From positions 1,302,001 through 1,366,000 of the forward strand of contig NZ_JAFBBQ010000001.1 in the NCBI RefSeq assembly GCF_016907255.1: a stretch of 64,000 nt of DNA, given 5' to 3'. Position numbers and translations under genes: made by a program. Shown piece after piece: positions 1 to 64,000 of this stretch (within the stretch, counting starts at the first letter, position 1; each line of letters starts with the position of its first letter). The DNA comes from Microbacterium keratanolyticum (GTDB lineage: Bacteria > Actinomycetota > Actinomycetes > Actinomycetales > Microbacteriaceae). The notes under the pieces are model-generated. The model did no database searches. It was not told the origin of the DNA and saw only the letters and a program-made list of their open reading frames with translations.

Positions 1-1388
1 TGAGCGAAGTCACGCACCATGTTGCCGCTCTCGTCGCGCAGCAGCTGTGCCGCGTAAGGCTCGACGGCATCCCAGACATTGAAGTCCGGGTCCAGCGAGC
101 TGCACAGACCGGACGTCAGCGAGACGGCTCGCATGAGCAGCAGGAATCCCTCCGGGAACTGAAACGGCAGACCGCGGACGACATCGCCGAACTCGTTGCC
201 GAAGTCGCGGAACTCGCGCGGGTCGACCGCGCTCATCTCCGCGAAACCCATGCCGCCGAAGCGCGCGAAGAGGTGCGTCACCGCCTTCTCGAACTCGCGG
301 GTGTCGGCGCTCGGCAGCAGTGCACCCACTCCCTTGACGCCCTCGATCAGACGGCGGCTGTCGCGTGCCGCGAGCGCGATCACGATCGTGCGCAGCCCCT
401 CGCGGATGCCGGATGGAACCTCGCCCATCATGCCGAAGTCGATGAAGGTGAGGCGCCAGCCCGCAGCATCCGGAGTCACGAAGACGTTGCCCGGGTGCGG
501 ATCGGCGTGGAAGAAGCCGTGCCGGAAGATCTGCTCGAACATGGCCTCAGCGAACGCCGTCGCGACCTCGGCGGGGTCGATTCCGGCAGCCCGCAGTGCC
601 ACGGCGTCATTGACCTTGATCGCCGTCACATCCGACAGGGTGAGCACGCGTCGAGTGCTGCGCTCCCACGCGATCTGCGGAGCGGCCACGCGCGGATCGG
701 CGGCGAAGTTCTCGGCAAAGCGCTCGGCGCTGGCGGCCTCGTGCAGGTAGTCGATCTCTTCGCGGGTGGTCTGCGCGAACTCCTCCATGAGGGCCGGAGC
801 ATCGACCTTGTCGGACACGAGGCGGATGCGACTCAGCCACCGCCCGACGCGCCGCAGTGCGTCCAGGTCGACCTCGACGATCTCCTCGATACCCGGACGC
901 TGCACCTTGACCACGACGTCTTCGAAGCCGGCGTCCGCGGCGACGTCGGCGGAGAGCCGGGCGCGATGCGCCTGACCGAGGGATGCTGCGGCGAGCGGCA
1001 CCTCTTCGAAGAAGTCGTACGCCTGCGACAGCAGGATGCCGAGTTCTTCTTCCGCGCGGCGCTGGATGGCCGCGAACGGCTCTGCAGGCACCTCGTCCTG
1101 CAGATCTTCCAGCGTGCGCGTGACCTCGGGTGGCAGCACGTCGAGCCGTGATGACAGAAACTGCCCGACCTTGATCATGAGTCCGCCGAGGTCGACCGCC
1201 AGCACGCGAAAGCGCTCGGCCATCCGCCGGAGCCGTTCGGGTCGCGAGCGCTCCGAGACGCCCGCCATCCCCAGGCGCGGCAGAGCCATCTCGAACCACC
1301 AGAGCTGCACGAGCTGCCGCATCGCGAAACGCAGGATCCTTCGGTAGCGGGCGCGGTGAGGGCGGATGCTGCGCGCAGCGTCGTTCAC
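1..1388 (-). CDS. ABC1/AarF/UbiB-family atypical kinase, 3' end outside window
   Basis: Atypical protein-kinase-like ATPase of the ABC1/UbiB family; the usual roles are in isoprenoid quinone or lipid metabolism, but the actinobacterial members are mostly uncharacterised. About 462 residues are visible. They show the family's KxGQ motif (KVGQ near residue 73), the Ala-rich nucleotide loop (AAASLGQAHRA), the lysine strand VVKVQRPG near 161, HADPHPGN near 291 and the DFG equivalent FIDFGMMG near 316. I chose the GTG start at 1388 because GGGGAGGG lies 8 nt upstream; an in-frame ATG at 1418 is the alternative. It lies 51 bp downstream of a PadR regulator on the same strand and is probably cotranscribed with it. 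The C-terminus, where membrane helices would be expected, is cut by the window edge. Confidence 0.88.
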   Translation of the reverse strand, partial: MNDAARSIRPHRARYRRILRFAMRQLVQLWWFEMALPRLGMAGVSERSRPERLRRMAERFRVLAVDLGGLMIKVGQFLSSRLDVLPPEVTRTLEDLQDEVPAEPFAAIQRRAEEELGILLSQAYDFFEEVPLAAASLGQAHRARLSADVAADAGFEDVVVKVQRPGIEEIVEVDLDALRRVGRWLSRIRLVSDKVDAPALMEEFAQTTREEIDYLHEAASAERFAENFAADPRVAAPQIAWERSTRRVLTLSDVTAIKVNDAVALRAAGIDPAEVATAFAEAMFEQIFRHGFFHADPHPGNVFVTPDAAGWRLTFIDFGMMGEVPSGIREGLRTIVIALAARDSRRLIEGVKGVGALLPSADTREFEKAVTHLFARFGGMGFAEMSAVDPREFRDFGNEFGDVVRGLPFQFPEGFLLLMRAVSLTSGLCSSLDPDFNVWDAVEPYAAQLLRDESGNMVRDFA

Positions 1389-1439
1389 GCGGACAGCCCT
1401 CCCCTCACCGGCCGACATCCGCGGATCGTCGAGAGCGGT

Positions 1440-2024
1440 TCACGCGTCAGCCAGGATGGCGTACAGCTTACGACGCGCGTCGTCGAGGACGGCAGCGGCC
1501 TTTTCGATCTGCTCGGGGGTGCCGGTGCGGGCGACCTGTGCGGCGGCTCCCGCGAGGTCGGCACCCGACTTCGCGAGCGCCGTGTGCTTGAACGCAGTGC
1601 GAGAGCCGGATGCCTCCCAGGGGGCGGGCTCTTCCGCGGCAGCATCCGCAGTCTCCTGCCCTGCCTCGGTGAGCGAGTAGGTCTTGCGACCGCCGCGTTC
1701 TTCTGCCGTGATCAGCCCTTCATCGGCGAGGAGCTGCAGGGTGGGGTAGACCGAGCCCGCACTCGGCTTCCACGTGCCACCGCTGCGCTCTTCGATCTCG
1801 TGAATGATCTGGTAGCCGTGCATCGGCCCTTCGGCGAGCAGGCTGAGCACCGCCGTGCGCACGTCGCCACGCGCCATCCGCGTGGGTCCGGTGCGCTGCT
1901 CGAACGCGGAGCGCAGCTGATCCATGACCTCGAAGATCGCCGCCGCGGGGCGACGGAAGTCGGGGCCGCCAGTGGGCCCGCCGCTCGATCCGCCGAACGG
2001 GTTGCCGGGCATTGATGTGTTCAT
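1440..2024 (-). CDS. PadR-family transcriptional regulator (long form)
   Basis: 194-residue PadR-type repressor. Residues 1-30 are Gly/Pro-rich and probably disordered. The winged helix-turn-helix spans about 50-122 and carries the family core GPMHGYQIIHEIEERSGG and SAGSVYPTLQLL. The C-terminal Ala-rich helices (about 150-190) would dimerise. I chose ATG 2024 because GGGAGG lies 6 nt upstream; the frame extends 21 codons further upstream, but that stretch crosses the operator palindrome and is unlikely to be coding. A 13-bp inverted repeat sits 26-55 bp upstream of the start, which fits autoregulation. The target is probably itself plus the downstream ABC1 kinase gene. The inducer is unknown. 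Confidence 0.88.
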   Translation of the reverse strand: MNTSMPGNPFGGSSGGPTGGPDFRRPAAAIFEVMDQLRSAFEQRTGPTRMARGDVRTAVLSLLAEGPMHGYQIIHEIEERSGGTWKPSAGSVYPTLQLLADEGLITAEERGGRKTYSLTEAGQETADAAAEEPAPWEASGSRTAFKHTALAKSGADLAGAAAQVARTGTPEQIEKAAAVLDDARRKLYAILADA

Positions 2025-2049
2025 GATGACCTCCCAGTGGTCGTCGAAA

Positions 2050-2079
2050 CGATAGTTAACGATATGTCGTTGACTATCG
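2050..2079. promoter_or_regulatory. Candidate PadR operator, 13-bp inverted repeat
   Basis: Arms CGATAGTTAACGA and TCGTTGACTATCG around TATG, with one mismatch. It lies just upstream of the minus-strand padR start at 2024, where an autoregulatory operator belongs. PadR operators in general are ATGT/ACAT- or TAC-containing dyads, so the assignment rests on position and symmetry, not on a recognised consensus. Confidence 0.6.
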
Positions 2080-2130
2080 CTGGGCAAGACATTTCAGGAT
2101 TCTCGAAGATTCAGTATTCTCTCTTGCTAA

Positions 2131-2167
2131 GTACCGGTACTCGGTGTTACTTTGTACCGGTACTCGG
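2131..2167. promoter_or_regulatory. Direct repeats GTACCGGTACTCGG, candidate operator of the second PadR
   Basis: Two identical 14-mers GTACCGGTACTCGG at 2131-2144 and 2154-2167, 23 bp apart. Each contains the palindrome GTACCGGTAC. They end 26 bp before the ATG of the divergent padR-DUF1048-ABC operon, so they are well placed as its operator or promoter control site. The sequence is unrelated to the 2050-2079 dyad, which suggests that each PadR recognises its own site. Confidence 0.55.
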
Positions 2168-2193
2168 CAGCACCGAGTAGTGAGGAGGCCCTG

Positions 2194-2529
2194 ATGGGCA
2201 AGCAGATGACCGAGATGCTCAAGGGCACCCTGGAGGGGATCGTCCTGGCGCTACTCGCCGAACAGCCCGCCTACGGATACGAGATCACCGCGCGACTGCG
2301 CGACCGCGGCTTCAGTGACATCGCCGAGGGCACGATCTACGCCCTGCTCGTGCGCATCGAGCAGAAGAGTCTCGTCGACGTCGAGAAGGTCCCCAGCGAA
2401 AAGGGGCCCCCGCGCAAGGTCTACTCCCTCAACGCGCACGGCACCGCTGAGCTCGAGGAGTTCTGGAAGACCTGGAACTTCCTCGCCACACACATCGAAG
2501 AACTGCACACGAACACCAAGGAGAACTGA
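2194..2529 (+). CDS. PadR-family transcriptional regulator (short form)
   Basis: 111-residue PadR protein consisting almost only of the winged helix-turn-helix (residues about 10-90; core QPAYGYEITARLRDRG and AEGTIYALLVRIEQKSL) plus one C-terminal dimerisation helix. ATG 2194 is preceded by GAGGAGG at 6 nt. It is the first gene of an operon padR-DUF1048-ATPase-permease, an arrangement common in actinobacteria and Bacilli in which the PadR protein represses its own drug-efflux ABC transporter. The direct repeats at 2131-2167 are its likely operator. Confidence 0.88.
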   Translation: MGKQMTEMLKGTLEGIVLALLAEQPAYGYEITARLRDRGFSDIAEGTIYALLVRIEQKSLVDVEKVPSEKGPPRKVYSLNAHGTAELEEFWKTWNFLATHIEELHTNTKEN

Positions 2530-2530
2530 C

Positions 2531-2896
2531 ATGGCCGCAAAGTGGATCGAAGCGCTCACCGGATCGCTCGAGCAGAAGAAGCAGTACAAGCAGGCCAAGG
2601 CACGCATCGAGTCGCTGCCCGAGCCCTACCGCCAGGTCGCCGAGGCGCAGCACCGCTACTACATGTACTACGGCGGCGTGACCGACGGAGACACCCTGGT
2701 GCAGATGTTTACCGACCTCGCCGACCTGTGGGAGCGCGCCGCGATCGACGGCACCCCCGTAAGCGCGATCGTCGGTGACGACGCCGTGGAGTTCGCCGAG
2801 AACTTCGCCCAGGCCTACGCCGGCACGCGCTGGATCGACAAAGAGCGCGCGCGCCTGATCGAGGCCGTCGACAAGGCCAGGGAGACGGAGAAATGA
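2531..2896 (+). CDS. DUF1048 family protein
   Basis: 121-residue soluble, helix-rich protein beginning MAAKWIEALTGSLEQKKQYK, with the family's Tyr-rich AQHRYYMYYGGV segment near residue 40. DUF1048 proteins typically sit directly after a short PadR gene; their biochemical role is not known to me. It starts 1 nt after the padR stop and its last four bases (ATGA) form the start of the ABC ATPase, so it is translationally coupled in the operon. It may be an accessory sensor of the regulator, but that is inference from position only. Confidence 0.82.
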   Translation: MAAKWIEALTGSLEQKKQYKQAKARIESLPEPYRQVAEAQHRYYMYYGGVTDGDTLVQMFTDLADLWERAAIDGTPVSAIVGDDAVEFAENFAQAYAGTRWIDKERARLIEAVDKARETEK

Positions 2897-3666
2897 CAAC
2901 AGCACCCGCCATCGAAGTGCGCGGGATCGAGAAGTCGTACAGAGACCTGCATGTGCTGCGCGGTGTCGACTTCGAGGTCGCGCCAGGGTCCATCTTTGCC
3001 CTGCTCGGCTCGAACGGCGCCGGCAAGACCACGATGGTGCGCATCCTCTCGACACTGCTCACCCCCGATGCCGGCGCAGCCGTCGTCCAGGGTCTCGACG
3101 TGGCATCCGCGCCACGGAAGGTGCGCGAGAAGATCTCCCTGACCGGCCAGTTCGCCGCCGTCGATGAGATCCTCACCGGGCGTGAGAACCTCGTGCTCGT
3201 CGCGAAGCTTCGTCACCTTGAGCACCCGGGCCGAATCGCCGACGACCTGCTCGCGACGTTCCGACTGACAGACGCCGGAGGCCGCCGCGTCGGCACCTAC
3301 TCCGGCGGCATGCGGCGCCGGCTCGATATTGCGATGAGCCTGATCGGCAACCCCGAGGTCATCTACCTCGACGAGCCCACCACGGGGCTCGACCCCGAGG
3401 CGCGCATCGAGGTGTGGGAGGTCGTCAAGAACCTCGCGAACACGGGCACGACGGTGCTGCTCACAACCCAGTACCTCGATGAGGCAGAGCACCTGGCCGA
3501 CCGCATCGCGATCCTTCACGAGGGCCGGATCATCGCGAACGGCACCCTCGCTGAGCTGAAGGCCCTGCTGCCACCGGCGAAGGTCGAGTACGTCGAGAAG
3601 CAGCCGACGCTGGAGGAGATCTTCCTCTCCCTCGTCGGCACGAAGACCGAAAGGGATGTCGCATGA
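2893..3666 (+). CDS. ABC transporter ATP-binding protein (DrrA-like drug efflux)
   Basis: 257-residue ABC ATPase. Walker A GSNGAGKTT near residue 38, signature YSGGMRRRLDIAMSL near 136, Walker B VIYLDEPTTGLDP near 156. The switch position reads LLTTQYLDEAE, with Gln where most ABC ATPases have His, which is the DrrA/daunorubicin-resistance pattern. It powers the permease encoded next (ATGA overlap at 3663). Likely role: export of a hydrophobic toxic compound at the cytoplasmic membrane, repressed by the upstream PadR. The substrate cannot be deduced. Confidence 0.9.
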   Translation: MTTAPAIEVRGIEKSYRDLHVLRGVDFEVAPGSIFALLGSNGAGKTTMVRILSTLLTPDAGAAVVQGLDVASAPRKVREKISLTGQFAAVDEILTGRENLVLVAKLRHLEHPGRIADDLLATFRLTDAGGRRVGTYSGGMRRRLDIAMSLIGNPEVIYLDEPTTGLDPEARIEVWEVVKNLANTGTTVLLTTQYLDEAEHLADRIAILHEGRIIANGTLAELKALLPPAKVEYVEKQPTLEEIFLSLVGTKTERDVA

Positions 3667-4430
3667 CCACGCACTTCGTCGCCGACACCGCGACGCTCAC
3701 CGGGCGCTCGATGCGCCACATCTTTCGCAGCGCTGACACGATCATCACGACGGCGGTCACCCCGATCGCCCTCATGCTGCTCTTCGTCTTCGTGTTCGGC
3801 GGCGCGCTGCGTCAGAGCACGGGAGTCGAGAACTACGTCAACTATCTGCTCCCCGGCATCCTGCTGATCGCGATCGCCTCCGGTATCGCCTACACGGCGT
3901 TCCGCCTGTTCACCGACCTGCAGAGCGGCATCTTCGAACGCTTCCACTCGATGCCGATCGCTCGCTCCAGCGTGCTCTGGGCGCACGTGCTCACGTCGCT
4001 CGTCGCCAACGGCATCACCCTCGCGATCATCTTCGGGGTGGGGCTTCTCATGGGCTTCCGCACGAGCGCGAGCCCCCTGGCCTGGCTCGCGGTCATCGGC
4101 ATCCTGGGGCTGTTCACCCTCGCCCTCACCTGGCTGGCCGTGATCGCCGGACTCAGTGCGAAGACCGTCGACGGCGCGAGCGCCTTCTCGTACCCGCTCA
4201 TCTTCCTGCCGTTCATCAGCTCGGCCTTCGTGCCCACCGAGACGATGCCGGGCCCGGTGCGCTGGTTCGCCGAGAACCAGCCGGTCACCTCGATCGTCAA
4301 CTCGATCCAGGCCCTGTTCGCCGGGCAGCCCGTCGGCACCGACCTCTGGGTCGCACTGGCGTGGTGCGTAGGCATCCTGGTCGTCGCCTACGCGGGAGCG
4401 ATGCTCGTCTACCGCCGACGGATCGCCTGA
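3663..4430 (+). CDS. ABC-2 type transporter permease (DrrB-like)
   Basis: 255-residue integral membrane protein with about six transmembrane helices and the ABC-2 permease pattern: a short cytoplasmic N-terminus, a first helix at about 30-50 (TPIALMLLFVFVFGG), and the conserved loop LQSGIFERFHSMPIARSS near residue 85. It is the membrane partner of the ATPase it overlaps by four bases and is the last gene of the padR operon. A hairpin just after the stop can act as terminator. Confidence 0.88.
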   Translation: MTTHFVADTATLTGRSMRHIFRSADTIITTAVTPIALMLLFVFVFGGALRQSTGVENYVNYLLPGILLIAIASGIAYTAFRLFTDLQSGIFERFHSMPIARSSVLWAHVLTSLVANGITLAIIFGVGLLMGFRTSASPLAWLAVIGILGLFTLALTWLAVIAGLSAKTVDGASAFSYPLIFLPFISSAFVPTETMPGPVRWFAENQPVTSIVNSIQALFAGQPVGTDLWVALAWCVGILVVAYAGAMLVYRRRIA

Positions 4431-4431
4431 C

Positions 4432-4454
4432 CGGGGCCGCCGGCTCGGGCCCCG
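4432..4454. terminator. Stem-loop between convergent genes
   Basis: CGGGGCC (4432-4438) pairs with GGCCCCG (4448-4454) around a 9-nt loop, between two convergent genes (stop at 4430 and stop at 4465). There is no clear U-tract, as is common in high-GC actinobacteria. It probably serves both strands. Confidence 0.5.
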
Positions 4455-4464
4455 ATGGTGGCCG

Positions 4465-5157
4465 TCAGGCGCTGTCGTCCTCGTACCGATCGTGCAGACG
4501 CATCCACGAGTACGGCGACTCCTGCGGCCATCCTTCGGGCGAGTTCTCCCATGACTCCTGGCGGCCATACGGAGTGAGGTCCAGCAGGTCGAACACGAGC
4601 ATGAACGGCTCTTCTCCCCGCGCGAACGTCGACCAGGAGTGGAAGATCCGCTCGCCCCGACGAACGAAGACACTGATCGCCTGCCGCTCCTCACCCTCGC
4701 GCGTCGCACCGAAGTCCTCATTGAACGAGGTGGCGCCGGACGACACCCACGGCAGATCCCACCCCATCCGCTCACGGAAGGGGATCAGCTTCGCAAGCGG
4801 CGCCCGCGACACCATCGCAAACGCCGTGCGCCGGGCCTGCAGGTGGCTCAGCGGACCGATGTGGTCGGCCATCATCGAGCATCCGTCGCAGCCCTCTGCC
4901 CAGTCCTCACCGAACATGAAGTGCTGGATGATCAGCTGCGGCTGATCCCCGAACAGGTCGAGCAGTCGCACGGCCCCATCCGGACCCTCGAACACGTAGT
5001 CGGTCGTGACCTCGACGACCGGCATTCGACGACGCAGCGCAGCGACGGAGTCCTTCATGCGTGTCAGCGCCTTCTCCTGCTGCAGCAGCACACGGCGGGC
5101 GTCGGCCCACTCCTCGGCGTCGACAATGCGGGGCAGGGGCAGTTCTGAGGCGACCAT
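4465..5157 (-). CDS. DUF899 family thioredoxin-fold protein
   Basis: 230 residues with the DUF899 landmarks in order: EEWADARRVLLQQEKALTR near 15, MPVVEVTTDYVFEGPDG near 45, LIIQHFMFGEDWAEGCDGCS near 75 (Cys pair CDGC), FAMVSRAPLAKLIPFRERMGW near 112 and SGATSFNEDFG near 140. The family has a thioredoxin-like fold and no established substrate; a redox or stress role is only suspected. It has no ribosome binding site: the ATG is 6 nt after CATAAT on its own strand, so it is probably translated from a leaderless transcript. It stands alone between a drug-efflux operon and a methyltransferase. Confidence 0.82.
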   Translation of the reverse strand: MVASELPLPRIVDAEEWADARRVLLQQEKALTRMKDSVAALRRRMPVVEVTTDYVFEGPDGAVRLLDLFGDQPQLIIQHFMFGEDWAEGCDGCSMMADHIGPLSHLQARRTAFAMVSRAPLAKLIPFRERMGWDLPWVSSGATSFNEDFGATREGEERQAISVFVRRGERIFHSWSTFARGEEPFMLVFDLLDLTPYGRQESWENSPEGWPQESPYSWMRLHDRYEDDSA

Positions 5158-5163
5158 CTGAGC

Positions 5164-5169
5164 ATTATG
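5164..5169 (-). promoter_or_regulatory. -10 box of a leaderless promoter for the DUF899 gene
   Basis: CATAAT on the minus strand, followed by GCTCAG and then ATG at 5157. The 6-nt spacing places the transcription start at or next to the start codon. Confidence 0.55.
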
Positions 5170-5196
5170 CCCACGCCCGCCGACGCGGCGGAAGGC

Positions 5197-6459
5197 TCAG
5201 GAGCGGCGGATGCTGCGCGTCACCGTGAACTTCGGGGTGCGGAGGATCTGCTCCGTCTCGCCGATCAGACGGGTGAGCTCACCGCGATAGGCAAGCGACG
5301 AATTGAAGACCGTCCACAGCTCGCCACCGGGGCGGAGGATGCGCGCGGACGCCTCGAAGAGACGCGTCGCCGCACCGGTGTGCACGCTCGCCCCCAGGTG
5401 GAACGGCGGATTCAACAGCACGATGTCGACCGAGGCAGCCGCGATCTCGGATCCCGCGTCGTCGTGCGTGACGGTGACGCGGTCTTCGACCCCATTCGCC
5501 CGCACGGTCTCGCGGGCAGAGGCCACCGCCGCGGCCGAGCGGTCGGTCGCCAACACCTGGACCTCCGGGTGCGCGAGCGCGTACGAGACGGCGAGCGCAC
5601 CGGTGCCGCAGCCGAGGTCGACGACCGTGCGGGCACTAACTCCTCCAGAATCTTCGGCGAAGCCCCCGTTTCGGGCAGTTTCGGCCTTTTCGACACCGTT
5701 TTGGAGGAGTTGTGAACGCCCCAGCGCGAGCGCGTCCAGCAGCACCCGCGTTCCGATGTCGAGGCGCGCTCCGGCGAATGCGCCGCCGTGCGCCACGAGG
5801 GTCAGCCCCTCGTGCGTCTCCACGACGGGAAACGGCGGCGTCCCTGCGACGGGCCGAGGGCCGGCTGCGATGACCAGACGCGACTTCCGCTGCGCGCGCT
5901 GCGCCTGCACGTTCTCGAAGAAGCGCCCGAGCACCTCGTTCTGACCGAGAGTCATGTGCTTGACGCGCCCACCGGCGATCACGACGACGTCCGGTGCCGC
6001 CCAACGTGCGATGGCATCCGCGATCTCCTCCAGCTCTGCGAGCGCCTTCGGTAGCTGCAGCAGCACCAGACGAGCGCCGGAGAGAAGCTCCGGCCCGAGC
6101 TCGTGCGACGTGAACGCCGTGTCTTCCCGCGGGAGGTCTGCGACGCCGTCGGCGTGTCCGCCCTCGACACGCCCCGTGCCAGACACAGCATCCGCGGAAA
6201 GCAACGCCCGCGCGTTGTTCGCAAGCGCTCGACGCCCCGTCGCCAGATCTTGGTGCACCCGGATGCCGCGCAGACCGGCCGCGGCGAGCGCAAGGGTGAT
6301 CGCCCCGTACTCGTCGCCGATCACGGCGATTCTCGCGCCCGGAGCATCCGCCCTCAGCGCCTCGGCGACCAGCAGCTCGTCGGTGGCGTCCCAGGCCTGC
6401 AGGTTCTCCGCCTCGACATCGGGGAAGCGTCGCAGGCGGGAGTAGGGGAAGTCGGACAC
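5197..6459 (-). CDS. Class I SAM-dependent methyltransferase (RlmG/RsmC-like)
   Basis: 420-residue two-domain methyltransferase resembling the 23S/16S rRNA guanine-N2 methyltransferases RlmG and RsmC: a degenerate N-terminal Rossmann domain (about 20-200) and a catalytic C-terminal domain with motif I VVDLGCGTGALAVS near 280 and the N-methylating motif NPPFH near 350. GTG 6459 was chosen because TACAGT stands 6 nt upstream on the same strand (leaderless); there is no ribosome binding site. Residues about 250-274 (SQLLQNGVEKAETARNGGF and onward) look out of place: they are encoded by a palindrome-bounded segment that is poorer in G+C and lies just before motif I. The frame remains open through it. 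The rRNA target is inferred from fold only. Confidence 0.8.
   Translation of the reverse strand: MSDFPYSRLRRFPDVEAENLQAWDATDELLVAEALRADAPGARIAVIGDEYGAITLALAAAGLRGIRVHQDLATGRRALANNARALLSADAVSGTGRVEGGHADGVADLPREDTAFTSHELGPELLSGARLVLLQLPKALAELEEIADAIARWAAPDVVVIAGGRVKHMTLGQNEVLGRFFENVQAQRAQRKSRLVIAAGPRPVAGTPPFPVVETHEGLTLVAHGGAFAGARLDIGTRVLLDALALGRSQLLQNGVEKAETARNGGFAEDSGGVSARTVVDLGCGTGALAVSYALAHPEVQVLATDRSAAAVASARETVRANGVEDRVTVTHDDAGSEIAAASVDIVLLNPPFHLGASVHTGAATRLFEASARILRPGGELWTVFNSSLAYRGELTRLIGETEQILRTPKFTVTRSIRRS
5638..5711. repeat. Palindrome-bounded element inside the methyltransferase gene
   Basis: A 74-nt segment bounded by perfect 10-bp inverted repeats AACTCCTCCA (5638-5647) and TGGAGGAGTT (5702-5711). 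Its interior is richer in A/T runs than the flanks and contains further short dyads (TTCGGCGAA; repeated TTTCGG). The same end motif AACTCCTCC/GGAGGAG occurs in the two intergenic repeats near 41.6 and 43.3 kb, although the interiors differ. Confidence 0.65.
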
Positions 6460-6465
6460 CGTTTT

Positions 6466-6471
6466 ACTGTA
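6466..6471 (-). promoter_or_regulatory. -10 box of a leaderless promoter for the methyltransferase
   Basis: TACAGT on the minus strand, then AAAACG, then GTG at 6459. The spacing is 6 nt and no Shine-Dalgarno sequence is present. Confidence 0.55.
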
Positions 6472-6552
6472 CGCGGCAGCCTCTCTTGACGACCGCGGAC
6501 GACGGGCATATGGTGCCCAACGTGGGGCCCGTCGACCCCGTGAGGGGGAATC

Positions 6553-7497
6553 GTGAGCGCCGCCATCGAGATCTCGCACCTGCACAAGAAGTTCGGCCAG
6601 CACACCGCTCTACATGACCTGGATCTGCGTGTGTCTCCGGGCACGATCTTCGGCCTGATCGGCCCGAACGGGGCCGGAAAATCGACCACACTGCGCGTAC
6701 TGCTCGACATCATCCGGCCGACATCCGGCGTCACTCGCGTGCTCGGTGAAGATCCGCGGCAGGGCGGCGCCGCACTGCGCCGGCGCATCGGCTACATGCC
6801 GGGCGAGCTGCGACTGGAGGGGCGTGTCACCGGTCGCCGACTGCTCTCCTTCTATGAAGAGGTGTCCGGACCGGTCGCTCCGGGCGCGGCCGAACGACTG
6901 GCCGAGCGTCTTGGCCTCGACCTGAACCGCCCCGTGCGCACGCTATCCAAGGGCAACAAGCAGAAGCTCGGCCTCGTTCAGGCGTTCATGCATGCGCCCG
7001 AACTGCTCATCCTCGACGAGCCGACCAGCGGGTTGGATCCGCTCGTGCAGCGCGAGTTCCTGCAGATGGTGCGAGAGGCGCGCGATGCGGGTCAGACGGT
7101 GCTGCTGAGTTCCCACGTGCTGAGCGAGATCCAGCAGACCGCCGACGAGGTCGCGGTGCTCGCCGATGGCAGGGTTGTCGCCGACGGTGCCGTATCGGCC
7201 CTGCGGCTCGCGTCGATTCGTCGGGTGCAGGCGGTGATCCAGACGACGGATGCTGCCGCCACACGCACTCTGTTCGAGGGCGTTCCCGGGCTCACCTCGG
7301 TGGAGGTCACCGACGATGGTGGTCTCCTGCGTGTGCGCGGCACCGTCGAGGGGTCGATCGATCCGTTCGTGAAGGCACTCGCCCGCTGTGAGGTGCACGA
7401 CCTCACGATCGAGGAGCCGGATCTGGCCGAATCGGTGCTGCGGCTCTACGGTGCGGATACTGCCCCCGCCCCGACCCGACGGAGTCTTCGTGACTAG
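6553..7497 (+). CDS. ABC transporter ATP-binding protein
   Basis: 314-residue ABC ATPase of the ABC-2 export type. Walker A GPNGAGKSTT near residue 39, signature LSKGNKQKLGLVQ near 133, Walker B LLILDEPTSGLDP near 152, switch His SSHVLSE near 190. About 90 residues follow the nucleotide-binding fold and form a C-terminal accessory domain. GTG start with GAGGGGGA upstream. It overlaps by 8 bp the permease gene that completes the transporter. The substrate is not deducible. Confidence 0.88.
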   Translation: MSAAIEISHLHKKFGQHTALHDLDLRVSPGTIFGLIGPNGAGKSTTLRVLLDIIRPTSGVTRVLGEDPRQGGAALRRRIGYMPGELRLEGRVTGRRLLSFYEEVSGPVAPGAAERLAERLGLDLNRPVRTLSKGNKQKLGLVQAFMHAPELLILDEPTSGLDPLVQREFLQMVREARDAGQTVLLSSHVLSEIQQTADEVAVLADGRVVADGAVSALRLASIRRVQAVIQTTDAAATRTLFEGVPGLTSVEVTDDGGLLRVRGTVEGSIDPFVKALARCEVHDLTIEEPDLAESVLRLYGADTAPAPTRRSLRD

Positions 7498-8287
7498 TGT
7501 GCCGGTGCTGCGTCGCAGCATCCGGGAGTCCTGGCGAGGACTGATCGGCTGGAGTCTCGGCATAACGGCCCTGCTGTTTCTCTACTTGCCGCTTTTCAAG
7601 AGCTTCGGCACGGGCGGTCAGCTTCAGGCGGTGATCGACGCGCTCCCGAAAGAGCTGACGAAGACGATCGGCTACGACCAGATCGCGACGGGCGCGGGCT
7701 ACGCGCAGAGCACGTTCTACGGGCTGACCGGCTTCGTGCTGTTCACGATCGCCGCGGTCATCTGGAGTTCGGCGGCGATCGGCGGCGCCGAGGAATCCGG
7801 TCGGCTGGAGCTCGACCTCGCTCACCCGATCGCGCGGGTGCAATACGCGCTGGAGCAGGCCGCGGCCATCGTCGTGAAGGTGCTCTGGCTTGGGCTTCTC
7901 GCGGGCCTCATCGTGTGGGGGATGAACGAGCCGGTCGGCCTCGGCATCGATCCGCCGCACATCATCGGCGCGTCGGCGGCGCTGGCGGGGCTCGGCTTCC
8001 TCACGGCGTCCATCGGCCTGTTGGTCGGCGCGCTCACAGGGCGGCGGTCGTGGGCGAGCGGAGCCGCCGCGGGGATCGCGGTGCTCGGCTATGTCTTCCA
8101 GGCGGTCGCGAAGCAGAGCAGCGATCTCGAGTGGCTCAACATCTTCTCCCCGTACGCGTGGGTCTACCACCAGTCGCCCCTGAGCGACGGCGTGGACCTC
8201 GGCGGACTCGCACTCGTCTGGGGATTCGCGATCGTGTTCGCCGCGGCATCCGCCTTCGCCCTGCAACAGCGAGACGTGACCGGCTGA
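7490..8287 (+). CDS. ABC transporter permease subunit (ABC-2 type)
   Basis: 265-residue membrane protein with about six helices and an export-permease topology. GTG 7490 was chosen for the GGAG 5 nt upstream; upstream in-frame codons lie inside the ATPase gene. A large loop between the first two helices carries ALPKELTKTIGYDQIATG, a pattern seen in polyketide/antibiotic-exporter-type permeases. It is translationally coupled to the preceding ATPase (8-bp overlap) and followed by a strong terminator. Confidence 0.85.
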   Translation: MTSVPVLRRSIRESWRGLIGWSLGITALLFLYLPLFKSFGTGGQLQAVIDALPKELTKTIGYDQIATGAGYAQSTFYGLTGFVLFTIAAVIWSSAAIGGAEESGRLELDLAHPIARVQYALEQAAAIVVKVLWLGLLAGLIVWGMNEPVGLGIDPPHIIGASAALAGLGFLTASIGLLVGALTGRRSWASGAAAGIAVLGYVFQAVAKQSSDLEWLNIFSPYAWVYHQSPLSDGVDLGGLALVWGFAIVFAAASAFALQQRDVTG

Positions 8288-8294
8288 AACGAAC

Positions 8295-8331
8295 GGATGC
8301 CGCATCGTCTGAGGGAGACGATGCGGCATCC
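8295..8331. terminator. Bidirectional terminator
   Basis: A perfect 16-bp stem (GGATGCCGCATCGTCT / AGACGATGCGGCATCC) with loop GAGGG, 7 nt after the permease stop and 13 nt before the convergent dctM stop. Confidence 0.8.
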
Positions 8332-8344
8332 GCGGTCACTTCAC

Positions 8345-9610
8345 CTAGAACCAGCCGAAGATCACCGGCAGGTACGTCACGCCGAACAGGAACGCGAGGC
8401 AGAGACCGAACCACGGCAGCATCGCGGGGACCGCCTGCGAAACCGAGATCTTGCCGATCTTGCACGAGACCAGCAGACACAGACCGACCGGCGGTGTGAG
8501 CAGTCCGATGCCGAGGTTGACCACCATGATCAGACCCAGGTGCACCGGATCGATACCGACGGCGGTCGCCACGGGCAGCAGCAGCGGCACGAACACGATC
8601 AATGCCGCGTTGCCCTCCATCACGGTTCCGATCACGAGGATCAGGATGTTGATGAGCAGCAGGATCAGCAGCGGGTTGTCGGTGAGATTGAGCATCCACG
8701 TCGAGATGGCCTGCGGGATCTGACCGCTCACCAGCGCCCAGGAGTAGATCTGCGCGGCGGCGATCACGAGCATGATCACACCGACGAGCACGGAGGACTC
8801 CGTCATCGAACGGAACAGCTTCTTGAGCGTCAGCTCCTTGTGCACGAAGAAGCCGATGATCACTGCGAGCAGCACGGCGACCGCACCACCCTCGGTGGGC
8901 GTGAAGGCGCCGATGCGGATGCCACCGATGATCACGACAGGCAGGATGAGGGCCCACACAGCGCGCCCGAGAGCGGTCGTGATCTCCTTCGCCGTCGCGC
9001 GACGCTCGGCCGGCTGCTTCTTCACGACGGCGACGATGTAGCCCACGATGAGCAGCGACGCGACGAATGCGAGTCCGATGATCAAACCGTAGAAGAACAG
9101 GTCGGCGATCGAGGCCTGGGCGAGCACGCCGTAGACGATCAGATTGATCGACGGCGGGATCGTGACGAACATCGCGCCTGCCGTCGCCATGAGCGAGACG
9201 GCGTACCGCGGCGAGTATCCCCGCTGCACCATCTGCGGGATCATGATGCGGCCGACGCTGGAGGTGTCAGCGACCTGCGACCCGGAGATGCCACCGAAGA
9301 TCGCTGTGGTGACCACTGTCACGTGGCCCAGGCCTCCGCGGATGCTGCCGACGAGCACGTACGCGAAGTCGATGAGACGCTGAGTGATGCCCGAGGCGTT
9401 CATGAGCGCACCTGCGATGACATACAGCGGAATCGCGAGCAGCGGGAAGTTGCGGATGCCGGCGACCATGCGCTGGGCAGCGATCTCCAGCGGCACATTG
9501 CTGAAGAACTCCAGTCCGATCATCGAGCTGAGCGCGAGGGCGATGCCGATCGGGAGCCCGACGACGAGCAGCGCGCCGAAGCCGAAAGCCAATGCGTAAC
9601 CCATCGTCAC
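8345..9610 (-). CDS. dctM: TRAP transporter large permease subunit DctM
   Basis: 421-residue DctM-type subunit, about twelve transmembrane helices, the ion-coupled translocation pore of a tripartite ATP-independent periplasmic transporter. Conserved family segments include LPIGIALALSSMIGLEFFSNVPLE (given only in part here), QRMVAGIRNFPLLAIPLYVIAG near residue 55 and the C-terminal TPPVGLCLLVSCKIGK near 375. It overlaps dctQ by four bases. The matching binding protein dctP is encoded on the opposite arm of the locus at 12333, beside acid-sugar catabolic genes, which points to a C4 acid-sugar substrate such as threonate or erythronate. Confidence 0.92.
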   Translation of the reverse strand: MTMGYALAFGFGALLVVGLPIGIALALSSMIGLEFFSNVPLEIAAQRMVAGIRNFPLLAIPLYVIAGALMNASGITQRLIDFAYVLVGSIRGGLGHVTVVTTAIFGGISGSQVADTSSVGRIMIPQMVQRGYSPRYAVSLMATAGAMFVTIPPSINLIVYGVLAQASIADLFFYGLIIGLAFVASLLIVGYIVAVVKKQPAERRATAKEITTALGRAVWALILPVVIIGGIRIGAFTPTEGGAVAVLLAVIIGFFVHKELTLKKLFRSMTESSVLVGVIMLVIAAAQIYSWALVSGQIPQAISTWMLNLTDNPLLILLLINILILVIGTVMEGNAALIVFVPLLLPVATAVGIDPVHLGLIMVVNLGIGLLTPPVGLCLLVSCKIGKISVSQAVPAMLPWFGLCLAFLFGVTYLPVIFGWF

Positions 9611-10308
9611 GCCTCCTTCGAAGAGTCGTCAGCGGCGCGGCGCTGGGCGGGAGATGACCCGGTTTCCTGGCCTCCGGTCGCACCGTCGAGAAGACCGTGC
9701 CCTTCGCGGGTCGCCTGCTCGACGTCACCCACCTCGGAGTCGAGAACGTCGATGACGGCCTGGTCTGCATCGGCGTTGAGGACGGTGAGGCGACCGCGGA
9801 AGAAGGCGACCGCGCGCTCGATCGTGAAGATCGCGCTGAGTGCGGCACCGACGGGAACGGCCATGTAGACCCAGGACACCTTCGCCTGGATGCCGAGGCC
9901 GCCTGCGATGCCAGCGAGGAGCTGACGGTCACCGGCGGGGATCAGGCCGAACGTGAGCCAGCCGAGGATGAGCAGGGTCACGGTGGTCGTCACGGCGACG
10001 GCGAGCCCCAGCCAGCGCTCCACCTTTGCCGGGATGAACTTGGAGACGAGGTCGAGTGTGAGGTGTTCGCCGCGACGCAGTCCGAGCGGAATCGCCAGCA
10101 TCGTGGACCAGACGAAGAGGCTGATCGCCAGCTCCTCCGACCAGACAGTCGGGCTGTTCGCGACGTATCGAGCGGCGACCTGGATCACGATCGTGATGGT
10201 CATGACGCTGAAGCCGACCACCACGAGAGCGGCGACCACGCGGTCCAGGACGGCCAGCGGACCCCGGTTCAGAGCGGGGGGCTGAGGAACCCAGTCCTCT
10301 TCGGACAT
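9607..10308 (-). CDS. dctQ: TRAP transporter small permease subunit DctQ
   Basis: 233-residue DctQ-type subunit with four predicted transmembrane helices (about 25-45, 60-80, 100-120, 140-165) and the family segment SPTVWSEELAISLFVWSTML near residue 50. It bridges DctP and DctM in the membrane. The C-terminal 60 residues are hydrophilic and longer than usual. Transcribed with dctM from the 195-bp divergent control region that holds two FadR-type operators. Confidence 0.9.
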   Translation of the reverse strand: MSEEDWVPQPPALNRGPLAVLDRVVAALVVVGFSVMTITIVIQVAARYVANSPTVWSEELAISLFVWSTMLAIPLGLRRGEHLTLDLVSKFIPAKVERWLGLAVAVTTTVTLLILGWLTFGLIPAGDRQLLAGIAGGLGIQAKVSWVYMAVPVGAALSAIFTIERAVAFFRGRLTVLNADADQAVIDVLDSEVGDVEQATREGHGLLDGATGGQETGSSPAQRRAADDSSKEA

Positions 10309-10346
10309 GCTGTCTCCTTTGAGAGCGGGTAGTGAGAGAACGAGCG

Positions 10347-10362
10347 AAGTGGTTAACCACTT
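10347..10362. promoter_or_regulatory. FCD/FadR-type operator 1
   Basis: Perfect 16-bp palindrome AAGTGGTTAACCACTT. FadR-family GntR regulators classically recognise TGGTnnnACCA or TGGTnACCA cores. It sits just upstream of the dctQ start and probably controls the dctQM arm, bound by the regulator encoded at 11454. Confidence 0.72.
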
Positions 10363-10390
10363 TTCGACTCAATGTGCAATCCTGACGGTG

Positions 10391-10414
10391 TTCGCCTTGA
10401 AATGTCAAGGCGAA
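10391..10414. promoter_or_regulatory. Inverted repeat between the two operators
   Basis: Arms TTCGCCTTGA and TCAAGGCGAA around AATG, 10-bp perfect. It is unrelated in sequence to the flanking FadR-type sites, so it may bind another regulator or be a promoter-proximal structural element. Confidence 0.4.
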
Positions 10415-10421
10415 ATGAATG

Positions 10422-10437
10422 AAGTGGTTGACCACTT
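10422..10437. promoter_or_regulatory. FCD/FadR-type operator 2
   Basis: AAGTGGTTGACCACTT, the same palindrome as at 10347 with one change, its centre exactly 75 bp away. It lies 67 bp upstream of the dehydrogenase start, so the regulator can control both divergent arms, possibly with looping. Confidence 0.72.
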
Positions 10438-10503
10438 GCCGAAGAGTATGCAAACATCGTGCTCAGACAGCGGGGCCGACCAGCACCCCATCGAAGGAGA
10501 GAA

Positions 10504-11457
10504 GTGTCTGAAATCACGCGCGTTGCGATCGTCGGAGCCGGCTACATGGGCGGCGGCATCGCACAGGTGCTTGCCCAGTCCGGAGTGGCCTGCGTGCTGC
10601 TCGATGCTGTGGCAGGGCGCGCACAGACCCGCCGCGATGAGGTTCTCGCCGAAGCAGACTCGCACCTCGCCCGGGGCTTCATCACCGCCGTCGAGCGCGA
10701 GACCCTCACGGCCAACCTCTCCGCCAGCGAAGACCTCCCGGGGACGGTCGGGAGCGCCGACCTCATCATGGAGGTGGTCTTCGAGGAGATCTCCCTCAAG
10801 CATGAGGTGCTCCGCACGATCGAGAAGCATGCCCGCCCCGACGCCATCATCGGCTCCAACACCTCCGCCATTCCGATCGGCGAGCTGGCGGAGGCCCTGG
10901 AGAAGCCGGAGCGCTTTGCCGGCATCCACTGGTTCAACCCCGCCCCGCTCCTCCCGGGAGTGGAGGTCATCGCCCACGCGACGACCGATCGCTCCCTGCT
11001 CTCAGGCATCGTGACCATGCTCGAGAACGCCGGCAAGGAGCCCGCCATCGTCGCGGACACCCCGGGATTCGTGTGCAACCGCCTGCAGTTCGCCCTCTAC
11101 AAGGAGGCGGTCCAGATGGTGCAGGACGGCGCCGCGACGCCGGAGGAGATCGACACCGTGGTGCGGGCATCCTTCGGATTCCGCCTTGCCCTCTACGGTC
11201 CTTTCGCTGTGGGCGACATGGCTGGACTCGACGTCTACGCGAACTCCTACGTCTCGCTGGAGCGCGCTTTCGGCGAGCGCTTCACAGTTCCTGCCATGCT
11301 CAAGGAGCGCGTCGATTCCGGAGACCTCGGCATCAAGACCGGCGGAGGATTCCTCGGACTGGAGGCAGACGAGGCTCGTCGGATGATCGAAGCGCGTGAC
11401 AACGCCTACGCGCAGCTCCTGAAGCTCCGTCGCCAGCTCCGAGAGGAATCCCGATGA
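10504..11457 (+). CDS. 3-hydroxyacyl-CoA dehydrogenase-family NAD-dependent dehydrogenase
   Basis: 317-residue dehydrogenase of the 3-hydroxyacyl-CoA dehydrogenase superfamily: Rossmann motif GAGYMGGGIA near residue 11, catalytic segment IHWFNPAPLLPGVEVI near 140, and a C-terminal dimer domain beginning DTPGFVCNRLQ near 187. GTG 10504 has GGAG about 8 nt upstream. In this family some members oxidise hydroxy acids without CoA (for example L-gulonate 3-dehydrogenase). As first gene of an operon with otnK, otnC and otnI it is the only dehydrogenase available to oxidise the imported acid sugar to its keto acid. That role is inferred from context; described pathways of this type use LtnD or DenD, which are different families. 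Confidence 0.8.
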   Translation: MSEITRVAIVGAGYMGGGIAQVLAQSGVACVLLDAVAGRAQTRRDEVLAEADSHLARGFITAVERETLTANLSASEDLPGTVGSADLIMEVVFEEISLKHEVLRTIEKHARPDAIIGSNTSAIPIGELAEALEKPERFAGIHWFNPAPLLPGVEVIAHATTDRSLLSGIVTMLENAGKEPAIVADTPGFVCNRLQFALYKEAVQMVQDGAATPEEIDTVVRASFGFRLALYGPFAVGDMAGLDVYANSYVSLERAFGERFTVPAMLKERVDSGDLGIKTGGGFLGLEADEARRMIEARDNAYAQLLKLRRQLREESR

Positions 11458-12206
11458 CACCGGCCGCCAACGCACCCGTCTCGCTCCCGCCGATCGACCC
11501 GACGGCTGAGCTCTCCTCTGAGATCATTCGCGCACTCACCGAGTACTTCTTCTCCGGAGACCTGCTGGGCGGCAGCCGCATCCCGAGTGAGCGCCAGCTG
11601 GCCGAATCCCTCGGCGTGAGCCGCGGCGCGGTGCGCGAAGCCATCCAGTCACTCGGACTGCTAGGGGTGCTGGAGATCCGCCAGGGTGCGGGCACCTACC
11701 TTCGCTCGACCGGATCGACCCTGCTGCCCCGCGTCATCGAATGGGGACTCTTCCTCGGCGAGCGCCGCGTGATGGATCTCGTCGAGGCGCGTCAGGAGAT
11801 CGAGTTCGCCCTTGCGGGTCTCGCGGCGCGTCGCCGCACCGAGGAACAGGCCGCGGAGCTCGTCGCCCTCGTCGAGCAGATGGACGACCTCGGTCCCGGC
11901 GAGGCGTTCGTGGCCGCCGACATCGCCTTCCACTCGGCGATCGCTCGCGCCGCCCGCAACCTCGCCCTCGCCGACGTGCTGTCGAACATCACGTCACTTC
12001 TCGAAGTGTGGATGACCCGTTCCATCCAGTCCGCCGGAGAGACCCACAGCTCCAACCAGGAGCACCGTCGTGTCGTCGAGGCGATCGTCGCCCGCGACCC
12101 ACGCAAGGCGCAGGCAGCGATGCGCGCGCACCTCCGCAGCGCCGAGAAGCGCCTGCGTCGCACCCTGGGCGACCTGCCCGAGGGCATCGAGAACGTCACC
12201 ACCTGA
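11454..12206 (+). CDS. GntR-family regulator with FCD domain (FadR subfamily)
   Basis: 250 residues. N-terminal winged helix (about 25-90: GSRIPSERQLAESLGVSRGAVREAIQSL shown here as SERQLAESLGVSRGAVREA) and C-terminal FCD ligand domain (about 105-230) with the metal-binding style segment DIAFHSAIARAA near 160 and a later NQEHRRVVEAI. It overlaps the dehydrogenase by four bases. The TGGT-n-ACCA palindromes at 10347 and 10422 are its expected sites. It probably represses the locus until an acid-sugar intermediate binds. Confidence 0.9.
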   Translation: MTPAANAPVSLPPIDPTAELSSEIIRALTEYFFSGDLLGGSRIPSERQLAESLGVSRGAVREAIQSLGLLGVLEIRQGAGTYLRSTGSTLLPRVIEWGLFLGERRVMDLVEARQEIEFALAGLAARRRTEEQAAELVALVEQMDDLGPGEAFVAADIAFHSAIARAARNLALADVLSNITSLLEVWMTRSIQSAGETHSSNQEHRRVVEAIVARDPRKAQAAMRAHLRSAEKRLRRTLGDLPEGIENVTT

Positions 12207-12269
12207 TCCCCCGCCGGCCACTCCGATCGGCGCAGACCCCACACAGTAACCGCCAGCAAGAACGGCACA

Positions 12270-12292
12270 CATGAGGACCTCCTCTCCTCATG
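12270..12292 (+). promoter_or_regulatory. Stem-loop between regulator and dctP
   Basis: CATGAGGA / TCCTCATG around a 7-nt loop, in the 126-bp gap before dctP. Possible RNA processing or attenuation site that would uncouple dctP expression from the regulator; function not shown by the sequence. Confidence 0.4.
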
Positions 12293-12332
12293 CGATCACG
12301 CGCGCCGTCGCGCGTAGAAAGGCACGTCACCC

Positions 12333-13358
12333 ATGCGCACCACAACCACCTTCCGCCGGCTCTTCGCCGCCGGGTCCGCCCTCGTGCTCGCAGCGGGCAT
12401 CGCGGGATGCTCCTCGTCTCCGGCGACCGGCAGCACCGAAGACGGTGCCATCGAGTCAATGAGTCTCACTCTCGGTCACGCCTACGCTCCGGACAGCCTG
12501 CAGCACCGAGCTGCCGAGCAGCTCTCCGAGCTCGTCGCCGAGAAGAGCGATGGCGCGATCACGATCGACCTGTTCCCCTCCGCGCAGCTCGGCAGCTGGG
12601 AGGAGATGCAGGAGGGCCTCGAAATCGGCAGCGTTGACATCGTCATCGAGAGCCTCGGCTCGCTCGAGCGCTACACCGACCTGGCTGCGATCGAGGGGCT
12701 GCCCTTCCTGTACGAGGACGCCGAGCACTTCTTCGAGGTCTGGGACGGCGACATGTCCGCAGAGATCCTCGATGCCGTGCGCGAGGACTCCGGATTCAAG
12801 CTCATCGGTGCGCTCTACCGCGGAGGACGTCAGCTCAACTCGATCCGCGAGGTCGACAGCCTCGACGACCTCGCCGGCCTGAAGCTGCGTGTTCCGAACC
12901 AGCAGACCTACATCTCGACCTGGCAGGCGCTGGGTGCGAGCCCGACGCCGATGGCGCTCAACGAGGTCTTCTCTGCGATGGAACAGGGCGCGATCGAGGG
13001 TCAGGAGAACCCGATCGACGTCGTGCGTTTCAGCTCGTTCTACGAGGTCGCGCCGTTCGTCGCGGAGACGAACCACCTGTTCGGCAACTTCCACTTCCAG
13101 ATGTGGGGCGACGCCTTCGACCAGTTCCCGGCAGAGGTGCAGGAGATCCTGCTCGCCGCCGCAGACGAGGTGTCGGCCGACTACCGCGCCACCTCGATCT
13201 CCGAGGCCGCAGAGAACAAGAAGTTTCTCGAGGACGCCGGCGTGAAGTTCACGACGATCGACCTGGCCGAGTGGCGCAAGCCTGTCGCGTCGCTGATCGA
13301 CGCCGCCAACCCGCAGGTCAAGACCTGGGCCGAGGCCATCCTCGCCCTGCGCGACTGA
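12333..13358 (+). CDS. dctP: TRAP transporter substrate-binding protein DctP
   Basis: 341-residue extracytoplasmic binding protein. It begins with a lipoprotein signal peptide: RR near residue 8, a hydrophobic core, then the lipobox IAGC at about 26-29 followed by a Ser-rich linker. The DctP fold follows (about 45-340), with the family helix segment LRVPNQQTYISTWQALGASP near 185 containing the Arg that usually binds the substrate carboxylate. Membrane-anchored, it should hand a carboxylated sugar acid to DctQM, encoded on the divergent arm. It is the only part of the transporter placed with the catabolic genes. Confidence 0.92.
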   Translation: MRTTTTFRRLFAAGSALVLAAGIAGCSSSPATGSTEDGAIESMSLTLGHAYAPDSLQHRAAEQLSELVAEKSDGAITIDLFPSAQLGSWEEMQEGLEIGSVDIVIESLGSLERYTDLAAIEGLPFLYEDAEHFFEVWDGDMSAEILDAVREDSGFKLIGALYRGGRQLNSIREVDSLDDLAGLKLRVPNQQTYISTWQALGASPTPMALNEVFSAMEQGAIEGQENPIDVVRFSSFYEVAPFVAETNHLFGNFHFQMWGDAFDQFPAEVQEILLAAADEVSADYRATSISEAAENKKFLEDAGVKFTTIDLAEWRKPVASLIDAANPQVKTWAEAILALRD

Positions 13359-13372
13359 CCCGCGCCACCTCT

Positions 13373-13412
13373 GATCGCCGGGCGCGAGCGCACATCGCTC
13401 CGCCCGGCGATC
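13373..13412 (+). promoter_or_regulatory. Intercistronic stem-loop dctP-otnK
   Basis: Outer arms GATCGCCGGGCG and CGCCCGGCGATC, inner arms GAGCG and CGCTC, loop CACAT. A long stable hairpin straight after a binding-protein gene usually stabilises the upstream mRNA or partly terminates, giving more binding protein than enzyme. Confidence 0.65.
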
Positions 13413-13437
13413 GCCGCATCACCCAAGGAGACACCCC

Positions 13438-14703
13438 ATGAGCACCCCGCCCATCACGCCGTGGCTCGGCGTCATCGCCGATGATTACACCGGCGCGACC
13501 GACCTCGCAGGAATGATCGCCCGTACGGGCATGCGCGTCGTGCAGCTGCTGGGTGTTCCCGAAGAAGGCACTGCGGCCATCGATGCCGATTGTGTCGTCG
13601 TCGCACTCAAGAGCCGGAGCATCCCCGCAGAGGACGCCGTCGCACAGAGCGTCGAGTCGGCGCGCTGGCTGCTCTCGCTCGGAGTGGAACAGCTCTACTT
13701 CAAGTACTGCTCGACCTTCGACTCGACAGACCACGGGAACATCGGACCGGTGGCGGATGCTCTCGCCGCGCTCGTCTCCGCACGTTCCGTCGTCTTCGCT
13801 CCCGCCGTTCCCGAGCACGGCCGGACCACTTATCTCGGTCATCTCTTCGTCGGCGACCGCCTGCTGTCGGATTCGCCCCTGCGCGACCACCCCATCAATC
13901 CGATGACGGACAGCGACCTTCGCCGCGTCCTCGGTCGCCAGACCACAACTCCGGTCCGCCTGCTCGACCTGTCGACGGTGCGTTCCGGCGCCGCGGCACT
14001 GGAGGCGATGCGCGCGCAGACCGACGGGCGCGTCTTCCATATCGCCGACATCGTCTCGGACGACGACGTCGTCGCGATCGCCGAGGCTGCTCGCCTCGAT
14101 CCACTCGTCACCGGCGGGGCCGCGCTCGGTGCTGCCCTGGCCGCGCTCCGTTCCTCGACGCAGAGCGGCGCGGCCCTCGCGGTGCCCCCGGGACCGGCAC
14201 TCGTTCTCGCGGGGAGCTGCTCGGCGGCCACGCGCGGGCAGATCGCCGAGCACCGTGTCGAGCACCCGGTCTTCACCGTCGACGTCTACGCGCTGGATCG
14301 GGGAGAGGATGTCGTCACGCAGGCCCTCGCCTTCCTCACGGAGAATGCGGATGCCGTTCCCGCGGTGGTCGCCTCCACCGACCCCGAATCCGTCCGCCAA
14401 ATCCAGGAGGATCTCGGCGTCGAACGCTCCTCCCAGCTCGTGGAGGCCGCTCTCGGCGAGATCGCGCGGGGTGCGGTCGCGCAGGGTTTCGGCCGAATCC
14501 TCGTCGCCGGAGGAGAGACCTCCGGCTCGGTCGTGAACAGCCTCGGCGTCCGCGCGCTGCGCATCGGTCAGGAGGTTGCTCCTGGTGTGCCATGGACGGT
14601 CGCCGAGGGCGAGCAGCCCGTGGCCCTGCTGTTGAAGTCCGGCAACTTCGGCGGACCCCGCATCTTCGCGGACGCACTCGCGATCGCGGAGGGTTCGCGA
14701 TGA
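13438..14703 (+). CDS. otnK: Four-carbon acid sugar kinase OtnK (DUF1537)
   Basis: 421-residue DUF1537 kinase that phosphorylates 3-oxo-tetronate at O4 in catabolism of threonate or erythronate. N-terminal sugar-binding domain starts GVIADDYTGATDLAGMIA (residue about 9-26), and the C-terminal nucleotide-binding domain carries VAGGETSGSVVNSLG near 358 and the conserved tail VALLLKSGNFGGPRIF near 396. Its 3' end overlaps otnC by four bases. Family function is established for DUF1537 in acid-sugar pathways; which tetronate is used here is inference. An RBS (AAGGAG) lies 10 nt upstream. Confidence 0.9.
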   Translation: MSTPPITPWLGVIADDYTGATDLAGMIARTGMRVVQLLGVPEEGTAAIDADCVVVALKSRSIPAEDAVAQSVESARWLLSLGVEQLYFKYCSTFDSTDHGNIGPVADALAALVSARSVVFAPAVPEHGRTTYLGHLFVGDRLLSDSPLRDHPINPMTDSDLRRVLGRQTTTPVRLLDLSTVRSGAAALEAMRAQTDGRVFHIADIVSDDDVVAIAEAARLDPLVTGGAALGAALAALRSSTQSGAALAVPPGPALVLAGSCSAATRGQIAEHRVEHPVFTVDVYALDRGEDVVTQALAFLTENADAVPAVVASTDPESVRQIQEDLGVERSSQLVEAALGEIARGAVAQGFGRILVAGGETSGSVVNSLGVRALRIGQEVAPGVPWTVAEGEQPVALLLKSGNFGGPRIFADALAIAEGSR

Positions 14704-15332
14704 AGGAGGCGGATGCGTTCGCGGCACTCATCTCCACAGGTCACGCACTCGCCGGCGCGGGGCTCTCGCCCGGTACAACGGGCAATATCTCGACACGGGT
14801 CGGCGACCGCATCCTGGTCTCCGGAACCGGCGCACGCCTGGGCGCATTGAGCAACGACGACATCGCCATTCTCACGCTCAACGGCGAACGGATCGTCGGT
14901 GCGGCTCCCACGAAGGAAGCCATGCTGCACGTGCGGGCCTATGCAGTACGCCCCGAGGTGACAGCTGTCGTGCATCTGCACTCTCCGGCCGCTCTCGCCG
15001 TGTCGTGTCTTGCCGACCTGCCCGAGGCCTCACCTCTGCCCTGTTACACGCCGTACTACGCGATGAAGGCGGGACGCGTCGCCCTCGTCGACTACTTCCC
15101 ACCCGGCGATGAACGCCTCGCCGAGGCATCCGGGACCGCGCTGCGCGCGGCGGACAGCCTGCTTCTGCGCCGTCACGGTCTCGTCACGATCGGGCCGGAA
15201 CTCGCCTCGGCCGTAGCCGCGGCGGAGGAGCTCGAAGCGAACGCAGATATCCACCTGCGCCTCGCGGGACGCGCCGCCGATCCACTCTCCCCCGACGACG
15301 TCGCCGCGCTCCCGCACTGGAGGAACAGATGA
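14700..15332 (+). CDS. otnC: Class II aldolase/adducin family, 3-oxo-tetronate 4-phosphate decarboxylase OtnC
   Basis: 210-residue class II aldolase-fold enzyme. GTTGNISTRVGDRILVSGTG near residue 24 binds the phosphate, the zinc ligands are the histidines of VVHLHSPAA near 91, and LLRRHGLVTIG near 155 carries the third His. In this operon it should decarboxylate 3-oxo-tetronate 4-phosphate to dihydroxyacetone phosphate. Other members are L-fuculose- or L-ribulose-phosphate enzymes, so function rests on the otnK/otnI neighbours. Overlaps both neighbours by four bases (ATGA), indicating tight translational coupling. Confidence 0.86.
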   Translation: MKEADAFAALISTGHALAGAGLSPGTTGNISTRVGDRILVSGTGARLGALSNDDIAILTLNGERIVGAAPTKEAMLHVRAYAVRPEVTAVVHLHSPAALAVSCLADLPEASPLPCYTPYYAMKAGRVALVDYFPPGDERLAEASGTALRAADSLLLRRHGLVTIGPELASAVAAAEELEANADIHLRLAGRAADPLSPDDVAALPHWRNR

Positions 15333-16135
15333 GCACGCACACCTACTCGATCATCAACCCATCGATCCTGATCGGCGAGCTGCCGCTCGAGGAGCAGCTG
15401 CGGCTCGTGCGCAATCGCGGATTCCGCGGAGTCGAGCTGTGGTGGCCCTTCGAGACAGCGACTCCCTCCGATTCGGACGTCGACGCCGTGCTGACGACCA
15501 TCGCGGACTCTCGTCTGCGCCTGGTCGGCATGAACCTGTATGAAGGCGGGATGGCCCTGGGCAACCGCGGCATCACCTGCTGGCCAGGGGTGGACGCCGA
15601 GTTCGACGCATCGATCGAGGTCGGCCTGCGCTTTCATGAAGCCACCGGCGTGCAGAACTTCAACGTTCTGCACGGAACCCTCAACGACCGCGAAACCCGG
15701 GACGCGCAGAACGAGCGCGCGGCGGTGCGCACCGCCCGCGCGGCGGACGCCTTCTCGGCCGTGGGTGGCGTCGTCACGATCGAGCAGCTCTCACACATCC
15801 CCGGCTATGGTCTGCGCACGATGGCGGAAGTCACGGAGGCGGTCGCGCGGGCTCGCGAACGCGCCACGACAGGGACCGTCCTGGTGCAGATCGACCTGTT
15901 CCACATGTTCAACATGGGCGACGATGTCGCCGGATACTTCCGCGACCACTGGCGCGAGATCGGCCATGTGCAGGTGGCCGATTTCCCCGGGCGCGGGGCA
16001 CCGGGAACCGGCGAGCAGCCCATCGATGAGCTGCTCGCCCTGTTGCGAGGCCAGGGGTATCGGCGCGAGATCGCGCTGGAGTACTCGCACTACGAGAACA
16101 ACGACCCTTTCGCGCACGTCACCGTCGCCTGCTGA
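15329..16135 (+). CDS. otnI: Hydroxypyruvate isomerase-like TIM-barrel protein OtnI
   Basis: 268-residue xylose-isomerase-like TIM barrel of the hydroxypyruvate isomerase family. Recognisable segments are LVRNRGFRGVELWWPFET near 28, FNVLHGTL near 110 and the metal/substrate segment HVQVADFPGRGAPGTGE near 217. In acid-sugar pathways OtnI converts 2-oxo-tetronate to 3-oxo-tetronate before phosphorylation. Its presence implies that the dehydrogenase at 10504 makes a 2-oxo acid. Last gene of the operon, followed by a strong terminator. Confidence 0.86.
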   Translation: MSTHTYSIINPSILIGELPLEEQLRLVRNRGFRGVELWWPFETATPSDSDVDAVLTTIADSRLRLVGMNLYEGGMALGNRGITCWPGVDAEFDASIEVGLRFHEATGVQNFNVLHGTLNDRETRDAQNERAAVRTARAADAFSAVGGVVTIEQLSHIPGYGLRTMAEVTEAVARARERATTGTVLVQIDLFHMFNMGDDVAGYFRDHWREIGHVQVADFPGRGAPGTGEQPIDELLALLRGQGYRREIALEYSHYENNDPFAHVTVAC

Positions 16136-16145
16136 GCACAACAGG

Positions 16146-16175
16146 AAGTGGCCCCTCCTTCGGGAGGGGCCACTT
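16146..16175 (+). terminator. Rho-independent terminator of the acid-sugar operon
   Basis: A perfect 13-bp stem AAGTGGCCCCTCC / GGAGGGGCCACTT with TTCG tetraloop, followed by TCTCTTT, 10 nt after the otnI stop. Confidence 0.88.
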
Positions 16176-16185
16176 CTCTTTGGGG

Positions 16186-16226
16186 TTGACATCCTTCCGC
16201 GTTCATGGGTTACTTAGTCAAGTAAC
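16186..16226 (+). promoter_or_regulatory. Promoter and overlapping operator of the YtrA-type operon
   Basis: Consensus -35 TTGACA at 16186-16191. With 17-18 bp spacing the -10 lies in GTTACTT (16209-16215), which is the left arm of the dyad GTTACTT-AGTC-AAGTAAC ending at 16226. An operator over the -10 box fits repression by the GntR protein encoded 27 bp downstream. Confidence 0.68.
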
Positions 16227-16252
16227 TAACCAACCTACCGAGCGGGGGACCT

Positions 16253-16633
16253 GTGATCGAAGAAGGCAAAGCGCTCTTCCTCCAGATCGCCGAGCAGATC
16301 GAAGACTCGATCCTCGACGGGTCACTGGCCGAAGAGGCTCAGGCGCCGTCGACGAATGAGCTCGCGGCGTTCTACCACATCAACCCCGCCACCGCAGCCA
16401 AGGGAGTCGCCATGCTCACCGAAAAGGGAGTGCTGTACAAGCGCCGCGGCATCGGAATGTTCGTCGCCGATGGCGCCCGCGATCTTCTCCTCGGCGAACG
16501 CCGCACCGCTTTCGCCGACCGCTACATCGACCCACTGCTCGCCGAGGCCCGCACGATCGGCCTCAGCCCCGCAGACCTCGCCGCGCTCATCCAGGCGCGA
16601 GCGACCGCAGCCCCCGAAGGGACCAACACATGA
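16253..16633 (+). CDS. GntR-family regulator, YtrA subfamily
   Basis: 126-residue small GntR protein: winged helix in residues about 8-80 (LFLQIAEQIEDSILDGS, then STNELAAFYHINPATAAKG) and a short C-terminal dimerisation segment, the YtrA layout. YtrA regulators repress adjacent ABC transporters, often induced by cell-wall-active compounds. GTG start with GCGGGGGA about 5 nt upstream. It overlaps the ATPase gene by four bases. Confidence 0.88.
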   Translation: MIEEGKALFLQIAEQIEDSILDGSLAEEAQAPSTNELAAFYHINPATAAKGVAMLTEKGVLYKRRGIGMFVADGARDLLLGERRTAFADRYIDPLLAEARTIGLSPADLAALIQARATAAPEGTNT

Positions 16634-17526
16634 CCGCCGTCATCGAGGTGAAGAACCTCACGAAGCGCTACAAGGACAAGCGCGCACTCGACAACGTCTC
16701 GCTCACCCTCGAGGGAGGCACCATCTACGGCCTGCTCGGACGCAACGGCGCCGGCAAGACCACGCTCATGTCGATCCTGACCGCGCAGAACTTCGCCTCC
16801 GCCGGCGATGTGAAGGTGTTCGGCGAGCACCCCTATGAGAACGCGCACGTCCTCAACCGCATGTGCTTCGTTCGCGAGAGCCAGAAGTACCCGGATGACG
16901 CGTATCCGCGGCACGCCTTCAAGGCGGCGAGCCTGTTCTTCAAGAACTGGGATCAGGAGTACGCAGAACGCCTCATCGCCGACTTCCAGCTGCCGATGAA
17001 GCAGACCATCAAGAAGCTCTCCCGCGGGCAGCTCTCGGCAGTCGGCGTCATCATCGGCCTCGCGGCACGAGCCGAGATCACCTTCTTCGATGAGCCCTAC
17101 CTCGGGCTCGACGCCGTCGCCCGGCAGATCTTCTATGACCGCCTGATCGAGGACTACGCCGAGCACCCGCGCACGGTCATCCTCTCCTCGCACCTGATCG
17201 ACGAGGTGTCCAACCTCATCGAGCGGGTCATCGTGATCGACCAGGGAGAGATCCTCCTGCACGAGGAGACGGATGCGCTGCGTGACCGCGCAGTGACCGT
17301 CGTGGGCGATGCGACGAAGGTGGATGCCTGGGCCGAAGGCCGCGACATCCTGCACCGCGAGGAGCTCGGACGCGTGGCATCCATCACCGCGCTCGGAAGC
17401 CTGAGCGCAGCCGAACGTGCGGAGATCCACGACAACGGGCTCGACCTCGCGCCCGTCTCCCTGCAGCAGCTGATCGTGCGTCTGACCCAGAAGAACGGCG
17501 CACCCGTGAACGAGGAGGTGCGCTGA
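16630..17526 (+). CDS. ABC transporter ATP-binding protein (YtrB-like)
   Basis: 298-residue ABC ATPase: Walker A GRNGAGKTTL near residue 38, signature LSRGQLSAVGVIIG near 133 and Walker B ITFFDEPYLGLDA near 152, switch His SSHLIDEV near 186. The signature has SRGQ in place of the common SGGQ, and the Walker B is followed by PYLGLDA rather than PTSGLDP, both typical of the YtrB/YtrE group. Shares its stop/start base with the permease. Probably a stress-responsive export system. Confidence 0.88.
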   Translation: MTAVIEVKNLTKRYKDKRALDNVSLTLEGGTIYGLLGRNGAGKTTLMSILTAQNFASAGDVKVFGEHPYENAHVLNRMCFVRESQKYPDDAYPRHAFKAASLFFKNWDQEYAERLIADFQLPMKQTIKKLSRGQLSAVGVIIGLAARAEITFFDEPYLGLDAVARQIFYDRLIEDYAEHPRTVILSSHLIDEVSNLIERVIVIDQGEILLHEETDALRDRAVTVVGDATKVDAWAEGRDILHREELGRVASITALGSLSAAERAEIHDNGLDLAPVSLQQLIVRLTQKNGAPVNEEVR

Positions 17527-18212
17527 TGCGACGCGTACTCAATGTCATCCGCCTGCAGATGATCAACCGGCAGACCTTCATCTGGGTGCCGCTGATCGTG
17601 CTCGCCGGCGCCACCGTGATCTCGGTGCTGATCTACGCCATGATCCCCGTCGACACCCCCAAGTACGGCGGCGGCGGGCAGGCACCGCTCTGGTACTTCT
17701 TCGCGATCGGCATCTCCGCCATGTCGCTGACCTTCCCGTTCTCCCAGGCCATGAGCATCACGCGGCGCGACTTCTTCCTCGGCACCATGCTGACGGCCGT
17801 GCTCGCCAGCGCCTTCATGGGGCTGCTGTTCCTGATCGGCGGCGGCATCGAGATGGTCACGAACGGGTGGGGCGTCAACGGCTACGTCTTCTACCTGCCC
17901 GATCTGTGGCGGGTCGGCTGGTTCGGTGCATGGACGGTCTACTTCACGCTGGCGCTGTTCCTGTTCGTCCTCGGCTTCACCGGCGCGACGATCTACAAGA
18001 GCTGGGGACTGACCGTTCTGACGATCGTCTGGGTCACTCTGGCGCTGATCCTCGTCGGCCTCGTCTTCCTGACGACGCGGCTGAACCTCTGGGAGCAGGT
18101 CTGGCACACGATCGGCGATCTCGGGTCATTCGGTCTCGCGCTGTGGGGCCTCGTCGTCACAGCCGTGTGCATGACGGTGTCGTTCATCGCCTTCCGGCGC
18201 ACGGTGCCGTAG
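17526..18212 (+). CDS. ABC transporter membrane subunit
   Basis: 228-residue hydrophobic protein with six predicted transmembrane segments (about 20-42, 62-82, 90-112, 135-155, 162-182, 195-217). No close family is recognised beyond ABC-2-like permeases found with YtrA/YtrB modules. Its start codon overlaps the ATPase stop (TGATG), so the two are made together. The segment FPFSQAMSITRRDFFLGTML near 72 is characteristic of permeases of this group. Confidence 0.8.
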   Translation: MRRVLNVIRLQMINRQTFIWVPLIVLAGATVISVLIYAMIPVDTPKYGGGGQAPLWYFFAIGISAMSLTFPFSQAMSITRRDFFLGTMLTAVLASAFMGLLFLIGGGIEMVTNGWGVNGYVFYLPDLWRVGWFGAWTVYFTLALFLFVLGFTGATIYKSWGLTVLTIVWVTLALILVGLVFLTTRLNLWEQVWHTIGDLGSFGLALWGLVVTAVCMTVSFIAFRRTVP

Positions 18213-18224
18213 AGACAGAAAAGG

Positions 18225-18258
18225 TGGGGCCCGGCCTGTGATCAGGCCAGGCCCCACT
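18225..18258. terminator. Bidirectional terminator
   Basis: GTGGGGCCCGGCCTG / CAGGCCAGGCCCCAC (one mismatch) around TGAT, between the convergent permease (stop 18212) and DeoR gene (stop 18276). Confidence 0.82.
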
Positions 18259-18275
18259 GCGTCCTGTGGCCGCTA

Positions 18276-19052
18276 CTAGCGTGCGACGACGACCTCGAAC
18301 CCGGCCTCGACGAGCGCGGCCTGGCCATCGGGCGAGATCTCATCGTCGGTGAGCAGCTGCGGAAACAGCTCCGGACCACCGACGGCAGCGAATGCGGAGA
18401 CGCCGACCTTCGTGGAGTCCGCGACGATCGCCGCGTGGCGGGCGCGAGACGCCATCATCCGATTCACGGCCGCCTCGCGCTCATCATGCGTTGTCGCACC
18501 GGAGTCGGCTGCGATGCCATTGACGCCGATGAAGGCGAAGTCCAGGCGGATGCCACTGAGCAGCTGTTCCACGAAAGGGCCGACCAGCTCGTAGCTGCGG
18601 GCGTGGATCACCCCGCCGGTCACGACGACCTTGATGTCGGGACGGGTGGCGAGCTGCGCGGCGATGTTGACCGCGTTCGTCACGACCGTGATGCCTCGCT
18701 CCGAGAGGTCTTCACGCGCGGCGAGGGCTGCGGCGATCGCCGTCGTGGTGGTGCCGCCCGACAGTCCGATGACCGCACCCGGGGGCACCAGTGCTGCGGC
18801 GGCACGAGCGATGTGTTCTTTCGCATCGGCGCGCTGGTGACTCTTGTACCGAATCGGCAGCTCGTAGGCGACGGACTGCGCCACCGCACCGCCGTGCGTG
18901 CGCGTCAGAAGCCGTCGCTCGGCGAGGCTGTCGAGGTCGCGGCGGGTGGTGGCGGCGGATGCCCCGAACTGGTCGACGAGCTCCTCGACCGTGACCTCGC
19001 CCTGGGTGGCGAGAAGATCGAGGATCGCGGCAAGGCGGGCAGCGCGTTTCAT
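18276..19052 (-). CDS. DeoR/GlpR-family transcriptional regulator
   Basis: 258 residues. N-terminal DeoR helix-turn-helix (about 5-55: AAILDLLATQGEVTVEELVD and SAATTRRDLDSLAER) and a C-terminal DeoRC sugar-phosphate sensor (about 75-235) with GLSGGTTTTAIAAAL near 100 and the conserved DFAFIGVNGI near 172. It overlaps the aldolase gene by four bases, the last gene of the five-gene operon. It is likely to repress the operon and the divergent ABC importer until a sugar phosphate accumulates. Confidence 0.9.
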   Translation of the reverse strand: MKRAARLAAILDLLATQGEVTVEELVDQFGASAATTRRDLDSLAERRLLTRTHGGAVAQSVAYELPIRYKSHQRADAKEHIARAAAALVPPGAVIGLSGGTTTTAIAAALAAREDLSERGITVVTNAVNIAAQLATRPDIKVVVTGGVIHARSYELVGPFVEQLLSGIRLDFAFIGVNGIAADSGATTHDEREAAVNRMMASRARHAAIVADSTKVGVSAFAAVGGPELFPQLLTDDEISPDGQAALVEAGFEVVVAR

Positions 19053-19894
19053 GCGGCCTGCGCCAGGGCGAACAGGCGCAGCATCCGCGCCGCCTCGGCG
19101 GCGACAGCGTCGCGGCCGAGCTTCACGTACTTGCGCGAGTCGACGAGGCTCTCGTCGCTCGCGAGCTTCTCGCGGACGGCGCGTGTGAAGAAGCCGTTCA
19201 GGTGCGTGGAGACGTTGATCTTCGTCATGCCTGCGCGCACCGCGTCAGCGATCACCGCATCCGCGACACCGGACGACCCGTGCAGGACGAGCGGCACATC
19301 GAGGGCATCGTGCAGGCGACCGATGAGTTCGATGTCGAGCGAGGCGGAGCGATCGAGCATCGCGTGCGACGATCCGACCGCGACGGCGAGTGCATCGACG
19401 CCCGTCGCGGCCACGAAGGCGACGGCCTCCGCAGGGTCTGTGCGCACGCCCGGCGCGTGGGCGCCGTCCTTGCCGCCGACCTCTCCCAGCTCACCTTCGA
19501 CGAAAACGCCGGCGGCTTTTGCGCGCGCCACCACTTCGGCGGTCAGCGCGACGTTCTCGTCGTAGGGAAGCGCACCCCCGTCGAACATGACCGAGCCGAA
19601 TCCGAGGGTGATGGCCTCGTCGACGAGCTCTACCCGCTCGGCGTGATCGAGGTGCACCGCGACGGGCATCTCTGCGCGGCGGGCGACGGCGAGCGTCGCC
19701 AGCGCGATCGGCTCAAGGCCGCCGTGGTAGTCCGCGCAGTTCTGCGAGATCTGCAGGATGACCGGGAGTTCTGCGAGGGAGGCCGCGGCGACGAGCGCCT
19801 CCGCGGTCTCAAGGTGCAGCACGTTGAATGCGCCGACACCGGTGCCGCGGGCCGCAGCATCGCGGACGAGATCAGCCGCAGAGACGAGAGTCAT
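19049..19894 (-). CDS. Class II fructose/tagatose-bisphosphate aldolase family protein
   Basis: 281-residue zinc-dependent class II aldolase. VAVHLDHAERVELVDEAI near residue 78 supplies a zinc His and Asp, GEVGGKDGAHAPGVRTDPAE near 137 a glycine-rich loop and second ligand region, and LVLHGSSGV near 207 the third His. The best fit is the KbaY/GatY/AgaY tagatose-1,6-bisphosphate type, because a tagatose-6-phosphate-type PfkB kinase and an AgaS-like isomerase lie in the same operon. It would cleave the bisphosphate to glyceraldehyde 3-phosphate and dihydroxyacetone phosphate. Confidence 0.85.
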   Translation of the reverse strand: MTLVSAADLVRDAAARGTGVGAFNVLHLETAEALVAAASLAELPVILQISQNCADYHGGLEPIALATLAVARRAEMPVAVHLDHAERVELVDEAITLGFGSVMFDGGALPYDENVALTAEVVARAKAAGVFVEGELGEVGGKDGAHAPGVRTDPAEAVAFVAATGVDALAVAVGSSHAMLDRSASLDIELIGRLHDALDVPLVLHGSSGVADAVIADAVRAGMTKINVSTHLNGFFTRAVREKLASDESLVDSRKYVKLGRDAVAAEAARMLRLFALAQAA

Positions 19895-20856
19895 CGAGGG
19901 TCCTTCTGTTCGGGAGCGAAGTCGTGCGTCTCGACAAGGAGCGCGTCAGCCAGGGATGGCCAGGAATCGTGAATCTCACCCGCGAGCGGCATGAGCACCG
20001 CCGCGGCCGACCACGCGGTCGCGCGACGCAGGATGGCCTCAGGCTCACGGACGCCCTCAGCCCAGAGCGAGGCGCAGGCGGCCACGGCCGCATCGCCCGC
20101 ACCGGTGGGGTTGCCCGCAAGAGGCGTCTGCAGTCGGGCCTGAACGACAGCATCAGAGGTGACGGCGAGCATCCCGTCGGCGCCCATCGACAGCAGCACG
20201 AGCTCGGCTCCACGACGCAGCAGTTCGGCCGCACCGGCGAGGGGGTCGCTGATACCCGTCGCTTCGGCGAGCTCGGCGGCATTCGGTTTGAGAACGGATG
20301 CGCCCGCATCCGCGGCCTGCAGCAGCGCGGGGCCCGAGGTGTCGACGATCACGGCTGCACCGGCGGCGCGGCCCGCGATGATGAGCGAGGGCAGCAGCTC
20401 CGCAGGAGCGCCGGGAGGCAGGCTGCCCGAGATCACGAGGACAGGGGCGTTCTCACCCGCTTCGGCAGCGTCGACGAGGCTCTCGCCGACAGCATCGAGA
20501 AGCGCACGCCACTCGTCGTTCGACGGATTGATGCCCCGCTCGTTCACGATCGTCGTGTCCCCGAGATGCTCGTCGACGAGGGCGATGCTGCGGCGCGTCT
20601 CTGCGACGACGGGGACGAGCAGGTGCGGCACGCCGCTCGAGCGCAGTTCGAGGGCGAACTCACCACCGGCGGCACCGCCGACCGTCGTGAGAGCTCGCAC
20701 CGTCGCACCCTGCGCGTGCGCGACGCGCGCGACGTTGAGGCCCTTGCCGCCCGCCCGCGCGCGCCCGGTGTCGGCGCGGTGCACCCCACCGGGGACAATC
20801 CGGTCGACGTGCCAGGTGAGATCAAGCGCCGGATTCGGCGTCACGGTGATGATCAT
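19891..20856 (-). CDS. PfkB-family hexose-phosphate kinase (1-phosphofructokinase/tagatose-6-phosphate kinase type)
   Basis: 321-residue ribokinase-fold enzyme of the LacC/FruK group: substrate motif ARAGGKGLNVARVA near residue 34 and the catalytic signature NPTGAGDAAVAA near 248 (base Asp of GAGD). It starts MIITVTPNPALDLTW, typical of the group. It should phosphorylate tagatose 6-phosphate (or fructose 1-phosphate) to the bisphosphate used by the adjacent aldolase. Overlaps by four bases on both sides. Confidence 0.87.
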   Translation of the reverse strand: MIITVTPNPALDLTWHVDRIVPGGVHRADTGRARAGGKGLNVARVAHAQGATVRALTTVGGAAGGEFALELRSSGVPHLLVPVVAETRRSIALVDEHLGDTTIVNERGINPSNDEWRALLDAVGESLVDAAEAGENAPVLVISGSLPPGAPAELLPSLIIAGRAAGAAVIVDTSGPALLQAADAGASVLKPNAAELAEATGISDPLAGAAELLRRGAELVLLSMGADGMLAVTSDAVVQARLQTPLAGNPTGAGDAAVAACASLWAEGVREPEAILRRATAWSAAAVLMPLAGEIHDSWPSLADALLVETHDFAPEQKDPR

Positions 20857-21854
20857 GCGACTTCCCTCGCACGCAGCGCGGCGCCCAGGATTCCGGCGTT
20901 GCCGAGGAGCTCGGCGGGCACGAGCGCGGGGATGCGGTGGAAGCTCAACCGCGCGGCGAGACGACGGTGCAGCTCGTCGAACAGCGCATCTCCTGCCCGC
21001 GAGAGACCTCCGCCGATCACGACGGCCTCCGGTGCGACGACCGCGGTCAGCTGTGCGATCGCGAGGGTCAGCGCGTCGAGCGCTTCGTTCCAGATGCGCG
21101 CTGCGACGTCATCTCCCGCGTTCGCACGGGCGATGACCTCCTTCGCGCCATCCACAACAGCGCCTGTCGCCTCGGTGTAGCGGCGAGCGATGGCTCCGGC
21201 GGATGCCATGGTCTCCAGGCATCCGCGCGCCCCGCAGGGGCATTGCGGCCCTTCCGCGATCGGAGAGTGTCCGATCTCCCCGGCGTAACCGCCTGCCGTG
21301 TACGGTCGCCCACCCACGAGAATCGCCCCGGCGATTCCGGTGCCGATGATGAGCACCACGGCGTTCGAATAGGCGCGTGCGCCGCCGAGGACGTGTTCGG
21401 CCCAACTCGCGGAGCGGACATCGTGGTCGAAGGCGACCGGCAACCCGAACGCTTCGCCGGCAAGGTCGCGCAGCGGCGCATCCTGCCACCCGAGATTGCT
21501 CGCGAACACACCGATCCCGGCATCCGCGTCGACGATTCCGGGGACCACGAGACCGACGGCGCGCGGCACGATCTGCGGATGCTGCTCCTGCAGCTCTGCG
21601 GCGAGGTCGCGCAACCGCGCAACGAGGCGCCCCGGCATGTCTGGTCCCGCAGGAGGCGTCGGCGTGCGCCGCAGCCCGAGGGCCGTGCCGTTCTCGTCGA
21701 AGAGCGCCGATTTGATGTCGGTGCCGCCGACATCAAAGGCGAGCACCGCCGCGCCGCGTCCGATCGATGCGGCGCGGGCGAGCCGGTCGCCCGACGCATC
21801 CTGCACCACATCCGGCACAGCACGGGCCGCGTCGGCGCCCTCAGGGCTGCTCAT
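20853..21854 (-). CDS. ROK-family sugar kinase
   Basis: 333-residue ROK kinase: phosphate loop AFDVGGTDIKSALFDENG near residue 37, catalytic-loop DHDVRS near 145, zinc motif CPCGARGCLETMAS near 214 (CxCGxxGCxE intact). ATG 21854 with GAGAGGA upstream was chosen; a much longer upstream frame overlaps the SIS gene and is not coding. In an operon with an AgaS-like isomerase it probably phosphorylates the ABC-imported sugar, which would replace the PTS step of classical aga or gat pathways. The exact hexose or hexosamine is not visible. Confidence 0.87.
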   Translation of the reverse strand: MSSPEGADAARAVPDVVQDASGDRLARAASIGRGAAVLAFDVGGTDIKSALFDENGTALGLRRTPTPPAGPDMPGRLVARLRDLAAELQEQHPQIVPRAVGLVVPGIVDADAGIGVFASNLGWQDAPLRDLAGEAFGLPVAFDHDVRSASWAEHVLGGARAYSNAVVLIIGTGIAGAILVGGRPYTAGGYAGEIGHSPIAEGPQCPCGARGCLETMASAGAIARRYTEATGAVVDGAKEVIARANAGDDVAARIWNEALDALTLAIAQLTAVVAPEAVVIGGGLSRAGDALFDELHRRLAARLSFHRIPALVPAELLGNAGILGAALRAREVA

Positions 21855-21882
21855 GTCGGATCCTCTCGTCACGTGCGCTCGA

Positions 21883-22779
21883 CTACGCGTCGAGGATAAC
21901 GGCGCGCGTGAGGTTGCGCGGCTGGTCGGGGTCGAGTCCCGCAGCCAGCGAACGGTCGAGAGCAACCTGGTGCAGGCGTGCGAGGTCAGCCATCGGGTCG
22001 ATCGCGTGCTCGACGAAGCGGGCACCTGTCGCCTCGACCTGTCCGCGCAGCCCCTCGGGGGCGGCGCCGAACTGCCAGGTGATGCGACCAGGAGCCGCGA
22101 TCGCGATCGGGCCGTGGCGGTACTCCATCGAGGGGTACGACTCGGTCCACGACTGCGACGACTCGCGCATCTTGAGCGCGGCCTCGTGCGCGAGCCCGAC
22201 CGTCCACCCGCGACCGAGGAAGCTGTACTGCTCCGCCGCGGCGAGGGTCGGATCCACATCGGCGAGCGCCGTGCGAGCGTCGGCGATCGCACCGGTGAGG
22301 TCCTCACCGAGCGACGCGCGGAACAGTGCGAGCGCCGTCGTGGCGAAGCGAGTCTGCACGACCGACTTCTCGTCGGCGAAGGGAAGCAGGACGGCATCGT
22401 CGACCATGTTCACGAGCGGAGACTCCGGATCGCCGATCACGCCGATCGTGTGCACCGAGGAGTCGAGACCCGAGATGAGCTCAAGCACCTCCGAGGTCGT
22501 GCCCGAACGAGTCAGCGCGACGACGGCGTCATAGCCGCGGTTCACGAAGTTCTCGGATGCGGCGAAGGCATCGGTGACACCGAACCCGCCGGACTCGCGC
22601 AGGAAGGCATACGACTGCGCCATGAACCACGATGTGCCGCAGCCGACGACGGCAACGCGCGCGCCCGCCGCCGGGAGGAGCTGCTGCTCAGCACGCATGC
22701 CGAATGCGCGCTCCCAGGTGTCGGGCTGCGAGGCGAGTTCGGCCTGCATGTGAGCGCCGGCGGCGTGTGCGTTCGTCAT
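21883..22779 (-). CDS. SIS-domain sugar isomerase/deaminase (AgaS/FrlB-like)
   Basis: 298 residues with two SIS domains (about 30-150 and 175-290). AVVGCGTSWFMAQSY near residue 43 and VALTRSGTTSEVLELI near 88 form the sugar-phosphate site; SYPSMEYRHGPIA near 213 matches the second-domain motif of GlmS/AgaS proteins. The glutaminase domain of GlmS is absent, so it is an isomerase/deaminase. By context it converts an amino-sugar phosphate (galactosamine 6-phosphate type) or glycated compound to a ketose phosphate. First gene of the catabolic operon; GAGAGG lies 9 nt upstream of ATG. Confidence 0.85.
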   Translation of the reverse strand: MTNAHAAGAHMQAELASQPDTWERAFGMRAEQQLLPAAGARVAVVGCGTSWFMAQSYAFLRESGGFGVTDAFAASENFVNRGYDAVVALTRSGTTSEVLELISGLDSSVHTIGVIGDPESPLVNMVDDAVLLPFADEKSVVQTRFATTALALFRASLGEDLTGAIADARTALADVDPTLAAAEQYSFLGRGWTVGLAHEAALKMRESSQSWTESYPSMEYRHGPIAIAAPGRITWQFGAAPEGLRGQVEATGARFVEHAIDPMADLARLHQVALDRSLAAGLDPDQPRNLTRAVILDA

Positions 22780-23063
22780 CGTCGAAACCTCTCAAGAGTA
22801 AAAGTCACCAAATGTGCACTTTCATGATTGCTTTGCGCACGATTCGATCATAGTATCGCGTCAGTATCAATTCAATGACAAGAACTCTTGATTTGTTCGT
22901 ATGCCGGACAAATAATCAGATGGCTGTCTCTCTCGGTCGCAACGCGGCTACCGAGACGGCGTCGGGCACCCCCGAAGCCAGCCTCGAGATTTGAGTCTGA
23001 ATCACGCACTGTCGCGTGCAGTAGTTGCGACTGTGCACCACCAACACAGTGAGGATGCAACAC
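22780..23063. promoter_or_regulatory. Divergent control region between SIS operon and ABC importer
   Basis: 284 bp, visibly richer in A+T than its flanks, without a credible gene. It holds CTTTCATGATTGCTTTG (22819-22835), resembling the repeated CTTTC-like elements of DeoR-type AgaR operators, and an imperfect dyad TGATTTGTTCG / CCGGACAAATAATCA at about 22888-22918. Both are plausible sites for the DeoR or ROK regulators nearby; neither is proven. Confidence 0.5.
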
Positions 23064-24314
23064 ATGAAGAAGTCCCTGCGGTTTGGCGCTGTCGCCCTCG
23101 CGGCGACCGCCACTCTCACGCTCGCCTCGTGCGGCTTCGGCGGCAACGCCGGCGGCGACTCCGGCGGCGATGCCGGCGGTGCGACGACCATCGACCTGCT
23201 CGTTCCCAGCTACTCCGACCAGACCAAGTCGCTCTGGGAAGGCGTCATCAAGGGCTTCGAGGCCGAGAACTCGGACATCAAGGTCAACCTCGAGGTGCAG
23301 TCGTGGGACAACCTGGAGAAGGTCGTCACCACGAAGGTGCAGGCGGGCGAGGCACCCGACATCTACAACGGCGGCCCCTTCGCCGGCTTCGCCGCCGATG
23401 ACCTGCTCTACAACGTCGAAGAGGTCACGAGCCCCGAGATCTTCGCCGACTTCCAGGAGTCGTTCATCAAGAACGAGCAGCTCGACGGCACGACGTATGC
23501 GCTGCCTCTCATCGCCTCTGCCCGTGCGCTGTTCGTGAACAACGCACTGCTCACCCAGGCGGGCGTCGAAGCACCCACCAACTGGGACGAGCTGCTCGAC
23601 GCGGCGACCAAGGTCTCCGGTCTCGGCGGCGGCATCGCCGGCTACGGCATGCCCCTGGGCTCGGAAGAGGCGCAGGCCGAGGCTGCGGTCTGGATCTGGG
23701 GCGGCGGCGGCACGTTCGGCGACGAGTCCGAGATCACGATCGACATCCCCGAGAACCTTCCGGGTGCCGAGCAGATCAAGAAGATGATCGACGCGGGCGC
23801 CACGCAGGCCGACCCGGGATCCACGCAGCGTTCGCCGCTCATGGACATCTTCATCCAGGGCAAGATCGGCATGCAGGTGGGTCTGCCCCCGACAGTCGGC
23901 CAGATCGCAGAGAACAACCCGGATCTCGACTACTCGATCGTTCCGATTCCCACGAAGGACGGCTCGCCCTTCACGCTCGGCGTCGCCGACCGACTGATGG
24001 CGTTCCAGAACGACGGCGACAAGGCCGAGGCCATCACGAAATTCTTCGACTACTTCTACACGGCAGACGTCTACGTGCCGTGGGTGCAGGCCGAGGGCTT
24101 CCTCCCCGTCACGAAGTCGGGTGCAGAGCAGCTCTCCGGCGAGGAGGCTCTCAAGCCGTTCCTCGACGTGCTGCCGGATGCACAGTTCTACCCGAGCACC
24201 AACGCCAAGTGGTCGGCCGCTGACGGCGCCTTCAAGTCGCTGTTCGGTCAGCTTCAGACGCAGCCTGCTGCGGACGTCCTGAAGCAGATCCAGGCACAGG
24301 TCGACGCGGGCTAA
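23064..24314 (+). CDS. Sugar ABC transporter substrate-binding lipoprotein
   Basis: 416-residue CUT1-type binding protein. Signal peptide MKKSLRFGAVALAATATL then lipobox LASC at about 19-22, Gly-rich linker, and a two-lobed fold with SWDNLEKVVTTKVQAGEAPD near 88 and late conserved segment FLPVTKSGAEQL near 355. ATG 23064 has AGGA 10 nt upstream; an in-frame ATG at 23055 is too close to that site. It delivers a sugar to the two permeases that follow; no ATPase is encoded in the operon, so a shared MsiK-like ATPase is presumably used, the normal actinobacterial arrangement. Confidence 0.9.
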   Translation: MKKSLRFGAVALAATATLTLASCGFGGNAGGDSGGDAGGATTIDLLVPSYSDQTKSLWEGVIKGFEAENSDIKVNLEVQSWDNLEKVVTTKVQAGEAPDIYNGGPFAGFAADDLLYNVEEVTSPEIFADFQESFIKNEQLDGTTYALPLIASARALFVNNALLTQAGVEAPTNWDELLDAATKVSGLGGGIAGYGMPLGSEEAQAEAAVWIWGGGGTFGDESEITIDIPENLPGAEQIKKMIDAGATQADPGSTQRSPLMDIFIQGKIGMQVGLPPTVGQIAENNPDLDYSIVPIPTKDGSPFTLGVADRLMAFQNDGDKAEAITKFFDYFYTADVYVPWVQAEGFLPVTKSGAEQLSGEEALKPFLDVLPDAQFYPSTNAKWSAADGAFKSLFGQLQTQPAADVLKQIQAQVDAG

Positions 24315-24346
24315 AGCTCGCAACGGAAAGGGGTTCGGGTACTTCC

Positions 24347-25324
24347 ATGAGCCAGAGCACACAGTCCTCGAACCTCGCGGGGGCGGCCAGTGGCCGCCCC
24401 CGCTCCCCGGGCTCGGCAGAGTCAGGAGCCTCCCGCGGCAAGCCCGGCGGACGCGATCTCGTCCGGGCGCTCCCGTGGATCGCCCCGGCGCTCGTCCTCA
24501 TCATCGGCGTGGTGCTGTTCCCCGCCGGGGTGATGTTCTACAACTCCACCCGCAAGATCTCGCTCTCGGGTCTCGACAAGGGCTCCGTCGGGTTCGACAA
24601 CTTCGTGACGGTGTTCACCTTCTCGGAGTTCTGGCCGATCTTCGGCCGCACCATCATCTGGGTCGTCTCCGTCGTCGCCTTCACGGTGATCATCTCGCTG
24701 GGCCTCGCGCAGATTCTCAACAAAGCCTTCCCCGGCCGCCAGGTCGTGCGGATGGCCGTGATCATCCCCTGGGCGGCCTCCGTCGTGATGACGACGATGG
24801 TCTTCTACTACGGCCTGGAGCCCTACTTCGGCATCATCAACAAGTTCCTCGTCGACGTCGGGCTCGTCTCGACGCCTGAGGGCTTCGGCTGGACGCGCAA
24901 TCCCGAGACGGCCTTCATCTGGTCGATCGTGATCGCGATCTTCGTCTCGCTGCCGTTCACGACGTACACGATCCTCGCCGGGCTCGCGACGGTCCCCGCC
25001 GACGCGCTCGAGGCGGCGAAGATGGATGGCGCCGGTCCTGTGCGCACCTACTGGACGATCGTGCTTCCGCAACTGCGCGGGGCGCTCAGCGTCGCCGTGC
25101 TCATCAACATCATCAACGTCTTCAACTCGCTGCCGATCTTGAAGGTCATGACCGGATCGATACCGGGCTACGGCGCGGACACGATCATGACGATGATCTT
25201 CAAGTACATCGAGCTGCAGAAGAAGGTCGATGTGGCCAGCGCCCTGTCGGTCGTGGCCTTCCTCATCGTCATCGTGATCGTCGCGGCGTACGTGAAGATC
25301 GTCAAGCCCATGAAGGAGGTCTGA
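24347..25324 (+). CDS. Sugar ABC transporter permease (MalF type)
   Basis: 325 residues: a hydrophilic N-terminus of about 40 residues, then six transmembrane helices, with the cytoplasmic ATPase-docking EAA loop ALEAAKMDGAGPVRTYW near residue 222. First inner-membrane subunit of a CUT1 carbohydrate importer. Ends 2 bp before the second permease. Substrate inferred from neighbours: the sugar handled by the divergent SIS/ROK/PfkB/aldolase operon. Confidence 0.9.
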   Translation: MSQSTQSSNLAGAASGRPRSPGSAESGASRGKPGGRDLVRALPWIAPALVLIIGVVLFPAGVMFYNSTRKISLSGLDKGSVGFDNFVTVFTFSEFWPIFGRTIIWVVSVVAFTVIISLGLAQILNKAFPGRQVVRMAVIIPWAASVVMTTMVFYYGLEPYFGIINKFLVDVGLVSTPEGFGWTRNPETAFIWSIVIAIFVSLPFTTYTILAGLATVPADALEAAKMDGAGPVRTYWTIVLPQLRGALSVAVLINIINVFNSLPILKVMTGSIPGYGADTIMTMIFKYIELQKKVDVASALSVVAFLIVIVIVAAYVKIVKPMKEV

Positions 25325-25326
25325 GC

Positions 25327-26253
25327 GTGAGCGTCGTCACCGAGACTCGTGTCGTCACGACCGCCGGCCGCGGCGGAGCCCGCCCGCCGGTGCCCGGCCG
25401 GAAGCGCCGCTACACCGCCGACCAGGTGTCGCTGCCGCGCGTCATCCTGCGCATGGCCGCCGGCCTCATCGTGCTGGGCGTGTTCATCCTGCCGTACCTG
25501 ATCATGTTCTTCGGCTCGGTGAAGTCCAAGCCCGAGATCCGCTCGGTCAACCCCACCTACTTCCCCACAGAGTGGCACTGGGACAACTTCATCAAGATGT
25601 GGGATACGCCCGAGACGCCGCTCGTGCAGAACATGATCTCGACGATCGTGATCGCCGTGTTCGCGACGCTGCTCGTTCTGCTCGTCGCAATGCCGGCGGC
25701 CTATTACACGGCGCGCTTCAAGTTCCCGGGTCGCATGGTCTTCCTGTTCCTCGTGATCGTCACGCAGATGCTGCAGCCTGCGGTGCTCACGTCGGGTCTG
25801 TTCCGCCAGTTCGCGGCGATGGGTCTGATCGACACCTGGGCGGCGATGATCTTCATCAATGCGGCGTTCAACCTGTCGTTCGCGGTGTGGATCATGCACT
25901 CGTTCTTCGCCGGCATCCCCAAGGAGGTCGACGAGGCCGCGCAGATCGACGGTGCAGGCCGCCTCACCGTGCTGTTCAAGATCAACCTGCCGCTGGTGTG
26001 GCCGGGCATCGTCACGGCGATCGTGTTCACGTTCGTCGCCTGCTGGAACGAGTTCGCGGCGTCGCTCGTGATCCTCTCGACCGCGGGCAACCAGCCGATG
26101 TCGGTGGCGCTGACGAAGTTCGTCGGCCAGTACGAGACCAGCTGGCAGTACGTCTTCGGCGTCTCGCTCGTTGCGATCGTGCCGGTGATCATCCTCTTCA
26201 TGCTGATCGAGAAGCGACTCGTCGGCGGCTTGACCGCTGGCAGCGTGAAGTAG
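25327..26253 (+). CDS. Sugar ABC transporter permease (MalG type)
   Basis: 308 residues with six transmembrane helices and the EAA loop VDEAAQIDGAGRLTVLFKI near 200. GTG start 2 bp after the MalF-type gene. Completes the importer; the third operon position that might carry an ATPase is empty, and a convergent ROK regulator follows. Confidence 0.9.
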   Translation: MSVVTETRVVTTAGRGGARPPVPGRKRRYTADQVSLPRVILRMAAGLIVLGVFILPYLIMFFGSVKSKPEIRSVNPTYFPTEWHWDNFIKMWDTPETPLVQNMISTIVIAVFATLLVLLVAMPAAYYTARFKFPGRMVFLFLVIVTQMLQPAVLTSGLFRQFAAMGLIDTWAAMIFINAAFNLSFAVWIMHSFFAGIPKEVDEAAQIDGAGRLTVLFKINLPLVWPGIVTAIVFTFVACWNEFAASLVILSTAGNQPMSVALTKFVGQYETSWQYVFGVSLVAIVPVIILFMLIEKRLVGGLTAGSVK

Positions 26254-26277
26254 GCACCCCAGAGAATCGGGATGCCA

Positions 26278-26308
26278 CGGGTCTCGGGAGCTGCACCCCG
26301 AGGCCCCG
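26278..26308. terminator. Imperfect stem-loop between convergent genes
   Basis: CGGGTCTCGGG pairs imperfectly with CCCGAGGCCCCG, between the permease stop at 26253 and the ROK regulator stop at 26344. Confidence 0.42.
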
Positions 26309-26343
26309 TCCGGGCGTCGCGTGGGCCGCTGTGAGGGGCGGAC

Positions 26344-27507
26344 CTACGCGCGCTCGGGTGTGAGCGTCAGTTGCGCGGGGCTCCACCGCACGCCGAGCGC
26401 GGTGGACAGCGCGAACTGCGCGGCGCCGGCGAAGGGCGGAACGTTCGTGCTGGCGTAGCGGACCTCGAGCGGATTCGTCCCCCGCGCGTCGTAGGCGAGA
26501 GATTCACGGACGGCCTCGAGGAACTCCTCACCGAGGATCACGGCAGGCCCGCCGATGATGACCTCACTGGGGTCGAGCATCGCGCCGACGAGCTTGATGA
26601 CGCGAGCGAGCGCTTCGGCACCGAGGCGGAGGGTTTCGGGATCGACGGCGGCGAGCAGCGGTGCGACCTCCGCATCGTCGAGGCTCTCGTCGTACTCGGG
26701 TCCGAGGATGGCGGTGAGCGAGGCGGATGCTTCGACGCAGCCGTAGAGGCCGCAGCGACAGAGCTGCGCCTTGGGCCCGAACACCACCTGCACATGGCCG
26801 ATCTCCCCGGCTCGCGTGCTGGGGCCGGGAGCGATGTCACCGTCGAGGGTGACGGCGCCGCCGACGCCGGTGCCGAGGTGCACGAAGAGGCGCAGCCCCT
26901 CGTGCTGCTCCTCTGTGACGACCTCGGCGATCGCTTCGGCGTCGACGTCGTTGATGAGCGCAACGCGCACACCGAGGATCGCCTCGTACTGTTCGGCGAG
27001 CGGGACGTTCGACATGTCGAGCTGCACGCTCTCGAGCACCGTGCGACCGTCGGTGGCACCGGTGAGCTGGACGCTGGCGAGCAGCATCCGCCCACCGAAG
27101 CGATCCGCGATGCGCGTGAGCATTTCGCGCACGGCACGGTCACGAGTCGTGGCCGAGTAGGCGATGCGCTCTTCGTAGACGGTGGTGCCGTCGAGGCTGA
27201 CGAGCGCGGCGAGGGCGTCCACGGGGCGCAGCACCATGGCGAAGAGCAGGTGGTGTCCGGCGTCGATCGAGAGCGTGGTGGCGCGTTTCCCGCCGGTGCT
27301 GCGCGCCTGGCCACCCTCGACGACGAGGCGTGACTCGATCAGTTCTGCGACAAGGGACGAGGCGGTCGCGGCGGTGAGTCCGGTGGCGCGGGCGATGCCG
27401 GCGCGAGTTTCTTCACCCGGGTGACGGAAAACCAGCTGCAGTGCACGTCGGAGGTTGGTTCGTCGCACCGCAGCTTGGGAATCCAGACCTTCTTCACTGT
27501 GGGCCAC
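26344..27507 (-). CDS. ROK-family transcriptional regulator (NagC/XylR-like)
   Basis: 387 residues: N-terminal winged helix (about 15-80; GIARATGLTAATASSLVAELIES shown as ATGLTAATASSLVAEL) fused to a ROK sugar-binding domain with intact zinc motif CRCGLYGCVEASAS near 248. The kinase-type DxGxT loop is replaced (SIDAGHHLLFAMVL), so it is a regulator, not an enzyme. It is next to the sugar importer and may sense its substrate. It is divergent from a second, different ROK regulator. Confidence 0.88.
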   Translation of the reverse strand: MAHSEEGLDSQAAVRRTNLRRALQLVFRHPGEETRAGIARATGLTAATASSLVAELIESRLVVEGGQARSTGGKRATTLSIDAGHHLLFAMVLRPVDALAALVSLDGTTVYEERIAYSATTRDRAVREMLTRIADRFGGRMLLASVQLTGATDGRTVLESVQLDMSNVPLAEQYEAILGVRVALINDVDAEAIAEVVTEEQHEGLRLFVHLGTGVGGAVTLDGDIAPGPSTRAGEIGHVQVVFGPKAQLCRCGLYGCVEASASLTAILGPEYDESLDDAEVAPLLAAVDPETLRLGAEALARVIKLVGAMLDPSEVIIGGPAVILGEEFLEAVRESLAYDARGTNPLEVRYASTNVPPFAGAAQFALSTALGVRWSPAQLTLTPERA

Positions 27508-27586
27508 GCCGCGTTTTCCGTTCTGTGTGGGGATCTTCGTTGAGCCTCATTGACTTGTCGTCAGCGCCAGCCTACGCTCGGAGCAA

Positions 27587-27607
27587 TTAGTTTAGTGACT
27601 ATACTAA
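27587..27607. promoter_or_regulatory. ROK-type operator between two ROK regulators
   Basis: Near-perfect 21-bp palindrome with arms TTAGTTTAGT and ACTATACTAA (one mismatch pair, centre G). NagC/Mlc/XylR-type ROK repressors bind TTAGTnnACTAA-like dyads. It lies in the 138-bp gap between the divergent regulator genes and can serve either. Confidence 0.65.
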
Positions 27608-27645
27608 GACGGTCGGCATCGACGCCTATACGAAGGGGGTTCGCG

Positions 27646-28764
27646 ATGACCATCGCACCCACGCTCAGCAGCCGCGACGCGCAGTTCGTTCCCACCTCTC
27701 CTCAGCGGATGTCTCAGAGCATCCGCCGCCACAACCGCGCCGTCGTCCTGCGCACGCTGCTGCGAGAGAAGGTCGCGAGCCGCGCCGACCTCGCGCGTCT
27801 CACCGGCCTCACCCGCCCGACGATCTCCGAGGTCGTGCGCGGGCTCATCGGCGACGACCTCGTCTTCGAGTCCGGCCAGCGCCACAACTCCCGCCCCGGG
27901 AAGCCCGCGACGCTGCTCGAGTTCAACCACGAGGCCATCCGCATCCTCGCCATCGACCTCTCCGACCGCGCGCAGGCCACCGCTGCGCTCGTCGGCGTCG
28001 ATGGACAGGTCATCGAGCGCAGCACCCGCGCCGGCGTGAAGACCGAGGGTGAGATGAGCGAGGCGACCGTCGCGTTCATCCAGGAGCTCACCGCCGCCCT
28101 CGACCACCCCCTGCTCGGAGTGGGGATCGCCGTTCCCGTCGACAGCGTCGCCGCCTACGATCCTTCGCGCCTCACCGCTTCTGTGAGTGATGTGCTCGAC
28201 GCCCCCGTCCACATCGCGATCGACGCCGACCTCGCCGCCAATGCAGAGTCGCGCTACGGGGCGACCGATGGCGAGTTCCTGCTCGTCCGCCTCGGCGAGA
28301 GCACGAGCACCGCCATCTACACGGGTGCGCCGAGTGCGGATGACGTGCCGCCGACGGCCCGCGAACTCGCGCACATGCTCGTCGACGGTGACGCCGGCGC
28401 CGTGTGCCGTTGCGAACGCCCGGGCTGCGTGCACGCCTGGATCTCGACGCCGCTGCTCACGGCACGCCTGGACGCGGCTCGGGATGCCGATGCCCGGCGC
28501 CACATCCGCTCCGAAGCGGGGCGCCGCCTGGGCACGTCACTCGCCGTGATCAGTTCGGCACTGGACCTTCCGCGCGTCGTCATCAGCGGACCGGAAGGCG
28601 TGATCGACGACGACTTCGCGGCGGCCGCCGGCGACGCGATGGCTGCCGTCGCGCAGACGCTGTTCCAGCCGATCCCGGGAGTGGTCACCGCCTCGACGGT
28701 CAGCGACGCGGTGCTGCGCGGCGCGGCCGCTCACGTCGCCGCATCCGAACTGCAGCGCGTCTGA
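27646..28764 (+). CDS. ROK-family transcriptional regulator with degenerate zinc motif
   Basis: 372 residues. Winged helix in residues about 20-85 (ASRADLARLTGLTRPTISEV) and a ROK domain. The zinc motif reads CRCERPGCVHAW, keeping the three Cys but replacing the usual Gly and Glu (CxCGxxGCxE); the ATP loop is also lost (AIDLSDRAQATAAL). ATG 27646 has GGGGG 6 nt upstream. The frame is open 32 codons further upstream but that stretch includes the operator palindrome. Probably an autorepressor that also acts on a sugar gene elsewhere. Confidence 0.85.
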   Translation: MTIAPTLSSRDAQFVPTSPQRMSQSIRRHNRAVVLRTLLREKVASRADLARLTGLTRPTISEVVRGLIGDDLVFESGQRHNSRPGKPATLLEFNHEAIRILAIDLSDRAQATAALVGVDGQVIERSTRAGVKTEGEMSEATVAFIQELTAALDHPLLGVGIAVPVDSVAAYDPSRLTASVSDVLDAPVHIAIDADLAANAESRYGATDGEFLLVRLGESTSTAIYTGAPSADDVPPTARELAHMLVDGDAGAVCRCERPGCVHAWISTPLLTARLDAARDADARRHIRSEAGRRLGTSLAVISSALDLPRVVISGPEGVIDDDFAAAAGDAMAAVAQTLFQPIPGVVTASTVSDAVLRGAAAHVAASELQRV

Positions 28765-28767
28765 GGC

Positions 28768-29067
28768 TCAGCGCCCCTCGGCCGCGGCCGTGTGGTGACG
28801 GATGACCTCGGCGACGACGAAGTTGAACCACTTCTCGGCGAACTCGGGATCGAGATGCGCCTCTTCGGCGAGCGCGCGCAGACGACCGATCTGCTGCTCT
28901 TCACGATTCGGGTCGGTGGCGGGCATGTCGTGGGTGGCCTTGAGGTGCCCGACCTGCTGCGTGCACCGGAAGCGCTCGGCGAGCATGAACACGAGCGCAG
29001 CGTCGATGTTGTCGATGCTGGCGCGCAGGCGCAGCAGTTCGGCCCTGGGGTCATCTCCAGCGGTCAT
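28768..29067 (-). CDS. Chorismate mutase, AroQ type
   Basis: 99-residue all-helical AroQ-fold chorismate mutase converting chorismate to prephenate for Phe/Tyr synthesis. RASIDNIDAALVFMLAERF (helix 1), QQVGHLKATHDMPATDPNRE (Lys of the active site and the loop to helix 2) and a C-terminal helix ending FVVAEVIRHH are visible. ATG 29067 is preceded by GAGGGAG at 6 nt. Converges with the ROK gene (3 bp gap). In actinobacteria this small enzyme is often poorly active unless bound to DAHP synthase, which is not encoded here. Confidence 0.85.
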   Translation of the reverse strand: MTAGDDPRAELLRLRASIDNIDAALVFMLAERFRCTQQVGHLKATHDMPATDPNREEQQIGRLRALAEEAHLDPEFAEKWFNFVVAEVIRHHTAAAEGR

Positions 29068-29148
29068 CAGCACTCCCTCATCGATGTGACGCCTTTGACG
29101 ATAGCGCGTCGTGGCACGCCGATGCTCGCGAGGCGCCCCTGAGAGCCC

Positions 29149-29154
29149 TAGTGT
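29149..29154 (+). promoter_or_regulatory. -10 box of a leaderless promoter for the AI-2E-family gene
   Basis: TAGTGT, then GAAGTC, then ATG at 29161; 6-nt spacing and no ribosome binding site. Confidence 0.6.
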
Positions 29155-29160
29155 GAAGTC

Positions 29161-30369
29161 ATGACTGACGACGTGCGCGACACCGACATCGACGAGACGT
29201 CCGCGGTCGAGGGCAGCGAAGGCGAAGCATCCGCTGAACAGACCTCGGAAGCCCCGGCTCCGCAGCGGACGGTCGAGCCGATGCCGCCACGCGCATCGTT
29301 CTGGACGCGCATCGACCGCCCGTTCGTCTTCGGTTTCCTCGTGACGCTGGGCGGCCTCGCCGCATTCCTGCTGGGGCTCGCGCTCTCGAACCTGTCAACG
29401 GTCCTCATCTACATCGCTTTCGCGCTGTTCGCGGCCCTCGGACTCGATCCGGCCGTGCGCTGGTTCGAGCGTCGCGGCCTCGCGCGCTCGTGGTCGGTGC
29501 TTCTCGTGATCGTCGGATTCGCGGTCCTGCTGGCTGTCATCATCACCGCGATCATGCCGATCATCGTCGATCAGATCGCCTCGTTCTTCGAGTCGATTCC
29601 GGTCATGATCCAGAGCTTCCTCGCGAGCGACTTCTACCACGGCCTCGAAGACCAGTTCGGCGTAGGCCTCAACGACCTCATGGTCGAGGTGCAGAAGTTC
29701 TTCAGCGACCCGGCGCGTCTGCTGCAGCTCGGCGGCGGCGCCCTGCAGGTCGGCGGCGTGGCACTGCAGGTCGGGGGCGCCATCGCCAGCGGCATCTCGG
29801 GGGCGATCATCGTGCTCGTCCTGACGCTGTACTTCCTGGCGACCCTGCCCACGATGCAGCAGAACCTGACGCGCCTGGCGCCGGCGCGCGACCGTCGTCG
29901 CATCTCGGAGATCACGACGCAGATCACCGACTCGGTCGGCGGGTACGTCATGGGCATGGTGGTGCTGGCGTTCATCAATGCGATGCTCGTACTGGTGCTC
30001 TACCTGACACTTGGGCTGCCATTCCCGCCGCTCATGGCGACGGTCGCGTTCTGCATCACGCTGATCCCGCTGGTCGGCCCGGTGCTGTTCTGGATCATCG
30101 GCACCGCGATCGCCCTGTTCTCCAACCCGGTTTCCGCGCTGATCTTCGCCCTCGTCTACCTGGTCTACATGCAGGTGGAGGCGTACGTCATCACGCCGCG
30201 CGTGATGAACAGGGCCATCTCGATCCCCGGTTCCCTCGTCGTGATCGGCGCGCTCGTCGGTGGCACCCTGCTCGGCCTGCTCGGCGCCCTCGTCGCCGTT
30301 CCAGTGACGGCGTCGATCCTGATCATCATCCAGCAGGTGTGGATTCCGCGTCAGGATTCCCGGGTCTGA
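29161..30369 (+). CDS. AI-2E family transporter (PerM/YdiK-like)
   Basis: 402-residue integral membrane protein of the UPF0118/AI-2E transporter family. The first 60 residues are acidic and probably disordered. About seven transmembrane helices follow, with the family segment YVMGMVVLAFINAMLVLVLY near 265 and IPLVGPVLFWIIGTAIALF near 302. Members export diverse small molecules or act as Na+/H+ antiporters; autoinducer-2 transport should not be assumed. Transcript probably leaderless. Confidence 0.85.
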   Translation: MTDDVRDTDIDETSAVEGSEGEASAEQTSEAPAPQRTVEPMPPRASFWTRIDRPFVFGFLVTLGGLAAFLLGLALSNLSTVLIYIAFALFAALGLDPAVRWFERRGLARSWSVLLVIVGFAVLLAVIITAIMPIIVDQIASFFESIPVMIQSFLASDFYHGLEDQFGVGLNDLMVEVQKFFSDPARLLQLGGGALQVGGVALQVGGAIASGISGAIIVLVLTLYFLATLPTMQQNLTRLAPARDRRRISEITTQITDSVGGYVMGMVVLAFINAMLVLVLYLTLGLPFPPLMATVAFCITLIPLVGPVLFWIIGTAIALFSNPVSALIFALVYLVYMQVEAYVITPRVMNRAISIPGSLVVIGALVGGTLLGLLGALVAVPVTASILIIIQQVWIPRQDSRV

Positions 30370-30500
30370 TCCAGCTCGATCGGTTGGTGCGGTGGGGCGC
30401 GGTTCTTTAGCAGCGCCTCGCACTCATCGGCGAACTGCTCGGGTTGAGCTGGAGGACGGCGAGACGCGCCACGCTGCACGTGGCCCGACCTTATCGCGCC

Positions 30501-31121
30501 TCAGACTTCAAACTCTGCACCTACGACGAAATCACGCGGCCCGACGCTGAGCAAATAGTCTGCAGCATCACGTCGCCACAAGATGTTTCGCATACTTTGT
30601 CGTCCGTCACCGAAATGCTCAGGGCTCGAGACCACCAGTGGTCGTTCTACGAAAACCTGAGGGTTTGGTGTTGGCAGATTCGCCAGCTTCATCGGCATCC
30701 ATCGCCTACACCCGCACACTTCGCATCTCACCGAACCGACCCCGTGACGTGGAGCGATGATCTGCTCAAGCTCTTCTTCGTCAAACCAGGGAACGCTGCT
30801 GGGCGTGATGATGATCTGCGAGGCGCCGAGATCTTCGCCCTTGGGGTTGTGTATGGGGCGGAACTCCAAACCCAGTCCACGCCCAGTCTCCACCACCGGG
30901 TTCTCCACGCAATAGAAGTCGTAGAGCCAGTTCGGTACCCATCCGCCCGCGACCGTGAGCCCGCGTTTTTGCAGCCGCAACGCTCCTACTTGTCCGGTCT
31001 GAGGCGTGCCGCACTCGTGGCACCACCCAGATTCGCCATAGACCGAGTCGAGCCCCAACGAGTCTTCCGGCCATGGCCAGCCCCGGGGGCGACGGACGAG
31101 GATTTCAACATACGTGCTCAT
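30501..31121 (-). CDS. Hypothetical protein with two CxxC pairs
   Basis: 206 residues, no family recognised. Two Cys pairs, CHECG near residue 34 and CEVCG near 133, could together form one zinc ribbon; in between is an aromatic-rich segment (GGWVPNWLYDFYCVENP near 63). No signal peptide or membrane helix. ATG 31121 was chosen because the longer upstream frame has non-coding composition. Base composition is visibly lower in G+C than neighbouring genes, as are the two small genes just upstream on the same strand. Small cytoplasmic proteins of this kind often accompany toxin-immunity islands, but no toxin gene is in the window. Confidence 0.6.
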   Translation of the reverse strand: MSTYVEILVRRPRGWPWPEDSLGLDSVYGESGWCHECGTPQTGQVGALRLQKRGLTVAGGWVPNWLYDFYCVENPVVETGRGLGLEFRPIHNPKGEDLGASQIIITPSSVPWFDEEELEQIIAPRHGVGSVRCEVCGCRRWMPMKLANLPTPNPQVFVERPLVVSSPEHFGDGRQSMRNILWRRDAADYLLSVGPRDFVVGAEFEV

Positions 31122-31173
31122 CCCAGCCCCAATGTGTGAAGAGAGTCTGGACCACCACGATGAATTGGCTGCA

Positions 31174-31410
31174 TCACGTCTCCCTGAGAACATCAGCTCG
31201 GGCGCGAGCGAGCTGCTCGTCGTAGTCGGCATCGAACGGTACGACCAGCTTCGATTCGAGCTGCGCCTCGAGATCCCAGAGAACGCGCATCTCCGCAGGA
31301 TCGCCTCCGAGAGAATCCGTTTCGTTGTTTGACGCCAGCCATTCGAAGAGCACCAGCGCCTCACTCATCCGCAGCTGAAGAGAGACAACTTCATCCATGG
31401 TCGAGGTCAC
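31174..31410 (-). CDS. Small hypothetical protein
   Basis: 78 residues, acidic, predicted mostly helical (MDEVVSLQLRMSEALVLFEW at the N-terminus, FDADYDEQLARARADVLRET at the C-terminus). GTG 31410 with AGGA 5 nt upstream; an ATG four codons later is possible. No family recognised. Same strand as and 52 bp upstream of the CxxC-pair protein, in the lower-GC patch. Confidence 0.5.
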   Translation of the reverse strand: MTSTMDEVVSLQLRMSEALVLFEWLASNNETDSLGGDPAEMRVLWDLEAQLESKLVVPFDADYDEQLARARADVLRET

Positions 31411-31434
31411 TCATTTCCTTTCGCGCGCCGCGCA

Positions 31435-31671
31435 CTAGGAGTCAGTGAGAATGGCGACGATGATCCGAAAAACTCCGAATGCAATGATGCCGACGCCACC
31501 GATGACGACGCCCTTAACTCCAACGTGAGCGTACATGTCCGCCAGCGGCTGACCGTAAAGACGCTTGATGCCTCGAATGATCAACCTATAGAAGGGCCGC
31601 CGGACCAAAATGCCAACGATTCCTACGCAAACGATCGCAATTCCGATCAGTATCCCGACGAGCATGGCCAC
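31435..31671 (-). CDS. Small two-helix membrane protein
   Basis: 78 residues with two hydrophobic helices (about 3-24, VGILIGIAIVCVGIVGILV, and about 53-75, VVIGGVGIIAFGVFRIIVAI) separated by a basic loop (RRPFYRLIIRGIKRLYG). GTG 31671 or ATG 31665 (GGAG 5 nt upstream of the ATG). No family recognised. It sits 24 bp upstream of the small helical protein, so the three orphan genes may form an operon. Confidence 0.55.
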   Translation of the reverse strand: MAMLVGILIGIAIVCVGIVGILVRRPFYRLIIRGIKRLYGQPLADMYAHVGVKGVVIGGVGIIAFGVFRIIVAILTDS

Positions 31672-31803
31672 TCCATCTGATGTCCTCTACGCCCGTTGCG
31701 GCAGATCACCCCGCCTAGCGAAAAGATAGCGGAAGGTTGAGTCGCACCACCGGTCGCTTCGCAGCCCCGTGGATATCGAGACGACCGTTCCCACGCAGAC
31801 GCC

Positions 31804-32166
31804 TCACGCCACGTACACCTTCCGCAGCGTCTCCGTGACGGTCCACTCCGTCCGCATCCCCGCCGTCAGCCGCACGACCGAGCCTGGTCCCACGTCAATC
31901 GCCTCGCGTGCCGGATCCAAGAACACGATCCGCGCCCGTCCGGAGAGCACGACGAAGATCTCGTCCGCCTCCGTATCGGTCGCGATGCCCGGCGTCATCT
32001 CCCACACGCCGATCTCCGTCCCGCCGAACGTGCCGAGCTCGTATACTCCCGCAACGGGCGCACCGGCGACGACAGCGTCGGCAGGCAGCGCCTCGTGATC
32101 CACCCCGACGGCGAGCGCATCAACCCCCGTGAACAGGTCGACGCCCGGGGCATCCGTCCCGCTCAC
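31804..32166 (-). CDS. Cupin domain protein
   Basis: 120-residue single-cupin protein (RmlC-like barrel, about residues 40-118). The first cupin motif is largely lost (GVWEMTPGIATDTEADEIF retains only the Glu), while the second shows GPGSVVRLTAGMRTEW with no His, so metal binding is doubtful. GTG 32166 overlaps the stop of the FAD oxidoreductase (GTGA). The pair FAD amine oxidase plus a DUF861-like cupin is common; the cupin probably binds or senses the substrate. Confidence 0.78.
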   Translation of the reverse strand: MSGTDAPGVDLFTGVDALAVGVDHEALPADAVVAGAPVAGVYELGTFGGTEIGVWEMTPGIATDTEADEIFVVLSGRARIVFLDPAREAIDVGPGSVVRLTAGMRTEWTVTETLRKVYVA

Positions 32167-33566
32167 GAGTCGAAGCCCATGCCGACGGCGTCGAGCGCCT
32201 TGAGCAGCAGATTGCGCTTGCCGTTGTTGTGGTCGGCGCGGTCCATGGACGCGCGCACCAGGTTGACGCCGATCGAGGCCGCGGGCTCGGGCGGGAACGG
32301 GATCGGCCGCGAGCGCACCATCTCGTTCTCCGTGCGCTCGGTCTTCAGCCCTTCGAGCTTGTCGAGCATTACGTCGGCGGCGAAGCGCGTCGCCCCGACG
32401 CCGAGGCCGGTGAAGCCCGTCGCGTAGGCGACGCGTCCGCCGCGTGCGGTGCCGAAGAAGGCGCAGAAGCGGCTGCAGCTGTCGATCGCGCCGGCCCACT
32501 TGTGCGTGAACCGCAGCCCCTCCAGCTGCGGGAACGTCGTGAAGAAGTGCGATCCGAGGCGCTGGAACGTCTCCGGACGATCCTCATACTTCGCGCGCAC
32601 CTTGCCGCCGTAGTGGTAGATCGCGTCGTATCCGCCGAAGAGGATCCGGTTGTCGGCACTCAGCCGGTAGTAGTGGAACTGATTCGCCGAGTCGCTGATG
32701 CCCTGCCTGTTCTGCCAGCCGATCGCCGTCAACTGCGCATCGCTCAACGGCTCGGTCATCAGCACGTAGTCGTAGACGGGCACGGTCATGAGGCGGTTGC
32801 GCTTCAGCAACGACGGGAAGACGTTCGTGGCCAGAGCGACGTGCGCGGCCTCCACCGAGCCATCCGCCGTGACCACCGTCTGCCGACCACCGCGGTCGCT
32901 TTCGATACCGTGCACCCGTGAACGCTCGAAGATCTCCACACCGAGTTCGGTCGCGACGCGCGCCAGCTCCACGGCGAGCTTCGCCGGATGCAGGATCGCC
33001 GCGCCGTGCTTGTCCCACGCGCCGGCGAGATACGTGTCAGAACGAACTTCGGCGCGGATCTGCTCCGCGTTGAGGAAGTTCGCAGCCTCCGCCAACCACT
33101 CGATCTGGTGCGGCTCCGTCGCCACCGACAGCGTGCCCGTGCGTTCCCAATCGACATCCAAGTCGTACTTCGCGACCGTCTCCTGCATCTCGTCGAGGTT
33201 CTGCAGACCGAGCCGTTCGTACAGGTCCATCTCGTCCGGCCAGCGGCTCGCACCGTTGTCGTAGCCGTGCGTGAGGCTGGACTCGCAGAAGCCGCCGTTG
33301 CGACCGGACGCCGCCCAGCCGATCCGCGATGCCTCGATCAGGATGACGCGACGCTGCGGATCCCGCTCCTTCGCCCGAACCGCCGTCCAGAGCCCCGCAT
33401 ACCCACCGCCGACCACCACGAGGTCAGTGCTGTACGCGCCGCGCAGCATCGGATAGTCGGGCCGTGCGATGTCATCCAGCCAGAACACGCTCTGCTGCGT
33501 GTTCTCCAGCGCACGCGCGACAACGGATGCCGCCGGCTGACGTCGTTCGAAAACAGTCGTTCCCAT
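32163..33566 (-). CDS. FAD-dependent amine oxidoreductase (DAO family, PuuB-like)
   Basis: 467-residue D-amino-acid-oxidase-fold flavoenzyme: dinucleotide motif LVVVGGGYAGLWTAVRAKER near 49, the segment GWAASGRNGGFCESSLTHGY near 86 characteristic of gamma-glutamylputrescine oxidase-like proteins, and late FAD motif YATGFTGLGVGATRFAADV near 383. A substrate amine of polyamine or methylated-amine type is likely but not identified. It lies 43 bp after the hypothetical gene at 33610 and is coupled to a cupin. The OpuC-type amine importer is just upstream. Confidence 0.82.
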   Translation of the reverse strand: MGTTVFERRQPAASVVARALENTQQSVFWLDDIARPDYPMLRGAYSTDLVVVGGGYAGLWTAVRAKERDPQRRVILIEASRIGWAASGRNGGFCESSLTHGYDNGASRWPDEMDLYERLGLQNLDEMQETVAKYDLDVDWERTGTLSVATEPHQIEWLAEAANFLNAEQIRAEVRSDTYLAGAWDKHGAAILHPAKLAVELARVATELGVEIFERSRVHGIESDRGGRQTVVTADGSVEAAHVALATNVFPSLLKRNRLMTVPVYDYVLMTEPLSDAQLTAIGWQNRQGISDSANQFHYYRLSADNRILFGGYDAIYHYGGKVRAKYEDRPETFQRLGSHFFTTFPQLEGLRFTHKWAGAIDSCSRFCAFFGTARGGRVAYATGFTGLGVGATRFAADVMLDKLEGLKTERTENEMVRSRPIPFPPEPAASIGVNLVRASMDRADHNNGKRNLLLKALDAVGMGFDS

Positions 33567-33609
33567 GGTTCACTCCGATGTGAGGGAGGGAGTCTACGCA
33601 CGACTGAGG

Positions 33610-33981
33610 CTAGAGACCGTCCACCTCGTCGTCAACGATTCCCACGAAACGACTTCCGACACCGTCGAACTCCGCACGGTGCCTGCCCTGCGCCGGCGCA
33701 GGAAGATCGGCGGGCGAGTGCTCGCGGCAACTCAGATAGGTGAACGTCGGCCACCACTTCTTCGGCCGCACCGTCTCGGTGTACCCGCAGATGTCACACG
33801 TGAGCGTCGCCCATACCGGACGCGCCCCCTTCTTGCGATTCGCGCGCGACTGCACAAGCCACGCGGGCGGGTCGTTCTCGAGCTCCGTGAGCTCGGCTTC
33901 GGTCATCTCGATCAACCCATGCCTCACGGCCATCTCCACAGGGATGTCAAGCCGCTGGGCGACGTCACGCTTCGAGATCAT
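33610..33981 (-). CDS. Conserved hypothetical protein with zinc-ribbon-like segment
   Basis: 123 residues. N-terminal segment SKRDVAQRLDIPVEMAVRHG resembles a helix-turn-helix, followed by a conserved Trp-rich stretch (DPPAWLVQSRANRKKG near 38) and a candidate zinc site CDICGYTE near 62 with a later Cys (YLSCREH near 80). ATG 33981 with GGAAG upstream; the frame is open 26 codons further upstream. I do not recognise the family. Confidence 0.6.
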   Translation of the reverse strand: MISKRDVAQRLDIPVEMAVRHGLIEMTEAELTELENDPPAWLVQSRANRKKGARPVWATLTCDICGYTETVRPKKWWPTFTYLSCREHSPADLPAPAQGRHRAEFDGVGSRFVGIVDDEVDGL

Positions 33982-34013
33982 GCTTCCATTGTCCCAGGCG
34001 TCGCACGCAGCAG

Positions 34014-34066
34014 ACGCCCCTCGCAGCCCCGCGAACGTGCTCGTTCGCGGAGACCACAAGGGGCGT
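34014..34066 (-). terminator. Terminator downstream of the amine-importer binding protein
   Basis: Nested dyad: inner CCGCGAACG / CGTTCGCGG with loop TGCT, outer ACGCCCCT / AGGGGCGT. It starts 14 bp after the binding-protein stop at 34080 and is correctly placed to end the importer operon. Confidence 0.75.
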
Positions 34067-34079
34067 CCTGTCGTATCGA

Positions 34080-35003
34080 CTACAGCAGACCGTTCTCCGT
34101 CAGCCAGGCCTTGGCGATATCCGCGCTCGACTTCTGGTCGACCGTGCTCTGCACGTTGAGTGCCACGAGCTGCTCGACGGTCAGCTTCGCACTGATCGCG
34201 TTGATCACGTCGGCGATCGAGTCGGCGATGTCGCTCGACGCGATGGGCACGACGTTCGAGGCGAGGATCATGTTCTCGGGGTCTTCCAGAGCCACGATGT
34301 CTTTCGTCTCGAACGCGGGGTCGGCGGAGTAGATGTCGGCCACCTGCACGGCACCCTCAAGGAGGGCGTCGAGGGTCGTCGGACCGGTTGCGGAGAACGC
34401 CAGGTCGACGCCGTAGACCTCCTTGGCCGCGGCCGGGCCGTACGGGCGCTGCTCGAACTCGGGCGCCGCGCCGATCGTGAGCGGAACGCCCGCCTTCGCA
34501 AGGTCGGCGATCGTCGTCAGCGAGTGCTGTGCGGCGAACTCCTTCGTGACCGTGTAGGTGTCCTGGTCGCTCGCCTCTGCATAGTCGAGAGCCGTGAGAT
34601 TCTCGGGCAGTGCTTCGACGAGTGCCGCGTAGACATCTTCCGAGCTGGTCGCGGTCGCCGAGTCATCCAAGAACTCCAGCAGGTTGCCGGTGTACTCGGG
34701 GAACAGGTCGATCGCGCCCGATTCGATCTCGGGCATGTAGGCGTCACGCTGGCCGATGTTGAACTGCCGATCAACCGTGTGGCCCGCGGCTTCGAGCGCC
34801 TGCGCGTAGATCTCGGCGATGATCTCGTTCGAGTAGTAGGCCTGCGAGCCGATCACGATCGTGTCGGATGCTTCGCCCCCACCGCTGCTCTCGGTGGGGG
34901 TGTCGAGTGGGTTGCCCCCACCGCAGGCGGTGAGTGCGAGGGTTGCGGCGGCGAGGGCGCCGATGAAGAGACCGGATCGTCTGGCTCGTGCTGTGAACAT
35001 CAT
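34080..35003 (-). CDS. Glycine betaine/choline-type ABC substrate-binding lipoprotein (OpuCC/ProX-like)
   Basis: 307-residue lipoprotein with lipobox LTAC near residue 26 and a Ser/Gly linker. The OpuAC-type fold follows: IVIGSQAYYSNEIIAEIYAQ near 50, DLFPEYTGNLLEFL near 98 and the late ADSIADVINAISAKLTVEQL near 268. Binding proteins of this class carry quaternary amines (betaine, choline, carnitine) in an aromatic cage; the exact ligand is not visible. Last gene of a complete importer operon transcribed ATPase-permease-permease-binding protein. Confidence 0.88.
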   Translation of the reverse strand: MMFTARARRSGLFIGALAAATLALTACGGGNPLDTPTESSGGGEASDTIVIGSQAYYSNEIIAEIYAQALEAAGHTVDRQFNIGQRDAYMPEIESGAIDLFPEYTGNLLEFLDDSATATSSEDVYAALVEALPENLTALDYAEASDQDTYTVTKEFAAQHSLTTIADLAKAGVPLTIGAAPEFEQRPYGPAAAKEVYGVDLAFSATGPTTLDALLEGAVQVADIYSADPAFETKDIVALEDPENMILASNVVPIASSDIADSIADVINAISAKLTVEQLVALNVQSTVDQKSSADIAKAWLTENGLL

Positions 35004-35030
35004 CTTTCCTCTCTGGGGGACTGCTTGCTG

Positions 35031-35801
35031 TCAGCTCGACAGCGCCGCCGCGGGGGCGGGGTCTGTGGGGGCGTCAGTGGACGAGGACGCACGGGATGAG
35101 GTGCCGCGCGCCGGGCCATCGCGCTCGGAACGCGCAGCGCGCAGACCGCGTGGCACCGCGGCGCGCTGGGCAGCGGCGAAGAGCAGATCGAGGATCAGTG
35201 CCAGAAGCGCGACCAGGATCGCGCCGCCGAGCACCTGATCGAAACGACGCAGCGGAATGCCCTGGATGATCGGCCAACCGAGGCCGCCGAGGTTAACGTA
35301 CGCCGCGATCGTGACGGTGGCGACGACCTGCAGCACGGCGGCGCGGAGTCCGCCGATGAGCAGGGGCATCCCGAGAGGCACCTCGACGCGCCACAGGATC
35401 TGCCATTCGGTCATCCCGGTCGCGCGGGCCGCGTCGATCACACGCCGGTCGATGGCCTCGAAGCCCGTATACGCCCCGGCAAGGATCGACGGGATCGCCA
35501 GCAGCACGAAGGTGATGACGGCCGCCTCTGGGGTGCGCAGCACGCCCATCACGAGCACCAGCAGGATCAGCAGGCCGAAGGAGGGCAGCGCACGCGCCGC
35601 GCCCGAGAGCGCGACGGCGAACTCGCGCCCGCGACCGGTGTGTCCGATCAGCCAGCCCAGCGGCACCGCGACGAGGGCCGCGATGATGACCGAGATCGCC
35701 GTGAACCACAGATGCTGGCCGAGCAGCGTGGGCAGCGCGTAGGCGCCCTGCAGCCGCTCGGGAGAGAACAGCCAGGCGAGTGCATCGGCGAAGAGGTTCA
35801 T
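35031..35801 (-). CDS. Quaternary-amine ABC importer permease (OpuCD/OpuCB-like)
   Basis: 256 residues with about six transmembrane helices and the cytoplasmic docking loop VIDAARATGMTEWQILWRVE near 124. The C-terminus is extended by a disordered Ala/Pro/Ser tail of about 40 residues. Overlaps the second permease by four bases at its start. Confidence 0.88.
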   Translation of the reverse strand: MNLFADALAWLFSPERLQGAYALPTLLGQHLWFTAISVIIAALVAVPLGWLIGHTGRGREFAVALSGAARALPSFGLLILLVLVMGVLRTPEAAVITFVLLAIPSILAGAYTGFEAIDRRVIDAARATGMTEWQILWRVEVPLGMPLLIGGLRAAVLQVVATVTIAAYVNLGGLGWPIIQGIPLRRFDQVLGGAILVALLALILDLLFAAAQRAAVPRGLRAARSERDGPARGTSSRASSSTDAPTDPAPAAALSS

Positions 35802-36496
35802 GCGGCACCTCCGACGGCGATGGGGGCGCGCACCGCGCGGCGTTCACGACGAGAGCGCGTGGGGAGCGCGCGGCTCCACGGCATGAGCATCCGACCCAGA
35901 AGCACGAGCAGCACGTCGAGCACGAGCGCGATCACGACGACCGCGACCACGCCGGCAAGGACTTCCGGGATGATCCGGCGCTGGTGACCGTTCGTGAACA
36001 GGTAGCCGAGATTCGTGACGCCGATCAGCACGCCGACGGTTGCCAACGAGATCGTACTCACGACCGCGACGCGCAGACCGGCGAGGATCACAGGGCCGGC
36101 GAGCGGCAGCTCGACCGTCCAGAAGCGTCGCGGTGCGCCGAAGCCCATCGCCGTCGCGGACTGGCGAACACCGGGATCGACGGAGTCGAGGCCGTCGGCC
36201 ACGGCACGCACAAGGATCGCGATCGCATAGATCGTGAGCGCGACGACGAGGTTGAACTCGCTGATCGCCGAGTAGCCGAGCACGGCAGGCATGATGATGA
36301 GCAGCGCCAGCGAGGGGATCGTGTACAGCAATCCCGTCGCGACGATGACCCAGCCACGCAGCAGCCGGTAGCGCCACGCCACCCAGCCCAGCGGCAGCGA
36401 GATCGCGAAGCCGATCACGATGGCGATGAGGCTCTGGCGCAGGTGCACGACACTGAGCTCGCCGATGAGGGCGAGATTGTCGATGACCCAGTCCAC
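35798..36496 (-). CDS. Quaternary-amine ABC importer permease (OpuCB-like)
   Basis: 232 residues, six transmembrane helices, docking loop VRQSATAMGFGAPRRFWTVE near 134. Paralogue of the following permease; the two would form the heterodimeric channel. It starts 1 bp after the ATPase stop and overlaps the next gene by four bases. Confidence 0.88.
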   Translation of the reverse strand: MDWVIDNLALIGELSVVHLRQSLIAIVIGFAISLPLGWVAWRYRLLRGWVIVATGLLYTIPSLALLIIMPAVLGYSAISEFNLVVALTIYAIAILVRAVADGLDSVDPGVRQSATAMGFGAPRRFWTVELPLAGPVILAGLRVAVVSTISLATVGVLIGVTNLGYLFTNGHQRRIIPEVLAGVVAVVVIALVLDVLLVLLGRMLMPWSRALPTRSRRERRAVRAPIAVGGAA

Positions 36497-36497
36497 G

Positions 36498-37316
36498 TCA
36501 GTGCCCCTCGACCAGGCTGCCCTGCGTGCGGCCCTGCGCGTCGACGACGACGGTGCCGCGGGGGGTCTGCTTCAGGCTCAGCGCTCGGCGTCCGCGTTCG
36601 GCACCGATGAAGGCCTCGACGAACTCGTCGGCCGGGTTCTCGATGATCTCGCTCGGCGAGCCGACCTGCACGATGCGCGCGCCGACATCGAGGATCACGA
36701 CCTGGTCGCCGAGCAGGAAGGCCTCGTCGATGTCGTGCGTGACGAACACCACGGTCTTGTCGAGCTCCTGCTGCAGGCGGATGAGTTCCTGCTGCAGGTC
36801 GGCGCGGACGATCGGATCGACCGCGCCGAACGGCTCGTCCATCAGCAGGATGTTGGGGTCGGCGGCAAGACCGCGGGCGACGCCGACGCGCTGCTGCTGC
36901 CCGCCCGAGAGCTGCGCGGGGTAACGGTCCGCGAGTGACTGGTCGAGGCCGACGGTGTCGAGCAGCTCACGGCTGCGGGCCGTAGCATCCGCCTTCGACA
37001 CCCCGTTCAGCCGCAGAACCGTCGCGACATTCGCCAGCACCGTGAAGTGCGGCATGAGCCCCGAGTTCTGCATGACGTAGCCGATGCTGCGGCGCAGCTT
37101 CACGGGGTCGCGCCCCAGTACGCTCTCGCCGTCGATCGCGACATCGCCCGACGTCGGCTCGACCATCCGGTTGATCATGCGCAGGAGCGTCGTCTTGCCG
37201 CAGCCAGAAGACCCGACGAACACGGTCGTCTTACGTGACGGCAGCACCAGACTGAAGTCATCGACGGCGAGAGCACCGTTGTCGAACCGCTTTGTCACCG
37301 AGCGGAATTCGATCAT
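36498..37316 (-). CDS. Quaternary-amine ABC importer ATPase (OpuCA/ProV-like)
   Basis: 272-residue ATPase: Walker A GSSGCGKTTLLRMINR near residue 36, Q-loop VMQNSGLMPHFTV near 83, signature LSGGQQQRVGVARGLA near 133, Walker B ILLMDEPFGAVDP near 155, switch His FVTHDIDEA near 190. The NRM after Walker A is characteristic of the OpuA/ProV group. There is no C-terminal CBS pair, so osmotic gating of the OpuA kind is unlikely. First gene of the importer operon, GAGGGAG 10 nt upstream of ATG; 40 bp after the disulfide reductase gene on the same strand. Confidence 0.9.
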   Translation of the reverse strand: MIEFRSVTKRFDNGALAVDDFSLVLPSRKTTVFVGSSGCGKTTLLRMINRMVEPTSGDVAIDGESVLGRDPVKLRRSIGYVMQNSGLMPHFTVLANVATVLRLNGVSKADATARSRELLDTVGLDQSLADRYPAQLSGGQQQRVGVARGLAADPNILLMDEPFGAVDPIVRADLQQELIRLQQELDKTVVFVTHDIDEAFLLGDQVVILDVGARIVQVGSPSEIIENPADEFVEAFIGAERGRRALSLKQTPRGTVVVDAQGRTQGSLVEGH

Positions 37317-37356
37317 GTGGTTGTCTCCCTCGCTCTTTGTGGCCCCGCGGCAGGAC

Positions 37357-38778
37357 TCATGCGGACTCCCGTCCGTACTCTTCACACAGCCGCAGCCAGA
37401 CTTCACTGACCGTCGGATACGACGGTACGGCGTGCCACAGACGTTTGACTGGCACTTCGCCGACAATCGCGATGGTCGCCGCGTGCAGCAGCTCTGCGAC
37501 ATCGGGCCCGACGAACGTCGCCCCCACGAGCACATCTCGACTCTTGTCGATGATCGCGCGCGCGTGTCCGGCATAGCGGTCGGCGTGCAGCTTCGCGCCC
37601 GCCACCGCGCCCAGGTCGTAGTCCACGACGGCGACGTCGATCCCCGCATCACGTGCGGCGGCCTCGGTGAGTCCGACCGCCGCGACCTCCGGATCGCCGA
37701 ACACGACCTGCGGCACCGCGCTATGGTCAGCGGTCGCGACATGGCGTCCCCACGGCGCATCATCCACAGGCGCACCCGTCGCCCGTGCCGCAATCACATC
37801 GCCCGCAGCACGCGCCTCGTACTTGCCCTGGTGCGTCATCAGCACGCGCCCGGTCACGTCCCCCGCCGCGTAGAGCCAGTCGACTCCGGGCACGCGCATC
37901 GTGTCATCCGTGGAGATCGGTCGCCCCGGTTCGAGCCCGGCCGCCTCGATCCCGATGTCGTCGCTGCGCGGCACGCGCCCGGTCGCGACAAGCACCTCGT
38001 CGGCGTGGATCTCGACGCCATCGCCCGTCGTGATCGTCACGCCCGCGATGTCGCGCCGCACCCGTACCGTCTCCGTGTCGAGACGCACATCGACGCCCTG
38101 CGCGCGCAGCGCATCCACGACGCGCTCACCCGCGAAAGGTTCGAAGCCACCGAGCACGCCGGTGCGCGCGAGCACCGTCACCGTCGCCCCGAGTCCGGCG
38201 AAGACCGTCGCCATCTCCACCGCGACGACGCCACCACCGATGATCGCAAGGCTGCCCGGGATCTCATTCGCACTCGTCGCATCGCGGCTCGTCCACGGCT
38301 CCGCCTCCGCAAGCCCGTCGATCGGCGGAATCGCCGCGCGCGACCCGGTCGCGATCGCCACGGCGTGCCGAGCCCGCAGCGTTCGTTCGGCGCCGTCGCC
38401 CTCGGTGACCGTCACCTCGCGGATACCGCTGAGTCGACCATGCCCGCGAACAAGGGCGATATCGGCGCTCTCCAGCCACGTCACCTGCCCCTCATCCGAC
38501 CAGTCCCCTACGAACCAGTCACGCCGTGCGAGAACTTCGGCCACATCGACGTCACCCGTCACCGCCTCGCGCGCACCACGCACGGCTTTCGCGGCGCGTC
38601 TCGCCGCCAACGGCCGCAGCAGCGCCTTCGACGGGGTGCACGCCCAGTAGGAGCATTCGCCACCCACGAGCTCATGCTCCACGATCGCGACGGATAACCC
38701 GCCCTGCACGGCCCGATCGGCGATGTTCTCGCCCACCGTGCCCGCGCCCAAGACGATGAGGTCGTACTCGTCAGACAT
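37357..38778 (-). CDS. Class I pyridine nucleotide-disulfide oxidoreductase
   Basis: 473-residue FAD/NAD(P)-binding enzyme of the lipoamide dehydrogenase/mercuric reductase group. N-terminal FAD motif IVLGAGTVGENIADRA near 9, redox pair CSYWACTPSK near 42 (Cys-x4-Cys), second dinucleotide motif GGGVVAVEMATVFAGLGA near 178, FAD site YAAGDVTG near 305. The C-terminal dimer domain lacks the HPT(x)SE motif of lipoamide dehydrogenase: the C-terminal region reads HAVPSYPTVSEVW, a partial form. Physiological substrate unknown; in actinobacteria such proteins are often annotated merely as dihydrolipoamide dehydrogenase family. Confidence 0.85.
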   Translation of the reverse strand: MSDEYDLIVLGAGTVGENIADRAVQGGLSVAIVEHELVGGECSYWACTPSKALLRPLAARRAAKAVRGAREAVTGDVDVAEVLARRDWFVGDWSDEGQVTWLESADIALVRGHGRLSGIREVTVTEGDGAERTLRARHAVAIATGSRAAIPPIDGLAEAEPWTSRDATSANEIPGSLAIIGGGVVAVEMATVFAGLGATVTVLARTGVLGGFEPFAGERVVDALRAQGVDVRLDTETVRVRRDIAGVTITTGDGVEIHADEVLVATGRVPRSDDIGIEAAGLEPGRPISTDDTMRVPGVDWLYAAGDVTGRVLMTHQGKYEARAAGDVIAARATGAPVDDAPWGRHVATADHSAVPQVVFGDPEVAAVGLTEAAARDAGIDVAVVDYDLGAVAGAKLHADRYAGHARAIIDKSRDVLVGATFVGPDVAELLHAATIAIVGEVPVKRLWHAVPSYPTVSEVWLRLCEEYGRESA

Positions 38779-38856
38779 GTCTGCGCCTTCCTCCGGGGTG
38801 GCCAGTCTTGCTCATGTGCAACGCCATGTCACGGGTGGGATGTTCCGCGGAATGCA

Positions 38857-38892
38857 GATCGGCCCCGCTCCAGTTGAGGAACGGGGCCGATC
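38857..38892 (-). terminator. Terminator of the lactonase-like gene
   Basis: GATCGGCCCCG / CGGGGCCGATC, a perfect 11-bp stem with a 14-nt loop, 12 bp beyond the stop at 38904. Confidence 0.75.
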
Positions 38893-38903
38893 AGAGGCTG
38901 ATT

Positions 38904-40004
38904 TCAGCGCACGGGGAGGAAATGCGTCGGCGCGGGCGCCGGGGCGTGATGGCGGATGCTGCCTGCCGCGCCTGTGCGCTCATCGAGGTCGACCACAGTG
39001 ATGTCGTCCGAGCGCTGGCCCGCGACGAGCAGCAGGCCCTCGTGCACGAGGATGTGCCGTGGCCAGTCGACACCCGAATCGGTGACGGACAGCGGCTCGA
39101 CGGTCTCGCCGGAGCCCTTCACCCGCAGCGCCGCGATCGTGTTGCTGCCGCGAAGGGCGGTGTAGAGCGTCTCGCCGTCACGCGAACGGGCGAGCTCGGA
39201 CGGGAAGTCCGCGCCCACGTTCGCGATCAACGAGCTCGTCGTCGACGACACGATCGCCCACGTGCCGTCGCGCCCTGCAGCGAGGGTGAACACCTCGGCC
39301 GAGAGCTCGGTCACGACGTGCAGGTGCCCGCTCGGGTGCACCACCATGTGCCGTGGGCCCGTGCCGCGCGGGAGCACGACCTCGTGGTCGATCCGCAGCC
39401 CTTCTGCGCCGACGCGCCAGATGCGCACCAGGTCGAAGCCGAGGTCCGTCGTGGCGATGCGCCCGTCCGGCAGGAACGCGGCGGCGTGCGCATGCGAGGC
39501 GCGTGGCTCGCCGTCGAGAGCATAGGGGTCGGATGCGGCTGCGCCGACGCCCGCGGGAACCTGAGCTTCGGCGGTCGCACCCAGCAGCGCCGCGCGCAGA
39601 GCCGCCGCCTTGTGCGCAGCATCCGCCATCGGCACACCCGCGGGGTCCAGCAGAATCCGCACCACGCGGCCGTCGCCGAAGCAGCTCGCGATGAGCGAGC
39701 GCGCGTCCGGCGCGACGGCGATGTGGCAGACATCAGACCCTGCCTCAACAGGATCGCCGAGCGGAGCGAGCGTCGATTCACCGGAGCGGGCGTAGGCCTG
39801 CACCGTGCCGGCCCCTTCGAGTGCCGCGTAGACGACGTCGAGCGTCGGATGCTGCGCCAACCACGACGGCGAGAGTGCCGCCGCTGCCACGCCCCGATAG
39901 GCGAGCGTCGTGGGCGCACGGCCGTCATCACCGGCGAGCAGGCCGATGCCGTCGGCCGTCCCACCCATGTCACCGCCGTAACCGCCGAGCCAGAATCGCG
40001 TCAT
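38904..40004 (-). CDS. Lactonase family (6-phosphogluconolactonase-like seven-bladed propeller)
   Basis: 366 residues forming a seven-bladed propeller of the YkgB/Pgl family (PF10282). Family signatures are the start TRFWLGGYGGDMGG, VYAALEGAGTVQAYA near 65, LPDGRIATTDLGFDLVRIWR near 165 and GPRHMVVHPSGHLHVVTELS near 202. Possible 6-phosphogluconolactonase of the pentose phosphate pathway, although many members have other or unknown substrates. Single gene, ended by a terminator. Confidence 0.8.
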   Translation of the reverse strand: MTRFWLGGYGGDMGGTADGIGLLAGDDGRAPTTLAYRGVAAAALSPSWLAQHPTLDVVYAALEGAGTVQAYARSGESTLAPLGDPVEAGSDVCHIAVAPDARSLIASCFGDGRVVRILLDPAGVPMADAAHKAAALRAALLGATAEAQVPAGVGAAASDPYALDGEPRASHAHAAAFLPDGRIATTDLGFDLVRIWRVGAEGLRIDHEVVLPRGTGPRHMVVHPSGHLHVVTELSAEVFTLAAGRDGTWAIVSSTTSSLIANVGADFPSELARSRDGETLYTALRGSNTIAALRVKGSGETVEPLSVTDSGVDWPRHILVHEGLLLVAGQRSDDITVVDLDERTGAAGSIRHHAPAPAPTHFLPVR

Positions 40005-40070
40005 CCACAGACCTTTCGCCTACCGAGCACCCGCCGCACGAATGCATGCCGCAGACGGCACGCACAGTCG

Positions 40071-40101
40071 TCTCCGCGTCGACGGGGGAATCCCGCGGAG
40101 A
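40071..40101 (-). terminator. Weak stem-loop after purA
   Basis: TCTCCGCG / CGCGGAGA, 8 bp with a 15-nt loop, 16 bp past the purA stop. No U-tract. Confidence 0.32.
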
Positions 40102-40116
40102 GAACCGAAAGTGCGG

Positions 40117-41403
40117 TCAGTCGATCAGGTCGTGACGCACGATGATCTCGTCGCGGGCGGGGCCCACGCCGATCACCGAGATGCGGGTGTCGCTCATCTT
40201 CTCGAGCGCCAGCACGTAGTCCTGCGCGTTCTGCGGCAGCTCGTCGAACGTGCGTGCCTTCGAGATGTCTTCAGTCCAGCCGGGGAAGTACTCCAGGATC
40301 GGCTTCGCGTGGTGGAAGTCGGTCTGGTTGACCGGCACGTCGTCGAAACGCACACCGTCGACGTCGTAGGCCACGCAGACGGGGATCTGCTCGAGGCCGG
40401 TGAGGATGTCGAGCTTGGTCAGCACCAGGTCGGTGATGCCATTGATTCGCGTCGCGTAGCGCGTGATCGGGGCGTCGTACCAGCCGACGCGACGCGGACG
40501 GCCCGTCGTGGTGCCGAACTCGAAGCCGCGCGAACGCAGCCAGTCGCCCTGCGCATCGAACAGCTCGGTCGGGAACGGACCCGATCCGACGCGGGTCGTG
40601 TACGCCTTGACGATGCCGACGACGCGGTCAAGGCGACCCGGGCCCACTCCGGACCCGGCGGCAGCGCCCGCGGCGGTCGCGGTGGACGAGGTCACGAACG
40701 GGTAGGTGCCGTGGTCGATGTCGAGCATCGTGGCCTGGCCGCCCTCGAAGACGACGACCTCGTCGTTGCGCAGCGCCTGCTCCAGCAGCAGACCGGTGTC
40801 GGCGACCATCGGGCGCAGGCGGTCGGCGTACGACAGCAGCTCTTCCACGATCTCGTCGACCGTGACCGCGCGGCGGTTGAAGACCTTCACCAGCAGGTGG
40901 TTCTTCTGGTCGAGAGCACCCTCGACCTTCTGGCGCAGGATGTTCTCGTCGAACAGATCCTGCACGCGGATGCCGACGCGGTTGATCTTGTCGGCGTACG
41001 CCGGGCCGATGCCACGGCCGGTCGTGCCGATGTTGCGCTTGCCGAGGAAGCGCTCGGTGACCTTGTCGAGCGTGCGGTGGTACTGCGTGATGATGTGCGC
41101 GTTCGCGCTGACGCGCAGACGCGAGACGTCGATGCCGCGCGAGCCCAGAGCCTCGAGCTCGTGGAACAGCACCTCGAGGTCGATGACCACGCCGTTGCCG
41201 ATCACCGGCGTGACACCGGGGGAGAGAATGCCAGACGGGAGAAGGTGAAGGGCGTACTTCTCGTTGCCGACGACGACGGTGTGCCCGGCGTTGTTACCGC
41301 CGTTGAACTTCACCACCCAGTCGGTGCGCTCACCGAGAAGATCGGTGGCCTTGCCTTTTCCTTCGTCGCCCCACTGAACGCCGACGATCACAATTCCTGG
41401 CAT
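40117..41403 (-). CDS. purA: Adenylosuccinate synthase
   Basis: 428 residues, the usual length. GTP-dependent ligation of aspartate to IMP, first committed step to AMP. N-terminal [14 protein letters not shown] (residues about 8-21) has the catalytic Asp, and [10 protein letters not shown] near 36 the catalytic His; [14 protein letters not shown] near 127 and [11 protein letters not shown] near 299 are IMP and GTP sites. ATG 41403 with AGGGGG 8 nt upstream. Housekeeping gene with typical composition; it anchors the region as chromosomal. Confidence 0.97.
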
Positions 41404-41550
41404 GGGTGTACCCCCTGGTACTGCACGCTGTTCGCCGGGGTTGCACCGGCAGATGAGCTGGCCCGAACGGGCGAGTCCATCCTACCGGAGCACCCCCGAC
41501 GCCCTCCTGACGTGACGCCGGGAGACGGATGCTGCGCCCGATGCCTCCGG
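41404..41550. other. Intergenic region upstream of purA
   Basis: No gene is visible. It contains the purA ribosome binding site and presumably its promoter, and it borders the palindromic repeat at 41551. Confidence 0.5.
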
Positions 41551-41623
41551 TTCGGAGGAGAACACCCGCGTCGGAGGAGGATCCAGCCAGAATCCTCCTC
41601 CGATCAGCGAGAACTCCTCCGAA
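41551..41623. repeat. Palindromic repeat, copy A (downstream flank of tmm)
   Basis: 73-nt element. Outer arms TTCGGAGGAG and CTCCTCCGAA; inner arms TCGGAGGAGGAT and ATCCTCCTCCGA enclosing CCAGCCAGA. It is about 80% identical to copy B at 43263-43334 in the same orientation. It starts 12 bp after the tmm stop and could also serve as that gene's terminator. Confidence 0.8.
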
Positions 41624-41634
41624 GATGTGCGGTC

Positions 41635-43074
41635 TCAGCGGGCGAGGAGCTCCCCGCGGGAAGCATCCGCCCGCGCAGCATCCGCCGCCACAGCCTCCGC
41701 GCCCTCGACGACCGCAGTCGCTGCGGGCTCCTCGGCGAGGTAGCGCTCCAGCGAGTCGTCGAGCTCGTCGATCCACGGGGTGTGGTGCACGATCGCGATC
41801 GTGCCGGTGATGACCGACTCGTACACGCGGTCGCGGTAACCCATGATGTCTTCCTTCTTGTCGCGCTTCCACGCGAGGAAGATCTCGACGACCCGGTCGA
41901 TGTCGAACTCCGGGTAGTCCGTGAGCTGCAGCAGGTCGCGCACGTAGTCGCCCTGGAAGCGGATCTCATCGGCTGCGGATGCGATCGCCTCGAAGCGCGC
42001 CCGCCAGTCGGCGATGGATGCTGCGCGCTCCGCCTCATCCGGCATCGCGAGACGCCCCAGGATGAGATCGCGCACGTACCAGGCCTGCACGTCGAACATG
42101 TTGAACGTGAACCACTGGTCCTGTGCGCCGAGGTACGCCAGCCGCGGGTTGCTCTGCCAGACCACGCCACGGTACAGACCGTCGGGGTACACGTTGTTCG
42201 GCGACGACAGGGCGAGGTCGTCGGGCAGGAACGGGTACTTGTGCAGATATCCGGTGCACATCAGGACCACGTCGACATGCTTCGAGGTGCCGTCGGCGAA
42301 GTGCGCGATGCTGCCGTCGAAGCGCTCGACGACCGGGCGCTCCTCGATGCCGTCCGGCCAGTCGTAGCCCATGGGCTGCGAGCGGAAGCTCGCCGTCACC
42401 GAACGGGCACCCATCTTGAAGGCCTGGCTGCCGATGTCCTCAGCCGAGTAGCTCGCACCGATCACGAGCACGTCGCGACCCTCGAAACCCTCCGCGCCTC
42501 GGAAGTCGTGCGCGTGGCTGATCTGCCCGGGGAAGGTCTCGATGCCCTCGAACTCGGGGGTGTTCGGGAACGAGAAGTGGCCTGCGGCCACAACCACGCG
42601 GTCGAACTCCTCCGTCACCGATTCTCCGGTGGGAAGGTTCTCGCTCGTGAGGGTGAAGACCTCGCGTTCTGCATCGAACTCGATCCAGCGCACGACCGTC
42701 TGGAAGCGGATCCAGTCGCGCACATTCGTCTTCTCCAGGCGTCCGGCGATGTAGTCCCACAGCACAGGGCGCGGCGGGTACGACGAGATCGGCTTCCCGA
42801 AGTGCTCATCGAAGCTGTAGTCCGCGAACTCCAGCGCCTCCTTCGGACCGTTCGACCACAGGTTGCGGTACATGCTGGAGTGCACGGGCTCACCGTGCTC
42901 GTCCAGGCCGGTGCGCCAGGTGTAGTTCCACTGGCCGCCCCAGTCGGCCTGCTTCTCGAAGCAGACCACTTCGGGGATCTCCGCCCCCGCGCGTGCTGCG
43001 GATTCGAAGGCCCGCAGCTGTGCCATGCCCGAGGGGCCAGCGCCGATGATTGCTACTCGTTCTCGATTCGTCAC
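41635..43074 (-). CDS. tmm: Trimethylamine monooxygenase (flavin-containing monooxygenase family)
   Basis: About 479-residue class B flavoprotein monooxygenase closely resembling bacterial Tmm, which oxidises trimethylamine to its N-oxide with NADPH and O2. FAD motif AIIGAGPSGMAQLRAF near residue 7, CFEKQADWGGQWNYTWRTGL near 35, HSSMYRNLWSNGPKEALEF near 60, the FMO identifying motif FPGQISHAHDF near 172, NADP motif VIGASYSAEDIGSQ near 193, and VLMCTGYLHKYPF near 255. Tmm-type C-terminal segments HHTPWIDELDDSLERYL near 415 follow, then an Ala-rich tail of about 40 residues longer than usual. GTG 43074 with AGGA 8 nt upstream matches the family's short N-terminus; ATG 43101 is the alternative. 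Flanked by two copies of a palindromic repeat. Confidence 0.87.
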   Translation of the reverse strand: MTNRERVAIIGAGPSGMAQLRAFESAARAGAEIPEVVCFEKQADWGGQWNYTWRTGLDEHGEPVHSSMYRNLWSNGPKEALEFADYSFDEHFGKPISSYPPRPVLWDYIAGRLEKTNVRDWIRFQTVVRWIEFDAEREVFTLTSENLPTGESVTEEFDRVVVAAGHFSFPNTPEFEGIETFPGQISHAHDFRGAEGFEGRDVLVIGASYSAEDIGSQAFKMGARSVTASFRSQPMGYDWPDGIEERPVVERFDGSIAHFADGTSKHVDVVLMCTGYLHKYPFLPDDLALSSPNNVYPDGLYRGVVWQSNPRLAYLGAQDQWFTFNMFDVQAWYVRDLILGRLAMPDEAERAASIADWRARFEAIASAADEIRFQGDYVRDLLQLTDYPEFDIDRVVEIFLAWKRDKKEDIMGYRDRVYESVITGTIAIVHHTPWIDELDDSLERYLAEEPAATAVVEGAEAVAADAARADASRGELLAR

Positions 43075-43262
43075 GTATTCGTCCTCATACTCTTCAGTCA
43101 TGTAATAAGCGCAGTCGGTGCTGTAGCGGAACAGGGCTGTTTCGCGGTCCGGGAGCGGGTGGCTCAACCGGTCGGGATGCAGCGACTGCCCTTCGACGCT
43201 ATCAAATGCGCCTCAGAGGACCCCGAGCATGAGGGGGCGGATGCGGCGCGGAGGCGCCCTCG

Positions 43263-43334
43263 TTCGGAGGAGAACTCCCGCAACGGAGGACGATCTCACG
43301 CCGAATCGCCTCCGATCAGGGAGAACTCCTCCCA
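43263..43334. repeat. Palindromic repeat, copy B (upstream flank of tmm)
   Basis: 72-nt element homologous to copy A. Outer arms GGAGGAG / CTCCTCC, middle arms CTCCC / GGGAG, inner arms CGGAGGACGAT / ATCGCCTCCG with one bulged A. Relative to copy A the inner stem changes on both sides (GGAT/ATCC becomes CGAT/ATCG), so pairing is conserved despite substitution. It lies 74 bp beyond the stop of the lipoprotein gene at 43408. Confidence 0.8.
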
Positions 43335-43351
43335 GGCGGGCGCCGGGGGAT

Positions 43352-43395
43352 GGGCGCGGCAGGGCGCGGCAGGGCGCGGCGGGCGCGGCGCGGCG
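43352..43395. repeat. Short GC-rich tandem repeat
   Basis: About three and a half copies of the decamer GGGCGCGGCA, degrading into GGCGCGGCGCGGCGG, just before the stop of the lipoprotein gene on the minus strand. Confidence 0.7.
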
Positions 43396-43407
43396 GAGGT
43401 CGTGTAG

Positions 43408-43941
43408 TCAGCCGTGCGCGGTGCAGGCCGCGGCCGTGGCGCCACCGACCTGATTGCCATGCATCTCTGCGGCCGCGGCGCAGTTCAGGTCGCCGCCGAT
43501 CCTGTTCTCGACGAGCGTCGCGTGGCGGCCGTCGGCCAGGCTGAGGCTTCCGCCGATCGTCGACAGCTTCACCACCGTGCCCGGTGCGTTGACGTCGAGG
43601 TCGGCGTCGAACAGGGCTTCGGTGATGACGATCTGCTCATCGGCCGCAATCGACACCGAGCCGGAGTACGCGCCGCCGATGATCTTCACGACCTGATAAC
43701 CACTGAACACGAGGTCGCCACTCGCGTTCACGTTCTCCAGCACACACACCTGCGCGTTGCCCTCGGGCTTGTCGGCGCAGAGCGCGTTCGCGGCATCCTG
43801 CGCCGCCTGCGACGGCGACTCGACCGGGGTGGCTTCTGCGGGGGCATCCGTTCCGGGCTCGACCGGAGCCACCGCCGGCGCGCATGCCGTCAGGGCGAAC
43901 CCGAGGATCGTCACGAGCAGAAGCGGAGCGGTGCGGCGCAT
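43408..43941 (-). CDS. Hypothetical secreted lipoprotein
   Basis: 177 residues: signal peptide MRRTAPLLLVTILGFALTAC with lipobox LTAC at 17-20, a Pro/Ala/Glu linker (about 21-50), and a repetitive C-terminal half (VSIAADEQIVITEALFDADL, then VVKLSTIGGSLSLADGRHAT) that looks like a short beta-helix or beta-solenoid. Four Cys in the mature part could pair. No family recognised. ATG 43941; the frame is open upstream but the signal peptide fixes the start. Confidence 0.7.
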   Translation of the reverse strand: MRRTAPLLLVTILGFALTACAPAVAPVEPGTDAPAEATPVESPSQAAQDAANALCADKPEGNAQVCVLENVNASGDLVFSGYQVVKIIGGAYSGSVSIAADEQIVITEALFDADLDVNAPGTVVKLSTIGGSLSLADGRHATLVENRIGGDLNCAAAAEMHGNQVGGATAAACTAHG

Positions 43942-43994
43942 CTCTCCAGCCTCATCGGCGCGGGCGCAGGAGTCAAATGGACGTCGGATGCCAC

Positions 43995-44876
43995 TCAGTC
44001 GGCGCCGAGGGCGATCGGAACGCGCACGAGGTTGCCCCACTCGGCCCAGGAGCCGTCGTAGTTGCGCACGTTCTGGAAGCCGAGAAGGTGCGTGAGCACG
44101 AACCACGTGTGCGCAGATCGTTCACCGATGCGGCAGTACACGATGACATCGTCGTCCTGAGCGATCTCGCGCTGGTCACGGTAGAGGGCGTCGAGCTCGG
44201 CACGGGGACGGAATCGACCGTCGGGGCGCGCCGCCGTCGCCCACGGCACGTTGACCGCACCCGGAATATGGCCGCCGCGCAGGGTTCCCTCCAGCGGGTG
44301 GTCGGGGATGAAGGTCGTCTCTCCGGAGAACTCAGCGGGAGTGCGGACGTCGATCAACGGACGGTCGCCGTGCCGCAGCACATCGCTCGCGAAGGCGCGG
44401 ATGGTGTGATCGTCGCGATCCGGCGCCACATAGTCACTGGGCGTCGGCGTCGGCGGGACCTCGCGCGTCAGCTCACGACCCTCGGCGGCCCAGTGGTCGC
44501 GTCCGCCGTCGAGCAGGCGCACGTCACGCAGCCCGTAGAGAGTGAACACCCACAGTGCATAAGCAGCCCACCAGTTGTTGCGGTCACCGTAGAGGACGAT
44601 CGTGCTGTCCGGAGTGATCCCGAGGCGCCGCGCGAGCGCGGTGAAGGCATCAGGACCGATGAAGTCGCGGGTCACGGGGTCATTCAAGTCGGTGTGCCAG
44701 TCGATCTTGTGCGCACCGCGGATGTGTCCGGTCGCGTAGAGCAGCACGTCCTCGTTCGACTCGAGCAGCACGAGCGCCGGGTCGTCGCGGTGAGCGTCGA
44801 TCCACTCCTGCGTCACGAGACGCTCGGGGTGCGCGTAGGCCTGCAGGTCGGTGGCGGGGTCGTAGGGCAGCGTCAT
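43995..44876 (-). CDS. Thiosulfate/3-mercaptopyruvate sulfurtransferase (two-domain rhodanese)
   Basis: 293 residues in two rhodanese domains. The inactive N-terminal domain spans about 20-150 ([17 protein letters not shown] near 52), and the catalytic C-terminal domain about 165-290 has the persulfide loop CRIGERS near 253 and [13 protein letters not shown] near 207. CRxGxRx is typical of thiosulfate sulfurtransferases rather than mercaptopyruvate (CGxGxT) enzymes. AAAGGA precedes ATG. Transfers sulfane sulfur to cyanide or thiols. It is divergent from the MoxR operon. Confidence 0.9.
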
Positions 44877-45046
44877 GGCGATCCTTTCCGAGAACTTGAT
44901 TAGCCTACCAATAGTTCGTGCACTAATAGCGTGGGATGTGGGGATGCGCTCCCCGGAGCTGTGAGCGGCGGCGGGGTCGTGCGGGCGCGGGCGTTACGCT
45001 GTTGCCGGGGGCGCGGCAGCATCCCCGACGCACGCGAGGAGATGTC
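44877..45046. promoter_or_regulatory. Divergent promoter region of rhodanese and MoxR operons
   Basis: 170 bp. On the rhodanese side are two partial direct repeats CTATTAGTG and CTATTGGTA with TAGGCTAAT (minus strand, about 44899-44930), which may hold a -10 box and an operator. The MoxR side ends in CGAGGAGATGTC, the ribosome binding site. Confidence 0.4.
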
Positions 45047-46231
45047 ATGACAGAGTCCGAACCTGCCTTCCCCCACGCCGCCCCGGCGCCGCCTCCGCCG
45101 CCTGCCCCCGCACCGCCGTCCGCTCCCCCCGCACCGACGTCCGCGTCGCTCATCGAGAGCGTGCCCTCCGCGGCGAGCGCCCCTCCTGCCGCTCCGGCCA
45201 GTCCGACACCTCCCGCTCCTGTCCTCGCCGCGGCGTCACAGCCCGAGACGCCCAACGCTGCAGAACTCTCCCGTGCAACGGCGATCCTGAAGACCATCTC
45301 TGACTCGTACTCGGCCAAGATGGTCGGCCAGGAGCGTCTGCGGGCGAGCCTGCTGATCAGCCTGATGGCGAACGGCCACATCCTGCTGGAGAGCGTCCCA
45401 GGTCTCGCGAAGACGACGGCCGCGAGCACGCTCGCCGACACGGTGACGGCCGACTTCAAGCGCATCCAGTGCACGCCTGACCTGCTGCCGAGCGACATCA
45501 CCGGCACGCAGATCTACGAGGCGTCGACCGGCACGTTCCGTACGATTCTGGGCCCGGTGCACGCCAACTTCGTGCTGCTCGATGAGATCAACCGCTCCAG
45601 CGCGAAGACGCAGAGTGCGATGCTCGAGGCGATGCAGGAGCGCCAGACGACGATCGGCGGCGAGATCCACAAGGTGCCGCGTCCGTTCCTCGTGATCGCG
45701 ACGCAGAACCCGATCGAGCAGGAGGGCACGTACGAGCTGCCCGAAGCGCAGATGGACCGCTTCCTGCTGAAGGAGATCGTCGACTATCCGAGCCCCGCAG
45801 AGGAGCTGGAGATCCTGGATCGCCTGGATTCCGGTGCCCTCGACCCCGAGAACCATGTGCACACCGCGGTGACGCTCGCCGACGTTGAGCTGCTGCAGGA
45901 TGTCACGCGACGCGTCTACGTCGATCCGGCGCTGCGCAACTACATCGTGTCGCTCATCTATGTCACGCGGAACCCGGTGCCCTACATCGGCGAGAAGCTC
46001 GGCGGGTACATCAAGTACGGAGCGAGCCCGCGCGGCACGATCGCGTTCCTGCAGGCAGCTCGCGCGCTGGCGCTGCTGCAGGGCCGCACGCACGTCCTCC
46101 CCGAGGATGTGCGTGAGCTGCGTCACCTCGTTCTGCGTCACCGCGTGCTCGTCACCTTCGAGGCGGAGGCCGATGGCGTGCGCAGCGAAGACATCATCGA
46201 TGCCGTCTTCGCCGCGGTGCCGACCCCCTGA
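45047..46231 (+). CDS. MoxR-family AAA+ ATPase
   Basis: 394 residues. The first ~75 residues are Pro/Ala-rich and disordered, unusual for MoxR proteins. The AAA+ core follows: Walker A SVPGLAKTTAAST near 119, Walker B VLLDEINRSSAKTQSAMLEA near 177, sensor region QNPIEQEGTYELPEAQMDRF near 219, lid domain at about 290-390. MoxR ATPases act as chaperones that assemble or activate partners with von Willebrand A domains, here encoded downstream. ATG 45047 with GAGGAG 5 nt upstream. Confidence 0.9.
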   Translation: MTESEPAFPHAAPAPPPPPAPAPPSAPPAPTSASLIESVPSAASAPPAAPASPTPPAPVLAAASQPETPNAAELSRATAILKTISDSYSAKMVGQERLRASLLISLMANGHILLESVPGLAKTTAASTLADTVTADFKRIQCTPDLLPSDITGTQIYEASTGTFRTILGPVHANFVLLDEINRSSAKTQSAMLEAMQERQTTIGGEIHKVPRPFLVIATQNPIEQEGTYELPEAQMDRFLLKEIVDYPSPAEELEILDRLDSGALDPENHVHTAVTLADVELLQDVTRRVYVDPALRNYIVSLIYVTRNPVPYIGEKLGGYIKYGASPRGTIAFLQAARALALLQGRTHVLPEDVRELRHLVLRHRVLVTFEAEADGVRSEDIIDAVFAAVPTP

Positions 46232-46237
46232 GCAACC

Positions 46238-47125
46238 ATGTCGAGTCTGCTGACCCCGGTGAAGAGCAAGCTCTTCATCGCCTCGTCGCGTAAGTCGACG
46301 CATGCGCTGGATGGCGCCTACGCGTCGCTGCTGCGCGGGCGCAGCCTCGACTTCGAAGACCTGCGCGCCTACGAGTACGGCGATCAGGTCCGCGACATCG
46401 ACTGGCGGGCGACGGCTCGTCTCGGTTCGCCGATGATCAAGCGCTCCCGGGCAACGCGGATGCACACGGTGCTGTTCGCGGTCGACACGGGCCTCGGGAT
46501 GCGTGGGTTGGCGCGGGATGAACGGCCGAAGAAGGATCTCGCGATCTTGACGATCGGCGCACTCGGGATGCTGTCACTGCGGCACGGCGACGACTTCACG
46601 CTCGTGCACGGCGATGCCGCGCGCGTGCAGCGCACGGAGATCGGTCGCAGTGAGGCCGCGCTGGAGCACACGCTTCGCCGCATCGATGGCGCACTCACGA
46701 ATCCCGCGCCGAGCGATCGCGACGCACTGCTGGGCTTCATCGCGCGCACGATCTCCCGCCGCATGATCGTGGTGATCGTGACCGACGGCACCCCGCTGAC
46801 AGCCGAGGCCGAGCGGTTGACCCGCCGTCTACGCGTGCAGCACGACGTGCTCTGGATCACCCTCGACGACGCCGATCCGGTTCTCGACCGTACAAGTCGT
46901 CATGGTCGCCTCGATGCGCAGAGCGCCTGGGCGGTGCCATCCTTCCTGCACGGTGATCACAGCGTCGTCGGTGAGCTCACGGCACGCGATGCCGAGGTGG
47001 CGGCGCGCCGCGACGCCCTTCTCGACCGGCTCGAGATCTCGCACACCGTGCTCCGCTCGCAGGACACGGCGGTCAGCGATCTGCTGCACCTGCTGAACAG
47101 GAGGCGTCATGTCGGGCGCCGATGA
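46238..47125 (+). CDS. DUF58 domain protein
   Basis: 295 residues. The DUF58 core YEYGDQVRDIDWRATARLGSP near residue 46 is clear, followed by a von Willebrand A-like fold (LFAVDTGLGMRGLA near 79; VVIVTDGTPL near 180) with incomplete MIDAS residues. DUF58 proteins are regular partners of MoxR ATPases. It begins 6 bp after moxR and overlaps the next gene by 17 bp. Cytoplasmic by lack of helices. Confidence 0.88.
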   Translation: MSSLLTPVKSKLFIASSRKSTHALDGAYASLLRGRSLDFEDLRAYEYGDQVRDIDWRATARLGSPMIKRSRATRMHTVLFAVDTGLGMRGLARDERPKKDLAILTIGALGMLSLRHGDDFTLVHGDAARVQRTEIGRSEAALEHTLRRIDGALTNPAPSDRDALLGFIARTISRRMIVVIVTDGTPLTAEAERLTRRLRVQHDVLWITLDDADPVLDRTSRHGRLDAQSAWAVPSFLHGDHSVVGELTARDAEVAARRDALLDRLEISHTVLRSQDTAVSDLLHLLNRRRHVGRR

Positions 47126-47594
47126 ACTGTACCCGCCGGGGCAGTACGGGTGGGGATGGATGCTGCTCGCCTTCGGCGTGCTGGCGCTTCTGATCCTGGT
47201 CGCGTGGCTCGTGCTGCTGCTCACCCGCGAGAAGCGCGAACGTTCGACAGAGACCGTCGATCCTCCGATGTCGCTCGCCGAGGTGCGTCTCGCCCTGCGG
47301 GAAGAGAACATGCGCAGCATCCAGCAGATCGAAGACGACTATCGGTCGGGCGCGATCGACGCGCGCCGTGCGCATCTGGAGTACAGCCGGGTGGTGCGGC
47401 GCTTCGTGAACGAGTACAGCGGCTTGGAGGCCCCGGTGCTCGCACTGGATGATCTCGTCCGCCTCGGGGTGCACCCGAGCCTGGTCGAGGCGATGCAGCG
47501 CAGTTACTATCCGAGCATCTTCCGCAGGGCCGAGCCCTTGGATCCGTTCGTCGGCGCGGCCGCTGCACGTCAGGTGGTGCAGTCATGGCACTGA
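47109..47594 (+). CDS. Single-pass membrane protein of the MoxR/VWA operon (DUF4381-like)
   Basis: 161 residues: one transmembrane helix at about 15-37 (GWMLLAFGVLALLILVAWLV), then a helical cytoplasmic part. The layout and position between DUF58 and VWA genes match the DUF4381 proteins of such operons, though similarity by eye is weak. Overlaps both neighbours (17 and 10 bp). Confidence 0.72.
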   Translation: MSGADELYPPGQYGWGWMLLAFGVLALLILVAWLVLLLTREKRERSTETVDPPMSLAEVRLALREENMRSIQQIEDDYRSGAIDARRAHLEYSRVVRRFVNEYSGLEAPVLALDDLVRLGVHPSLVEAMQRSYYPSIFRRAEPLDPFVGAAAARQVVQSWH

Positions 47595-48577
47595 CGTTGG
47601 CGATGCCGTGGATGCTGGTCGCCGTCGGCATCCTGATCCTGGCCGCGATCGTCGTTGGCCTGCTGCTGGGGCTGCGTCGCGGTCCTGAGGCGCGTGGCGA
47701 CAGCGGCGCACTCGTGGCCCGTGCCGAGCGGGTGCGCGCCCTTCCCTCCTTCGCCCGCGCCGTACGCCGGCGCCGTGCCGCCCTCGTCGGCGTCATCGTG
47801 CTCGGGCTCGCGGCGTCCGCTCTGGCCGCTGTCATCGCCGCGCGTCCCGTGACGGCGCAGACGATCCAGCCCGAGAACAACAGTCGTGACGTGATGCTGT
47901 GCCTGGATGTGTCGGGATCGATGAGCGACGTCGACGTCGAGGTGCTGTCGGTGTTCGAAGAGCTCGTCGAGGGTTTCGAGGGCGAGCGGATCGGACTGAC
48001 GATCTTCAACAGCTCACCCGTGCAGGTGTTCCCCCTGACCGACGACTACGCATTCGTGCAGGCGCAGCTGCAGCGCATCCGCGAGAGCTTCGACTATCTC
48101 GAGGAGATCCCGGAGCACTGGGTCGGAACGCTCAACGGACCGGGGGCCTCCCTCATCGGCGATGGCCTCGCCTCGTGCGCGATGCGCTTCGATCATGTCG
48201 ACGAAGAGCGGGCGCGCTCGATCATCCTGGCGACGGACAACGAGCTCAACGGCGAATCGGTCATCACACTCGATGAGGCGGCGGCGTTCACGGCCAGCCG
48301 GGGCATCCGCCTCTACACGATCAACCCGGTCGACGGCATCGCCGAAGCCGAGAGCACCGCCCTCAGCGACGCCGCAGCGATGACCGGCGGCATCGGCTTC
48401 GGGCTGCGTGACGCGACGACGGTCGACGAGATCATCGACGAGGTGCAGAAGCAGGAGGCGTCGACGCTGCGCGGGGAGGCGACCGTCATCCAGATCGACA
48501 CCCCTCAGCTCTGGATCGTGGCGCTCATGATCGTCGTGCTCGGTTTCCTCCTGGTGCTGTGGAGGGTGCGACTGTGA
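47585..48577 (+). CDS. VWA domain membrane protein (BatA-like)
   Basis: 330 residues. Transmembrane helices at about 8-28, 58-80 and 305-325 bracket a von Willebrand A domain with MIDAS motif LDVSGSMSDV (DxSxS) near 104 and a conserved ATDNELNGE near 217. Likely metal-dependent adhesion module operating with MoxR and DUF58, on the outer face of the membrane by the helix pattern. Overlaps the next VWA gene by four bases at its true start. Confidence 0.87.
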   Translation: MALTLAMPWMLVAVGILILAAIVVGLLLGLRRGPEARGDSGALVARAERVRALPSFARAVRRRRAALVGVIVLGLAASALAAVIAARPVTAQTIQPENNSRDVMLCLDVSGSMSDVDVEVLSVFEELVEGFEGERIGLTIFNSSPVQVFPLTDDYAFVQAQLQRIRESFDYLEEIPEHWVGTLNGPGASLIGDGLASCAMRFDHVDEERARSIILATDNELNGESVITLDEAAAFTASRGIRLYTINPVDGIAEAESTALSDAAAMTGGIGFGLRDATTVDEIIDEVQKQEASTLRGEATVIQIDTPQLWIVALMIVVLGFLLVLWRVRL

Positions 48578-49581
48578 TCCTGCAACCCGTTCTCCACCCG
48601 ATCCTGCTCGCGCTGCTGCTCGTGCCCGCGCTGGGAGTGGTGGTGTGGATGCTCGTGCGCAGCCGCTCCGCGGCCGCCCGCACTCTCTGGGTCGTGCGCG
48701 TCCTGCTCGTGCTCGCCTGCGCCGCCCTGCTGCTGCGCCCCGGCATCCCCGGCGGATCGACGCTGACACTAGCGACCGACACCGATGTCGTGATCGTCGT
48801 GGACACGACCTCCAGCATCGTCGCGGAGGACTGGGGGGACGGCGAGCGCCGCCTCGACGGCGTGCGCGCCGATGTCGACGCGCTCGTCGACGCATACCCG
48901 GGCGCGCGCTTCGCGCTCATCACCTTCGACGCCTCGGCGCAGCTGCGTCTGCCTTTGACGACGGATGCGACGGCGCTCACGACCTCAATGAGCGTGCTGC
49001 AGCCCGAGGTGACGGCGCAGTCGCGCGGAAGCTCCATCGGCATCGCGCACGATCTGCTCGCAGAGACGCTCGCGGGGGCGGCGGAACTCTCTCCGGAGCG
49101 GGCTCGTCTGGTCTTCTACTTCGGCGACGGCGAGCAGACCGCGAGCGGGGAGCCCGAGTCGTTCGCGGCGAGCGCGCCATACATCGTGGGCGGGGCCGTC
49201 TTCGGCTACGGCACGAGCTCCGGTGGGCCGATGCGGCTCACGACGGGCGGCCTGGACGCGTCCCGTGAGTACATCCAGCACGACGGCGAGCGGGCTCTGT
49301 CGGTGATCGACGAGGCCGCGCTGGAGACGATCGCCGGGCAACTGGGCGTCCCGTACCAGCACCGCACAGCCGACACCCCGCCCGACTTCCCGCCCGCGCC
49401 CACCACGACGACCGCCTACGACGACGCCCGTACCGTGGGGTCGATCATCGACCTCTCGTGGGTCGTCGCTCTCGTCATCGCGGTGCTTCTCGCGTTCGAG
49501 ATCGCGCGCGCCACGATGCTCGTGACGCGCATGCGGACACTCTCGCTGCGTGCGCCCCGCAACGAGGACGGTGCCGCATGA
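48574..49581 (+). CDS. Second VWA domain membrane protein (BatB-like)
   Basis: 335 residues: two N-terminal helices (about 5-25, 35-55), a VWA domain with a Thr-variant MIDAS motif VVDTTSSIVAED near 76 (DxTxS), and a C-terminal helix near 300-320. GTG 48574 with GGAGG 10 nt upstream was chosen rather than the GTG at 48559 inside the preceding gene. Paralogue of the upstream VWA protein. Confidence 0.86.
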   Translation: MILQPVLHPILLALLLVPALGVVVWMLVRSRSAAARTLWVVRVLLVLACAALLLRPGIPGGSTLTLATDTDVVIVVDTTSSIVAEDWGDGERRLDGVRADVDALVDAYPGARFALITFDASAQLRLPLTTDATALTTSMSVLQPEVTAQSRGSSIGIAHDLLAETLAGAAELSPERARLVFYFGDGEQTASGEPESFAASAPYIVGGAVFGYGTSSGGPMRLTTGGLDASREYIQHDGERALSVIDEAALETIAGQLGVPYQHRTADTPPDFPPAPTTTTAYDDARTVGSIIDLSWVVALVIAVLLAFEIARATMLVTRMRTLSLRAPRNEDGAA

Positions 49582-50348
49582 CGCTCACGCCTCGTCGCCG
49601 CATCCGCCGCTGGATCTTCTGGTGCACTCTGCCGCTCACGCTGGCCGCGCTGGTTCTGGTGGGAAAGATCGCGAGCATGTACGCCTTCGCGCACCACTCC
49701 GTCAGCACCTACGTCACGGGCGACTATGCCGGTTCGACACAGGCCGCGCAGGGGCAGCAGTTCTGGAACTGGTTCGAGCCGCACCTGGCCCCGTTCAACG
49801 AGGGCACGGGGCTCGCCGCATCCGGAAACCTGCCGCTCGCGGAGGCGAAGTTCGAGGAGGCGCTGTCCCTGGCGAGCGGGATGGAGGTCTGCGACATCCG
49901 AGTGAACCTCGCGCTCGTGCTGGAGTGGCAGGGGGACGCAGCGACGTCCGCCCGCGAGCCGGCGCGCGCGGCGGAGTTCTACGACCGCGCGATGACCGTG
50001 ACCGTCGAGACGCCGGAAGAGTGCGGCGACCCCGAGGCGCAGGAGCAGACGAGCGACCCGCAGCGTGATCTCGCCGACACCCTCGAGCAGCTCAAGGATC
50101 GTCTGCAGGCGAAGCAGAAGCCCGAGGAGCAGCAACCTCCACCCGGACAGCCTCAGCAGCCCGACGATCAGCAGACTCCCCCGTCTCCCCTGCCCGACCA
50201 GCAGAAACTCGACGACCTGCAGGAGAAGCTCGAGGACGGCGCGCGCGAGCGCGAGGAGATGCAGCAGGGCGGACCCGGCGACCAGCCCGGCGGATCGGGC
50301 GACCAGCCCGGTGACGGCGGATCGAACGGGACGGACAAGCCATGGTGA
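49578..50348 (+). CDS. Membrane-anchored TPR-like protein with disordered tail
   Basis: 256 residues: one N-terminal helix (about 13-35, IFWCTLPLTLAALVLVGKI), a helical-repeat segment (about 55-150; SGNLPLAEAKFEEALSLASG is TPR-like), and a C-terminal disordered Gln/Pro/Gly-rich tail of about 90 residues. The order VWA-VWA-TPR is the batABC layout of other bacteria. Overlaps its upstream neighbour by four bases. Confidence 0.75.
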   Translation: MTLTPRRRIRRWIFWCTLPLTLAALVLVGKIASMYAFAHHSVSTYVTGDYAGSTQAAQGQQFWNWFEPHLAPFNEGTGLAASGNLPLAEAKFEEALSLASGMEVCDIRVNLALVLEWQGDAATSAREPARAAEFYDRAMTVTVETPEECGDPEAQEQTSDPQRDLADTLEQLKDRLQAKQKPEEQQPPPGQPQQPDDQQTPPSPLPDQQKLDDLQEKLEDGAREREEMQQGGPGDQPGGSGDQPGDGGSNGTDKPW

Positions 50349-51436
50349 CCGACCGACCACTCACCGAGGGCGGAGCGCGATACGTGTCGAACTCCGAGGG
50401 CGCACCTCCCCTGCCCCCTCCCGGCGGGTACCGCGCAGCACAGCGACGCGGCACGGATGATCCGCAGGTCGCGGATCATCGCGCCGCCGCGGGTCCGCGC
50501 CGCACGAACGCAATCGGCTGGGTCTCCCTCTGTGCCGCCATCCTGTTCGCGTTCATCTTGCTCGTGCTGCTCGGCATCGGCCTCACCGACGTCATCTACG
50601 GCCCCACGATTCTCGCCCTGCAGCTCGCCCTCATCGGAGCGGTGGTCACCGCGCTCATCACCGCGCGCGGGCGATTGCTCGGCATCATCGCCCTTGCCGT
50701 GGTGCTGCTCTTCAACGTGGCCACGGTCGGCGGTCTCGCGGCGCTGCGCACCTCGGCGACCGGCGCCTATGACGGCGGCAAGACCGACGAGCAGCGTCTC
50801 TGGGAGGCGTATCCGGGCATCAAGGATCGCGACCCACGCAGCATCCTGAACTCCCCCTCTCTGGAGGACGTGCGCGCGCTCTCGGAGGACGTGCTCGCCG
50901 AGGTGCGCGCACGCCTGACCGCCGAGTACGGATTCGAATGGGTGCAGGTCACCGATGAGGTCCTGCGCCCCGAGCGCAACGGCTACGGCGGGGAGTCGAT
51001 GCTCGTGCAGTACACATCACCGCAGTGGATGACCACGACTCCGGTCACCGGCTACGAGCACAAGCGTGCGGTCATGACGACGGTCAGCGAGGTGCTGCTG
51101 GAGCAGGGCTTCTGGGAGATGTTCGCCTTCAACGAGCCGACCTCGGGCATCTCGCCGGACGTCATCGAGAAGATGTACGGGGCAGCCGACCCGCGCGAGC
51201 AGGTCGTGTGGGAGTGGTACTCGGACAACTATCCCGATCCGACCCGCTTCTATGCCGACATCACGGACCTCGCCAACGACCGCACGGGTGACTACCGCGC
51301 CGCGCGCGAAGCGCAGTCCGCGCGCACCGGTGAACCGCTCGAGGGCCTGAGCCTCACCGTGCTGGCCGACGAACTGCTCAGCGTCGAGAAGCGCGACGCG
51401 TTCGAAAGCGCCCTGGGGGCATACGACGGCGGCTGA
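50342..51436 (+). CDS. Hypothetical membrane protein ending the MoxR operon
   Basis: 364 residues: disordered N-terminus (to about 55), three hydrophobic helices at about 58-80, 84-105 and 108-128, and a soluble C-terminal domain of 230 residues with no recognised family (contains WVQVTDEVLRPERNGYGGES near 200). Overlaps the TPR gene by 7 bp. May be a peripheral component of the MoxR system. Confidence 0.7.
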   Translation: MVTDRPLTEGGARYVSNSEGAPPLPPPGGYRAAQRRGTDDPQVADHRAAAGPRRTNAIGWVSLCAAILFAFILLVLLGIGLTDVIYGPTILALQLALIGAVVTALITARGRLLGIIALAVVLLFNVATVGGLAALRTSATGAYDGGKTDEQRLWEAYPGIKDRDPRSILNSPSLEDVRALSEDVLAEVRARLTAEYGFEWVQVTDEVLRPERNGYGGESMLVQYTSPQWMTTTPVTGYEHKRAVMTTVSEVLLEQGFWEMFAFNEPTSGISPDVIEKMYGAADPREQVVWEWYSDNYPDPTRFYADITDLANDRTGDYRAAREAQSARTGEPLEGLSLTVLADELLSVEKRDAFESALGAYDGG

Positions 51437-51448
51437 GACGCCGCAGGT

Positions 51449-51637
51449 TCAGCGGCGCCGCGCCATCAGTCGGTAGGTGACGAATGCGGCGATCGCCGCG
51501 AGCACGAGCGACACGAGCACGCGGACGACGCCGTGCACCCCGGTGGCGGCCAGCACGACGCTGACCGTGACGAGCACGACGAAGAGAGCGACGAATGCGG
51601 CACCTCGTGCGCGCTTCCCTCGGCTCTTGTCGACCAC
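51449..51637 (-). CDS. Small two-helix membrane protein, candidate bacteriocin immunity peptide
   Basis: 62 residues: basic start MVDKSRGKRARG, helix 1 (about 13-31, AAFVALFVVLVTVSVVLAA), helix 2 (about 37-57, VVRVLVSLVLAAIAAFVTY), basic end MARRR. It is clearly similar to the 76-residue protein encoded immediately upstream (51676-51906): shared AAxxALF, VSxxLA, R-x-x-LSxxxA and the RR terminus. Last gene of the leaderless-bacteriocin-like operon, where small basic membrane proteins often confer self-immunity. Function is inferred. Confidence 0.65.
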   Translation of the reverse strand: MVDKSRGKRARGAAFVALFVVLVTVSVVLAATGVHGVVRVLVSLVLAAIAAFVTYRLMARRR

Positions 51638-51675
51638 GCACCCATCGTATTTCGTCGCGGATGCCTCCCCCGCGC

Positions 51676-51906
51676 CTACCTGCGGTTGCTCACGACCACG
51701 TGGGTCACCGCAGCCGCGATCACGCCCGCGATGATCGAGAGCACCGCCCGCAGGATGATGTGCAGATCGGTGGCGAGTGCCAGCGCGATGCTCACCACCA
51801 GGATCGTCCCGAACAGGGCGATCATCGCCGCCGTATCCGCAGCCTTCTTCTCGGTCTTCATCACCGGGGCGTCCTCTTCTCGTGGGATGGTCTTGTTCTC
51901 AGGCAT
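51676..51906 (-). CDS. Small two-helix membrane protein, candidate bacteriocin immunity peptide
   Basis: 76 residues: hydrophilic N-terminus (about 1-24), helix 1 (about 26-46, AAMIALFGTILVVSIALAL), helix 2 (about 51-71, IILRAVLSIIAGVIAAAVTH), SNRR end. Paralogue of the 62-residue protein that follows after 38 bp. Its start overlaps the ABC permease stop by 8 bp, so it is coupled to the bacteriocin-type transporter. Confidence 0.65.
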   Translation of the reverse strand: MPENKTIPREEDAPVMKTEKKAADTAAMIALFGTILVVSIALALATDLHIILRAVLSIIAGVIAAAVTHVVVSNRR

Positions 51907-52738
51907 CACGACGCCTCGCAACGATCCAGGCGGCCGTGCCGACGACGACCGTCCAGACCAGCAGCCACAGCTGCCCGGTGAGGATCTGCCCCGCGCCGAG
52001 CTCGCTGAGTGTCGAGACGGAGATCGCCTTGACCAGCAGGGCTCCGGGCATCGCCTGCGAGATCGCCGTGACGACGCCGCTCGCACCCGCGGGCAACATG
52101 CCACCGACGAGACCGGCGACCAGGGGGAACACGAGCATGAGTCCGATCACCGTGAGCACAGCGAGCACGGCAGAGCGAAACAGCACGCCGAGTGCGCTGG
52201 CGAGAATGGTCAGCCAGATGCCCGCCAGGGTCGCGGTGAGAAGAATGAGCAGCACAAGGTCGCCGTAGATGGCCGCCTGCGCGAAGATCATCGTCAGTGC
52301 TGCGATGATTCCGGTGGTGAACAGCACGGTGCCACCGCCGTAGGCGACATCGGCGAGCGTGCGCGCACCCAGGAATCGAGAGCGCCTCGGGACAACGGCG
52401 AGCGCGGTCGCAAATTGACCGCGGGTGTCGCGGGCGGCCGCAGACGTCACGGCCAGCATCAACGGAATGATCGCACCTGTCGCCGCGGCCTCCAGCGAGC
52501 CGGTCACCGCAAGGCGGAGGGTACCATCCGTGAGTTGCGCGTCCACGGCGGGAGCGACGGTGAGCAGGATCGCCAGCATCCCTCCGCCGAACGCCAGGCC
52601 GAGAGCCACAGCGATCCAGAGCCCGACGGCGATCCCGCCAGGTCGACGTCGCCGCACGATCTCGGCGCGGAGCACATCGCTCAGCCGCTGTCTCGGCAAG
52701 GACGGCGAGGCGATCTCTCCCTGTTGCACAGCGCTCAT
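51899..52738 (-). CDS. ABC transporter permease of the bacteriocin-like cluster
   Basis: 279 residues with six predicted helices in ABC-2 permease arrangement: cytoplasmic N-terminus of about 40 residues, helices near 43-65, 85-105, 135-155, 165-185, 200-222 and 252-272. Overlaps the ATPase stop by four bases and the small membrane protein start by 8 bp. In leaderless bacteriocin loci such transporters export the peptide or protect the producer. Confidence 0.83.
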   Translation of the reverse strand: MSAVQQGEIASPSLPRQRLSDVLRAEIVRRRRPGGIAVGLWIAVALGLAFGGGMLAILLTVAPAVDAQLTDGTLRLAVTGSLEAAATGAIIPLMLAVTSAAARDTRGQFATALAVVPRRSRFLGARTLADVAYGGGTVLFTTGIIAALTMIFAQAAIYGDLVLLILLTATLAGIWLTILASALGVLFRSAVLAVLTVIGLMLVFPLVAGLVGGMLPAGASGVVTAISQAMPGALLVKAISVSTLSELGAGQILTGQLWLLVWTVVVGTAAWIVARRRDA

Positions 52739-53634
52739 CTCGTTCCCTCCTGCCCGACAGGCTGAAGCCGGTCGAAGTACGTCTGCTCGATCGAGCGCTC
52801 GATGACGGCGAGGTGCGTCACGCCCGGCCCGTCCGTGTAGGCGATGCGACCGACCTCGTGCGCGCTGGCGCCATGGACGACGATCCCGTCGTCGTGGAGT
52901 CCGGCGGTGAGCCCGTGGGCCGTCAGCATGTCGAGAAGGCGTGCGGGATCCGACGTGCGTACGCGTACCGGTGGGGTGCCGTCGGTGGCGACGAAGTCGG
53001 CGACCGTCCCTTCGGCGACGATCTGGCCGCGATCGATCATCACGACGCGATCAGCGACGAGCGCGAGCTCGGTCATGTGGTGCGACGACAGCAGCACGGT
53101 CACACCGTGCCGCGCCAGGTGCACGATGTGGTCACGGAACCACTGCACGCCGGCGGGGTCCAGTCCGTTGGCGGGTTCATCGAGCACGAGCACGCGCGGC
53201 GATCCGAGCCCCGCGGCCGCGATCCCCAGACGCTGCCGCATGCCCAGCGACATCGCCCCGACGCGGGTGCGCTCGGATCCGCCGAGTCCCACCTGCACGA
53301 GTGCCTCCTGCGCGTCGCCCAGTGTGCGCCCCTGCAGCAGCGCGAGATAGTGCAGATGATCGAGCGCCCGTGCCTTCACAGGGATCGTCTCGGCTGAGAG
53401 GAAGACACCCAGGCTCTCCGCGGGGTTCGCCGCGTCCGCGAAGGGCCGGCCTTCGACGAGCACGTGCCCCTCGTCAGCGATGGCGATGCCGGCGATGATG
53501 CGCAGCACCGTCGACTTCCCGGCGCCGTTGGGCCCGACGAATGCGGTGATCTGCCCCGCCGGCGCGGTGAACGACACATCGCGCGCCGCCCGGTGCGTTC
53601 CGAACGTCTTCGAGACGCCCTTCACCTCGATCAT
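52735..53634 (-). CDS. ABC transporter ATP-binding protein of the bacteriocin-like cluster
   Basis: 299 residues: Walker A GPNGAGKSTVLRII near 36, signature MSLGMRQRLGIAAAGLG near 132, Walker B VLVLDEPANGLDPAG near 153, switch His LLSSHHMTELAL near 185. ATG 53634 was chosen; the much longer open frame upstream overlaps the PH-domain gene and is not coding. BcrA-like peptide-resistance/export ATPase. Four-base overlaps on both sides show tight coupling to the permease and to the PH-domain gene. Confidence 0.87.
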   Translation of the reverse strand: MIEVKGVSKTFGTHRAARDVSFTAPAGQITAFVGPNGAGKSTVLRIIAGIAIADEGHVLVEGRPFADAANPAESLGVFLSAETIPVKARALDHLHYLALLQGRTLGDAQEALVQVGLGGSERTRVGAMSLGMRQRLGIAAAGLGSPRVLVLDEPANGLDPAGVQWFRDHIVHLARHGVTVLLSSHHMTELALVADRVVMIDRGQIVAEGTVADFVATDGTPPVRVRTSDPARLLDMLTAHGLTAGLHDDGIVVHGASAHEVGRIAYTDGPGVTHLAVIERSIEQTYFDRLQPVGQEGTR

Positions 53635-55133
53635 CGTGTTGCCACCTCTCTGTGCGTGCGCACTCTCGCGCGGACACGCGATGCGGCCAGCGGCGCAGCC
53701 GCCTCGCCGAGCGTCGTGCGCACGTCGGTCAGGAGTTCGTGATTCCGCGTGACGGCGCGGATACTGCGGGGCATCCCGGCGAAGTAGGCGACGCGGACAC
53801 CACGCGCGCGCACCCGCGCGACGCTCACGACGCTCAGCAGGTGCACCTCCGCCGTCCGGACGAGGTCGGTGCGTTCGAAGAGGTGCTGCTCGCGAGCCCA
53901 GAGATGCGGATGCTGCGCGCTGAGCCGTCGCGTCACCAGACGCAGCACCCCGATGACGAGGAGCGCTGACGCCCCTGCCGCGATCAGAGCCAGGAACAGG
54001 GGTGGTGCCCAGAGCCAACTGGCCAGGAGGCCCGCGCCAACACTGACGCCGACGGTGAAGAGCAGAGCGGCCGCCGCAGGAAGCAGAGCCCGCCGTCCCG
54101 AGCGGTACACCAGCGCCGGCACCGGAAGAGCGCCGTTCGTCGCCTCCAGTACCGAAGCGGCGATCGTGCGCGGCAGCGCCGGAAGGATCGCGTTGGCCGC
54201 GCCGCTGCCGATCGCGCCCTGGCTCAGCAGGCGGATGCGCACGTGGTCGATCAGCATCTCCAGCGCGTTGCGGTGCGCGCGCACGCCGACGATCGAGGCG
54301 GCGTCCACCACACGATGCTGGGTCTCGATGAGTCCGTACGACAGCACCAGACGGTTGCCGTCGCGCGCAACCTCGAACCCGTGGAACCGCACGACCGCGA
54401 GAAGCATGCCCAGCACGATGATGCCGGCGGCAGCGAGCGTCGCGACCAGCGGGAGGTTCTGCAACAGCGTGGCGTCGCTCCATCCCCCGAACTGCTGCAC
54501 CACGTCGAGCGCCGCGAGCACGGCGCCGGTGCCGATCACGACGACCTGCCCCTGCACAAGACCGGAGACCAGGAGCTGACCGGTCGTCGCGCGGTAGATC
54601 GTGTCGCTTCCGACGTTCTCGCCGAGGGCGTCGTGCACCACGGGAGCGGGGACTTCAGCCACCGACTCCGGGGACGCTTCATGGCGCGGATGCGACTGCG
54701 CCGCGAGCTCGACGATCTCCGCGGCGATGGCAGGTTCGATCCCTTCGAGTTCGATCACCCCATCCGCCGTGACCTCGCCGCCGACGCGCAGCGTGAGAAC
54801 GTCGAGGTGGAGCATCCGGTACGCCCACGGCTGCGCCCGCTCCCGCACCGCGACCTGAGCCCAGGACGCCGATGTGCTGCGTCGGTTGAGCAGCCCGCGC
54901 ACCACGCGGATCCCGCTGTCGCTGAGGTCATAGCGGAGCGTCGCGACGGTGAAGACCGGCTGGAGGAGACGGGCCAGAAGGAGGGCGCCGATGAGGAACA
55001 CTCCCCAACGGCCCAGCCAGAACTGCGCGTTCGTGAGGGCGACCACCCCGACGCCCACCAGGCCGACGATCGCAGGCGCACCCTGCAGATAGGACGCGAG
55101 GACAGCGCGGGCGGGAAGGCGATGCTCAGGCAT
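53631..55133 (-). CDS. Bacterial PH-domain (bPH2, YdbT-like) membrane protein
   Basis: 500 residues: three bPH2 modules (PF03703, DUF304 type; about 60-140, 230-320 and 405-485), each preceded by a pair of transmembrane helices (about 20-55, 190-230 and 370-405). A recognisable module repeat is DLSDSGIRVVRGLLNRRST near 80, LVLSYGLIETQHRVVDAASI near 295. Together with the shorter partner just upstream it matches the YdbS-YdbT pair; such pairs recur in leaderless bacteriocin gene clusters, where they are thought to aid export or immunity. ATG 55133 overlaps the partner stop by 8 bp. Confidence 0.82.
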   Translation of the reverse strand: MPEHRLPARAVLASYLQGAPAIVGLVGVGVVALTNAQFWLGRWGVFLIGALLLARLLQPVFTVATLRYDLSDSGIRVVRGLLNRRSTSASWAQVAVRERAQPWAYRMLHLDVLTLRVGGEVTADGVIELEGIEPAIAAEIVELAAQSHPRHEASPESVAEVPAPVVHDALGENVGSDTIYRATTGQLLVSGLVQGQVVVIGTGAVLAALDVVQQFGGWSDATLLQNLPLVATLAAAGIIVLGMLLAVVRFHGFEVARDGNRLVLSYGLIETQHRVVDAASIVGVRAHRNALEMLIDHVRIRLLSQGAIGSGAANAILPALPRTIAASVLEATNGALPVPALVYRSGRRALLPAAAALLFTVGVSVGAGLLASWLWAPPLFLALIAAGASALLVIGVLRLVTRRLSAQHPHLWAREQHLFERTDLVRTAEVHLLSVVSVARVRARGVRVAYFAGMPRSIRAVTRNHELLTDVRTTLGEAAAPLAASRVRARVRTHREVATR

Positions 55134-55644
55134 CCGCGTCCGCTTCCGCGGCCACAGCGGCCCGCGCGGGGAAGACCGCCAGGATCTGCGCGCGCAGCGC
55201 CTCCGCCTCGGCAAGCGGCAGCGGTGTGAGCGTCTCACTCTCGGTCAGCGTGGCCAGCGCGAGCTTCGCGAACCCGAAGCGGCGCAGAAGCGGACCCTGC
55301 ACAACCGTGACGGTGAGGATCTGCGCTGTCGACAGCGCCAGATCCCGATGGAACAGCACCCCCCGTGAAATGAGGACACGATCGTCGTCGACTTCGTAGG
55401 TCGTGTTGCGGACGACAAGCCGATCAATCAGCGGCACATCGATCAGCAGGCCGAGAAGCGCCAGAGCGAGCACCGCACCGAGAAGTGCCGGCCGCCACGA
55501 CAAGGGGGCGAGAAACAGGATGGCGGCGCTGAGAAGCACCCCGACGATCGCGATGTCGATGAGTGAGCGAATACGCACATAGGTGACGGCCCTCGGGGGC
55601 AGGGTGCGCGAGTAGCGAGGGCGTGCGGGGGGCTCAGCGGCCAT
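55126..55644 (-). CDS. Bacterial PH-domain (bPH2, YdbS-like) membrane protein
   Basis: 172 residues: two transmembrane helices (about 28-48 and 53-72) then one bPH2 domain (about 78-150; TTYEVDDDRVLISRGVLFHR near 80, VTVVQGPLLRRFGFAKLAL near 113). First gene after the small bacteriocin-like gene, 78 bp away across a stem-loop, and coupled to the longer bPH2 protein. ATG 55644 overlaps no other gene. Confidence 0.83.
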   Translation of the reverse strand: MAAEPPARPRYSRTLPPRAVTYVRIRSLIDIAIVGVLLSAAILFLAPLSWRPALLGAVLALALLGLLIDVPLIDRLVVRNTTYEVDDDRVLISRGVLFHRDLALSTAQILTVTVVQGPLLRRFGFAKLALATLTESETLTPLPLAEAEALRAQILAVFPARAAVAAEADADA

Positions 55645-55669
55645 CAGCGTCTCCTCCGCCGGTCAAACT

Positions 55670-55711
55670 GCTGCGGGTGCGACCGACACCGATCTCGATC
55701 CCACCCGCAGC
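55670..55711 (-). promoter_or_regulatory. Stem-loop between the bacteriocin-like gene and the bPH2 genes
   Basis: GCTGCGGGTG / CACCCGCAGC, a 10-bp perfect stem with a 22-nt loop, starting 12 bp after the peptide stop. A partial terminator here would give far more peptide mRNA than transporter mRNA, the usual need for a bacteriocin operon. Confidence 0.6.
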
Positions 55712-55722
55712 GGCAGGATGGA

Positions 55723-55908
55723 TTAGCCCAGTCCCAGGATCTGCAGGATCCACTGCAGGATGGTCGCGAACGACACACCGCGCTCGATCCAGCCGAGCAC
55801 CTTCTTCCAGTTGTTGCGTGCCCACGCGATGACCTTGTTCGCCGCCGAGACGCCGATGCGCCACAGCTGCTTGGCGACCCAGGCGATGAACTTCAGGACT
55901 GCACCCAT
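55723..55908 (-). CDS. Leaderless aureocin A53/lacticin Q-type bacteriocin candidate
   Basis: 61 residues beginning MGAVLKFIAWVAKQLWRIG and ending ATILQWILQILGLG. Six Trp, five Lys, three Arg, one Glu, no Asp, no Cys, net charge about +7; amphipathic helices throughout and no double-glycine leader or signal peptide. The pattern G-x-L-K-x-x-x-x-x-A-K near the start, then NNWKKVLGWIERG and the ILG end, follows aureocin A53, epidermicin and lacticin Q (NKGKILDWLNAG, ILG end). ATG 55908 has GGAG 9 nt upstream; the ATG five codons earlier lacks a good site and would break the family start. These peptides keep formyl-Met and are active as translated. Alternative: an unrelated amphipathic membrane toxin. 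Confidence 0.8.
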   Translation of the reverse strand: MGAVLKFIAWVAKQLWRIGVSAANKVIAWARNNWKKVLGWIERGVSFATILQWILQILGLG

Positions 55909-55940
55909 ATTGACTAACTCCATTCACCACTGTGTGATGC

Positions 55941-55963
55941 CGCATTTCTCTTTGTGAAATGCG
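55941..55963 (-). promoter_or_regulatory. Hairpin in the bacteriocin-like leader
   Basis: CGCATTTC / GAAATGCG with a 7-nt loop, ending 33 bp before the peptide start codon. Positioned either in the 5' leader of the mRNA or as an operator. Confidence 0.5.
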
Positions 55964-56035
55964 ATCGGGAGTTAAGTTATGAATTGGCGCATATTCGGCA
56001 CATCGAACTTTTGCCGCTTCCTGCGCGCAATATGT

Positions 56036-56074
56036 ATTGTCGATGCGTCGATTGTCTACGAGCACATCGACAAT
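56036..56074. promoter_or_regulatory. Inverted repeat, candidate LuxR-type operator
   Basis: ATTGTCGATG / CATCGACAAT, 10-bp perfect arms around a 19-nt spacer, with further TCGAT half-sites on both sides (GTCGATT inside, GTCGAT at 56076 and 56090). It lies between the LuxR-type gene and the peptide gene. Confidence 0.5.
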
Positions 56075-56094
56075 GGTCGATAGACGAAAGTCGA

Positions 56095-56775
56095 TCATGA
56101 TCGCGTCACCTCGGCTCGTCCGCCCAAAGCGCAGAGAGCGACCTGCAGACGATCGCGAACATTCCACTTCGTCATCACACGCCCCAGATTCGACTTCACG
56201 GTCGCCTCCGAGACGTGCAGGGTCGCCGCGATCTCGCTGTTGGACATCCCCTCGGTGAGAAGTCCGACGATCTCGCGCTCGCGAGGGGCCAGGCTCTCTT
56301 CCCACCCGGACACGGGAGCCGGGCTGGCCACCGTCGGCACGCAGAGGTGGGTGAAGAGGCGGCGAAGGATCCTGCGGCACACGAACGGGTGACCGTTCGC
56401 GATCTCCTCCACCGCGCGGCGCAGTTCTGCGGGTTCCGCGTCGCGCCCGAGCACCCCCGCCGCCCCGGCTTTCAGAAGTGGGGCCACCTCGTCGACAGCA
56501 GAGGTGCGCGCCACGACGAGTACCGGCACTCCGGTTTCGGAGAGGGCGCCAACCTCGGCAGGGGCAGACTGCTCCGCGGATGCCACATAGAGGAACGCAC
56601 TCGGCGACGAAGTGAGGTCCGCGCGTACCGACGCGCCCTCGAGCATCCGCTCCTCAGAGAGCAGGTGGTGTTGCACCTGCACGCGAAGATCATCCGAAAG
56701 GAAAAGAGACAATGCCGCAGCGAACAGCGATTCTCGCGAAAGAATCACAACGGAATGCTGAACGATTTCTGACAT
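56095..56775 (-). CDS. LuxR/NarL-type regulator with degenerate receiver domain
   Basis: 226 residues. A receiver-like domain (about 5-130) starts QHSVVILSRESLFAAALSLF where active receivers have an Asp pair; the phosphoacceptor strand reads FLYVASAEQ with no Asp, so phosphorylation is unlikely. The C-terminal LuxR helix-turn-helix (about 160-220) is intact: LAPREREIVGLLTEGMSNSE and AATLHVSEATVKSNLGRVM. ATG 56775 fits the domain start; GTG 56832 or ATG 56823 are upstream alternatives. There is no sensor kinase nearby. It lies directly upstream of the bacteriocin-like gene, same strand, and is its likely activator. Confidence 0.82.
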   Translation of the reverse strand: MSEIVQHSVVILSRESLFAAALSLFLSDDLRVQVQHHLLSEERMLEGASVRADLTSSPSAFLYVASAEQSAPAEVGALSETGVPVLVVARTSAVDEVAPLLKAGAAGVLGRDAEPAELRRAVEEIANGHPFVCRRILRRLFTHLCVPTVASPAPVSGWEESLAPREREIVGLLTEGMSNSEIAATLHVSEATVKSNLGRVMTKWNVRDRLQVALCALGGRAEVTRS

Positions 56776-56998
56776 TTGTCTGGGCGCACCTAAATGGCGA
56801 TGATTGACCTGCACAGTCGTCATTTCCGGCACGAAGAAGTCGAGGCCTGGACACGACGCGTTGAAGCTAGCATCCCGCCGTTCTTCGCCGACAGGTTTGT
56901 TACAGACTTTTCCGAAACTCTTTCCGTTTGTCCCCCGTTCGGCGGACAGATCCGCGCAGATTTGCGACGAGATCCCGCCGGAAGCGGACCTGAGTCCC

Positions 56999-57004
56999 TA
57001 GAGT
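56999..57004 (+). promoter_or_regulatory. -10 box of a leaderless promoter for the Pr6Pr gene
   Basis: TAGAGT, then GATTTC, then GTG at 57011; 6-nt spacing, no ribosome binding site. Confidence 0.6.
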
Positions 57005-57010
57005 GATTTC

Positions 57011-57751
57011 GTGACCTCACCCGACCACACCGCGAGCACGCAGCGCCCCCGCACATCAGCCCTCACGCCGTCGGCCTGGGCCGTGGTGCGTCTGCTCGGC
57101 GCCGCCGCGATCATCGCCGCAGTCCTCGGCCAGCTCTCCGTCACCCTCGGCAACGCACTGTCCGATCCCACGCCGCACGGTTCGCACCTGCCGACCGTGG
57201 CCGCGAACTTCCTGAGCTTCTTCACGATCGAGTCGAACATCCTGGGCGCCCTGGCGCTCGTGATCGCCGCGATCTGGGCGTTGTCCGCCGGCCGTCGCGC
57301 CGACGTCGAACCACGCTGGCTGGGTGTGCTGATCGCGAGCACCGCGACCTACATGATCGTCACGGGCGTCGTCTACAACGTGCTGCTGCGCGGCATCGAG
57401 CTGCCGCAGGGGCAGACCGTGGCCTGGGCGAACGAGATCCTGCACGTCGTCGGGCCGCTGATCCTGCTCGCGGAAGTGCTGTTCGCGCCACAACGACGCC
57501 GACTTGGCTGGGGGACGCTCGGAGTCATCGTCGCGTTCCCGATCGTGTGGTGCGCATACACGCTGATCCGCGCGAACTTCATCATCGCTCCCGCTACGGG
57601 ACTGCCGTACTGGTACCCCTATCCCTTCCTCAACCCGCACAACTTCGACGCCGGATACGGCGTGGTGGCGCTGTACATCATCGGCATCGCCGCCGCGATC
57701 ATCGCGATCGGCGCCGGTGTCGTCTGGGTGAGCCGCAAGCGCGGACACTGA
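57011..57751 (+). CDS. Pr6Pr family membrane protein
   Basis: 246 residues with six transmembrane helices in the Pr6Pr arrangement and its conserved sequence FLSFFTIESNILGALALVIA near 67, VYNVLLRGIELPQ near 118, WANEILHVVGPLILLAEVLF near 135, and YWYPYPFLNPHNF near 200. Function unknown. Leaderless GTG start; single gene followed by a large hairpin. Confidence 0.82.
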   Translation: MTSPDHTASTQRPRTSALTPSAWAVVRLLGAAAIIAAVLGQLSVTLGNALSDPTPHGSHLPTVAANFLSFFTIESNILGALALVIAAIWALSAGRRADVEPRWLGVLIASTATYMIVTGVVYNVLLRGIELPQGQTVAWANEILHVVGPLILLAEVLFAPQRRRLGWGTLGVIVAFPIVWCAYTLIRANFIIAPATGLPYWYPYPFLNPHNFDAGYGVVALYIIGIAAAIIAIGAGVVWVSRKRGH

Positions 57752-57759
57752 CGCGTCCA

Positions 57760-59302
<1,543 letters not shown>

Positions 59303-59315
59303 GCTGATTTCTGAA

Positions 59316-59351
59316 GAACGGGCCGGATGCTTCGCAGCATCCGGCCCGTTC
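59316..59351 (+). terminator. argG terminator
   Basis: Perfect 15-bp stem GAACGGGCCGGATGC / GCATCCGGCCCGTTC with loop TTCGCA, then CTGTGT, 13 bp after the stop. Confidence 0.87.
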
Positions 59352-59402
59352 TGTGTGCCCCCGCTCGGGCGCGTCGTCCTGCGGTCCGATCCGTCGTGCC
59401 AC

Positions 59403-59436
59403 AAACTATGTTGCACATGAGTGTGCAACATAGTTT
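59403..59436. promoter_or_regulatory. Perfect TetR-type operator upstream of the TetR gene
   Basis: 15-bp perfect arms AAACTATGTTGCACA and TGTGCAACATAGTTT around TGAG. Its right end overlaps TATCCT (59436-59441), a -10 box 6 nt before the ATG at 59448, so binding would block the tetR-yhgE promoter; the transcript is probably leaderless. Confidence 0.85.
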
Positions 59437-59447
59437 ATCCTTGACGG

Positions 59448-60062
59448 ATGACCTCCCGCCCTGCCCGCTCGGATGCCCGCGCCAACCGCGCCGGAATCCT
59501 CGACGCTGCACGCAGCACGCTGGCCTCCGACCCGTACGCGAGCGTCGACGTGATCGCGCGCAGCGCGGGTCTCAGCCGACGCACGCTCTACGGCCACTTC
59601 GATGACCGCGACGCTCTGATCCGCGAGCTCATCGTCACGGGTGCACAGCGCTTCAACGCGATCGCCGAGTCGATCAGCGACGCCGACTCCCGCATTGCCC
59701 TCGCCCGACTCGCGGCACGCCTGTGGCAGGAGGCCGCGCATGTGCAGTTCGCTGCAGCGCTCGCTCTGGACGAGGCGCACGTCGAGCACACGGCCGATGC
59801 ACTCGCGCCGCTGCGCCGCGCCGTGGCACGGCTCGTGCAGCGCGGTCAGCAGGACAGCTCCTTCCGCACCGACATCCCCGCCCCCACACTCGCGCGACTC
59901 ATCGAAGAGGTCGCGCGCACGGTCGTCGCCCGCACCGACGCATCGAGCAGCGGGGCGGCCGACATCGCTGTACGTACCGTCCTGAGTATCGCCGGACTGT
60001 CGTGGCGCGAAGCCGATGACCTTCTCACCGCTCATCCGGACATCACGGAGCCCACCCGATGA
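59448..60062 (+). CDS. TetR-family transcriptional regulator
   Basis: 204 residues. N-terminal helix-turn-helix (about 12-58; VDVIARSAGLSRRTLYGHFD near 28) and a ligand/dimer domain (about 75-195). It overlaps the following YhgE/Pip gene by four bases (ATGA), so it is an autorepressed operon regulator. The perfect operator at 59403 supports this. Inducer unknown, probably a membrane-active compound handled by the YhgE proteins. Confidence 0.9.
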   Translation: MTSRPARSDARANRAGILDAARSTLASDPYASVDVIARSAGLSRRTLYGHFDDRDALIRELIVTGAQRFNAIAESISDADSRIALARLAARLWQEAAHVQFAAALALDEAHVEHTADALAPLRRAVARLVQRGQQDSSFRTDIPAPTLARLIEEVARTVVARTDASSSGAADIAVRTVLSIAGLSWREADDLLTAHPDITEPTR

Positions 60063-62845
60063 GCGCCGCCCGCCCCAACGCATGGAGCGTCTACCTCCGC
60101 GATCTCAAACGGCTGGCCCGCGTCAGCAAGGCGTGGATCATCATCATCGGCGTCATCGTCACCCCATCGCTCTACGCCTGGTTCAACATCGTCGCGTTCT
60201 GGGACCCGTACTCGAACACCGAGCAGGTCAGCGTCGCCATCGTCAATCAGGACACGGGGGCGTCATCGGAGCTCACCGGTCGCATCGACGTCGGCGGCGA
60301 ACTCGTCGAACAGCTGAAGCAGAACGACAAACTGGGCTGGACCTTCGTCGACGAGGACGAGGCCATGGACGCCGTGCGCAGCGGGCGCAGCTACGCCGCG
60401 ATCATCATCCCGCCCGATTTCAGCCGCGCCTTCGTGAGCATCACAACTGGCGAGATCACCCGCCCGGAACTGACGTACTACGTCAACGAGAAGGCCAACG
60501 CGATCGCGCCGAAGATCACCGACGTCGGCGCCTCGACGATCGACGGCCAGATCAACAGCACCTTCGTGTCCACGGTCGCCGAGGCCGTCAGCACACAGCT
60601 GAAGAAGGCAGGGGTGGATGTCGAAGGTCGCCTCGGCGACGCCCGCGACTCGACGGTCAGCGCTCTCGACAAGGCGACCGGAGAGGTCGCCGCAGCGCGG
60701 AAGGGCGTGACTGAGCTCCGGTCGGGACTGGAAGATGCCGGAACCGGCATAGACCGCGCATTCGACACCCTGAACACGGTCGATCGCACGCTCGCCGAGG
60801 TGCAGACTGCAGTGAGACAGGCACGGGGAATCGCGGACGAGGCGCAGCAGGGGTTGCTCACTCTCACCGACAGCATCACCTCGGCCTACGTCTCGGGTTC
60901 GACTCTCATCGCCGATGCCGCCGCCACGATGAACGGCTCGATCGCGACCCTGGCGTCCGGCCTGCAGCAGGCGAATGTCGCCGTCGGCACCTCGATCGCC
61001 GATCTGACCGCCGTGACTGAGACGAACGCCAGAGCCCTCGAGGAGCTGCAGGCGGTTCTCGACGACGCCCCGCCAGGGTCCGAGTCCGCAGAACGGCTGA
61101 GCGCGGCGATCGACGCTCTGAAAGCACGCAATGCCGCCGACCAGCAGGTTCTCGACCAGCTCACACAGCTGAACAGCGACGTTTCGAGCACCATCACCGC
61201 AGTCACCGGCGCCGCCGAGAGCGTGAACGGCGCCGTCGGCCGTGCCGCGGCATCGGCCACCGCCATCCGCGATGCACTCACCACGAGTGTGCCGCAACTG
61301 AACCGCGCCATGTCGCAGCTCTCGGCGAGCGCCGACGCCTTCTCAGCCGCCGTCGGCGCCCAGCGCACCCAGGTCGCGCAGGCTCAGAACCTGCTGTCTG
61401 GGCTGAAGACGCAGCTCACCGGCACCTCCGATGCTCTCGCCGCGCTCGACGGCAACCTCGCCGCCGCCGAGACGGGCCTCGGCACCGTGCGCACGGATGT
61501 GCTTGCGCTGGGGTCGGCCGAGATCTGGAACAAGCTCAGCGTCGTCACCGGCCTCGATCCCGACGAGATCGCGCGCTTCATGGCATCTCCCGTCGAGGTG
61601 AGCACGAAAGTGATGTTCCCGACGGCCGCGTACGGCTCCGCCATGGCCGCGCTGTTCACCAACCTGTCACTGTGGATCGGCGCCTTCGTGCTTATGGTCA
61701 TCATGCGTGTCGAGGTCGACACCGAGGGCGTCGAGGGCATCACCGTGCGGCAGGCGTACATCGGAAGATGGCTGCTGTTCGCGACGATCGTCGTGTTCCA
61801 GGCCGCGCTGGTCTGCATCGGAAACCTCGTGATCGGCGTTCAGACGGCGAACGCCCTCGCATATGTCGGCACAGGCATACTCATCGGCCTCGCCTACCTG
61901 AGCATCATCTACGCCCTGTCGGTGTGCTTCGGCATCGTCGGCAAGGGTCTGTGCATCGTGCTGGTGATCCTCCAGATCCCGGGCGCCTCGGGCCTGTACC
62001 CGATCGAGATGATGCCGGACTTCTTCCGCGGGCTGTATCCGTTCCTGCCATTCACCTACGGCATCGATGCGATGCGCGAGACCATCAGCGGATTCTACGG
62101 CGACCACTGGTGGCGGTTCATGGGCGTGCTGGCGATCTTCACCGGGCTGGCCTGGATTCTGGGACTCTTCCTGCGGGGGCGTCTGGGCGGCTTCGCCCTG
62201 CTCTTCAACCGGCGCCTCGCCGAGACGGAGCTGATGGTCAGCGAAGACGTGCAGATCACCGGTCGGCGGCGCATCCCCGAGATCATCCGCGCACTGACGG
62301 ACGGAGACGGGTTCCGCGCCGACGTCGCACGTCGTACGCAGCGCTTCGACGAGCGATACGCGACCCGGCTGCGCCTGACGCTGCTCGTCGGCGCCGGTGT
62401 GCTGGTCGTGCTCGCGCTCTGCGGGTGGCTGATCCCGGGTGCGAAAGCCGTCGTGCTCGGCCTCGGCGCGCTCTGGTGCCTGCTGCTCATCGCCGTCCTC
62501 GTCACGCTCGAGTACCTGAGACAGAGCATCGAGCAGGCGGCCGAGGTTGCGATGATGCCGGATGCTGATCTGCGCCGTGCCCTCGCCGTCGAGAGTTCCG
62601 GGGAGCGAGAGGTGCTCACCACGCCCGTCGATGCGCACCCCGATCGGTTCGACGTTCCTGCACCGGAGCCAGAGCCAGCGCTCGAGCCCGAGTCCGAGCC
62701 CGAACCCGAGCCCGAGCCCGAGCCCGAGCCCGACGACACCCTCGTGCTGGATGAGCTGTTCCCTGAGGTGCCGGATGTGGACGAGGTCACCGACGTCGAC
62801 GCAGACAGCCCCGCGCTTCCGGACGAGAAGGAGGACGAGAAGTGA
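60059..62845 (+). CDS. YhgE/Pip domain membrane protein
   Basis: 928 residues. The N-terminal region shows the YhgE/Pip start (KAWIIIIGVIVTPSLYAWFN near residue 20-40, one helix), a conserved AIVNQDTGASSELTGR near 60 and IIIPPDFSRAFVSITTG near 118. A long extracytoplasmic coiled-coil domain follows (about 150-500), then five to six transmembrane helices (about 510-730, ABC-2-permease-like), another helix pair near 775-815, and a Glu-Pro-rich tail (about 860-928). Bacillus YhgE and lactococcal Pip (phage infection protein) are the named relatives; related proteins act in export or phage adsorption. Regulated by the adjacent TetR repressor. Confidence 0.87.
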   Translation: MSAARPNAWSVYLRDLKRLARVSKAWIIIIGVIVTPSLYAWFNIVAFWDPYSNTEQVSVAIVNQDTGASSELTGRIDVGGELVEQLKQNDKLGWTFVDEDEAMDAVRSGRSYAAIIIPPDFSRAFVSITTGEITRPELTYYVNEKANAIAPKITDVGASTIDGQINSTFVSTVAEAVSTQLKKAGVDVEGRLGDARDSTVSALDKATGEVAAARKGVTELRSGLEDAGTGIDRAFDTLNTVDRTLAEVQTAVRQARGIADEAQQGLLTLTDSITSAYVSGSTLIADAAATMNGSIATLASGLQQANVAVGTSIADLTAVTETNARALEELQAVLDDAPPGSESAERLSAAIDALKARNAADQQVLDQLTQLNSDVSSTITAVTGAAESVNGAVGRAAASATAIRDALTTSVPQLNRAMSQLSASADAFSAAVGAQRTQVAQAQNLLSGLKTQLTGTSDALAALDGNLAAAETGLGTVRTDVLALGSAEIWNKLSVVTGLDPDEIARFMASPVEVSTKVMFPTAAYGSAMAALFTNLSLWIGAFVLMVIMRVEVDTEGVEGITVRQAYIGRWLLFATIVVFQAALVCIGNLVIGVQTANALAYVGTGILIGLAYLSIIYALSVCFGIVGKGLCIVLVILQIPGASGLYPIEMMPDFFRGLYPFLPFTYGIDAMRETISGFYGDHWWRFMGVLAIFTGLAWILGLFLRGRLGGFALLFNRRLAETELMVSEDVQITGRRRIPEIIRALTDGDGFRADVARRTQRFDERYATRLRLTLLVGAGVLVVLALCGWLIPGAKAVVLGLGALWCLLLIAVLVTLEYLRQSIEQAAEVAMMPDADLRRALAVESSGEREVLTTPVDAHPDRFDVPAPEPEPALEPESEPEPEPEPEPEPDDTLVLDELFPEVPDVDEVTDVDADSPALPDEKEDEK
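62684..62731 (+). repeat. Hexanucleotide tandem repeat in the YhgE tail
   Basis: Eight GAGCCC-type units (two with one change: GAGTCC, GAACCC) encoding alternating Glu-Pro. Six-base steps keep the frame, so unit-number change alters tail length only. Confidence 0.85.
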
Positions 62846-64000
62846 ACAACGTGCTTGCCGTCATCCGACACGACATCCGGCGTACGATGAGCAGCGTCAT
62901 GGCCCTCATCGTGCTGTTCGGGCTCGTGGTCATCCCGTCGCTGTTCACCTGGTTCAATGTGATCGCGAGCTGGAACCCCTTCGACAACACCCGCAACCTC
63001 ACCGTCGCCGTCGCGAACACCGACGACGGCTACCAGAGCGACCTCGTGCCGATCCGTCTCAACGTCGGCGAGCAGGTCGTGTCGGCGTTGCGCGCCAACG
63101 ACGACCTCAACTGGGTCATCACCTCGGAAGACGCCGCGATCGACGGCACCCGCTCCGGTGAGTACTACGCCGCGATCGTGCTGCCGCCGACGTTCAGCGC
63201 CGACATGATGACCTTCTACACGAGCGGGGCCGACCGCACGCGCATCGACTACTACCTCAACGAGAAGAAGAACGCGCTCGCTCCCAAGATCACGGGGCAG
63301 GGCGCAAGCGAGGTGTCGGCGAGCATCAACGAGGTCTTCACCGAGACCCTCGGCGAAGCGGGCATGAACATCATCAGCTCGCTGTCGTCGTACCTGGACG
63401 ACGCAGACACCCAGGCGGCGCTGTCGAAGCTGCACGCGCGCGTCGAGTCCGTGGGGGCGCAGCTGCGCGCCGGTGTTGCGACGGCGGACATGTTCACGTC
63501 GCTGATCGCCTCGAGCACGCCGCTGGTCGACAGCGCGTCTGGTCTTGTCACGGCATCCGGTGACGCCCTGCGCGACGCGAGCGGCGCGATCGGGGGCGGA
63601 AAGGATGCCGCCGCATCACTGAAGACCGTGCTGTCATCGACCACCGCATCCATCGACGAGGCGCTCAAGGGCACCTCGGACAGCTACCAGTCACTGTCCG
63701 ACAGCATCGACGGTGTGTTCGCCGCGATGGACTCGCAGTCGAGCAGTGCGGCCAACAGCCTCCGTGCCCTCGCTGACCGCGTGCAGGTGCAGATCGATCA
63801 GCAGCAGGCGCTGCGCGACGGACTCGTGAACGACGTGCGCCCGGTTCTTCCCGACAGCGCCCTCGCCGCCTTCGACTCATCCGTATCGCGAATCGACGCC
63901 GCGATCGCCAGGCAGCAGTCGCTGCAGACTCGCCTTGACGAGGCAGCAACGCACGTCACCGACGCGAACGCCGCCAGCCAGGCGACCCGCGACGAGATCA
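62842..64000 (+). CDS. YhgE/Pip domain membrane protein, 3' end outside window
   Basis: 386 residues visible. GTG 62842 overlaps the previous stop by four bases (GTGA). N-terminal helix MALIVLFGLVVIPSLFTWFN near 20-40, YhgE motif VAVANTDDGYQSDLVPIRLN near 54, YYAAIVLPPTFSADMMTFYT near 108, FYLNEKKN-like YYLNEKKNALAPK near 138, and then a coiled-coil-like extracytoplasmic domain. Paralogue of the preceding protein; adjacent YhgE genes are usual in actinobacteria. The transmembrane C-terminal half lies beyond the window. Confidence 0.88.
   Translation, partial: MNNVLAVIRHDIRRTMSSVMALIVLFGLVVIPSLFTWFNVIASWNPFDNTRNLTVAVANTDDGYQSDLVPIRLNVGEQVVSALRANDDLNWVITSEDAAIDGTRSGEYYAAIVLPPTFSADMMTFYTSGADRTRIDYYLNEKKNALAPKITGQGASEVSASINEVFTETLGEAGMNIISSLSSYLDDADTQAALSKLHARVESVGAQLRAGVATADMFTSLIASSTPLVDSASGLVTASGDALRDASGAIGGGKDAAASLKTVLSSTTASIDEALKGTSDSYQSLSDSIDGVFAAMDSQSSSAANSLRALADRVQVQIDQQQALRDGLVNDVRPVLPDSALAAFDSSVSRIDAAIARQQSLQTRLDEAATHVTDANAASQATRDEI

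Follow-up and report, generated by a model that had tools for sequence, protein, structure and literature searches.

A probable leaderless aureocin A53-like bacteriocin locus in Microbacterium keratanolyticum, with a candidate immunity family of small membrane proteins

Aureocin A53-type peptides are already known from Actinomycetota. Hourigan et al. (2024, PMC11580447) report 97 of them in this phylum, Microbacterium included, where they occur as singletons and in seven multi-peptide operons. The accessible portion of that paper names no immunity gene for the actinobacterial peptides. In other systems, as far as the accessible portions of the reports go, ABC transporters have been linked to transport and/or immunity for aureocin A53, enterocin DD14 and enterocin MR10 (PMC8657885, PMC13262744, PMC10598978), and where orphan immunity genes have been published for a leaderless enterocin, they encode ABC transporters rather than small proteins (PMC10598978).

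We examined a 64-kb stretch of Microbacterium keratanolyticum (GCF_016907255.1, contig NZ_JAFBBQ010000001.1, 1,302,001 to 1,366,000, forward strand), referred to here as the window. Eight genes, all open and tightly packed, occupy window positions 51449-56832 on the minus strand. A first-pass annotation had read them as a leaderless aureocin A53/lacticin Q-type locus, and had taken the actinobacterial setting as a departure from the cocci and lactobacilli. The setting was not new, as can be seen from the 97 peptides above; because Microbacterium peptides already figure in PMC11580447, the locus is a new member of a known peptide kind. Literature titles and abstract openings contained no description of this locus or of the small membrane proteins (sm) that it encodes, and the exact peptide may stand in the supplementary table of PMC11580447. 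The features are as follows:

56095..56832, minus strand: LuxR/NarL-type regulator, 245 aa, with a degenerate receiver domain (PF00196, 56.1 bits)
55909..56094, minus strand: region between regulator and peptide genes, probable promoter (one sigma-70-like site)
55723..55908, minus strand: predicted bacteriocin structural gene, 61 aa (NF033881, predicted fold); an upstream ATG at 55923 would give 66 aa
55126..55644, minus strand: YdbS-type bPH2 membrane protein, 172 aa (PF03703, 47.2 bits)
53631..55133, minus strand: YdbT-type bPH2 membrane protein, 500 aa (PF03703 in two stretches, 30.5 bits)
52735..53634, minus strand: ABC transporter ATPase, 299 aa (PF00005, ABC_tran, 91.2 bits)
51899..52738, minus strand: ABC permease, 279 aa (from its position and weak similarity in relatives)
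51676..51906, minus strand: sm1, 76-aa two-helix membrane protein, immunity candidate (from the family distribution and a lone copy in genome G290)
51449..51637, minus strand: sm2, 62-aa paralogue of sm1 (two alignments give 39-40% identity)

The regulator gene lies upstream of the peptide gene on the same strand. The peptide gene is followed after 78 bp by the YdbS-type gene, which overlaps the YdbT-type gene by 8 bp; the YdbT-type gene and the ATPase gene overlap by 4 bp, as do the ATPase and permease genes, the permease and sm1 genes overlap by 8 bp, and sm2 follows sm1 after 38 bp. The bPH2 pair, the ABC ATPase and permease, the two small membrane proteins and their tight one-strand spacing were thus all as first described, and the genes would probably be transcribed as one unit. 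No RNA family reached its gathering score in 48000-60000. A scan of the 64 kb for short Trp-rich cationic ORFs turned up, besides the peptide, a single unrelated ORF of 39 aa (40250-40369), and a second core peptide was rejected. The peptide gave one match in its own genome and none at E<=1 among 72,556 plasmid records, and a plasmid location was likewise rejected.

Read from the ATG at 55908, the peptide has 61 residues with six Trp, no Cys, five Lys, three Arg, one Glu and no Asp (net charge +7), in agreement with the six-Trp, Cys-free, cationic 61-mer originally noted. The GGAG reported ahead of this codon was also present, its last base lying 9 nt upstream of the ATG. The alternative ATG at 55923 corresponds to a 66-aa reading, which is also the length of database entry P0001. 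Since the GGAG would lie within the coding region of this longer reading, and since the start column of ATG 55908 is common to 10 of 14 aligned rows (the window's own row counted), ATG 55908 is the likelier start. With this shared start column directly after the ribosome-binding site, the peptide is apparently made without a leader.

We observed that the peptide passed the NCBIfam model NF033881 (aureocin A53 family class IId bacteriocin) over residues 20-59, with 33.9 bits against a cut-off of 27. The PF11758 (Bacteriocin_IIi) profile proposed in the first-pass annotation was missed, at 11.4 bits against a gathering score of 25; the match has an E-value of 0.3, yet its alignment spans positions 4-51 of the 51 in the model. 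One of three relatives scanned, P0005 (63% identical to the peptide), also stayed under the NF033881 cut-off (22.9 bits). Given these two shortfalls, the clade of this peptide appears to lie near the edge of the family models. In a PDB sequence search BacSp222 and lacticin Q came out on top, with weak E-values of 0.04-0.05. A 14-row profile run against a set of 5.8 billion proteins found 58 proteins at E<=0.01 among the 124 candidates scored; the best relative among these candidates was P0008 (72% identical), and the Microbacterium sp. SA39 peptide was 62% identical. Given these 58 homologous proteins and the presence of the gene set in other genomes as well, the locus is far beyond chance.

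The AlphaFold model of the peptide (pLDDT 91.8) has helices at residues 2-13, 15-18, 20-32, 34-42 and 47-58, a predicted compact four- to five-helix saposin-like fold. When the best 30 chains ranked by Foldseek were re-aligned, the top solved structures were epidermicin NI01, aureocin A53 and lacticin Q (6sif, 2n8o, 2n8p), at about 29-34% identity in the structural alignments; the comparison with lacticin Q that had been suggested at the outset thus placed it among the best three.

Both bPH2 proteins scored above the PF03703 cut-off of 22 bits. The permease gave no Pfam domain, and matched the proteins at the same position in loci L001 and L019 weakly. We compared 12 loci, 10 of them found by the peptide and two chosen by the bPH2 gene. 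The bPH2 pair was present in 12 of 12 (including the two picked by it), a regulator homologue in 11 and the ABC pair in nine, the ATPase and permease being missing from three. Transport genes of these two kinds, which are usual beside leaderless bacteriocins though not universal, accompany the peptide here. Homologues of the YdbT-type protein at E<=1e-20 occurred in nine of 366 genomes of the genus, with a peptide nearby in all nine (seven via the profile, two by reading the locus). With this protein as bait, the 366 genomes yielded two divergent peptides that had escaped the peptide profile, and this supports the proposal, made in the accessible part of PMC11580447, that PH-domain proteins can serve as driver sequences. 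As the NF033881 match, the predicted fold and the recurrence of the bPH2/ABC set beside homologous peptides agree, the first-pass reading of the locus as leaderless and of the aureocin A53/lacticin Q type is upheld, and we put the probability that this is a leaderless aureocin A53-like bacteriocin locus at roughly 0.88.

The sm proteins form an unnamed family of two-helix membrane proteins with two copies in the window; the model of sm1 predicts two helices at low confidence (pLDDT 69). Of 366 genomes of the genus, 12 carry the family. Seven of these 12 carry the peptide and fall among the eight genomes in which the profile detected it (hypergeometric 3.8e-11); the five without a detected peptide are G130, G290, G277, G096 and G097, the last three being weak sm matches. 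At the level of loci, sm is linked to the bacteriocin genes in eight of the 12 compared and is absent from G194, G738, G015 and G302. It is therefore neither universal nor exclusive. In G290 a lone sm gene stands at the cluster site, which is occupied by the whole cluster in one relative and is empty in five others, and G130 has another lone copy. The G290 gene is either a remnant of a lost cluster or an independent gain. This orphan-immunity pattern makes sm the leading immunity candidate, and on the evidence of linkage and the lone copy we somewhat favor such a role. For the actinobacterial branch this gives an immunity candidate that is specific and simple to test. Scoring the 8000 candidates with the most shared words gave at least 18 sm relatives. 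The sm tree has one supported fork out of seven; it groups both lone copies with those of G010, G310 and G177 (95/91), the order within it not being settled by the tree. Homology of sm to the small proteins at three plasmid-borne aureocin-type loci was rejected as unconvincing (best E 0.047).

The sm proteins might instead be accessory small subunits of the ABC exporter, in which case the ABC or bPH2 pair would provide immunity, an arrangement reported for other leaderless bacteriocins. The ABC pair is present in all eight sm-bearing loci, sm1 overlaps the permease gene in the window, and the published ABC transporters cited at the start point the same way. However, neither lone sm gene (G290, G130) has a bPH2 or cluster-type permease gene within the 16 kb searched around each, and the only ATPase-like match in G290 (31.6% identity, about 2.3 kb from sm) adjoins genes reading like an iron-siderophore importer. 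Moreover, sm is divergent from the operon in G010, G310, G056 and G177, and G738 carries the ABC pair without sm. We therefore regard an accessory role as rather unlikely, and keep immunity as the preferred reading of sm.

Atypical receiver domains are common in actinobacteria, and the regulator of this locus has one. No receiver-domain Pfam match was obtained for it; the acid pair reads Ser/Arg, the phospho-Asp position Tyr and the Lys position Arg. No gene in window positions 45001-64000 matched the two kinases of related clusters. With the degenerate receiver, this could be taken to mean that the cluster has fallen silent, which we consider improbable: all eight reading frames are open and closely spaced, and G156 and G479, whose receiver domains are wholly or partly degenerate and which also lack a kinase match, retain the operon, suggesting a working alternative mode of regulation. 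As the phosphorylation residues are lost, the regulator probably relies on a switch other than a kinase, and phosphorylation-independent control is quite likely judging from these residues. There is precedent for LuxR-type control of a bacteriocin: the LuxR-family regulator CerR is described for the lantibiotic cerecidin in the accessible part of PMC12844061. One sigma-70-like site lies at 56058-56029 on the minus strand, against 0.4 expected over 51300-57010. TCGAT/ATCGA showed a weak excess in 55909-56110 (six against 1.8 expected, reached in 33 of 2000 shuffles); as a conserved operator it was rejected, with no box in G156 and G479 and one each in G177 and G008.

A broader proposal, which we hold at even odds, is that sm1 and sm2 represent a new two-helix immunity family tied to long (57-64 residue) actinobacterial leaderless bacteriocins and kept as orphan immunity genes in peptide-less Microbacterium species. 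The same proposal has the clade changing its mode of control: a kinase/response-regulator pair would have given way to an orphan regulator that works without phosphorylation and may respond directly to the peptide or to some other ligand. A mainly surface-active or signalling role of the peptide, of the AMEP412 elicitor type, is very improbable, since this second NCBIfam match (NF040841, 22.9 bits, E 8e-5) falls far below its cut-off of 45 while NF033881 is passed, the best structural matches are solved bacteriocins and the bPH2/ABC set is typical of leaderless bacteriocins.

Together, these observations suggest a locus that would make, export and tolerate a single-peptide leaderless bacteriocin of the aureocin A53 family. 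The product of ATG 55908 would be a cationic, Trp-rich helical bundle, active as made and needing no removal of a leader. The bPH2 pair would form the core export apparatus and the ABC ATPase and permease a second route of export or protection, while dedicated immunity may fall to sm1 and sm2, which would protect the membrane against peptide from within the cell as well as from outside. The upstream NarL/LuxR-type regulator would drive the operon, probably through a kinase-independent switch in this species, and the released peptide would be expected to permeabilize the membranes of competing Gram-positive bacteria.

Among known systems, the peptides of Hourigan et al. (arcanocin, arachnicin and Microbacterium clade C; accessible part of PMC11580447) share the phylum, genus and peptide family, with PH-domain and ABC genes nearby. 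The locus on Corynebacterium jeikeium plasmid pA501, likewise actinobacterial, also combines an aureocin-type peptide with neighbouring ABC and PH genes; it differs in being plasmid-borne, in having DUF2089 and a 92-aa membrane protein, and in giving no convincing match to sm (the best six-frame hit has E 0.047). Aureocin A53, lacticin Q and epidermicin NI01 have in common with the Microbacterium peptide the NF033881 profile, the predicted helical-bundle fold and a Trp-rich, Cys-free, cationic and apparently leaderless sequence, although they have 51-53 residues as against 61. Aureocin A53 and lacticin Q likewise come with a YdbS/YdbT-like pair and an ABC transporter (accessible part of PMC8657885). 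By domain, size and order the YdbS-type protein is the counterpart of LnqC, Orf7 and DdE, and the YdbT-type protein that of LnqD, Orf8 and DdF. In lacticin Q, regulation falls to the TetR-type LnqR (accessible part of PMC6131525), whereas the Microbacterium regulator is of the NarL/LuxR type. Enterocin DD14, as given in the accessible part of PMC13262744, is likened by role: it has the PH pair DdE/DdF as exporter, the ABC transporter DdGHIJ as a second route and the membrane immunity protein DdD, whose gene reportedly could be deleted only in the absence of the bacteriocin, but it is a two-peptide, L50-like system, and DdD has three predicted transmembrane segments where two helices are predicted for sm.

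We observed that every gene named in the first-pass annotation was present on the minus strand of the window, in the following order from upstream to downstream:

56095-56832, minus strand, regulator
55723-55908, minus strand, peptide gene
55126-55644, minus strand, YdbS-like bPH2 membrane protein
53631-55133, minus strand, YdbT-like bPH2 membrane protein
52735-53634, minus strand, ABC ATPase
51899-52738, minus strand, permease
51676-51906, minus strand, small membrane protein sm1
51449-51637, minus strand, small membrane protein sm2 (last gene)

Adjacent genes from the YdbS-like gene through sm1 overlapped by 4 or 8 bp, and a sigma-70-like site was seen at 56058-56029. The peptide has 61 residues, with six tryptophans, no cysteine and a net charge of +7. 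An alternative ATG at 55923 would give 66 residues and place the GGAG motif inside the coding sequence. The column of ATG 55908 was the start in 10 of 14 aligned peptide rows, the start columns of rows from databases being gene-caller choices.

The peptide scored 33.9 bits against NF033881, the NCBIfam model of the aureocin A53 family (cut-off 27). Overall, the observation and its interpretation as an aureocin A53-type bacteriocin locus were borne out. The Pfam model PF11758, proposed earlier as the check, missed the peptide (11.4; cut-off 25). Membership of the NCBIfam family AMEP412 was rejected (22.9 bits; cut-off 45). Two of three peptide relatives passed NF033881 and one fell below. A PDB sequence search ranked BacSp222 and lacticin Q first, though both matches were weak (E 0.04-0.05). 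A profile built from 14 peptides matched 58 proteins at E<=0.01 (124 candidates scored, in a set of 5.8 billion proteins). Some of these, from Microbacterium, Paenarthrobacter, Arthrobacter and Clavibacter, were named as aureocin A53 family class IId bacteriocins, others were hypothetical proteins of Cellulomonas and Nocardioides, and many were nameless; only 3 of the 58 carried the PF11758 label. The closest relative found in this search, apart from the peptide's own entry, was 72% identical. We consider the window locus to be a bacteriocin locus, with a probability of about 0.9.

We further compared 12 loci from Microbacteriaceae genomes (G-numbers). Ten were found by the peptide (the window, Microbacterium sp. 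SA39 or G156, G010, G310, G056, G177, G008, G194, G738 and G479) and two, G015 and G302, by YdbT. The bPH2 pair was present in 12/12 loci (10/10 without the two picked by bPH2) and a LuxR/NarL-type regulator in 11, the only match in G738 being short, weak and some 5 kb distant. The ABC ATPase and permease, the latter assigned by position in several loci, were present in nine (absent in G194, G015 and G302), and an sm homologue in eight (absent in G194, G738, G015 and G302). These counts are not independent, because G010, G310 and G056 are closely related. The bPH2 pair precedes the ABC genes in the window and follows them in G177 and G010, while in G008 the ABC genes lie beyond a kinase/regulator pair. 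The sm genes lie downstream in the same orientation in both the window and SA39, divergent and upstream in G010, G310, G056 and G177, and at the cluster end on the opposite strand in G479. We also saw argG within a few kb of the cluster in the window (57857-59302) and SA39 (16665-18098 of stretch L001), but on opposite sides; this could be an insertion hotspot or coincidence.

The peptide profile matched 8 of 366 Microbacterium genomes and the window YdbT protein nine (E<=1e-20). Seven were common to both sets, with a chance probability of 1.7e-12 that is indicative, as related genomes are not independent draws. In the two YdbT-only genomes, G015 and G302, a 66-residue Trp-rich cationic peptide, 28% identical to that of the window, adjoined. 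These divergent peptides, missed by the profile, lie beside the bPH2 pair (L023 6370-6570, plus strand; L024 9238-9438, minus strand), and the surrounding 16 kb matched neither the ABC genes nor sm. In the peptide-only genome, G194, the bPH2 pair was present, more divergent and under the YdbT threshold. Its peptide is short (50 residues) and lacticin Q-like (L018 7925-8077, plus strand). The bPH2 pair and a regulator accompany it, a kinase gene lies on its opposite side, and the 16 kb contained no match to the ABC or sm genes. A family-level NF033881 search gave 3/398 genomes at E<=0.001; the window's own genome and G738 exceeded the cut-off and G479 was below it.

Pfam found a GerE domain in the window regulator and no match to a receiver domain. 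In the aligned receiver region, the acidic pair (DD in relatives with the canonical form) is S/R, the conserved Lys is Arg and the phospho-acceptor Asp is Tyr, this last partner being approximate since its column adjoins a short insertion. G479 has E/R, Gly and Ala at these positions, and G156 is only partly degenerate, retaining the Asp and one of the two paired acids, with Lys replaced by Trp. The canonical residues were retained in G010, G310, G056, G177, G008, G194, G015 and G302, and all of these except G177 had a histidine kinase gene near the regulator. Two kinase queries (E<=1e-4) found none in the examined stretches of the window (45001-64000), G156, G479, G177 and G738, so that no kinase was matched at any of the three loci whose receiver domain is degenerate, wholly or in part, or at the canonical G177. 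The natural reading is that the window regulator is probably an orphan that acts independently of phosphorylation. In G008, an apparent C-terminal piece of a LuxR-type regulator lies directly upstream of the peptide (L017 8447-8644, minus strand), and the kinase/regulator pair is at another place in the cluster.

The sm1 and sm2 proteins are paralogues (40% identity) with two hydrophobic segments each; the structure predicted for sm1 was two helices at low confidence (pLDDT 69). Pfam and NCBIfam scans gave nothing over cut-off, and a wider search, limited to 8000 candidates, gave at least 18 relatives at E<=0.001, the named ones all hypothetical proteins. The family was found in 12/366 Microbacterium genomes: seven peptide carriers plus G130 (E 1e-20), G290 (3e-18) and, weakly (1e-8 to 1e-5), G277, G096 and G097. 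G290 has a lone sm gene, placed between an SDR gene and an enzyme gene that are 615 bp apart; in G177 exactly this pair of genes encloses the entire bacteriocin cluster (about 5.6 kb). The SDR gene was found (E<=1e-100) in 9 of 38 searched relatives of G177. Besides G177, five of the nine (G280, G358, G321, G350 and G171) had both flanking genes adjacent with no sm match, and the second flanking gene was not seen in the other three. The lone genes of G290 and G130 are open reading frames with GGAG-type ribosome-binding sites, and five comparisons including them gave dN of 0.29-0.40 versus dS of 0.78-1.22 (rough values, 54 codons). One small membrane gene kept after the toxin genes are lost is a usual signature of an immunity gene, although the lone sm of G290 may instead have been gained independently at its site. 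We lean towards sm being a dedicated immunity protein. The G130 gene (L033 8287-8508, minus strand) has neighbours unlike those of the window or G177 clusters. The weak sm-like gene of G277 (L035 7674-8180, minus strand) adjoins a kinase/response-regulator pair (8629-10784) of the type seen at bacteriocin clusters; no peptide was detected there, and the locus is possibly a remnant.

According to the available parts of the published reports, export of enterocin DD14 requires the PH-domain proteins DdE and DdF, and YdbS/YdbT resemblance extends to LnqC/LnqD and to Orf7/Orf8 of aureocin A53 (PMC8657885). ABC transporters are described there as a second route and/or protection (PMC8657885, PMC13262744, PMC10598978). 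Enterocin DD14 immunity comes from DdD, a membrane protein with three segments (PMC13262744), and immunity to lactolisterin BU has a gene of its own, immL (hyp2), whose 169-residue product has five predicted helices (PMC6249370). The accessible text of PMC10598978 mentions orphan immunity genes and describes orphan ABC immunity transporters. Three plasmid aureocin-type loci, from Corynebacterium jeikeium (L026), Parageobacillus (L027) and Lactiplantibacillus (L028), share a DUF2089 gene followed by an apparently membrane-bound protein of 92-102 residues. In the portions of the literature searched, we found no immunity gene for actinobacterial members. With published precedents for export, protection and immunity, this kind of system is therefore already known, and leaderless bacteriocins of this kind in Actinomycetota, Microbacterium included, are reported in the available part of PMC11580447. 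The window locus is a further member of this already described bacteriocin type.
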